A stretch of DNA of 28,869 nt from a virus: positions 1 through 28,869 of IMG/VR virus record IMGVR_UViG_3300033145_001542; one strand, given 5' to 3'. The first letter of the stretch is position 1. Every line of letters starts with the position of its first letter. Of the stretch, positions 1-28,869 are shown piece after piece. Below the pieces are notes generated by a model. That model was given only the letters and a program-made list of their open reading frames with translations. It was not told the DNA's origin and did not search any database. The translations under genes and the position numbers were made by a program.

Positions 1-246
1 ACCAAGCTGTATAAGCTGATAGAGGCTGTCATGTGCCAAACTGCCAGGGATTGAGCTTTTCGTGTTTATAGCAGGCCAGTTTGCCCCGTTCCATGCGTAT
101 TGGGGTTGGATACATAAAAGACCGTTCGCTGTTAATTTTACATAGTCTGTTTTACAGGGATATCCGACAAACTCAGGCACATTAAAAATAACCGGCGCTT
201 CAACTCTGTACCTGTATTTCGGTTTGTATCTCGAATACTGAACCAT
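1..246 (-). CDS. DUF1353-like phage protein (partial, C-terminus outside window)
   Basis: The open frame runs from an ATG at 246 to the window edge without a stop (82 residues visible). Residues about 50-78 read YAWNGANWPAINTK, then a short gap, then SLAHDSLYQLI. This resembles the DUF1353 pattern of a W-[DN]-G-A turn followed by a conserved HD.LY. The family is common in phages, often near lysis or late genes, and its function is unknown. An AAAAAAGG stretch lies about 9 bases before the ATG. It is the last visible gene of the minus-strand late operon, 15 bases after the 51-aa gene. The motif match is from memory, so the family call is moderate. Confidence 0.65.
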   Translation of the reverse strand, partial: MVQYSRYKPKYRYRVEAPVIFNVPEFVGYPCKTDYVKLTANGLLCIQPQYAWNGANWPAINTKSSIPGSLAHDSLYQLIQLG

Positions 247-261
247 CTGACAAAACCTTTT

Positions 262-417
262 TTATTTTTTAGTCTTTCCAAAAGTATACAACTTATGCGC
301 TACTTTCAATATTGCTCCAGGGTACTTGGCATACTTATCCGGTAAAGCCCCGACAATAATATCTGCCGCACCAATTCCAAGCCCGATCGTTACCCAATTC
401 GCTACTAACCATTCCAT
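262..417 (-). CDS. Small protein with possible N-terminal membrane segment, 51 aa
   Basis: A complete 51-codon frame starts at an ATG at 417 and stops at TAA 264-262. Residues 1-28 form a glycine-rich, mostly hydrophobic stretch (MEWLVANWVTIGLGIGAADI and on) that could insert in the membrane. The C-terminus is basic and ends TFGKTKK. A GAGAAT sequence precedes the start and serves as a weak ribosome site. It sits between a 24-aa membrane peptide and the DUF1353-like gene. This small-membrane-protein cluster could belong to a lysis or membrane-interaction module, but no known holin or spanin family is recognised. Confidence 0.6.
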   Translation of the reverse strand: MEWLVANWVTIGLGIGAADIIVGALPDKYAKYPGAILKVAHKLYTFGKTKK

Positions 418-434
418 AAGATTCTCTTTTTATA

Positions 435-509
435 TTAACAACTAAAGTAAGCAATCAAAAGCATGATTCCCAAAATAAACAAAAACCATTTGAGGTCTGT
501 CGTGTTCAT
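435..509 (-). CDS. 24-aa single-span membrane peptide
   Basis: A 24-residue ORF, MNTTDLKWFLFILGIMLLIA followed by YFSC. After eight polar residues it is almost entirely one hydrophobic helix of about 15 residues. Its ATG (509-507) overlaps the TAA stop (511-509) of the upstream FN3-like gene as TAATG. The same arrangement is used at several other gene joints in this operon, which supports real, coupled translation. There is no strong ribosome site of its own. It could be a holin-like or regulatory membrane peptide; nothing more specific can be said. Confidence 0.5.
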   Translation of the reverse strand: MNTTDLKWFLFILGIMLLIAYFSC

Positions 510-961
510 TATCTGATCACTCGCATATGGGTTACGTTCCCCCCCTCATCGGTCGTATATTCAACCGTAAACTTTTGTGGGTTTAAGGGAGGTGGGTCTT
601 GGATTACTGTATCAAACTCTTTTGATACCATGTTAGAAAACCCACTCTCCCCTGTATTGTTATAGGCGGTAATAGCATAGTATAAGGTAGTAATTGCGTT
701 ATCAGGCACAATGACCGGACAAGTGGCCTGCATGGGTGTTGATAATTCGCTATGCAAGATGTTGTCCTTTATCATCCGCATTAAAGACGTGTTATCTTGC
801 CCTGATTGGTAAATACGATAGCCAATCGGTATAGACGATTCCGGCAATATTTCCCAACTAAAAGTAATGGAATCTTCGGCACTAAAAACCAATGTAGCCA
901 ATGGAATCCAAAAAAATAAACAAGTCGCAAGCACTGCGTATATTAAAATCCTGAACCTCAT
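509..961 (-). CDS. Secreted protein with one fibronectin type III-like domain
   Basis: 150 aa. The first 28 residues are a signal peptide or membrane anchor: basic start (MRFR), a long hydrophobic core, then FSA before EDS, a plausible cleavage site. Residues about 30-118 look like an FN3 domain: SITFSWE opening strand, GYRIYQSG, LYYAITAYNNTGESGFSN, then a proline-rich linker QDPPPLNP. FN3 modules are common in phage adhesion proteins, but with a signal peptide this copy would act in the envelope of the infected cell. A GGAGT ribosome site lies 7 bases before the ATG. It is followed by a coupled 24-aa membrane peptide. The host target is unknown. Confidence 0.65.
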   Translation of the reverse strand: MRFRILIYAVLATCLFFWIPLATLVFSAEDSITFSWEILPESSIPIGYRIYQSGQDNTSLMRMIKDNILHSELSTPMQATCPVIVPDNAITTLYYAITAYNNTGESGFSNMVSKEFDTVIQDPPPLNPQKFTVEYTTDEGGNVTHMRVIR

Positions 962-984
962 ATAAAACTCCTATGGTTTTTTCA

Positions 985-1278
985 TTAAGCACACCAAATC
1001 ACAACAGCACCCTCGCTGATAGTGGCGGTTATGGCTTCCATCTTAATAGGTCTTGCCCAAGGCCCAAACTTGGCAATAACAGCCCCCATACCTAAATCGT
1101 CCACAGTCGGTTGCACCTTCATGGCTATTGTTACACCGTTGATTGCCAACGTAAGAGTCGAATCGTGGGTGACATCTCCATTGTCGTCAATCCAATCGAT
1201 CTCCATAACATGCTTCATTCCGGTTACGGTTGTCGTTGCATCTAAATAAATCGGGTTACTTGCTTGGTTAACTGCCAT
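985..1278 (-). CDS. Small beta-rich structural-type protein, 97 aa
   Basis: MAVNQASNPIYLDATTTV opens a protein made of short alternating strands, ending in AVVIWCA. It resembles small virion-associated proteins encoded among tail or head genes of uncultured podoviruses (recalled similarity, no search done). It overlaps the end of the large ejection-type protein by 11 bases and has an AGGAGAG ribosome site. Its general pattern (xxxxGNPI or xxASNPI start, then a strand-rich body with an aromatic C-terminus) loosely parallels the 94-aa protein at 21440-21724, perhaps a distant paralogue. The role is unknown. Confidence 0.6.
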   Translation of the reverse strand: MAVNQASNPIYLDATTTVTGMKHVMEIDWIDDNGDVTHDSTLTLAINGVTIAMKVQPTVDDLGMGAVIAKFGPWARPIKMEAITATISEGAVVIWCA

Positions 1279-4225
1279 TGTTACTCTCCTTTATCCGTTG
1301 CTCTTTAATAGCACGGAACCTCTCTGTCACCCTAATTTTAGACAAATGGGTGTCTAATGCCCCAGACAAAACCTTGTGCTTAGCTTCATTGTTTATCGCC
1401 TTTTGCCATATAGGGCTTTTAAATTTAAAACCCAAAAACTTCTTTGCTCTATACCCATACGAAATGCAAAGCTTCTTATATATCTCATCATCAAAAACGT
1501 TCTTCTTCCCCTTATATGTAAACTGTTTAGAAGGTAACCCAGGGTAAATCTTTAGTTTCTTTAGCCCTATTTCAACAGGATCATCAGTCTCTTTTTGCCA
1601 TTTATAAGGTAACCAGTGTTGGAAAATGCTTCCTGGGATAACTATTTCTTCCCCCCATACGTTTAATTTAGCTGGAATTTTACCAGAAAGACCAGGGATA
1701 ACTTGAGCAGCAGCCGACAGCCACCCCTGTTGTTTCCTTACTTTTGCACTCCCCTCTATCGTTCTTTCATAAGCTCGGTTCATAGAGCGCCAGAAGCTTG
1801 AGTACGGTACAAAACTAGCCCCGAATCTAAACGGAGCTGTCTTGAATTTTTCATGACGATTAAATATTGTCTGCAAACCTGCTAAATAACTTGAGTCTAA
1901 AACGTTGTCAATAAGCCCTCTTGTCATTTCACCAAAGATTTCTGTTTTAGTCGCATCATCTTTAGCATTTAATATTTTGTCATAGGCGATAGCCACAGAA
2001 GCTATAGATGTATTGTACGGTTCAGCCCTTCTGTATTGGTAATAGGAATCCCCTAATTTTATTGCCCACGGCAGTTTACCTTGCCTATAAAAAGCTTCTC
2101 GTCTAGTAGGATCGCTTGGGACTGGCCCTGTTATGTCCCCTTTATCAAGTTTATAGAGAGCGTAAAGGCTAAGCAAAGAACCCTCAATTTGTTTTGCTGT
2201 TGTTTCTGGTGTGCCAATGCCCCGGCCCATCCCTCTTGAAACTGCCTCTTTTGCAATGCCAACCCCTGGAGTTAACTCTAACCCACGTTTTGTTAAGTTT
2301 CCAATTGTGTTTACAAAAGGGACTACAAACTGAGAAGCAGGGCCAAGAACAGGAACTTTGCGAACTTTTAAAAACCATTTTGTAAATGGATCAGGGTCAT
2401 CCATAAAAGTTCCGTGTTTTGCAGACTTTCCTGCTTTCTCGTGTGCCCATCGTGGCAAGTTTTTCTTAAAGTTCGTTTCAAAGATTTCCCTAGCAAGCCC
2501 AGTTACCCCTTTTTTATTGGACAACCCTCTTGCGATACTGTTTATTTCAGCATCATACCCAATTGCGTTAGCCCACACATCTATTGCACGAAGACCCCTT
2601 GTAAAAAAACTCACAGCAGGAGCTACTTTCCGAGCAAACGCAAACGGACTCCTTTCCCATGCGCTTACAGCAGAATAACCAATTTCTTGCGCCCACTTGG
2701 TTTCAAAATCGGTCACCTTACCAGTCTTCATCATTTGCCAAGACAATCCACGACCTCTCTTTAAACCGGATTTATACCCGGCCATCATAGGAACCAGCTC
2801 ATTAAAATAACGAGTACGAGCTTTCCCTGTGAAGGCTGAATAAATCTTGTCCCAAAAAGCAACATGCGATCTGTGGGGAACCTGGTATGCTAGCCATGCA
2901 GTGTTAGAGGCGATATTTACAACATGGGTGGGTGGCCCAGAAAGAATAGCGTTATACCAATATTCAAGTACGTAATCTTTTAGTTTTGGGTTTTCCAATG
3001 TATCTAAAAAATGTGCAACTTTGGATGGATTCCCCTTGTCCAAACTGGCAAACGCTTTTATTTGCCGCTCGTTCATCCCTTTTTCTAATCGTGACAAAGC
3101 TTTTACCATACGATTAGCAGACAAATTTTTCTTGTGATAATTAAGCGCCCTTCCAATTTCGCCAGAGCCTTCGGATGTAACTCGAAATATTGAGTCTCTG
3201 AACCCAGCGAACTTGGTATTGAATGCCTCTTCCGATATCTTTCCTAACCGCAAGTCATTAGCCATTTCACCAAGAGCATCCATAGCATTAACATTAACCT
3301 GTCGTGTAACATGAACTTCTGCGGCATTTAATCCTTCCCCAGCACTTGCCTTTTTTAATACCTTGTTGGTCTTATTGATATCTGCAAGAATTTCATTGCC
3401 TAGTTTCTCAGTATTGTCCCATGACTGGAATTTCTTTTCACCAGCCATTTCTACTTGAAGTTTTTTGGCAGTGTCAGAAAGATTCTGTCGTTCAAGATTT
3501 ACTGACTGTGCATATTTTGGCAATGGTTCGTCTGGAGTTGCCATGACATCAGTGATTTTAACATCAGGTTTTTCTGTTATCAATGTGTCTCGTTTGACAG
3601 GAATTGGTTTTTCTGCTTTTGGTGCTTTTGTTCTTAATGCTTTTGTTTTTGTGGCAGCGCCTTCCCACCAACCCTCTATAATCTTCTTTGGCGGGTGCTT
3701 TCCTTTTTTTTGTTGATAGTGTTGTATTTTTTGGGCAACAGTCATCGGTTTCCCTTTGCCAAGGGGAGTAGTAAAAGCTTTATATGTTTTTGGTAGCCAC
3801 TTCTGCAAATAGGCCCCTGATATCTTACCTAAGCCCGACAGGATTCTCCCAGCTCCTAACATTCCAACGGCTTCCATATCATCGAATAAAAGTTGTCGTG
3901 TTTGTTGTTGCTCAGTAAGCTTAAGGAATTTTTCCCTCTCTTCTGGGTGCAAGTATTTTAAATATGATATTTTGCTAAACTCTTTTGCGACACCTACAAG
4001 GCCATGAATGTTTGGGTGTTTAGTCAGGAAAGATAACTCTTGATTTGGTCGAGTTGGCAAATGTTTTTGCTTTTCACTTCCAGTATTAAGTGGAAGAGGT
4101 TGAACTCTTCCACCTGTATTGAGTGACAAAGGCTGGACCTCCCCACCTGTATTAAGTGGTAAGGGCTGGACTTTTGAAGGTTGCTTATTCTCTAACGGTA
4201 GTGGTTTAACTGTAGAACGTGGCAT
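1268..4225 (-). CDS. Large internal virion / DNA-ejection protein, 985 aa
   Basis: The start is ATG at 4225, overlapping the previous gene's stop as TAATG; a TTG four codons upstream is less likely. Residues 6-51 hold proline-rich 11-residue repeats (VQPLPLNTGGE and variants). A long helical region follows, and about residues 425-500 contain ILSGPPTHVVNIASN, a motif I associate with large polyvalent or internal virion proteins of podoviruses. Several later segments (for example VPVLGPASQFVVPFVNTIGN) are amphipathic or hydrophobic. As third and largest gene after two smaller ejection-type genes it matches the P22 gp7-gp20-gp16 or T7 gp14-15-16 arrangement. No lytic transglycosylase motif was recognised. 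Confidence 0.7.
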   Translation of the reverse strand: MPRSTVKPLPLENKQPSKVQPLPLNTGGEVQPLSLNTGGRVQPLPLNTGSEKQKHLPTRPNQELSFLTKHPNIHGLVGVAKEFSKISYLKYLHPEEREKFLKLTEQQQTRQLLFDDMEAVGMLGAGRILSGLGKISGAYLQKWLPKTYKAFTTPLGKGKPMTVAQKIQHYQQKKGKHPPKKIIEGWWEGAATKTKALRTKAPKAEKPIPVKRDTLITEKPDVKITDVMATPDEPLPKYAQSVNLERQNLSDTAKKLQVEMAGEKKFQSWDNTEKLGNEILADINKTNKVLKKASAGEGLNAAEVHVTRQVNVNAMDALGEMANDLRLGKISEEAFNTKFAGFRDSIFRVTSEGSGEIGRALNYHKKNLSANRMVKALSRLEKGMNERQIKAFASLDKGNPSKVAHFLDTLENPKLKDYVLEYWYNAILSGPPTHVVNIASNTAWLAYQVPHRSHVAFWDKIYSAFTGKARTRYFNELVPMMAGYKSGLKRGRGLSWQMMKTGKVTDFETKWAQEIGYSAVSAWERSPFAFARKVAPAVSFFTRGLRAIDVWANAIGYDAEINSIARGLSNKKGVTGLAREIFETNFKKNLPRWAHEKAGKSAKHGTFMDDPDPFTKWFLKVRKVPVLGPASQFVVPFVNTIGNLTKRGLELTPGVGIAKEAVSRGMGRGIGTPETTAKQIEGSLLSLYALYKLDKGDITGPVPSDPTRREAFYRQGKLPWAIKLGDSYYQYRRAEPYNTSIASVAIAYDKILNAKDDATKTEIFGEMTRGLIDNVLDSSYLAGLQTIFNRHEKFKTAPFRFGASFVPYSSFWRSMNRAYERTIEGSAKVRKQQGWLSAAAQVIPGLSGKIPAKLNVWGEEIVIPGSIFQHWLPYKWQKETDDPVEIGLKKLKIYPGLPSKQFTYKGKKNVFDDEIYKKLCISYGYRAKKFLGFKFKSPIWQKAINNEAKHKVLSGALDTHLSKIRVTERFRAIKEQRIKESNNGS

Positions 4226-4977
4226 TACTCTATCCAAAGCTTAATAAGTTTATCGTTTAAATACCATCCCACTTTTCCATCTTTAATCCCAAACACAACT
4301 TCTTGGCCGGGGTAAGCCCCTTTTATGCTTCTATCGGTTTCTTCCTTTATGGCTTGCGCCCTATCATTTTTATCCAACATGTCCCAATCCAACCCTATCT
4401 TTGCCTGAATCCTTTTCACAACCTCGCCTTGAAATTTAGGTGAATTAATGCTTGCTTGGATTTTAGCCAAATCCTTTGCCTTTTGTTGCTGAACAATGTT
4501 TCCTAAATTAATAGTTGTACCTTTTTTTCCAAAATCTTTCATCCAGCCTGCAAAGTTTCTCTCATTACCTTCTTCTTTTGCCTTCATATAGTTCTTTATA
4601 TCTGCTGTTCTTGTGTCTTTTGTAATGCTTGGGTCGACCGTAACCTTGCTCGTTGTCTTGTCAAATATTACCAATCCTTGTTTAGTCAGTGTGGAGGAAT
4701 ATTTCTCCTTTGGTGTGGCTTTTTTGAAAAACTTCCACGCTCCTTTGCCTCCCTCCTCCTGTTCCCAAGCTGCTGTATAGCCCTCCGGGGCTTCCGGCTT
4801 GGTCTCCTTCCTAATTGCTTCATTGTGTGTTGCAATATCAGCTTGGCGTTTTGACTCAGCTATCTCCATATTCTGCCCAACCTTAGCCATAAACAAGTTA
4901 CCTAATATCTGCGGAATCATAGTTTCCCAAGAGTTTTGTCTTTGCCGCCTTGGATCGACATACATCATGCCTGGCAT
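4225..4977 (-). CDS. Putative internal virion (ejection) protein, 250 aa
   Basis: A highly charged, mostly helical protein. The N-terminus MPGMMYVDPRRQRQNSWETM leads into a likely coiled coil (about residues 25-60). The middle is lysine- and glutamate-rich, and the C-terminus FGIKDGKVGWYLNDKLIKLW looks like a small beta hairpin. The start at 4977 has GGAGG 9 bases upstream, located at the end of the preceding gene. It lies between the glycine-zipper protein and the 985-aa protein, with TAATG coupling to the latter. Position and composition fit the second of three ejection proteins; sequence similarity alone would not identify it. Confidence 0.6.
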   Translation of the reverse strand: MPGMMYVDPRRQRQNSWETMIPQILGNLFMAKVGQNMEIAESKRQADIATHNEAIRKETKPEAPEGYTAAWEQEEGGKGAWKFFKKATPKEKYSSTLTKQGLVIFDKTTSKVTVDPSITKDTRTADIKNYMKAKEEGNERNFAGWMKDFGKKGTTINLGNIVQQQKAKDLAKIQASINSPKFQGEVVKRIQAKIGLDWDMLDKNDRAQAIKEETDRSIKGAYPGQEVVFGIKDGKVGWYLNDKLIKLWIE

Positions 4978-4979
4978 AG

Positions 4980-5837
4980 CTATTTACCTCCTAACAAAGA
5001 GGCTCCAATCCCGGCAGCCCCACCTAACACAGCCCCAAGAGGGCCACCCAAAGCGGTTCCGCTTGCCAGATACCCGCCAAGCCCTGCTCCTACCGCTCCT
5101 CCACCCAGGGCTGAGGCCGTACCTGACCCTTGGGTTGGTGTTGTTACCCCCTGTGAATAAGTGCCACCCATAAGGCCCGGGAGAGACTTGTACGGGTACT
5201 GGATTGCTTCTTGTTCCAATCCCCATTGTGTCATCTGATTAGCATAATCCTGTTGTGTTTTATCATACTCTGCTGCCCATCCAGTTTTCATCGCTGGCTG
5301 TGTCATTTGCCATGCCTGTAACCCAACGTTCTGTCCTGCCTTAGAGTAAAATTCGCCTAACGCTCTTTCTCCCGTTCCAGAATAACCGCCTCTTGCAGAA
5401 CCGAGCTGGCCGCTACCCCCCATCTTTTCCATCATTTGACCTGCCGCTTCGTTCCACGGTGCCCACAGACCTTCTTTAACCTCTGGTGAAATTCCACCCC
5501 ACCATTGCTTACTCGGCATCATACTTTCTGTGCTTGGTATCTGGTAATCAGCCGCAGGCGGCGCACCTACATCCCAAACTTGCTGCCCCCCTGGCTGTGC
5601 CGGGGTGGCCGGAGCACCCCACCACCCTGGTTGCGCTGGGGTTCCCAGAGCAGATCGAGACATGCGCCTTATAAGTGGGATTACTTCACGATAAACGGCT
5701 GCCTGCTCTGGCGATTGGGTATATTCTGTTTTTGTGCCACCACCCTTACATTCGTCTACAGGGCCATCATATTCGTAAGAATCTTCTTCGATTATTTCCC
5801 CGTCAGAGTTCCATACTACCTTAGTATATACTTTCAT
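4980..5837 (-). CDS. Putative internal virion protein with C-terminal glycine zipper, 285 aa
   Basis: Residues 1-25 (MKVYTKVVWNSDGEIIEEDS) form a short acidic beta segment. Residues 60-100 are rich in Pro, Gly, Ala and Trp with an APATPAQPG-type repeat. Residues 130-215 are helical and glutamine-rich. The last 50 residues are an alanine/glycine-zipper stretch (GLGGYLASGTALGGPLGAVL and on) able to insert in a membrane. Such glycine-zipper tails occur in podovirus proteins that leave the capsid and form the DNA channel through the envelope. AAGGAG lies 8 bases before ATG 5837, which overlaps the previous stop as ATGA. Confidence 0.65.
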   Translation of the reverse strand: MKVYTKVVWNSDGEIIEEDSYEYDGPVDECKGGGTKTEYTQSPEQAAVYREVIPLIRRMSRSALGTPAQPGWWGAPATPAQPGGQQVWDVGAPPAADYQIPSTESMMPSKQWWGGISPEVKEGLWAPWNEAAGQMMEKMGGSGQLGSARGGYSGTGERALGEFYSKAGQNVGLQAWQMTQPAMKTGWAAEYDKTQQDYANQMTQWGLEQEAIQYPYKSLPGLMGGTYSQGVTTPTQGSGTASALGGGAVGAGLGGYLASGTALGGPLGAVLGGAAGIGASLLGGK

Positions 5838-6304
5838 CCAGTATCTCCTTTCGGCCGCTTCCTACCAATGAAGTTGATAACACCACTTTTTTCAATATCA
5901 TAACCCTTTTCCCCAACCAGCTTTCTGAATAACCTATAGATTGTTTCATTAATCGTGTCCCCCTCATAAAGTGGAGCATGATTTTTTTCACCGAACCTTG
6001 CAAACTCGTCCAGTAATAAAGATATAGCCTTTTGATCTTTTGTCCAGGAATGTATAAAATCACAATACACTGTTCCAACATGTGGAAGCCCACGGACAAG
6101 CCAATGAGCAAAGGCAACAGGTTTGTTCTTATCCATAGCGACCCAGAACTCAGAAAGGTTGCCGCCGAATTGAATAGCGTTTACAATGTAAGAATAAAAG
6201 CTCTCATACCCAATACCCTGCACAGAGATTTTCTTAACAAAGGCATCGAGCTTTGGCCCTATCTGCCCTAACCATAACGGGTTCGTAATCTTGATTACCT
6301 TCAT
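5834..6304 (-). CDS. GNAT-like acetyltransferase-fold protein, 156 aa
   Basis: The start is taken at ATG 6304 (MKVIKITNPLWLGQ), which has AAGGGG about 10 bases upstream; a longer frame from 6370 adds an unlikely hydrophobic/lysine leader. The order FWVAMDKNKPVAFAHW, then an acidic or cysteine-containing strand, then a helix ISLLLDEFARFGEKN, a strand with LYEGDTIN, and LVGEKGYDIEKSG matches the GNAT fold. The usual Q/RxxGxG/A acetyl-CoA loop is degenerate, so activity is doubtful. GNAT-like proteins next to ejection genes are known in T7-like podoviruses (gp13 position). It may act in virion morphogenesis rather than catalysis. Confidence 0.55.
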   Translation of the reverse strand: MKVIKITNPLWLGQIGPKLDAFVKKISVQGIGYESFYSYIVNAIQFGGNLSEFWVAMDKNKPVAFAHWLVRGLPHVGTVYCDFIHSWTKDQKAISLLLDEFARFGEKNHAPLYEGDTINETIYRLFRKLVGEKGYDIEKSGVINFIGRKRPKGDTG

Positions 6305-6326
6305 GTTCCATACCCCTTTCTTTTTT

Positions 6327-6947
6327 TTAAAAAACACTCCCGAAAAATAAAATATTAGCTCCGGGAGCATCTAACCCGGTCTTTATTTTTATCCAGTCTA
6401 TATGGGTAACCCTATCGTTAGTTGTCACACCATATTGATAGAGAAGAATTTTGTCTGCGGAGGGGTACGCTGTGCAACTGCAATCAACATCTTTCACCTT
6501 CAAAACATCGTCAAGATAAACGTCACAGGTCGCTGAGGCAGGTGTTGTAGTATCAAAAAGGAATCTCCATTTTTGCCATATTCCGGTAGAAACAAGGTTC
6601 GTGCCTACCTCGTTATACGAGTCCCCATCATGAATAAATAATCCATCAGTCGCAAAAGCAGCACGCAGTTCAATATCAGGATCGCCAGTCTCACGGCCAA
6701 CGATAAATAAAAAGTAATCCGAGTTTGCTATTGTTCCTAAAGCATCATGGTATAGTTTTATCTCAGCAGTCATTTTTGTTGCCACGCTTATTGTCTTTTG
6801 GCGTGAGGCATAATTGTTAGTATCGGCCGTGTTTGCGTCCATTCTAAACTGACCTGCTGGTGATACTTCAGAAACCCCGTTTAGATTGTCATTATCTATC
6901 CAATCAGAAATATCAGCGCAGTCTTCATCCTCTAAGTCCCAAGCCAT
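6327..6947 (-). CDS. Lectin/LamG-like beta-sandwich protein, 206 aa
   Basis: The start is ATG 6947 (MAWDLEDEDCADISDWIDND), since GAGGAG is 7 bases before it; the ATG two codons upstream is too close. The order of strands, including TAEIKLYHDALGTIANSDYFL, a GIWQKWRFLFDT strand and ATCDVYLDDVLKVKDVDCSC, matches concanavalin A-like (LamG) domains, where W/R-rich and VYLDD strands are typical. The opening xDLED...ISDWIDND is often seen in phage or secreted lectin-like domains. It probably contributes carbohydrate binding to the virion or tail. It overlaps the preceding zinc-ribbon gene by 23 bases. Confidence 0.6.
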   Translation of the reverse strand: MAWDLEDEDCADISDWIDNDNLNGVSEVSPAGQFRMDANTADTNNYASRQKTISVATKMTAEIKLYHDALGTIANSDYFLFIVGRETGDPDIELRAAFATDGLFIHDGDSYNEVGTNLVSTGIWQKWRFLFDTTTPASATCDVYLDDVLKVKDVDCSCTAYPSADKILLYQYGVTTNDRVTHIDWIKIKTGLDAPGANILFFGSVF

Positions 6948-7179
6948 TAACATACTCCTCTATATGTTGACACCAACAATCAGACTTTGAATAATCCTTT
7001 TCTTTCAGCCATTTAATAAATTTCTTATCACATTTATCACAAAAGCTTTTTTCTGTTGTGCTGAACCCCTCCTCTATGCCATCACCCATTTCAATCGTCA
7101 TTTTTTCACGAGAAACACCCCCTCCGCATTTACTGCAAATGCCATTAAAAACAATCTTTTTTTTAGCTTTTTTAACCAA
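6925..7179 (-). CDS. Small zinc-ribbon protein, 84 aa
   Basis: The best start is a TTG at 7179 (MVKKAKKKIVFNGICSKCGG), 8 bases after a GGAGG that lies inside the end of the previous gene; upstream GTG starts would give unsupported N-termini. CSKCGG near residue 16 and FCDKCDKKF near residue 48 make a four-cysteine zinc ribbon; DCWCQH is a further cysteine/histidine cluster near the C-terminus. It overlaps the fibre-like gene by 8 bases. It is one of four short cysteine-knuckle proteins spread through this late operon. Nucleic-acid binding or assembly roles are possible, not shown. Confidence 0.6.
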   Translation of the reverse strand: MVKKAKKKIVFNGICSKCGGGVSREKMTIEMGDGIEEGFSTTEKSFCDKCDKKFIKWLKEKDYSKSDCWCQHIEEYVNGLGLRG

Positions 7180-7924
7180 AGTCAGCACCTCCTGCCCCGT
7201 AATACGAAGTCCCATCATAATAGAACGTAGCAATATTGATTGCATCAGCACCCGTGCCCCAGCTGGGTTCTATTGAATCAACCCATTTCACTGTCCCCGG
7301 CCAGGTGACTGTCCTCCCCCCAGTCGCATCTTGAACCATTAATAAAAGAAGATTACACGAGTTACTCGGAGCTGTGAACGTGAACGTTTCATTTTGTGCG
7401 CCGAAGGTGAACTTAAACTTATTCCCCAGTTTCCAGTCGATGGTCGTTGTCCCATCCCCTGTTGTTAACTGCTGAGTAAACCCTACTGAATGTGCTCCAC
7501 AATCCAGCTCACCCCCAAGCTCAGGGGTTGTGTCACCTTTGATATTGTCCAATTTTCCTTTAGCAATTTGGCTTTGCATCTGGAAATTAGTGCCATCATA
7601 AACAACCGTAACGATTTGGCCTACTTCAATATCTCCGGTTGCAGGATCTGTATCATGAAGTTTCTTGATTGATTTAGCACCTACGGTATTCACATTAAGG
7701 GTGCATGCCCCTGTATTGGCAGTGTTCGCCTTGAAATGGATTACCATGCCTGTCGTATAGGAAGTAATTACAGGGGCTAACGTAATAACATAAGCATCAG
7801 AAGCCTCCGCATCAGCAGCATAACAATACGAGTTATTAATTATATATTCCCAATTATCATTTATTGAAACCAAGTCTGCTGATATTTGATTAGCCGCTAA
7901 CGGTACGTTTTTATTAAAAGCCAT
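7172..7924 (-). CDS. Tail fibre/tail-tip type structural protein, 250 aa
   Basis: The protein starts MAFNKNVPLAANQISADLVS, a pattern typical of short phage fibre proteins. It continues with IHFKANTANTGACTLNVNTVG and IVTVVYDGTNFQM, segments repeatedly seen in phage tail fibres. The C-terminal half is beta-rich with GRTVTWPGTVKWVDS and AINIATFYYDGTSYYGAGG, again fibre-like. GGAGT precedes ATG 7924. Genes on either side are tail and fibre proteins. No enzymatic domain (hydrolase or depolymerase) is visible, so it is best called a host-contact or fibre component. Confidence 0.7.
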   Translation of the reverse strand: MAFNKNVPLAANQISADLVSINDNWEYIINNSYCYAADAEASDAYVITLAPVITSYTTGMVIHFKANTANTGACTLNVNTVGAKSIKKLHDTDPATGDIEVGQIVTVVYDGTNFQMQSQIAKGKLDNIKGDTTPELGGELDCGAHSVGFTQQLTTGDGTTTIDWKLGNKFKFTFGAQNETFTFTAPSNSCNLLLLMVQDATGGRTVTWPGTVKWVDSIEPSWGTGADAINIATFYYDGTSYYGAGGADFG

Positions 7925-7939
7925 AAGTTATACTCCTTT

Positions 7940-8164
7940 TTATGTCATATCCCCTACTTCAACCCAAGCACTTGCGTTTCGTATCATAAGGATGTCCGTA
8001 TCACTATCATAATAAATATTCCCTTCTGTTGTATCATCACACGAAGCTCTCGGAACAAATCTTAAACTGTGAAACGATGGATATTTTAGAAATTCGTATA
8101 ACTCGACACACCATTCCTTAAGTTCTCTTATGTCTTCTGTTTCCGGTGGCGGTCGTAAATCCAT
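7940..8164 (-). CDS. Small fibre-associated protein, 74 aa
   Basis: MDLRPPPETEDIRELKEWCV forms a short helix, followed by EGNIYYDSDTDILMIRNASA, the familiar beta-hairpin pattern of phage fibre trimers (EGxxYYDxxxxxLxxxN). The ATG at 8164 overlaps the TGA stop of the tail-hub gene (TGATG). Its place between the hub and a fibre gene suggests an adaptor joining fibre and tail. That is inference from neighbourhood; only the hairpin motif is seen. Confidence 0.6.
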   Translation of the reverse strand: MDLRPPPETEDIRELKEWCVELYEFLKYPSFHSLRFVPRASCDDTTEGNIYYDSDTDILMIRNASAWVEVGDMT

Positions 8165-9768
8165 CAGGCATCACCCTGTAAATCATACTTAAATATTATT
8201 TTGCTGACCTCATATTTTTCATCTTTTAGATCAGTTCCAAATTTAATCTGGTGATATCTCGCGCTATTGTTTGTATGTATCACAGGTCTGTCGGGGCTGC
8301 TGTGAGAAAGAGAAGGAAGGCTGGCCCATGAAGCGGCAAGCACTTCACCAACTGTATCTCCACCACGGTGAGACACATCTATTGAATAATCCCCGGAAAG
8401 CCCCAAATCAAACCAGATTTCTTTCAAGAGTTTTTTTACTTTACCGTCACCGAAATCTAAGATGGGTTCTATCCTGTAGCTGTCCAGGTTAGACCCCGCC
8501 AATGCTTCAGCCGTATGATAGTACAAGTGCCCGTCTGTATTGGCATACGCGAGCCGATCCCTCATTGATGTGTAATATGCCCACGTCTGTGTCCCCGCGT
8601 CCGTCCACACTGCATCAGCCCCGCCCAACTCCGTAACAAGATCATTCCATGTAAAACCAGTATACATACGCCAGTTATCCACATAACGCATCGTCTTGTC
8701 TTCAAACCGCCACTGTCCTGTGTCTATATTATAAAACCATAATTGATTAAAGATTGAGCCTCCTCCTATTGGAACAGTCCATACAGCCTCACGGGTTAAC
8801 GGAACAAATGCCCCCACAATAAGATTGTAATAATCGCTATTGATAGTGTTTATATCGGCTTCAATATTATCACTTATGGGCCTTCCACCGTATGGGAACT
8901 GGGTGCCTCCCCTGTATTCGCAGAATCCGTAATTTCGGTTAAATAACAAATGCCTGTCGCCAAGATTCACAACATTATGGTGGTTGACAGACCCTTGCTG
9001 TGGCACAACAGTATATAATTTAAACGGAGTTGTGTAACTGGGGAAATAAACCAACTCCTGTATTGACCCTTCACAATACAAATAGCACTTGTTATATCCC
9101 ATTGTCGCACCACCAACAAGGCTGTCATCGTTCGGTATGTAGAGCTGGTTTGTAGCCGGAAAGTTTAAACTTGTAATCGCGGTTGTAGGCCAATCAGTTG
9201 ACCATCTGACTATAATATCACCATTGGTTTCTGTGGTATAAAGTCCGATCACCCTCCTTTGGAATGAAAGGTGGTATCTATATTTATATTCTGTTCCTGA
9301 AGCGCATAATTTAGACAGGTTTGCATCACCATTTTTCCATTTATAAGGTGTGTGTTCCCCCCTGTCTGTGAATACCGCGTAAGAACCAATCTGGATAATG
9401 CTGTATAAATCCACATCATCAGTGGCAAAAGCAGTTGAACCGGAATCCTCTATTTCTACAGGATCAAGAGCGGAATCGTAATAATATATATTCCCGTTGT
9501 CTACAAACAAGTGGTCTCTATTTGAACCATCGAACAATTCAAACAAACCTTGACATTTAGTAGCGGCCGCAGTTGCAGAATTAGACCATTGTGTATAACC
9601 GTAGGATTTTGAACAGGCACCACGTTTACGAGACGTATCAAAGTTGATGCCGCCTGTGTCATGCGTTAAAGCGACCCTGTCTCCAATAAATTTAAACAGA
9701 GAGGCATGATTCGCAGGCACGTCTGTTTTGCGTCCTAAAATCGGTATGATCGTAAATTCTTGCATCAT
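8164..9768 (-). CDS. P22 gp10-like tail hub / packaged DNA stabilization protein, 534 aa
   Basis: A beta-rich protein with repeated strand motifs spaced like propeller blades (DHLFVDNGNIYYYDSA, YAVFTDRGEHTPYKWKNGD, GDRHLLFNRNYGFCEYRGG, LAYANTDGHLYYHT). It directly follows the adaptor gene with an ATGA overlap, the same order as P22 gp4 then gp10. The final 100 residues (PILDFGDGKVKKLLKEIWFD, then SKIIFKYD) match the C-terminal sandwich common to such hub proteins. It would plug the portal vertex and carry the fibres. Length is somewhat above the 472 residues of P22 gp10. The assignment rests on order and fold pattern. Confidence 0.75.
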   Translation of the reverse strand: MMQEFTIIPILGRKTDVPANHASLFKFIGDRVALTHDTGGINFDTSRKRGACSKSYGYTQWSNSATAAATKCQGLFELFDGSNRDHLFVDNGNIYYYDSALDPVEIEDSGSTAFATDDVDLYSIIQIGSYAVFTDRGEHTPYKWKNGDANLSKLCASGTEYKYRYHLSFQRRVIGLYTTETNGDIIVRWSTDWPTTAITSLNFPATNQLYIPNDDSLVGGATMGYNKCYLYCEGSIQELVYFPSYTTPFKLYTVVPQQGSVNHHNVVNLGDRHLLFNRNYGFCEYRGGTQFPYGGRPISDNIEADINTINSDYYNLIVGAFVPLTREAVWTVPIGGGSIFNQLWFYNIDTGQWRFEDKTMRYVDNWRMYTGFTWNDLVTELGGADAVWTDAGTQTWAYYTSMRDRLAYANTDGHLYYHTAEALAGSNLDSYRIEPILDFGDGKVKKLLKEIWFDLGLSGDYSIDVSHRGGDTVGEVLAASWASLPSLSHSSPDRPVIHTNNSARYHQIKFGTDLKDEKYEVSKIIFKYDLQGDA

Positions 9769-10469
9769 TTCACATTATGCCAGTTACGGGCCATGTAGTT
9801 CATAGCGGCCCATTTCTTTTTACCATCCCCACGCTTGCTCTGGGCCTTTCCATACTCCCACTCGGACTTATATGCTCCGGCTGCATTCCATTCCTGAAGC
9901 CGCATAAAAGCTTTTGAGGTTGCATAGTCGCACACCCTAAACCGCATCAATTCAGGCAAGTAGGAGATGTCAGTAGCGGTTGAATCGTCACCTGTGCGTT
10001 GATACTCCAACTCTAACCGATATACAGCATCAGCAGGCGTTTGGATCCACAGTTCCCTATCTTTAATTGTATAATACACAGGGGTTGAATTAGAGCTTCC
10101 AGCAACATCAGGATAAGCAGTGTCAAAGGTAGTAGCGTCCATAAAATCAAGGCGCTTGTTTTGGGTCAGGTCTCTCAATACCGTACCGCCACCACCAAAG
10201 TCCACAGGCAAAGCATAGCGGTATGTCCCTGCTACTGTATCCGCATACTTAAACGCCCTCCGCCATGAAAACCCATAACTGTCTTGCAGCTCCTGCTTGC
10301 CCCTGATAAGCCAGTTCTGGACTTCTGTGGTAGAAGGTGTTGTTGTTGCCGACAGTGTTCCTCTGTTGATGTTATTCTCAACCTGTGTCTGGCAATCAGC
10401 AATAGTGCCTAAAGTCCCAGCCGTAAACGCTACTGCATCTTGAGCTGTCCATGTCGTTGTAAGTGCCAT
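9765..10469 (-). CDS. Head-tail adaptor (P22 gp4 / gp6-like connector), 234 aa
   Basis: Mostly helical. VQNWLIRGKQELQDSYGFSW near residues 50-70 followed by YRYALPVDF and ELWIQTPADAVYRLELEYQR is the classic arrangement of podovirus adaptors: N-terminal helices, then a strand where a 'p.df' turn precedes a beta pair. The C-terminal helix with LMRFRVCDYATSKAFMRLQE and EYGKAQSKRGDGKKKW docks on the portal. Start ATG 10469 overlaps the previous stop as TAATG. The tail hub follows with a 4-base overlap. It completes the neck between portal and hub. Confidence 0.75.
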   Translation of the reverse strand: MALTTTWTAQDAVAFTAGTLGTIADCQTQVENNINRGTLSATTTPSTTEVQNWLIRGKQELQDSYGFSWRRAFKYADTVAGTYRYALPVDFGGGGTVLRDLTQNKRLDFMDATTFDTAYPDVAGSSNSTPVYYTIKDRELWIQTPADAVYRLELEYQRTGDDSTATDISYLPELMRFRVCDYATSKAFMRLQEWNAAGAYKSEWEYGKAQSKRGDGKKKWAAMNYMARNWHNVK

Positions 10470-11449
10470 TAACCTTCATCCAGTACAAAACGTTCATATA
10501 GTTTTGCCAGTTGTTTGTCTATTTTTCCTTCTTTATCTAAATGCTCCAAGGATAATTTAATAACCCTCAACATATCACTGGAGATTATATATTCTTTAGG
10601 TGGGATACCGTCTTCAATGAATTTAACGGTCTTCCCTGTGCCATCAGTATGTAACGCAACCGCCTTTTCTTCCTCCAGCGTGAACGATAATTCGTCCTGG
10701 AACTCCTCAATAAGCTTCATTGTCTTGTATCTGGCTGATTTCGGCATGTGATGTACCAAGAGCATTCTTTCCAATGAAGACAGTTTCGTTGTTTTTGAAC
10801 TGTTAAAATCAAGCACCTTTGCCGTGCGTTCCGGCTGGATTTTTATCTTTTCCTGAGACATCACCTGTTCATTGCGATAGGCATACATCTTCCCATCCAT
10901 CGTCTTAAGAAGTTCACAGTTAGGGCCATAAAGATGGACTTCAATACCTCTTCCAAGGGCAATACCCAGCCAGAAAGTCGTCGAGGGTTTCTCATAGATA
11001 TACTTTGATCCCTGGCTCATATTCAACCCATAGGTGTTGATAACATCATACCCTTGATAAATCGCCAGGGCGATCATATAATCCAATGAGTTGCCAAAAT
11101 AATCAGTTCCAAAAAACTGTCTTACTTCATTAAGCGGATACTCCAAAGATGATGGTATATCGTCAAATTTTCTTGTGCAATAGACAGGAAGTCCTCTTTC
11201 ATTGCATATCTTTGTAACAAGGTTGTTGATATCCTCTATTGTATCCGGGGGAAGCCCGGTCGCCTTTTGACAAGCCTCCCTGCCTTCTTTCGTTGAGAAA
11301 TCATGCTTATAAAGCAACTCTCTGTCCATGAAAAAACACAGATCAATATTTTCATCTTTATAGATGGAGTCGTTGACCCCCCAAAGTTCCATTTCCGGGG
11401 GGGCTAACTCCCAACCCTCTCCCTTTGCAACAAGCCCAACCTCTTTCAT
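10469..11449 (-). CDS. MptE/DUF115-related nucleotide-binding-type protein, 326 aa
   Basis: The N-terminus MKEVGLVAKGEGWELAPPEM with ELWGVND is a Rossmann-like start found in many phage proteins related to DUF115/MptE (Maf-like, linked to flagellin or lipid glycosylation in bacteria). LDYMIALAIYQGYDVINTYG and TTFWLGIALGRGIEVHLYGP are the second conserved block: a strand-helix pair with a glycine-rich turn. The last 120 residues are helical and charged. It closes the tailoring cassette just before the adaptor. A role in sugar transfer to virion or host glycans is inferred; no catalytic residues are certain. AGGGGGA precedes the ATG. Confidence 0.55.
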   Translation of the reverse strand: MKEVGLVAKGEGWELAPPEMELWGVNDSIYKDENIDLCFFMDRELLYKHDFSTKEGREACQKATGLPPDTIEDINNLVTKICNERGLPVYCTRKFDDIPSSLEYPLNEVRQFFGTDYFGNSLDYMIALAIYQGYDVINTYGLNMSQGSKYIYEKPSTTFWLGIALGRGIEVHLYGPNCELLKTMDGKMYAYRNEQVMSQEKIKIQPERTAKVLDFNSSKTTKLSSLERMLLVHHMPKSARYKTMKLIEEFQDELSFTLEEEKAVALHTDGTGKTVKFIEDGIPPKEYIISSDMLRVIKLSLEHLDKEGKIDKQLAKLYERFVLDEG

Positions 11450-11472
11450 AACATCCCCCTTTTTTTATGCTA

Positions 11473-12015
11473 TTATGCAAAACTCAAAGCCGAACTTGTA
11501 ACTATCTGGCCTGACGGTAAAACAACATTAACATAAGTAGCTGCTGCCGCAGTGTCCACCAAATCAATATCGAAATCGCCGTCCGCCTCTGTGATGCACT
11601 TGGCATACACGTTAGCTACATGCTCCGTTATGATTGTACCGTCTGTTCCAACCGCAAACCCGCCACTGGGCGCTGCGTCTACCGTTTGACCGGCAGAATC
11701 CGAACTTAAATAAAGATCGAATGCAACCGCTTCAGCAACAGCAGTCGAGTTATCACCCTGGTTTATCTGAACAGCTACGTTAATTGTGCTTGATGTCGCT
11801 GTAAAAGCACCTACCGTAATAGCAGCATCATAAACCTTGACCGAGGGAGCATTCAGTTTAATCCCTGTATCAGCCACCAACGTCAAATATCCGTCAGCGT
11901 CAGACTGGATATAAATAGCGCTGTCTCTAAAATGACACTTCTCATTAGTCTGGAAACCTCCCTTCACACATGCTTTCTGAATCGGGCCGCCTTCATTTAT
12001 ATCTATAATACCCAT
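11473..12015 (-). CDS. Probable capsid decoration/structural protein, 180 aa
   Basis: CHFRDSAIYIQSDADGYLTL with VADTGIKLNAPSV is a segment I recall from phage virion proteins encoded near capsid genes. The rest is alanine/threonine-rich beta sequence (AITVGAFTATSSTINVAVQI, then FDIDLVDTAAAATYVNVVLP). Lysines are few and there are no enzyme motifs. AAAGGAGG lies 6 bases before ATG 12015. It is the only clearly structural gene inside the tailoring cassette, so it is a candidate acceptor for the modifications made by the enzymes around it (inference). Confidence 0.6.
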   Translation of the reverse strand: MGIIDINEGGPIQKACVKGGFQTNEKCHFRDSAIYIQSDADGYLTLVADTGIKLNAPSVKVYDAAITVGAFTATSSTINVAVQINQGDNSTAVAEAVAFDLYLSSDSAGQTVDAAPSGGFAVGTDGTIITEHVANVYAKCITEADGDFDIDLVDTAAAATYVNVVLPSGQIVTSSALSFA

Positions 12016-12029
12016 TGTAACCTCCTTTA

Positions 12030-12941
12030 TTAATCTTCCTTTACTTCAAATTTTAAAGCGTTAGTCCTGTTTATTAAACATTCTGGATCCCTTGTTGAGT
12101 ACAACAATGGTGACTCCGGGTACTCGTTAAGCTGATCGCATTTCTCGCAAACCAAGCCCTTCAAATCACCGCTGCTGTGCCTCTCCCGAATGGCATTGTA
12201 TTGATCTCCTTTTACGATATCCTCAATCTTATTCCTGCGAGTGCATCCCACTGTTAACTTTGCGTTATAGTCAAAGCAACATACCATCATTTTCCCATCA
12301 CAGTTTATCTGTAACGGCCCTGTAAACGGCCTTCCGCAAGTTTTCTTTTTCCGTTCCACCTTGCGAAAATCCTTACCGTCAGTCCAGTTGTGAGGTTTCC
12401 ATATCTCAAAATAATCAACCCGGTCTTCCCAAAGCCTTGCGATTTCTTCTATTGTCTCTCCGTGCATGGGATTAATGACTGTGCTTGTCTCACATTGTCC
12501 ATTAAAAAGTGTTTTATTTAACTCAAGAAAATTAATAATATTGCGAAACGTTGTACTAAAATTCAATCCCCTGTGAACTTTATTATAGGTGCCTTTTAAC
12601 CCATGTACCGAGAACTGAATTCGTGATAATCCAGCTATTAAAAGAGACATGGCTAACCCACGATTTAATCGTGAAGCATTAGTGGTTATGTTGGTCTTTA
12701 GCCCGTGTGCAGTACAGCAATTCACCTTCCAGGCAATATCCCTGTCCATAAGAGATTCACCAAACCCGAACACAGAAATAATTTTCGCACCAAGATCATG
12801 CGCTTGCTCAACCAGTTTTTCAAAGTGCTGATTGTCCATAGTCATTTTAGGACGTGTGAATTTATCTCTCGGACAAATGATACAGTTTGAATTACACAAT
12901 GTCGATGTTTCTATCCTAACTTCCGGGTTTAAAAGCCTCAC
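12030..12941 (-). CDS. Radical SAM enzyme with SPASM-like C-terminal domain, 303 aa
   Basis: The iron-sulfur cluster motif is CNSNCIIC at residues 16-23 (CxxxCxxC). VFGFGESLMD after about 60 residues is the GGE-like strand, and NITTNASRL and RIQFSVHGL are standard strands of the partial barrel. The C-terminus holds CGRPFTGPLQINCDGKMMVC then CCFDYN and LVCEKCDQ, the SPASM/Twitch pattern for extra clusters (Cys at about 210, 223, 230-231 and the final CxxC). Start is GTG 12941, overlapping the previous TGA (GTGA) with AAGGGGGG upstream. Such enzymes modify peptides or sugars; in polysaccharide loci they sit beside methyl- and sulfotransferases, as here. The substrate is unknown. Confidence 0.85.
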   Translation of the reverse strand: MRLLNPEVRIETSTLCNSNCIICPRDKFTRPKMTMDNQHFEKLVEQAHDLGAKIISVFGFGESLMDRDIAWKVNCCTAHGLKTNITTNASRLNRGLAMSLLIAGLSRIQFSVHGLKGTYNKVHRGLNFSTTFRNIINFLELNKTLFNGQCETSTVINPMHGETIEEIARLWEDRVDYFEIWKPHNWTDGKDFRKVERKKKTCGRPFTGPLQINCDGKMMVCCFDYNAKLTVGCTRRNKIEDIVKGDQYNAIRERHSSGDLKGLVCEKCDQLNEYPESPLLYSTRDPECLINRTNALKFEVKED

Positions 12942-13267
12942 TTGCCGTTCCCCCCTTTATATGTTTGAACAATCTCTACTATGTCATCAACAGATTTCCT
13001 GTAAATATCAATGATTTCATCATAATAATGCTTTAACACAGGCAAGAACATATGATGAAACAAGTCTCCCCATTCCGGGCTGTACGCCAGCAGAACCTTT
13101 CTTCCTGTCAGAGCGAACGGATTAATGTGTTGCCCGCTTAATACGATACTGACATCACATTGCTTCGGTTCGTTGTTCAACTCAATCCCTTTTTTATTGA
13201 GTGCCCTTACAAGATGCTGCCACCCCTCAAAAGACGAATTATTTAAGAATACCTCAACACTTTGCAT
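12938..13267 (-). CDS. Conserved-looking protein of the tailoring cassette, 109 aa
   Basis: Alpha/beta protein: VEVFLNNSSFEGWQHLVRAL, NKKGIEL, CDVSIVLSGQHI, GRKVLLAYSPEWG, then helices to TYKGGNGK. The alternation resembles the N-terminal half of a GT-B glycosyltransferase Rossmann domain, but at 109 residues it lacks the C-terminal half and cannot be an active enzyme of that kind alone. It overlaps the methyltransferase by 14 bases and the radical SAM gene by 4, so the three are translated together. It may be a partner subunit or a remnant. Not recognised further. Confidence 0.55.
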   Translation of the reverse strand: MQSVEVFLNNSSFEGWQHLVRALNKKGIELNNEPKQCDVSIVLSGQHINPFALTGRKVLLAYSPEWGDLFHHMFLPVLKHYYDEIIDIYRKSVDDIVEIVQTYKGGNGK

Positions 13268-13874
13268 GAATCAGCAAACCATCCCCCCATGTTTGTGAAA
13301 TCATTTTATTACCTGCAACCAATGCCAGCTTTGGAGCAAACTGAGCATTTACTATTTCAAACCTGAGTTCCTTAAACAACTCATACCACCACGGCAGTTC
13401 ATGCAAGTTTATATGAGTATTGTATGGTGGATCAGGTCTGTCCGCTATCGTGAACAAGACCTCCCGTGACACCCTTTTGGCTTCCTTTAAAATAGGCTTC
13501 GATAATTCTTCCGGGACATGTTCTAAAACTTCACAGCAAATCAAGATATCAAACTCTTCGTCTTCAAATGGCAAGTCCTGAGCAAAAGCTGTTACCTGTC
13601 TGTCTTTTAATAATTCGATCTCTGGATGATACAACTCTACTGAATAACAATCATGCCCCTCAATCAAATACTTAACGACCTCATACCCATTGCCAGCACC
13701 GATGCAGAGTATTTTTTTCTTGATATTTTCTGATCTCCAAAACTGAGTGAGATGTGTTGCAATCCGTAACCCACGACTCACAAAAGGGCTTCCGTAAGTG
13801 AAGTTCTTGTAAATGCCCGTATCTGAGTACAACTCCGTTAGATAATCGTCTGTAACGGAGTTAAAGACTTCCAT
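13254..13874 (-). CDS. SAM-dependent class I methyltransferase, 206 aa
   Basis: Motif I is KILCIGAGNGYEV at residues 54-66 (GxGxG-like). Acidic motif II is CYSVELYHPEIELL, motif III is AFAQDLPFEDEEFDILIC with the usual 'lPFeDeeFDiv' sequence, and VLEHVPEEL follows as post-motif. This is the UbiE/MT11 type (Methyltransf_11/25). GGGAAAAT and a GAGGG site precede ATG 13874, which overlaps the sulfotransferase C-terminus by 37 bases. The acceptor is not predictable. In the cassette context it is probably a sugar or another small group on a glycan. High confidence for the fold, low for the substrate. Confidence 0.85.
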   Translation of the reverse strand: MEVFNSVTDDYLTELYSDTGIYKNFTYGSPFVSRGLRIATHLTQFWRSENIKKKILCIGAGNGYEVVKYLIEGHDCYSVELYHPEIELLKDRQVTAFAQDLPFEDEEFDILICCEVLEHVPEELSKPILKEAKRVSREVLFTIADRPDPPYNTHINLHELPWWYELFKELRFEIVNAQFAPKLALVAGNKMISQTWGDGLLIHAKC

Positions 13875-14635
13875 ATTTTCCCTCTATCAAATTTATCCTG
13901 ATCAATTTCCTTCCCTAAGAAATCCGATATTTTTGCGAAAGTTTTTTTGGTGTTATTCACAAGATCATGATGCCAAACTTCGATATGATTAACCATCGGC
14001 ATTACCCGTTCCAGTTCTGCCTCTTGTTGCTCCGCTATTTCCAATGCCCTCTTAACAGTTAGCAAACCCCTGTATCCTCTCGGCACACCCTTAAGGGCAG
14101 GAACCTTAAACCTGACAAGCGACTTTGCCGCTTCCATCAAATTTCGCCTTGTCCATACATATTTAGCGTTTTTAAAAGATTTGTACCTGTTTATCCATGC
14201 TTCAAGAGCGAATTGGCACATCGGGTCTTTAACCACTTTTAGTTTCTGGTAAGAAAAAACCTTCATTGCTTCTTCCATTAAAGCTATAAGGTATTCATCA
14301 AGAGGTTTTTCCGTTATAGCAAAATCCGTGCCATACAAGATATCACCATGCCCAATATCATGGGGAGTCCCTGGTTGCAGTGCTTTAGCGCCCAGATGTT
14401 TAGCAATAAGGTAATTAACAATCCTCCAGCTTTGATGTTCAGAAGGTGGCGTTCCTAATAAACGAGCTGAGAATAACTCCCGAAATCCGTTTGTGCCTCT
14501 AATACATTGGAAAAGGATGGTTGTGCCTGTCCTGGCAAGCCCCGGCAAAACAACTAAATCTAACTCATCCTTTCTGTCGGCTACTCTTGCAAGGCACTTA
14601 TTAACATAATCGACATTATATACGGCTAAAGGCAT
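13838..14635 (-). CDS. PAPS-dependent sulfotransferase, 265 aa
   Basis: GLARTGTT (residues 32-39) is the 5'-phosphosulfate-binding loop typical of carbohydrate sulfotransferases (Sulfotransfer_1/3). YVWTRRNLMEAAKSLVRFK near residues 155-173 is the 3'-phosphate-binding region with the conserved R...S. KLKVVKDPM fits the strand between them. Start is taken at ATG 14635; a TTG at 14644, overlapping the previous TAA, would add three residues. Neither has a clear ribosome site. The enzyme would move sulfate from host PAPS onto a sugar hydroxyl. Phage sulfotransferases are uncommon, so its presence beside glycan-type enzymes is notable. Confidence 0.82.
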   Translation of the reverse strand: MPLAVYNVDYVNKCLARVADRKDELDLVVLPGLARTGTTILFQCIRGTNGFRELFSARLLGTPPSEHQSWRIVNYLIAKHLGAKALQPGTPHDIGHGDILYGTDFAITEKPLDEYLIALMEEAMKVFSYQKLKVVKDPMCQFALEAWINRYKSFKNAKYVWTRRNLMEAAKSLVRFKVPALKGVPRGYRGLLTVKRALEIAEQQEAELERVMPMVNHIEVWHHDLVNNTKKTFAKISDFLGKEIDQDKFDRGKIWKSLTPLQTII

Positions 14636-14644
14636 AATTTTCAA

Positions 14645-14827
14645 TTATGACGCATCAGGCAGTTTAGGGAAAATAAGTCTTTTCTTTTTAACCTGCTTCC
14701 CTCTTGCCTGCATCCCCTTTCGTATGATCTCATTGAATTTTTTCTCGCATTCAGGGCATATGACCCTATTCTCTCCTGTGTAAATCAAAATAGATTGCTT
14801 ACAATGCTTACAAATCCCGTTGTCCAT
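14645..14827 (-). CDS. Small zinc-ribbon protein, 60 aa
   Basis: CKHCKQS (from residue 6) and CPECEKKFNE (from residue 24) make a four-cysteine zinc ribbon, followed by a basic tail (RGKQVKKKRLIFP). AAAGGGG is about 8 bases before ATG 14827. It stands between the 72-aa CxxxC protein and the sulfotransferase, with tight spacing on both sides. The zinc-ribbon pattern resembles the proteins at 6925-7179 and 21171-21428. Its job is unknown; nucleic-acid or protein binding is possible. Confidence 0.65.
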   Translation of the reverse strand: MDNGICKHCKQSILIYTGENRVICPECEKKFNEIIRKGMQARGKQVKKKRLIFPKLPDAS

Positions 14828-14830
14828 TTT

Positions 14831-15049
14831 TTAATACCCCTTTCTATCAGACCCGTAGGATTCCTGTACGGCACCGTATGTATCCCCTATGGGCTTGTTG
14901 CTATGGTGTCCGTAATTAGAAACAAAATTCTTCCTGAACGGATTTACAAAAGGCTGCTCTGGTTGGTGATTCTTGCAATATCCATTCTTTCTGGCAAAAT
15001 TATAACACCCTCGTGTGCTGCACTGTCTGGTTTTTTCGCCCCTTGGCAT
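14831..15049 (-). CDS. Small cysteine/histidine-knuckle protein, 72 aa
   Basis: CSTRGCYNFARKNGYCKNH (residues 10-28) is a CxxxxC...CxxH knuckle, like the short 'C..pGC.....yC..H' proteins seen in many phages. The rest is polar with an asparagine/serine-rich C-terminus. The start at 15049 has GGAGG 10 bases upstream. The first 106 bases lie inside the 3' end of the preceding MptE-like gene in another frame, an unusually long overlap for this genome. The stop is just before the next gene. The knuckle makes it a credible gene despite the overlap. Confidence 0.6.
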   Translation of the reverse strand: MPRGEKTRQCSTRGCYNFARKNGYCKNHQPEQPFVNPFRKNFVSNYGHHSNKPIGDTYGAVQESYGSDRKGY

Positions 15050-16179
15050 AATAAGTTAGCCTCCAAAAATTCATTTACTGCCTGCATTAACGTTCTGGTT
15101 CTCCAATAGCTCGGTACAACCTCGTCAAGTAAATACCAGTTTTCAGACTTCGGCATTTCCAGAAGGTTGTGTGAACGAGCCATCACGCCACAAATACCTC
15201 CCTCCGTGCAATTATAGTAAAAAAACGGCAGTTCCGAGGTTGACCATGCAATCACGTGAGTTTCAATCCATGTTTTATAGATAAACAACTGCCTGGATGT
15301 TCCCATTACCTTGAAGTTAACGATCTGTCTTCCTTCACATAAAGGGCTCTCGTGCATCTCATATCCCATCCACGCGAACTCGTCTTTCGCTTCATCCACC
15401 CTTGATATGTTGGTTGAGTAATCTTTATCGGCATAAAAAAACTTTCGTCTTTTGTCTATATCCTTATCGTGTGAGAAACTGAGATCATTCCCAAGCGCAA
15501 AGAAGACCCTTGAATGAAAAATCTTTAATGCCAGCATGAAACAAGCGTTCCCTATGTTCCCTCCCTGACCTACAGAGTGAATCTCCCCGTTCTCACCCGT
15601 CTCCTTTTCAAATATCTTCAAATACTTCGGGCTGTGGGGAATATAAAAGCATACATGTCGGCCCTGCTTTGTCCAATCTTTTACAATCTTATGATCAGCG
15701 TACATGGTCGCTAAAAGGATCGCCCGTTTGCCTAACTTCGGGATATCAGTACAAAGCTGATCGTATACGTGACCGCCACCATCGCCCAGCATTACAAAAT
15801 GAGGGAAGATCCCCATCTTTAACAATGGCTTGAACTGGTGGTTCGATGCTACAATAATGAACGGCTGGTCTTTTATCTTAAACTGGACATTGAAGTCATA
15901 AAGCTTCTTTAAGTCTTTTTTATTCTTATCAAAACTTGGCCCTGCACCGACAAATACAGTCGCCTTCCCTTTACCGAAACCAAGAAACGGCTTTGTTACA
16001 GACCCGTGTTCAGGATATATGTGTTTCAGGTTTGCCCTGAAGTTCTTTTCCCACTTCTCAGACATCCTGTCTCCGGTCATCTTGCCAGAGGCTTCGACAT
16101 ACTCCCACATCCCCCTTGGTATAATCCTTTCAAGATCTTTATTATCGCTTATAAGTTCATCAAAGCTTGGATTCTTCAT
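14944..16179 (-). CDS. MptE/DUF115-like protein (Maf-type glycan modification), 411 aa
   Basis: ATVFVGAGPSFDKNKKDLKK (residues 73-92) is the signature of the MptE/DUF115 family: a nucleotide-binding 'GaGPSld.n...L' turn. IIVASNHQFKPLLKMGIFPH, GGNIGNACFMLALKIFHSRV and FALGNDLSFS follow as in that family. Relatives include MptE and the bacterial Maf proteins that transfer sialic or pseudaminic-type sugars to flagellin. AAGGGGAGT precedes ATG 16179. The last 35 or so codons overlap the next gene and look unlike the rest, so the ancestral stop may have been lost (see findings). Activity on virion or host surface sugars is inferred. Confidence 0.72.
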   Translation of the reverse strand: MKNPSFDELISDNKDLERIIPRGMWEYVEASGKMTGDRMSEKWEKNFRANLKHIYPEHGSVTKPFLGFGKGKATVFVGAGPSFDKNKKDLKKLYDFNVQFKIKDQPFIIVASNHQFKPLLKMGIFPHFVMLGDGGGHVYDQLCTDIPKLGKRAILLATMYADHKIVKDWTKQGRHVCFYIPHSPKYLKIFEKETGENGEIHSVGQGGNIGNACFMLALKIFHSRVFFALGNDLSFSHDKDIDKRRKFFYADKDYSTNISRVDEAKDEFAWMGYEMHESPLCEGRQIVNFKVMGTSRQLFIYKTWIETHVIAWSTSELPFFYYNCTEGGICGVMARSHNLLEMPKSENWYLLDEVVPSYWRTRTLMQAVNEFLEANLLCQGAKKPDSAAHEGVIILPERMDIARITNQSSLL

Positions 16180-16195
16180 ACTCCCCTTAAATTTA

Positions 16196-16222
16196 GGGAG
16201 GGGGAAAGGGGGACCCCCTCCC
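16196..16222 (-). terminator. Strong GC hairpin downstream of the homing endonuclease gene
   Basis: GGGAGGGGG (16196-16204) and CCCCCTCCC (16214-16222) form a perfect 9-bp all-GC-type stem with one A-T pair and a 9-base loop. It lies in the 100-base gap between the endonuclease stop and the MptE-like start. There is no U-tract on either strand, so it would act as a pause, an mRNA 3'-end stabiliser or a Rho-related block rather than a classical terminator. A matching strong hairpin precedes the endonuclease gene. Confidence 0.45.
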
Positions 16223-16280
16223 CTGTTACCCGGCCAGGCAAATCAGCATTTAACTTGCCCTCCCCCTCAGGATGTTAACG

Positions 16281-16805
16281 TTAGTGGCATTTACTCGCTA
16301 ATTTTGCCCTAAGATACTCAATTCCATTTTGTGCCTTATCTTTCTTTATAATTAAATAAGGTTCTACCGTTTCTAATATCTCTAAAACATCATTCACGGC
16401 AGTAGCTCTAAATATATATACCTGTTTATGATGTTCCCTATCACCTCGTCTTTGGCGATAAGAACCTCCCCTATCTAATTTTTTCAACCAATCAAATAAA
16501 GGAACATCAGTTGTTGTGATGGTTATACACCACGATCCCAAAGAGTTTTTTGTGCCATCGTGGATACACCCTTCGCCATCAATAATGCCAGCAAGATAGG
16601 CAATTTCAGTGTCTTGCCAGTTTTCCAAACCTAATCTGACTGGTGTATAAGTTGTCGCATAACCCATTTTGCTCGCTTTTATATAACATCCCCATTTTCC
16701 ATGCCTATCAATAAGATGGTGCGGGATATTAAGCTCATGGGCAATCCGATTGTCATAACATTCTTCTAATTCTACTAACTCTGGTTCTGTCCATCTATTT
16801 CTCAT
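16281..16805 (-). CDS. LAGLIDADG homing endonuclease, free-standing, 174 aa
   Basis: YLAGIIDGEGCI at residues 70-81 is the LAGLIDADG motif with both acidic residues. It is followed by a strand (GSWCITITTTDVPLFDWLKK), a basic stretch SYRQRRGDREHHKQVYIFRA and a C-terminal helix, typical of a single-motif domain that acts as a dimer. Residues 1-60 are a separate N-terminal part with RWTEPELVELEECYDN, like an HTH/SANT-type DNA-binding segment. GGAGG is 5 bases before ATG 16805. It is a selfish mobile gene sitting just after the capsid gene, not inside an intron or intein that I can see. Confidence 0.85.
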   Translation of the reverse strand: MRNRWTEPELVELEECYDNRIAHELNIPHHLIDRHGKWGCYIKASKMGYATTYTPVRLGLENWQDTEIAYLAGIIDGEGCIHDGTKNSLGSWCITITTTDVPLFDWLKKLDRGGSYRQRRGDREHHKQVYIFRATAVNDVLEILETVEPYLIIKKDKAQNGIEYLRAKLASKCH

Positions 16806-16807
16806 GA

Positions 16808-16915
16808 CTACCTCCAGTTGGTGTAGGGGGAAAGCACTGGAGTACTCCCCCCGTTCACCGCAGTCAGGATATAGAGTCCCAACATCGTTGTGTTATATAC
16901 CCCAAAAAGATACAT
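16808..16915 (-). CDS. Possible 35-aa protein after the capsid gene
   Basis: The frame MYLFGVYNTTMLGLYILTAV then NGGSTPVLSPYTNWR fills the gap between the capsid stop and the endonuclease ATG, ending 2 bases before it. The sequence is protein-like (aromatic and turn-rich) and recalls short ORFs seen after capsid genes in other phages, but the start has no convincing ribosome site and the 3' half also encodes a strong hairpin. The alternative is that this is just the intergenic spacer. Treat as tentative. Confidence 0.35.
   Translation of the reverse strand: MYLFGVYNTTMLGLYILTAVNGGSTPVLSPYTNWR
16826..16852 (-). other. Strong RNA hairpin between capsid and endonuclease genes
   Basis: On the minus strand GGGGGGAGTAC pairs with GTGCTTTCCCCC around a TCCA loop: about eleven pairs, with G-T wobbles and one bulged T. 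The stem also contains the perfect palindrome GGAGTACTCC. No U-tract follows. Placed right after the most highly expressed gene expected here, it may protect the capsid message or reduce transcription into the endonuclease. Seen directly; its role is inferred. Confidence 0.5.
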
Positions 16916-16935
16916 AACCCATTGATATTATTACA

Positions 16936-18123
16936 TTAACTGAGATCCATGAACATTCCGTGCCAACCTTTATTGTAACCACGCATAATCATGGTGAACT
17001 CACTGATCAACTGCCATCTATCATAATCACCAACTTTTGCCAGTTTTTCTACAATCAGTTTACGGTTTTTCTTGGCTTTCAATGCAATATTGCTTGTATC
17101 AAGCACAAAGCCGAGGTTCACTGGAAATTTACGCATTGGAACAAGCTGGATCTCGATACCAACATCTGTCAAATACTTCGTGATCCAAAGCCCGCCCATT
17201 CGTGCATCAGGCTCGGTACGAACCTTGTTCTTGTCAAAGTCTGTAAATTTCCTGATCTGCTTTTTTTCCGCCACAAACACATCAGGCGTTCCACCATTAT
17301 CCCAACATTCCGCCACCAAATCATTAAAGGTCGATTCGGTAAGAGTTGTAGTAGTTGCATCAACCCAGGAATGAGCGCTGTAGTCGTCCAGAAAATCATG
17401 AGCACCGGTCATAAAACTTGCGATCGTGCTTGTTCTCGCCTGGTTTTTGGACATCAGGACTGCTCTTTCTCTCTCAAACTGCATCTCAAGAAGTCTCATC
17501 GCAAGTTGATGATTAGGCTCAGTATCAATGGCGTGCATATCCGTATTCGCCATAGAACCCGATATCTTGATATCTTTCCGCAGAATAGAGAAAATATTAC
17601 TTAAAACAACCCTTTGTCTGGTTGTATCCGGGAACGGGTCACTCGCTTCATTAGCATAGTGCCCAACAACGTACAGTTTGGAACTCGCCTCGATTGCTTC
17701 ACCCGGTCCGGCCAGCATAGAAATACCAACCGTACCTGCTGACGTACTACCGACCGTAGTCACAACATAAAAGCACTCGCCAGAAGCATTACCGGAAAGA
17801 TTAACGTATAATAGTGTACCCGCCTGAACCTGTTTAATTGTCTCCGAAGTTGTAAGCCCTGTACCACTTGTGGTGCAAGTAAACTCAGCCGCACCGGACG
17901 CAATCGCAGCACTTGTCTGAACATACCCGAATCCAAGATGTTCAGAGATCCATTCGACCTGTAAAGCGCCCGAATCATCTTCCCACTTTATTTTATTCAA
18001 CAAGGGAGTATCACGATGCGCCCATTGTTCCAACAGTTGAGAAACATCAAGCTTATCAGTTCCACTACCAATCAACTTTGAATGGTAAGAACCACTTGCT
18101 ACTGCATGCTCTGTTATTGCCAT
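16936..18123 (-). CDS. Major capsid protein, SU10/DUF5309 type (HK97 fold), 395 aa
   Basis: HRDTPLLNKIKWEDDSGALQ near residues 36-55, then VEWISEHLG, is the N-terminal arm pattern of the SU10-like major head protein family ('tPf...ig...a.....W..'). The middle has PFPDTTRQRVVLSNIFSILR (extended loop and spine helix), MRLLEMQFERERAVLMSKNQ (long helix), then GGTPDVFVAEKKQIRKFTDF and a C-terminal pair of strands around IQLVPMRKFPVNLGFVLDTS. Length fits the family. The start has GGAGGAGAAA upstream and the scaffold gene ends 14 bases before it. This is the main building block of the head shell. Confidence 0.88.
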   Translation of the reverse strand: MAITEHAVASGSYHSKLIGSGTDKLDVSQLLEQWAHRDTPLLNKIKWEDDSGALQVEWISEHLGFGYVQTSAAIASGAAEFTCTTSGTGLTTSETIKQVQAGTLLYVNLSGNASGECFYVVTTVGSTSAGTVGISMLAGPGEAIEASSKLYVVGHYANEASDPFPDTTRQRVVLSNIFSILRKDIKISGSMANTDMHAIDTEPNHQLAMRLLEMQFERERAVLMSKNQARTSTIASFMTGAHDFLDDYSAHSWVDATTTTLTESTFNDLVAECWDNGGTPDVFVAEKKQIRKFTDFDKNKVRTEPDARMGGLWITKYLTDVGIEIQLVPMRKFPVNLGFVLDTSNIALKAKKNRKLIVEKLAKVGDYDRWQLISEFTMIMRGYNKGWHGMFMDLS

Positions 18124-18137
18124 TTTCTCCTCCTAAT

Positions 18138-18884
18138 CTATTTAAAGATCGTAGAGTCAGAAGGTAGTAAGGTCTTAACTAATTTCAAAATATCCTGATC
18201 TGTTCCCTGCCAATTCGTACGATCTGTCATCCTTTTAACTTTCGTTGTCATTTCATCTTCTTCCGTTGGCAGTGCTATTGATTGTGTATTACCAGATTCT
18301 ACATGTGGCGGTGTTACACCCTTTGAGGTTAAACCTATAATAATGTCCTTTGACTGCTTAAGGGACTCACGCATAACAGTGTTGACTAACTTTTGGTATT
18401 CGCTCCCTGCGGTCGTTTGACCAGCCGCAATCAACCCTTGTACTTTAGGGGAAGTTATGTGCTTTTCAAAGATGTCCTTAACAAGCCCGTAGTCATCATC
18501 TGACTCTATCGCTGCAAGCTCTCCATAATACCTCTGTTGAGCCTCAGTCTGTTTCTTGTTCAGCTTGCCTACAAAATTTTCAAGCCTCTGGTCAATGAGT
18601 GCCCCCAGATCAACACTCTCTCCATATTCCGTATCTGTCGATTGTGTTTGGATCTGATTTTTGAGTGCTTCCTGTAATTCAGCGTTTTGCCTCCTTATCT
18701 CGCCCATTTGTCTGGCAATGTTACCTGATTCTCTTGATGCGGTAGCAATACCATCGATCCTTTCAGGGGTATCAATTCCTAAACTCTCCAATTTTGCCAA
18801 TAAATCCTTCGCCATGTCCTCTGGTTTAGGTTCCTTCGGTGTCGGTTCCTCTACAGTCGGTTCCTCTGTCTGCTTCTCTGCCAT
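18138..18884 (-). CDS. Scaffolding protein, 248 aa
   Basis: It begins with an acidic, Pro/Glu/Lys-repeat segment (TEEPTVEEPTPKEPKPEDMA), followed by a long coiled coil (about residues 50-115: NIARQMGEIRRQNAELQEAL and on). The C-terminal third is basic-mixed (TTKVKRMTDRTNWQGTDQDI), the part that usually binds the capsid protein. Its position just before the capsid gene and after the portal region is standard for scaffolds. AAGGAGAA precedes ATG 18884. No protease domain is visible. Confidence 0.75.
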   Translation of the reverse strand: MAEKQTEEPTVEEPTPKEPKPEDMAKDLLAKLESLGIDTPERIDGIATASRESGNIARQMGEIRRQNAELQEALKNQIQTQSTDTEYGESVDLGALIDQRLENFVGKLNKKQTEAQQRYYGELAAIESDDDYGLVKDIFEKHITSPKVQGLIAAGQTTAGSEYQKLVNTVMRESLKQSKDIIIGLTSKGVTPPHVESGNTQSIALPTEEDEMTTKVKRMTDRTNWQGTDQDILKLVKTLLPSDSTIFK

Positions 18885-18885
18885 C

Positions 18886-19233
18886 TCACTTCTCCTTACG
18901 GTTGCTTCCTTTTAAGGTCGCTCCCATCTTTTTGTTGTGCCGAACAATATCGGCATGTTTTTCGGCGCCCTTCAACGGGTTCAGTAGAAAGTCGATTATC
19001 TCCTTTGCTACATACAACCCACGTTGTTGAGCATCCTTTTCCTGCATATCAAGCTTCGTAAATTCTTTACTAAGCATATATTCTGATAGTTTGTTCGCTA
19101 TCTCTATAATAAATCCCTGGTGGACTACCCACCCATCGGTTTTCCGCATGGCATCATATTTCAAATATGCATTGCGGTTTTCTTCGCTTTGCAGAATCTT
19201 TATAGATAATTGCCGTAATATTTTAGTTATCAT
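18886..19233 (-). CDS. Helical protein between portal and scaffold genes, 115 aa
   Basis: MITKILRQLSIKILQSEENR and AYLKYDAMRKTDGWVVHQGF start an almost wholly helical protein; AAKEIIDFLL-like and KHADIVRHNKKMGATLKGSN segments close it with a basic tail. The gene lies 11 bases after the portal stop and ends one base before the scaffold ATG. There is no clear ribosome site before its start. Small helical genes at this place in related podoviruses are of unknown function; it might help portal or scaffold assembly. Confidence 0.6.
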   Translation of the reverse strand: MITKILRQLSIKILQSEENRNAYLKYDAMRKTDGWVVHQGFIIEIANKLSEYMLSKEFTKLDMQEKDAQQRGLYVAKEIIDFLLNPLKGAEKHADIVRHNKKMGATLKGSNRKEK

Positions 19234-19244
19234 AGACTGACTAT

Positions 19245-21158
19245 TTATCTTAACAACCCCTTTGCAACATCCCTCATGGCACTTCTGCCCGCTTCCTTCT
19301 CAGATAACTTATCCTGCATCTGCGCCTCAAGCATCTTAGCCTGGACGGCTTGCTGTACTGACTGCTGCTGTTCCTGTAAAACCTGCTGGGGTGATTTTAA
19401 ATATTTGTCCGAGTCATGGAAATCCATCAACTCCATGATAGCTTTCATAAATTCATGATGCTGCAGGTAAGGTGAATCCTGCCACATTTGAGCATACTGA
19501 ACCAACTGTTGTGCCCTGAACTGCTTGCCCATGGCAGGTTCCATAGACGTGTACCTTGCGGTAAAATCATAATTAGGGTGGACATCCCCCGCAAACATCG
19601 GGGTAAACTGCTGCCCCTGATTGGTCGTGATCCGGGTTTCGAACTTATCCGGTAAATGCCACGTGTTCAACAGCATCATGTGTTTTAACATCGGCTGAAA
19701 TCCCTGATAATCCATCCCCATTAAAAGCAGTTTAGTTCTTGCTTCGCCCATCGCTTGAAGCGAATACATTGTTCCAGGCGCTTCTTGCCGGGTGGGAGTC
19801 GCCCCCATTCCGTAGCGGTGCATTCCTGAAATATCTTCAATCGTACTTTTAAAAAACTCTTCCTGCTCCCTAAACACACTACTCTGAGTATCAGGCACCA
19901 CTAACGGCTGAACCGTCGGTCTCCCGTTTTCCATGCCGCCAGGGACAAGACCATAAGGTTTCCAGATAAGAGATTCAGGCGGAATATCAGAATCTTCCTC
20001 GACCAAGAGCATGGAGTTAACCGACATAAGAGCATTCTGATAACGAGTGTTGGCAAGCGTGTCATACTGTTCCTGGATGGTTTTCCCAAGCCGGATAATG
20101 CCCATGTCCCAGAATAATTCCGGGTGCATGTACGCGCCAATAGCGAAAAAAGGCTTCTTACCATACGTATTTTTTTGGAGCAATAAAAGCGATTTGTAGT
20201 TTCCTATATGGACAATCGCCTCGCTTTCCTTCCCCTTTATTTTAACACCACTTCCGACCTCATAGGGGACATCATCTTCAGGGAAGATGTACCTTCCATA
20301 CCCCTCGATAACATCAACTTCAGGGGAAAGTCGTTCATCCTCCATACTGGCGATATCAGTGTATCCCTCTATACCAAGGCTTTTTACATATGCCTCTACA
20401 CTATCATCCTCGTATTGCGTACCGGAGGTTGATTTACCGGAACTGCTTGAATATCCTAAATCCTTTATGTTCCTATAAACACCCTCTCGTTGTTTCTGCT
20501 TCAAGTATTCAACCGTTCTACGATACACACAAAACACAAACGGCATCTGTTGTATGTTTTTATAATGGGGGTGGGGAACGAACAACTTGTTATGTAAAAC
20601 CTCGGCATAGGGCGCATCATAAACGACCTGAGAGTCCTGGACAAGCGTTGAACGAGTATCTATCCCCACCATTCGGCCGTTTTCAAACATTGGAACCGGG
20701 ATCGTTATCCTGCGTGGGGAAATGCGTTCTTCTTTACGCCAATATACCTTTGCGATACCCTTTCCCCATGACAGGGCATTACACATCCACTGGAAATTAA
20801 ACAGATAACTGCTTCCATCAGCGTCTATATCATTCAGGGTTTCAAGCTGGTAATTCAGCAGACCTTGAACCCTCGGCGCTCTTTCCACATCATCTCTTGA
20901 ACGGGGTCTTACGCTGACAAGATCGTGAGTACCGCCCTGGTACAACTGCTCCAGCATCCGAGACAACATGGTCATTATGCGAGGGAGCAATTGGGGGAAT
21001 GTCATGTTGTACGCAAGGGGGTACTCACTCTCGTTCCGATATCCAGTATAGTACTCAAGATCGTCATCATACTGTTCACGATAACTTTGGTTCAAGTCCC
21101 ATTGATGCTTATAAGCTTTTAAAAAAAACTTAAGTGCCTCTTCTTCTTTAATATTCAT
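19245..21158 (-). CDS. Portal protein, P22/SU10-like, 637 aa
   Basis: NQSYREQYDDDLEYYTGYRN near residue 25 is a portal-like start. FPQLLPRIMTMLSRMLEQLY (residues 54-73) and FQWMCNALSWGKGIAKVYWR (about 121-140) belong to the clip and wing region. TIQEQYDTLANTRYQNALMS is the long helix next to the tunnel, and SLIWKPYGLVPGG is the conserved strand of the crown/stem. The C-terminus is a glutamine-rich coiled coil (LQEQQQSVQQAVQAKMLEAQ). Size is close to other podovirus portals. AGAGGA lies 8 bases before ATG 21158. It forms the ring through which DNA enters and leaves. Confidence 0.88.
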   Translation of the reverse strand: MNIKEEEALKFFLKAYKHQWDLNQSYREQYDDDLEYYTGYRNESEYPLAYNMTFPQLLPRIMTMLSRMLEQLYQGGTHDLVSVRPRSRDDVERAPRVQGLLNYQLETLNDIDADGSSYLFNFQWMCNALSWGKGIAKVYWRKEERISPRRITIPVPMFENGRMVGIDTRSTLVQDSQVVYDAPYAEVLHNKLFVPHPHYKNIQQMPFVFCVYRRTVEYLKQKQREGVYRNIKDLGYSSSSGKSTSGTQYEDDSVEAYVKSLGIEGYTDIASMEDERLSPEVDVIEGYGRYIFPEDDVPYEVGSGVKIKGKESEAIVHIGNYKSLLLLQKNTYGKKPFFAIGAYMHPELFWDMGIIRLGKTIQEQYDTLANTRYQNALMSVNSMLLVEEDSDIPPESLIWKPYGLVPGGMENGRPTVQPLVVPDTQSSVFREQEEFFKSTIEDISGMHRYGMGATPTRQEAPGTMYSLQAMGEARTKLLLMGMDYQGFQPMLKHMMLLNTWHLPDKFETRITTNQGQQFTPMFAGDVHPNYDFTARYTSMEPAMGKQFRAQQLVQYAQMWQDSPYLQHHEFMKAIMELMDFHDSDKYLKSPQQVLQEQQQSVQQAVQAKMLEAQMQDKLSEKEAGRSAMRDVAKGLLR

Positions 21159-21170
21159 CCATTGTTTCCT

Positions 21171-21428
21171 CTAGGAGTTTTGACTCGGCTCAGTACTTTC
21201 GGTGCTTATTTCTGCCAAACTTTTTTTCAACTCCCCCCTCGCCTCTCTAATCAATACTTCCATTTGTCTGGTAAACTTAGTTCTTAAGCCTTCCGCAAAA
21301 GCGACCAATTTCTCTTCTTTTTTCTTGCATCCCAGACATATAACCTCCGGCGGAAGATCTTTTAATTGTTTTGTTGAGACGTTCCTCATAAAACTTCCGC
21401 ACCTATCGCAATGTAAATTAAGTCCCAT
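21171..21428 (-). CDS. Small zinc-ribbon/helical protein, 85 aa
   Basis: LHCDRCGSFMRNV (residues 5-17) and CLGCKKKEEKLVAF (from residue 31) form a four-cysteine zinc ribbon. The rest is a helix with charged repeats and a Ser/Thr-rich end. AGGGGGTAAAGGA precedes ATG 21428. It lies directly before the portal gene. It shares the layout 'CxxC, about 14-20 residues, CxxC, basic helix' with the 60-aa and 84-aa proteins in this operon. Function unknown. Confidence 0.6.
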   Translation of the reverse strand: MGLNLHCDRCGSFMRNVSTKQLKDLPPEVICLGCKKKEEKLVAFAEGLRTKFTRQMEVLIREARGELKKSLAEISTESTEPSQNS

Positions 21429-21439
21429 TCCTTTACCCC

Positions 21440-21724
21440 CTATTTTATGTAAATATATAAAGTGCCTGAATCCATATCATCACAGTAGAGGTCAGGCACC
21501 TGTGACACAATCGGAAACACCTGGCTCTCATCATCCGTCTCGCACCGTAACGCAGCTATCTCTCCACCATCTTTATTTTTCAGTGTTAACAAATGGCCTT
21601 CCGTACTCGGCTTAAGCCAATAGATAAATTTAACATACGATTTTTTTGTAATGATAGCCTCGGCTGAACTTGTCGTGCCTGTCACCTTTATTGGATTTCC
21701 TTCTTTGCTAACTGTTAAAGCCAT
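21440..21724 (-). CDS. Small beta-rich virion-type protein, 94 aa
   Basis: The start is ATG 21724 (MALTVSKEGNPIKVTGTTSS), which has GGGAGGAAGA just upstream; a longer frame from 21826 would have a cysteine/arginine-rich leader that reads as noise. The body is alternating strands ending GTLYIYIK. Similar short proteins are found beside fibre genes in uncultured podoviruses. It overlaps the 75-aa gene by 10 bases. The role is probably structural; unknown in detail. Confidence 0.6.
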   Translation of the reverse strand: MALTVSKEGNPIKVTGTTSSAEAIITKKSYVKFIYWLKPSTEGHLLTLKNKDGGEIAALRCETDDESQVFPIVSQVPDLYCDDMDSGTLYIYIK

Positions 21725-21942
21725 TCTTCCTCCCTGAACAACACGAGCCAGGCAGCTCCGACTTTCCCGATCCATGAACCGACAGACACTGCCGCCACAG
21801 CCAAAGATATCCCGCTGTACATCCAACCAGCCGCCAATCGTTCACTTGCAGAAACACCCGAAGTACCGGGGTATACCCATCCCCGTGCCGACATTAAAAC
21901 ACTGTCTGCGGAACTGCGTTTTAAGGCTGAATCAATCGCCAT
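21715..21942 (-). CDS. Small phage protein, 75 aa, coupled to the fibre gene
   Basis: MAIDSALKRSSADSVLMSAR then GWVYPGTSGVSASERLAAGW is a pattern I recall from short phage proteins that begin 'MAI.SA.KR' and carry 'ISASER...YSGI'. The C-terminus is hydrophobic then EEEWL, a possible membrane or packing helix. Its ATG (21942-21940) overlaps the stop of the 460-aa gene as TAATG, so it is translated with it. It probably belongs to the virion or tail; the function is not established. Confidence 0.6.
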   Translation of the reverse strand: MAIDSALKRSSADSVLMSARGWVYPGTSGVSASERLAAGWMYSGISLAVAAVSVGSWIGKVGAAWLVLFREEEWL

Positions 21943-23324
21943 TATGGGCCACTCCCGAACTCGCCTCGTGTGAAGGTCGTACCGTCATCACTAATAGTTG
22001 ATTTATGATCAACCGTGTCAGCCGCATCATTATAGACACTTATCTGTGTCGAGGTTGTCAGGACTTTGTTTCTAAGAAACTTGTATATATAATTAATTTT
22101 ATCTTTCATGCTTGCCGAAACAGGCGGTGCACCCTGCGCGGGTTCTCCGGCCGCATCGGTGAGGGTATCCAGGTCTGTCTGGGCCGTAGTTAGTGCAGAG
22201 GCGGTAGCGACATTTGCCGTTATCCTCGCCATCTCAGTATCATACTCTGAGGCAGGCGCCCTGCTTGTCATATTAGCATCCAGCCGGGTCGAGTTGGTAT
22301 CAATCTCCTGCCGAATCTCAACCGCTGTGGGCGCAACGCCAGCCGCATCAGGCACGACCTTATTCGGAGCATAATTAGGCTGTGAAGTAGCCAGTGTGGC
22401 GCCATCTGTACCTGTTAATGTATCAAGATCACTCTGGGCTGTGGCTAATGCAGTTGCAGTAGCTGCACTATCAGTACCTCGCATATCGGTATTTGTTGTA
22501 CAGGTGGGGACTGTAATATTGGTGAGAGTGGTTGCTGCCTCAGCCGCCTTAATGTTATTAAAATCAAGGCCCGCTTCACCAGTTGCAGCAACATCAAGCG
22601 CATTTGCAGGAGTCGTGGAACGTACCAGTTTAGCATTCCCGTAATCTACATGGTTCACTATCGCGTAACTATCCCCTGTCTGGTTAGTGTGTCCTGTCAC
22701 GCTCCCCACCGAGCCAGACAAGTTCCCGGTGATGTTACCAGTAATGTCCATTGTCTGATTAGGTAGATTGATATTAGTCAACCCGGCTCCAGCTACCCCT
22801 ATTTCAGCCGTATCCACTAAAACAGCAGCAACATCAGAAGCTATTTTAGCAAGACCGCTTGTTCCATCATCGATTAAATCAGTATCATCAAGAATGGCGT
22901 TTATGTCTGCTCCATTATCATTAGCTGTCTGGCTCGTGCCGGATACCTGGATCGTATCCACTTGTAAATAATCGGTTGTGGCAGCAGCAAAAAGAGAGTC
23001 GTACACATTAGCACTCACTACCTCAAAATCGCACCTTACAGGAAGACAATCACTGTCATCCTGTACAATAATTGTTAACATACCCTCTGTATCGGTATCA
23101 GCCGTTGTGAGCGTAAGAGAGTAATATCCTCTACAACTTGTAACCGCTGCCCATGTTCTGGCTGAGATATCCACCACGGCAGTAGACCCGTGCTTTATTA
23201 ATTCAGCCTCATCACCACTTAAAGTAATATCTGTTTGCGGCGTGAAACCGTCCCCCACATCCACAAAAGGGCCTACCGTAACAATAACACTTGTGTCCGC
23301 TTTTAAATATCCACAAAGACTCAT
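21942..23324 (-). CDS. Fibre/receptor-binding type structural protein, 460 aa
   Basis: Residues 1-110 look like a beta-sandwich domain common at the N-terminus of phage fibres (ending in a strand pattern like YYSLTLTTADTDTEGMLTII and CDFEVVSANVYDSL). The centre has a low-complexity 'ITGNITGNLSGSVGSVTG' run and many helical, Ala/Thr-rich repeats (ALATAQSDLDTLTGTDGATL and ALTTAQTDLDTLTDAAGEP), as in trimeric fibre shafts. The C-terminus NYIYKFLRNKVLTTSTQISV plus GTTFTRGEF is a recurrent fibre ending. GAGGT lies 6 bases before ATG 23324. It is most likely a host-contact protein. Confidence 0.65.
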   Translation of the reverse strand: MSLCGYLKADTSVIVTVGPFVDVGDGFTPQTDITLSGDEAELIKHGSTAVVDISARTWAAVTSCRGYYSLTLTTADTDTEGMLTIIVQDDSDCLPVRCDFEVVSANVYDSLFAAATTDYLQVDTIQVSGTSQTANDNGADINAILDDTDLIDDGTSGLAKIASDVAAVLVDTAEIGVAGAGLTNINLPNQTMDITGNITGNLSGSVGSVTGHTNQTGDSYAIVNHVDYGNAKLVRSTTPANALDVAATGEAGLDFNNIKAAEAATTLTNITVPTCTTNTDMRGTDSAATATALATAQSDLDTLTGTDGATLATSQPNYAPNKVVPDAAGVAPTAVEIRQEIDTNSTRLDANMTSRAPASEYDTEMARITANVATASALTTAQTDLDTLTDAAGEPAQGAPPVSASMKDKINYIYKFLRNKVLTTSTQISVYNDAADTVDHKSTISDDGTTFTRGEFGSGP

Positions 23325-23360
23325 CTAATACCTCATTAACATCATTATAAATGGTAACCT

Positions 23361-24101
23361 CTATATCTGGTGCATATAATGGTGCATTGCAATCGGAATT
23401 GAAAGCCCCCCTACTACTTCTCCCACCCGTGCAGAATAATCCCCGTGCTCGATGCCCCAAGGGGAAGTGTCAACCCCGTCTACCAACAAACTCGTTTTTA
23501 TGGTTGCACTGAACTGGCCGGACTGAAGATATAACTTATCGGCTTCACTGCCACTCCACGGGGTGTTTGTGCCGTCATAAGAAATGCCAACCGCATAAAT
23601 ATCAACACCGCTTATATCCAAGCTCGTTTTTAGCGTGGCACTAAATTGGCCTGACTGGAGGAATAACTTTGAGTCATTATAAGCACACCACGGAGTATTC
23701 GTACCATCCCAAGAGATACCATGAGAGGCATTGTCAATTGCACCTATCGCAAGGCTCGTTTTCAGAGTAGAGCTGAACTGGCCTGACTGAAGGTATAGTT
23801 TATCATCAGTCATGCCACTCCACGGAGTATTCGTGCCATCACAAGAAATGTCCGAAGGATATGTATCAATTCCACCAACAGCTAAACTGGTTTTCAGGGT
23901 GGCACTAAACTGACCGGATTGGAGATATAATTTATCAGCTTCATCTCCGACCCATGGAGTGTTTGTCCCATCCCAAGCGATACCACTTGTGGCAGCATCA
24001 ACTCCGCCTACCGCCAGACTGGTTTTAAGGGTAACACTAAACTGACCGGATTGGAGGTAGAGTTTGTCAGCTTCGTTTCCGCACCACAGAGTATCTGCCA
24101 T
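23361..24101 (-). CDS. Tandem-repeat protein, five 44-aa units, propeller-like, 246 aa
   Basis: Five copies of a 44-residue unit start at residues 12, 56, 100, 144 and 188: DKLYLQSGQFSATLKTSLAV, then GGIDTYP, then WDGTNTPW. Each would give a four-strand blade, so a five-bladed beta-propeller or a repeated adhesin is likely. The last 40 residues diverge. ATG 24101 overlaps the glycosyltransferase stop as TAATG. Similar 'WDGTNTPW' repeats occur in uncultured phages beside fibre genes. Recent duplication is seen in the DNA as 132-bp repeats. It may bind a sugar or a host receptor. Confidence 0.65.
   Translation of the reverse strand: MADTLWCGNEADKLYLQSGQFSVTLKTSLAVGGVDAATSGIAWDGTNTPWVGDEADKLYLQSGQFSATLKTSLAVGGIDTYPSDISCDGTNTPWSGMTDDKLYLQSGQFSSTLKTSLAIGAIDNASHGISWDGTNTPWCAYNDSKLFLQSGQFSATLKTSLDISGVDIYAVGISYDGTNTPWSGSEADKLYLQSGQFSATIKTSLLVDGVDTSPWGIEHGDYSARVGEVVGGLSIPIAMHHYMHQI
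23442..24068 (-). repeat. 132-bp tandem coding repeats (five copies)
   Basis: The gene for the 246-aa protein carries five units of about 132 bp, corresponding to 44 codons. The copies keep long runs of nearly identical DNA around the LYLQSGQFS and DGTNTPW codons, while the linker codons (position about 25-32 of each unit) differ. This array could change copy number by recombination or slippage. Copy 4 differs most in its first residues (SKLFLQS), and copy 5 is followed by non-repeat sequence. Confidence 0.75.
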
Positions 24102-24748
24102 TATTCGTATAAATTCCTGTAAGCATTAGAGATTTCAATCAAACTGTTTTCTGAAAAATGGTCACATGGGTAGCCAAAATGAGCGTGTATTTCAAAACCA
24201 TTATCTCTTAGTCTTTCACAAAAACTAATATCGTTCCCTTTATTTACTGTTCCATCTTGATTTAACTTTCTTTCAAACGGGGCTTTTCGCATGTTTTCAT
24301 TTTCAAACACTCTTCGAGCAATCAAGAAACAACCTGTTCCTATTGCCGATACTTTTTGTAGCCCCCTCTTTTCCGGGTACTCCCTGTAAGCATCAACTTT
24401 TTTATCATAAGCATACACGTTTTCATAAATCGGCCTGTCACCTTTTCTCTGGTTTTTCCCCTCGTAGTGCCATATAGGGGTAGGTAAACCGATTATGTCT
24501 TTATCCAGCTCAATCAAATCCAAAGGGTTTTTTAATGGCGGATTATCAGCATCAATATTTAACCAGAAATCGTAATTACCAGCCATGAAATCATTAACAA
24601 TGTGATGCAGATTGTTTTCATAAGGTTTATGAGACGGCATTATAATGTTCAATCTGTATCTGCCGTCCTGCTGAAGAAGCAGTACCTTATGAACAACATG
24701 TTTATGCAACCAATGTTGATTTGGCAACGAGACTAAGATTGATTTCAT
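24101..24748 (-). CDS. Small GT-A type glycosyltransferase, 215 aa
   Basis: MKSILVSLPNQHWLHKHVVH begins a Rossmann-like strand-helix, and NYDFWLNIDADNPPLKNP holds the DxD motif (DAD, residues 66-68) that binds the metal and sugar nucleotide. GTGCFLIARRVFEN (about 130-143) and GNDISFCERLRDNGFEIH with a late HFGYPCDH are the acceptor-site and catalytic ED-like features of family-2-like enzymes. It overlaps the 173-aa gene by 4 bases and is coupled to the 44-aa repeat gene. It may glycosylate the repeat or fibre proteins next to it, or host surface sugars. The donor sugar is unknown. Confidence 0.72.
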   Translation of the reverse strand: MKSILVSLPNQHWLHKHVVHKVLLLQQDGRYRLNIIMPSHKPYENNLHHIVNDFMAGNYDFWLNIDADNPPLKNPLDLIELDKDIIGLPTPIWHYEGKNQRKGDRPIYENVYAYDKKVDAYREYPEKRGLQKVSAIGTGCFLIARRVFENENMRKAPFERKLNQDGTVNKGNDISFCERLRDNGFEIHAHFGYPCDHFSENSLIEISNAYRNLYE

Positions 24749-25266
24749 TTCTTTATTGTTATCTTTTTGCTATCTTTGAAATCCACCCAGTATTTTTCAT
24801 CGTTTTTCTTAATCCCTGTTTCGTTATCTGCCGGGTCAAGAGCTTTTGCTATTTTTGTTTTTAAATTGGTAACATCTAACCCTAATTTTTCTCTTAAGTC
24901 TAATTCTATCTGTAACCCTTTCAGTACATCAATATTTATTTTGTTTTCTGACAGATGTACTCTTGCCTTGTTGTTATAAAAATCTTCGAATTCCACTTCT
25001 GTTAGCTTCGTAATTAAAGAGGGATATGCCGCAATCGCCTCATCCGCAAACTTTTTAGTACATAAAAGACAACCCCATTGCATACCCTGGGGGCTGTCAA
25101 CCCCTTCATCTTGATGTCCACAGGATTTATCATAAATCCATCCCTGGGGAGCATGTTTACGCACTTCGCTGTCCGCGTTAATAATAGGAAGTTTCGTCCA
25201 ATCTGGATGATCAGCATGACCGTTAGGCCGCAAACCTATTTTTACTTTAATCGGTACCAATTCCAT
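24745..25266 (-). CDS. Protein of unknown function, 173 aa, between terminase and glycosyltransferase
   Basis: MELVPIKVKIGLRPNGHADH starts an alpha/beta protein. Residues 44-80 hold CGHQDEGVDSPQGMQWGCLL followed by CTKKFADEAI, so one Cys-His pair and a CxxC could bind a metal. The rest is helical (LREKLGLDVTNLKTKIAKAL). GGAGG lies 7 bases before the ATG, inside the terminase end. It is not a known terminase partner by recognition. Small genes here sometimes encode virion or modification proteins; no further call. Confidence 0.55.
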   Translation of the reverse strand: MELVPIKVKIGLRPNGHADHPDWTKLPIINADSEVRKHAPQGWIYDKSCGHQDEGVDSPQGMQWGCLLCTKKFADEAIAAYPSLITKLTEVEFEDFYNNKARVHLSENKINIDVLKGLQIELDLREKLGLDVTNLKTKIAKALDPADNETGIKKNDEKYWVDFKDSKKITIKK

Positions 25267-25267
25267 T

Positions 25268-26821
25268 CTACATCCTCCGCCCGTAATTTAACATATTAGG
25301 CATATAAAGCTTATCAAACTTACCCCCTATTGAGGTGAGCGGATACTTGGCGTATCGACCGCTTTTACCCATGTTTTTCTTGTGTTTACGGCTTTTATTC
25401 TGCATGATGTACTTTAAACACACGCAATAATCCGAAAAGGTCGGATCCGGTTTCGCCGTACCATCCCCCTGCGGCACATTATAATGATTCTTCATGTTAT
25501 GGATAAGGGTCTTGCAGGACTCCACAATAAACAGCCTCGGATGTTCAAGGTTCTTCGGGCCTTTCCCTCTCAGGAAATCGTTCATGATGGAATACCCGAC
25601 ATACGGGTCACGGTTCCACCCCTCAGTCAACCGGATACCACTGTGCCTGAACTCGTTCCATGGTGTGAAACCCGTGATAAGCGCATTATTCTTATCCTTC
25701 ATCTTGGGATCACCCCATCGCTTGATACGAACGTTCCGCCACCCTTCAAGCTCCCGGATAGCAATTGACGTATCAGAAATAGTCATCCCCTTGCCGGCTA
25801 ACGGCGACAACTCGTTGAAGACCACGACATCACCCTTGTTCGGCCCCGCCATGTACTCATACAGCCAGACCACTGAAGGAGATTTACTGCCATGCCAATC
25901 AAGCGCCATCTCGAAACTGACATCACCATCGTACCACGGGATTTCAATATCGTAAGGCAGGAGATTCCCCTTCCTGGCCTTCGGGTTCCATAACTGATCC
26001 TGAAAATCAGGGAAGATAAGCTCACCCCAGGTAGGATAATCACCGTATAACTGTATCCTTAACTGCTCCTCCGACTTGCCCTTCGAGAACCATTCAATAA
26101 ACTCAGGCGTGACAGCCGGGTTATCGTAGACGGAGGCCCTGACAACAAACGTATCAGGCGCTTCCCCACGCTCAAAAGGATCAACCAGCTTGAACTTCGT
26201 CCAGGTTGGTCCTTTGTTTTTTGTGCTATCATCAAACGGAGGTGTGAAAGCATGTAATATCCTGCCACCACCCTTCGCAGTACGTAATCCACGCTTGGAT
26301 TCATCATAAACCTGGTATTCCGGTTCTTCATCACACACCAGAATATCAAAGTTCGTGCCTGAATGCTGTTTCTTTTTCTGTTCGGAAGTTTGGAAAAAAA
26401 GATAGGAGCCGTTTTGATACTCAAGGGTCTTATCATCCCTCGAAGGCCACTTCTTTATTAAAGTAGGGCTTTCCTGTAACAATGGGCCTATAGTGGTTTC
26501 CTCGCCATCCAAGACTATCATCTTAGACCTGAGACAGGTATCAGTGAAGATCTTGCCATATCCATGTTCAAAATCATTCATCAAAACCTTTATCGCTAAT
26601 GGGGGAGCACCCACACGATCTTGATAAGGATGAATCCCTAATGCCAGAGCATTCGCGTTCCAATATAAAATATGAGACTTGCCGGAACCATTACCTCCCA
26701 CAAAAACTATATCCTTGTGAGAACCAACCTTCTCAGTAAATATATTCTGCTTTTTATAATGATACTTCTGCCACTGTATCATCGGAAGCCAGTCTTTCGG
26801 TATCCCAGAAACTTCATTCAT
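25268..26821 (-). CDS. terL: Terminase large subunit, 517 aa
   Basis: GGNGSGKS (residues 42-49) is the Walker A loop, and FDILVCDEEPEYQ (158-170) is Walker B with the catalytic glutamate. VFFTQTSEQ-like strand residues (LFFQTSEQKKKQHSGTNFDI) link them. The C-terminal half has FEMALDWHGSKSPSVVWLYE, the first acidic site of the RNase H-like nuclease, and a late acidic stretch near DPTFSDYCVCLKYIMQ. GGAG is 8 bases before ATG 26821. It is the ATP-driven DNA packaging motor and nuclease. The gene is full length and not split by an intron. Confidence 0.9.
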   Translation of the reverse strand: MNEVSGIPKDWLPMIQWQKYHYKKQNIFTEKVGSHKDIVFVGGNGSGKSHILYWNANALALGIHPYQDRVGAPPLAIKVLMNDFEHGYGKIFTDTCLRSKMIVLDGEETTIGPLLQESPTLIKKWPSRDDKTLEYQNGSYLFFQTSEQKKKQHSGTNFDILVCDEEPEYQVYDESKRGLRTAKGGGRILHAFTPPFDDSTKNKGPTWTKFKLVDPFERGEAPDTFVVRASVYDNPAVTPEFIEWFSKGKSEEQLRIQLYGDYPTWGELIFPDFQDQLWNPKARKGNLLPYDIEIPWYDGDVSFEMALDWHGSKSPSVVWLYEYMAGPNKGDVVVFNELSPLAGKGMTISDTSIAIRELEGWRNVRIKRWGDPKMKDKNNALITGFTPWNEFRHSGIRLTEGWNRDPYVGYSIMNDFLRGKGPKNLEHPRLFIVESCKTLIHNMKNHYNVPQGDGTAKPDPTFSDYCVCLKYIMQNKSRKHKKNMGKSGRYAKYPLTSIGGKFDKLYMPNMLNYGRRM

Positions 26822-26936
26822 TACAATGACTCCATGGCAACAATTAAAACATTAAATTTAAACAAAAATCAACCCGTAAGAAAAGACATTAATGGGCTAT
26901 GGTGGTTTAAACTTTCTATTAAAAACCTTTATTAGG

Positions 26937-27211
26937 ACCACTAGGCATTGTCAGGACTATCATGCAATCAACCGAAACACTTGTTTTGACCATAATAATA
27001 AAAGATGATTATTATGACTGGAGCCTGTCTCGGCTAGCTCCATCATCCTTACCCTCTAGAGATATACCTAATTAGAAATCAGGATTTAAGAATAAGGACA
27101 CTTTTAAAAAAAAGATTCCTGTTTTGCCTGTTACCCCTGGGCTTACTGCCCCTGCCAGGGCGATCAGAGTGCCGGGTAGATCAGCACTCCTAGTGGTTTA
27201 AAAGTTAAACC
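26937..27211 (-). ncRNA. Candidate structured RNA of about 275 bases upstream of terL
   Basis: A 9-bp pair ACCACTAGG (26937-26945) / CCTAGTGGT (27189-27197) could close the domain. Inside are consecutive hairpins: 9-bp 26991-26999/27008-27016; 6-bp 27019-27024/27037-27042; 6-bp 27046-27051/27093-27098 enclosing a 7-bp stem 27067-27073/27077-27083; 6-bp 27135-27140/27155-27160; 6-bp 27167-27172/27184-27189. A 7-bp stem with a 3-base loop (27195-27211) follows. An oligo-T run of 8 at 27106-27113 reads as U8 on the minus strand. The strand is inferred from the operon direction. No known RNA family is recognised. Confidence 0.45.
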
Positions 27212-27297
27212 TGTGAATACTATTTTTAGCTGTATACTATATTTTAAAAATTGTCAAGAAAAAAAAATAAATCCGGTTTTTTTGTCTAAAAAATGTG

Positions 27298-27337
27298 AGG
27301 AGGTTTATATATATACTATTAGACCCCCGAACCTCCT
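27298..27337 (-). terminator. Possible terminator after terS
   Basis: AGGAGGTT and AACCTCCT are perfect 8-base complements separated by 24 bases (a GGGGGTC then a TATATATATA stretch). On the minus strand the second arm is followed by CACA and six Ts. The loop is long for an intrinsic terminator, so it may instead be an attenuator or processing site. It lies about 130 bases after the terS stop. Confidence 0.35.
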
Positions 27338-27385
27338 ACCCCCCCCTCTTTTTCGCTGAGGAACCTTCTTTTCATCCACGCTTGA

Positions 27386-27426
27386 TATCGGCTTTTACAA
27401 TACCAACTATCGGCTTTTACAATACC
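27386..27426. repeat. Two 19-bp direct repeats, 22-bp period
   Basis: TATCGGCTTTTACAATACC occurs at 27386-27404 and again at 27408-27426, identical, separated by AAC. The period of 22 bp is close to two helical turns, so a protein could bind both copies on one face. A matching but weaker pair with the same period lies 174 bp away inside terS. This is consistent with a recognition site for the small terminase or for another DNA-binding protein. Confidence 0.7.
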
Positions 27427-27470
27427 AAACGAGGAACATACCTATTATATAGGAACTAACCAGGGATAAC

Positions 27471-27926
27471 CTAATCTGACACCAGCTTAGTATCGAGGTC
27501 AGCCCTAAGAATAGCTTGAATCTGACCGATATTGACAGTCTGGTGTTTAACCTCTTGGGTATCGGGTTTTAAAATACCAGCTATCAGTTTTTTCGATTTG
27601 ATGGTGTCTTTGAATTTAGGTAATATATTAATTAAACTTTCCGGGTCATCCACACCTTTCTTCAGCGCCACCTTAAGCGCCTTCGTCTCCAACTGGTAGA
27701 TCAACGGCAAGTCCATCAGATCATGAGTAATAGCATAATCCCTCATCTTAGTACGGAAGCCCTTCCCCTGCATGGTCTGATATAGGGATGATATTCGATA
27801 CGACTCACTGTAACCTGCCTGCTTGGCCGCATCCTGGACTGGCATCCCCAAGTACAAGTTTTCAATGAAGGCATCCATCTTGGTTTTTAGTTCATCAACC
27901 TCAATCACATCTGTTTTATTATCCAT
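27471..27926 (-). CDS. terS: Terminase small subunit, 151 aa
   Basis: The start is ATG 27926 (MDNKTDVIEVDELKTKMDAF); a GTG at 27941 would add five residues. MPVQDAAKQAGYSESYRISS (from about residue 29) is the helix-turn-helix DNA-binding pattern of small terminases ('..a...aGYs...'). Coiled helices follow (LIYQLETKALKVALKKGVDD) and the C-terminus IGQIQAILRADLDTKLVSD closes it. The gene is first in the late operon, upstream of terL, as usual. Two imperfect repeats of the 22-bp series lie in its coding region. It would choose the packaging start site. Confidence 0.75.
   Translation of the reverse strand: MDNKTDVIEVDELKTKMDAFIENLYLGMPVQDAAKQAGYSESYRISSLYQTMQGKGFRTKMRDYAITHDLMDLPLIYQLETKALKVALKKGVDDPESLINILPKFKDTIKSKKLIAGILKPDTQEVKHQTVNIGQIQAILRADLDTKLVSD
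27560..27600. repeat. Degenerate pair of the 22-bp repeat inside terS
   Basis: TATCGGGTTTTAAAATACC (27560-27578) matches the 19-bp repeat at 17 of 19 bases. A further unit starting TATCAGTTTTTTCGATTTG at 27582 matches about 13 of 19. The spacing is again 22 bp. They encode the GILKPDT and following region of the terS C-terminal part, so both protein and DNA pattern are kept. Confidence 0.55.
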
Positions 27927-27946
27927 AATAATCCCATACACTATCT

Positions 27947-27961
27947 ATTATAATATGTCAA
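27947..27961 (-). promoter_or_regulatory. Possible terS/late promoter
   Basis: On the minus strand TTGACATATTATAATAG contains a perfect TTGACA (27961-27956) overlapping a perfect TATAAT (27952-27947). They cannot serve together as -35 and -10, so either TATAAT is used with a poor -35 about 17 bases upstream in the operator O1, or TTGACA is used with a weak TATGGG. With TATAAT, transcription would begin about 14 bases before the terS ATG. The nearby operator O1 suggests repression. Confidence 0.45.
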
Positions 27962-27972
27962 CCATAAAAACG

Positions 27973-27988
27973 GTACAATATTTTGTAC
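27973..27988. promoter_or_regulatory. Operator O1 (palindrome near terS promoter)
   Basis: GTACAATATTTTGTAC has perfect 6-bp arms (GTACAA/TTGTAC) around a TATT centre. It lies about 20 bp upstream of the TATAAT of the minus promoter, where a bound protein would block polymerase. The identical O2 starts exactly 30 bp further on, so both lie on the same side of the helix. Confidence 0.7.
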
Positions 27989-28002
27989 TTTGGGGCTTTT
28001 TG

Positions 28003-28018
28003 GTACAATATTTTGTAC
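28003..28018. promoter_or_regulatory. Operator O2 (palindrome at the plus promoter -35)
   Basis: The same 16-bp palindrome as O1. Its right arm TTGTAC stands 16 bases before TATAAT (28035-28040) of the plus promoter, in the -35 position. A repressor here would control rightward transcription directly and, together with O1 30 bp away, leftward transcription. Confidence 0.7.
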
Positions 28019-28040
28019 TGGTCTAATAATGTGATATAAT
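28013..28040 (+). promoter_or_regulatory. Plus-strand promoter
   Basis: A TG-extended -10, TGATATAAT (TATAAT 28035-28040), has TTGTAC of operator O2 as a weak -35 at 16 bases. Transcription would start near 28047 and run through O3 to the 34-aa gene. Sigma-70 type by sequence; not measured. Confidence 0.5.
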
Positions 28041-28079
28041 TATAGTTTTGAGGGAAAGTGTTATTTTGGTTAAAAACGG

Positions 28080-28095
28080 GTACAATATGTTGTAC
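28080..28095. promoter_or_regulatory. Operator O3 (downstream palindrome)
   Basis: GTACAATATGTTGTAC repeats the O1/O2 arms with one changed centre base (TATG for TATT). It lies about 35 bp after the predicted start point of the plus promoter. This fits a roadblock or looping site used with O2, 77 bp away. Confidence 0.65.
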
Positions 28096-28225
28096 TTTCA
28101 GCGGTTATTTAGGTTGAACGCTACCGATCCTATTAGGCTATAACCTGTTGATATTAATGCGGAATAAATAAATTATGCTGAAAAGCGGTTTATGGTATGG
28201 GACTTGCTACATCATTAGGTAACTG

Positions 28226-28243
28226 AGACGGAATTAACCGTCT
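28226..28243 (+). promoter_or_regulatory. Hairpin just before the ribosome site of the 34-aa gene
   Basis: AGACGG and CCGTCT pair over an AATTAA loop, directly followed by TATAATAAAGGAGGAGG. With only 7-10 bases between stem and the GGAGG it may modulate translation or protect the message 5' end. There is no U-tract for termination. Confidence 0.4.
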
Positions 28244-28267
28244 TATAATAAAGGAGGAGGGTAAGCC

Positions 28268-28372
28268 ATGAAAATCAAAATGATCAAAAGCATCATCCAG
28301 CACTACGGCAACCCATTACACGTGTATTGTCGTCTGATTGATTGTGGTTTTCCCTGTCGTGATGCTAAATGA
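28268..28372 (+). CDS. 34-aa ORF, family similarity continues past an in-frame TGA
   Basis: MKIKMIKSIIQHYGNPLHVY then CRLIDCGFPCRDAK, with a strong AAAGGAGGAGG before the ATG. The NPLHVYCRL..cG block recalls a short conserved protein family I have seen in deltaproteobacterial and phage genomes, which continues with a helix ending in YE...f. Here the frame stops at TGA (28370-28372), but the next 14 codons in the same frame read LACVWEKYFERVIY before TAA, which looks like that missing helix. Either UGA is read through, or this is a recently broken copy. The family memory is not verified. Confidence 0.5.
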   Translation: MKIKMIKSIIQHYGNPLHVYCRLIDCGFPCRDAK

Positions 28373-28443
28373 TTAGCGTGTGTGTGGGAAAAGTATTTTG
28401 AGAGGGTAATTTATTAATAAACCATAATAAAGGAGAGATAAAA

Positions 28444-28641
28444 ATGGAATACACAGTAAAAAACAAGCACGGCGAGATCATATCGATCCACAAAAACCTT
28501 GGACTCGCTAACTCTAAATTAAGGGAAATAGATACTGTCCAGCACAGCCTATATACGACTGATGTAGATTGGCTGACAGGACACGAGGAAGCTCACCAGG
28601 GATATAACCACACAGTACAGCCGAAGGAGGGATTATCATGA
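28444..28641 (+). CDS. Small early-type protein, 65 aa
   Basis: MEYTVKNKHGEIISIHKNLG with a clear AAAGGAGAG ribosome site 7 bases before the ATG. A beta-hairpin start is followed by a helix (LANSKLREIDT) and a polar end with several His and Gln residues. It overlaps the next gene by 4 bases (ATGA). No family is recognised. It lies on the strand opposite to the virion genes and behind the operator region, so it is probably an early or regulatory gene. Confidence 0.6.
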   Translation: MEYTVKNKHGEIISIHKNLGLANSKLREIDTVQHSLYTTDVDWLTGHEEAHQGYNHTVQPKEGLS

Positions 28642-28850
28642 TTTCAGATGAACTTTATGATGCAATTGAAAAAATGAAATATGAAAAAAATGGAATGCCG
28701 AAAGGTCTTACATCAACGAATTGGATACACTTACAGGATGCTGTTGATCAAGGGACAGTATCTCCAATGGAAGCATATGATGCTGTACAATTAGGCTACC
28801 TTCCTGAGCATCTAAAGGTAAGGGAATCAAGGTATCAACATTTGATATAA
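28638..28850 (+). CDS. Small early-type protein, 70 aa
   Basis: MISDELYDAIEKMKYEKNGM is a helical start; MPKGLTSTNWIHLQDAVDQG then SPMEAYDAVQLGYLPEHLKV is a second helical region. GGAGG precedes the ATG inside the upstream gene, with which it overlaps by 4 bases, so the two are co-translated. It stops shortly before the window edge. Length and acid/base balance suggest a small cytoplasmic protein; no family is recognised. Confidence 0.6.
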   Translation: MISDELYDAIEKMKYEKNGMPKGLTSTNWIHLQDAVDQGTVSPMEAYDAVQLGYLPEHLKVRESRYQHLI

Positions 28851-28869
28851 TTAGTCGTTAACTTTAAAA

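Follow-up and report, generated by a model that had tools for sequence, protein, structure and literature searches.

What does a short-tailed phage do with a run of sugar-, sulfate-, methyl-, and radical SAM-type genes set between the genes of its head and its neck? The stretch analyzed here, referred to throughout as the window (positions 1 to 28,869 of IMG/VR record IMGVR_UViG_3300033145_001542, 28,869 nucleotides in all), is a fragment of an SU10-like (Kuravirus-type) short-tailed phage, with the SU10-family portal (PF23899), capsid (PF17236), and adaptor (PF24175) genes all present and in order. Eight tightly packed genes lie on the late strand, with the major capsid gene on one side and the adaptor gene on the other; at this place, between capsid and gp11, SU10 has only a single Ig-like gene. 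We read this island, with moderate confidence, as a modular phage system that builds a modified sugar and attaches it to virion proteins. All open reading frames named in a preliminary description of the window were recovered at their positions on the minus strand, where they overlap or follow one another closely, and its placement of a tailoring cassette between capsid and neck genes was borne out by the two flanking SU10-type genes. The features are as follows.

16936-18123, minus strand: major capsid protein (SU10_MCP), flanking the island on its left (PF17236, E = 7e-42)
16281-16805, minus strand: LAGLIDADG/HNH-type endonuclease, between the capsid and Maf-like genes (phrog_5046, E = 8e-20)
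14944-16179, minus strand: Maf/MptE-like protein, core gene, proposed sugar-attaching glycosyltransferase (PF01973, E = 2e-19)
14831-15049, minus strand: Zn1, small zinc-ribbon-like protein overlapping the end of the Maf-like gene, kept at the same position in relatives
14645-14827, minus strand: Zn2, second small CxxC...CxxC protein (copy in L017 49% identical; counterparts in other relatives)
13838-14644, minus strand: PAPS-type sulfotransferase, variable slot (Sulfotransfer_3, PF13469, E = 5e-9)
13254-13874, minus strand: class I SAM-dependent methyltransferase, variable slot (Methyltransf_11, PF08241, E = 8e-11)
12938-13267, minus strand: p109, protein of 109 aa (homologues in L010 and L023, in the same order)
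12030-12941, minus strand: radical SAM enzyme, core gene, with a C-terminal cluster domain of the twitch type (PF04055 and PF13186)
11473-12015, minus strand: putative head decoration protein, possible acceptor (homologue at the same place in L028; the SU10 Ig-like gene lies here)
10469-11449, minus strand: p326, candidate for a second sugar transferase (homologues in L017 and L028)
9765-10469, minus strand: adaptor (neck) protein, flanking the island on its right (PF24175, SU10_adaptor, E = 5e-12)
24101-24748, minus strand: glycosyltransferase-like protein between terminase and portal (phrog_1574 of unknown function, E = 4e-8; weak glycosyltransferase PHROGs)

The gene order suggests that the island is expressed late; promoter and terminator scans of the window were uninformative, and Rfam and tRNA scans of it gave no match. 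The preliminary description had proposed a search for the same gene group in other phage genomes, and the order capsid, Maf-like, Zn1, Zn2, slot, radical SAM, decoration-type gene(s), adaptor was indeed found to be kept in 14 related uncultivated lineages from other contigs as well as in the window, across capsid proteins that are 34-68% identical. Because this order recurs in 14 other lineages, the island is not a chance assembly. The Maf-like gene follows the capsid gene in 15 of 15 lineages (the window counted in), the two zinc-ribbon genes, which the preliminary description had missed and which are nevertheless conserved, come next in all 15, and the radical SAM gene stands behind the variable slot in 14 of the 15, with between one and three putative decoration proteins separating it from the adaptor. 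The slot itself is empty in some phages and holds up to six enzymes in others, namely sulfotransferases, several methyltransferases, GT2 glycosyltransferases, or a hexapeptide acyltransferase. The comparison of sequences thus supports well a conserved core made of the Maf-like protein, the two zinc proteins, and the radical SAM enzyme, with exchangeable genes between them that are almost all of glycan type.

These relatives were found by alignment-based scans, a scan that set the Maf-like sequence alone against viral contigs having returned zero matches. Among 50,697 phage records, tblastn gave no match to the Maf-like protein, the sulfotransferase, or the 24101-24748 protein and only weak, out-of-context matches to the radical SAM enzyme; neither the Maf-like gene nor the sulfotransferase occurs in any of the cultured-phage records searched. 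A scan of GTDB returned a single matching contig, binned to Candidatus Solincola and too short to name a host.

The proposed center of the system is the Maf-like protein, whose PF01973 match (70.5 bits against a cut-off of 34.6) is shared by 18 of the 19 records searched. Its AlphaFold model (pLDDT 83, pTM 0.84) has as top fold match the Maf flagellin glycosyltransferase 5mu5 (E = 1.4e-8 over 353 columns), a match that spans part of the 632-residue Maf (TM 0.44/0.30, 14% identity), followed by the archaeal HPPK/MptE structure 8sd5 (E = 7.9e-5). Archaeal MptE, a 6-hydroxymethylpterin diphosphokinase, was accordingly rejected as the closest solved fold. Flagellin Maf enzymes, which transfer a nonulosonic acid to Ser/Thr of flagellin, share the Pfam domain as their central domain, and their glycosylation islands likewise adjoin the gene of a self-assembling surface protein and carry methyl- and glycosyltransferases; in contrast, the phage protein is encoded in a virion operon, has 411 aa against about 630, and lacks the three-domain Maf architecture (about 600 or more residues), and its island also includes sulfotransferases and a radical SAM enzyme. 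The NCBIfam PseD model scored 18.5 bits against a cut-off of 670. Two MptE-like proteins of uncultured Caudovirales, A0A0F7L3H2 and A0A6J5PG89, have predicted folds near that of the window protein (E = 9e-15 and 7e-13) and are named after their domain, without an assigned function. From its family, its model, and its presence in every lineage, we propose the Maf-like protein, which has conserved GAGPS and GND motifs, as the glycosyltransferase that attaches the sugar.

The linkage of this gene to the head was further examined by Mantel tests, in which Maf-like divergence follows that of capsid and portal (rho 0.75 and 0.78, P = 0.0005) and radical SAM divergence follows capsid and portal weakly (0.29); physical linkage alone could be sufficient as the cause of the Maf-capsid correlation. 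All enzyme types of the island are also found in host envelope loci, and the acceptor might instead be a host surface polysaccharide, remodelled late in infection for a superinfection block or for release of progeny from receptors. In pelagimyophages, a hypervariable region that also holds variable sugar genes and gains radical SAM genes inside the structural region was read by its authors as changing the host O-chain (PMC7029224), although those phages are myophages, the region is that of the tail fibres, and no conserved Maf-like, zinc, and radical SAM frame is described there. We consider remodelling of the host unlikely, as the cassette proteins have no predicted membrane segment, no gene resembling a flippase was observed, the core enzyme has its best fold match in a glycosyltransferase that acts on a protein (flagellin), and the island sits inside the head-neck gene run with a Maf-like gene that co-diverges with capsid and portal. 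A serotype-conversion (gtr-type) cassette, which would include a membrane flippase or membrane glucosyltransferase, was also considered and rejected, hydropathy having predicted none of the cassette proteins to have a membrane segment. A virion acceptor, rather than the host envelope, is what we infer, and it is consistent with the position of the island, its linkage to head genes, and the Maf-like fold.

The second conserved enzyme would then act on the sugar itself. The radical SAM protein (Radical_SAM, E = 5e-15; SPASM, E = 3e-8) belongs to the radical SAM superfamily by a PF04055 score above cut-off and by its CX3CX2C motif (C16/C20/C23), present in all lineages with the gene, and its C202, C221, C222, C265, and C268 are invariant in 14 sequences. 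Its best solved relative is BtrN, a cyclitol (2-deoxy-scyllo-inosamine) dehydrogenase that acts on a sugar-like substrate and likewise joins a radical SAM to a twitch domain; the profile match (E = 4e-16) covers both parts, and C202, C221 (or C222), C265, and C268 align to it, four cysteines for one predicted extra [4Fe-4S] cluster. The relation is distant, at profile level, and the phage enzyme differs in its adjacent invariant Cys221-Cys222. SPASM/twitch enzymes often act on peptides, and the enzyme could modify a protein or peptide such as Zn1 or the adjoining decoration protein, in which case the sugar enzymes would be separate passengers. Zn1 is a basic protein whose aromatic C-terminus (a D-x-[FY]-[GP]-like motif) is conserved, and the radical SAM gene stands directly before a decoration-type gene in nearly every lineage, both of which would suit such a role. 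This reading appears improbable, given that L028 retains the Zn1 motif, yet no radical SAM match was found in its record, that there is just one auxiliary-cluster cysteine set, as in BtrN, and that the slot holds sugar-type enzymes.

For the window, Pfam confirmed what the preliminary description had called for the sulfotransferase and the methyltransferase of this slot and for the radical SAM-SPASM enzyme of the core. The sulfotransferase (37.1 bits against a cut-off of 27) has the RTGTT and WTRR...AKS motifs for 5'- and 3'-phosphate binding, which are kept in four phages. The methyltransferase has copies 44-47% identical in L010 and L023 and always directly precedes p109, for which family and structure profile searches gave no family above cut-off and no solved relative. 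The "sulfated, methylated sugar" suggested earlier would fit the window phage only, since other phages of the group combine other enzymes. Slot genes that vary by phage, together with a homing-type endonuclease inserted in the window, might also point to unrelated single-gene cargo gathered at a permissive junction of the head and neck modules, which we regard as very improbable in light of the fixed order of the near-universal core and a slot whose chemistry is coherent and has its counterpart at a second site; the earlier suggestion of a co-located sugar pathway is thereby upheld over scattered cargo. The endonuclease, which none of the 14 other lineages carries at the same spot, is probably a mobile element outside the pathway. 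Phage glycosyltransferases often modify DNA. That the product of the island is a hypermodified base or a sugar on phage DNA, a use of such enzymes noted in PMC12619734, is hardly credible given the late-operon position, the protein- or sialyl-transferase-like fold of the core enzyme, and 13 searched records (fragments) with no thymidylate-synthase-family gene.

For the reading we prefer, virion glycosylation, the sugar chemistry of the island is well supported at the level of sequence, and the individual reactions and the identity of the sugar are put forward as a proposal. The island would be a phage-encoded, late-expressed glycan assembly line in which the Maf-like enzyme moves a sugar from its activated form, which may be a CMP-linked ulosonic acid (Kdo, for example), onto Ser/Thr of a virion protein; a Maf enzyme able to take Kdo as donor is described in PMC11339370. 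The twitch radical SAM enzyme would oxidize or epimerize a hydroxyl of the sugar ring, as BtrN does on its cyclitol, and the exchangeable slot enzymes would sulfate, methylate, acylate, or extend the sugar, and therefore each phage lineage may carry a different coat. More tentatively, the Maf-like transferase and a radical SAM sugar oxidase may form a fixed chassis with a swappable sulfo-, methyl-, acyl-, or glycosyltransferase slot, giving a lineage-specific capsid glycan coat whose type switches in a widely spread group of tailed phages and which could include sulfated virion sugars. A literature search of open-licence papers found no prior description of DUF115/MptE-like proteins in phages or of a sulfotransferase in virion operons. 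Few cases of virion glycosylation are known in tailed phages, and its enzymology is mostly open. In mycobacteriophages, glycans on capsid and tail tube proteins are reported from experiments (Freeman et al. 2023, cited in PMC12619734); the system of the window is predicted from sequence, and its enzyme set, with Maf-like, radical SAM, and sulfotransferase members, is a different one. The island offers a defined set, with a capsid-linked proposed attachment enzyme, a radical SAM enzyme placed in a single conserved neighbourhood, and natural slot variants. If the proposal is true, cassette exchange would diversify phage coat chemistry, with effects in nature on host range and adsorption, and its enzymes could be useful as small cytoplasmic protein-glycosylation tools.

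Either the decoration protein encoded nearby or the major capsid protein would be the most likely acceptor. The decoration protein, labelled "capsid-type" in the preliminary description, matched no family in Pfam, PHROG, or NCBIfam, and its assignment rests on position and the L028 homologue. Its Ser and Thr content (17%) equals that of the capsid protein (17%), with no enrichment. Decoration-type genes across the lineages fall into several families with no apparent relation to one another, which sits oddly with a single acceptor. Of two genes described as MptE/DUF115-like, the Maf-like gene kept that assignment; p326 had no Pfam, PHROG, or NCBIfam match and no relation to the Maf-like alignment in hhalign. 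The sole significant PDB match of its low-confidence model (pLDDT 61) is the sialyltransferase CstII (E = 1e-4), which therefore makes it at best a distant fold relative.

The host would supply sugar donors, as would, in relatives, phage genes near the terminase, a second late-operon site at which sugar-nucleotide genes were found. These include two GDP-mannose 4,6-dehydratases that score above the equivalog cut-off, GDP-fucose-synthase-like enzymes, and a C-methyltransferase; CMP-Kdo synthetase is above cut-off in L028, with a PF02348 match in L019. No sugar-nucleotide gene was found in the window, a genome fragment. The records searched have no member of the NeuB or NTP_transferase families, and a phage-made nonulosonic acid is therefore unsupported. 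The 24101-24748 protein, which contains the sequence NIDADNPP, had been suggested as a further glycosyltransferase of the same pathway; its glycosyltransferase matches are weak PHROG matches only, and it lies in what is the second sugar-gene site of the relatives, which makes a role in the pathway plausible.

An SU10-like phage is represented in this 28,869-base virus record by its late genes, which all lie on the minus strand and include the following landmarks.

25268-26821, minus strand, terminase
19245-21158, minus strand, SU10-type portal
16936-18123, minus strand, major capsid protein
9765-10469, minus strand, adaptor
8164-9768, minus strand, phrog_3287 virion protein in the nozzle position

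The genes that the preliminary description had named between capsid and adaptor are present at exactly the coordinates it gave, and matches to MptE-like (here Maf-like, 14944-16179), Sulfotransfer_3, Methyltransf_11 and Radical_SAM plus SPASM each score above the Pfam cut-off. It had omitted two small zinc-ribbon proteins, Zn1 (14831-15049) and Zn2 (14645-14827), and no family match was obtained for either p326 (326 aa, 10469-11449), which it had called a second MptE/DUF115-like protein, or the "capsid-type" protein at 11473-12015. With both zinc genes counted, no gap between Maf-like gene and adaptor exceeds 23 nt, and the remaining neighbours overlap. A LAGLIDADG/HNH-type endonuclease gene (16281-16805) lies between the capsid and Maf-like genes; it is missing here in every relative and is therefore probably a recent mobile insertion.

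Alignment-guided scans of IMG/VR, plus one GTDB contig, yielded 15 lineages spanning this interval (window counted, three near-duplicate pairs removed), and the gene group, whose presence in other phages had been proposed as a check, recurs across them in conserved order. Capsid, Maf/MptE-like gene, Zn1 and Zn2 follow one another in 15/15 lineages and the radical SAM gene (rSAM) comes next in 14/15, the exception being L028, whose entire record gave no radical SAM match. Where the contig extends that far, rSAM directly precedes one to three decoration-type genes and then the adaptor. The island is real, conserved and richer than first described. Two reference phages do not have it: the capsid to gp11 interval of SU10 holds only an Ig-like gene, and in MW202462 small hypothetical proteins and structural genes follow the capsid gene. 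The sole GTDB match, the 8-kb phage contig L024, sits in the bin Candidatus Solincola sediminis and may be mis-binned.

Between Zn2 and rSAM lies a variable slot, which is empty in L003 and L019, holds only a sulfotransferase in L013 and L017, a methyltransferase plus p109 (a 109-aa protein) in L010 and L023, and all three genes in the window. In further relatives the slot contains other methyltransferases, singly or in pairs (L011, L015, L032, L034), two methyltransferases and a sulfotransferase (L012), a GT2 and a methyltransferase (L024), or three methyltransferases, two GT2 and a hexapeptide transferase (L009). Both phosphate-binding motifs are kept in all four sulfotransferases. Pairwise divergence of the Maf-like protein tracks that of capsid (rho 0.75, Mantel p 0.0005) and portal (rho 0.78, Mantel p 0.0005), whereas rSAM follows capsid weakly (rho 0.29), as does the adaptor (rho 0.31). 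The Maf-like gene thus appears to travel with the head genes while the slot/rSAM side is reshuffled, and physical adjacency may account for part of the correlation.

A second sugar-gene site lies near the terminase. In six records a gene for an NAD-dependent epimerase/dehydratase precedes the portal gene; where the contig includes the terminase, this gene lies after it. The enzymes of L009 and L034 exceed the GDP-mannose 4,6-dehydratase equivalog cut-off, and those of L012 and L015 are closest to GDP-fucose synthase, scoring under its cut-off. Their neighbours are a cupin, unnamed proteins of 280-290 aa and, in L009, a C-methyltransferase (PF08484/PF08421). KdsB-like cytidylyltransferases occur shortly upstream of the terminase in L028 (726-1439, above the CMP-Kdo synthetase equivalog cut-off) and L019 (810-1535, a PF02348 protein); in both phages the slot is empty. 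The window's 24101-24748 protein is located in the terminase-portal site.

A structure model of the Maf-like protein, built from a 12-sequence alignment, was good (pLDDT 82.8, pTM 0.84) and ranked Maf from Magnetospirillum first and archaeal HPPK/MptE second in the PDB. Flagellin is O-glycosylated by Maf enzymes, of which the one from C. botulinum accepts Kdo (PMC11339370). BFVD holds other phage proteins of Maf-like fold, none with an assigned function. The p326 model was of low confidence (pLDDT 61), and its sole significant PDB match was the sialyltransferase CstII, described in PMC11339370 as similar to the Maf central domain. A p326 relative (27% identity, 8908-9711) in the isolated Microcystis phage PP496355.1, annotated as a type 11 methyltransferase directly before the terminase genes, offers a possible experimental entry point. 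The rSAM profile matched BtrN, which oxidises a cyclitol hydroxyl (PMC9012708), in the SAM and the twitch part alike (E 4e-16), and the cysteines expected to ligate a single auxiliary cluster do not vary. Zn1 homologues in most phages share a conserved aromatic C-terminal motif (DKFGxER-like), also kept in L028, a phage without rSAM; this end may be a docking tail.

The families, the order and variability of the genes, the resemblances in fold and domains, and the relatives' sugar-nucleotide genes are observations; the scheme proposed on this basis leaves the sequence of steps free. Host or phage enzymes would supply a donor sugar, rSAM would oxidise or epimerise it, slot enzymes would modify it (in the window adding sulfate and methyl), and the Maf-like enzyme would attach it to a virion protein. 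The main rival, modification of the host envelope, is made less probable by an island without membrane proteins and by a core enzyme with a protein-glycosyltransferase fold. Judged from its genes, the island is phage glycosylation machinery in a new form, with the virion as its presumptive acceptor.

Elsewhere in the window, a 246-aa protein (23361-24101) of about five imperfect repeats of about 45 residues each (KLYLQSGQFSATLKTSL...) is possibly a propeller-like virion protein. Homologues of a 97-aa protein (985-1278) adjoin the adaptor gene in L011, L009 and L019 and the terminase in L032, the apparent behaviour of a small structural-type gene that shifts position between phages. G+C rises to 0.51 at 5001-6000, against about 0.41 around it, over a 285-aa gene (4980-5837).
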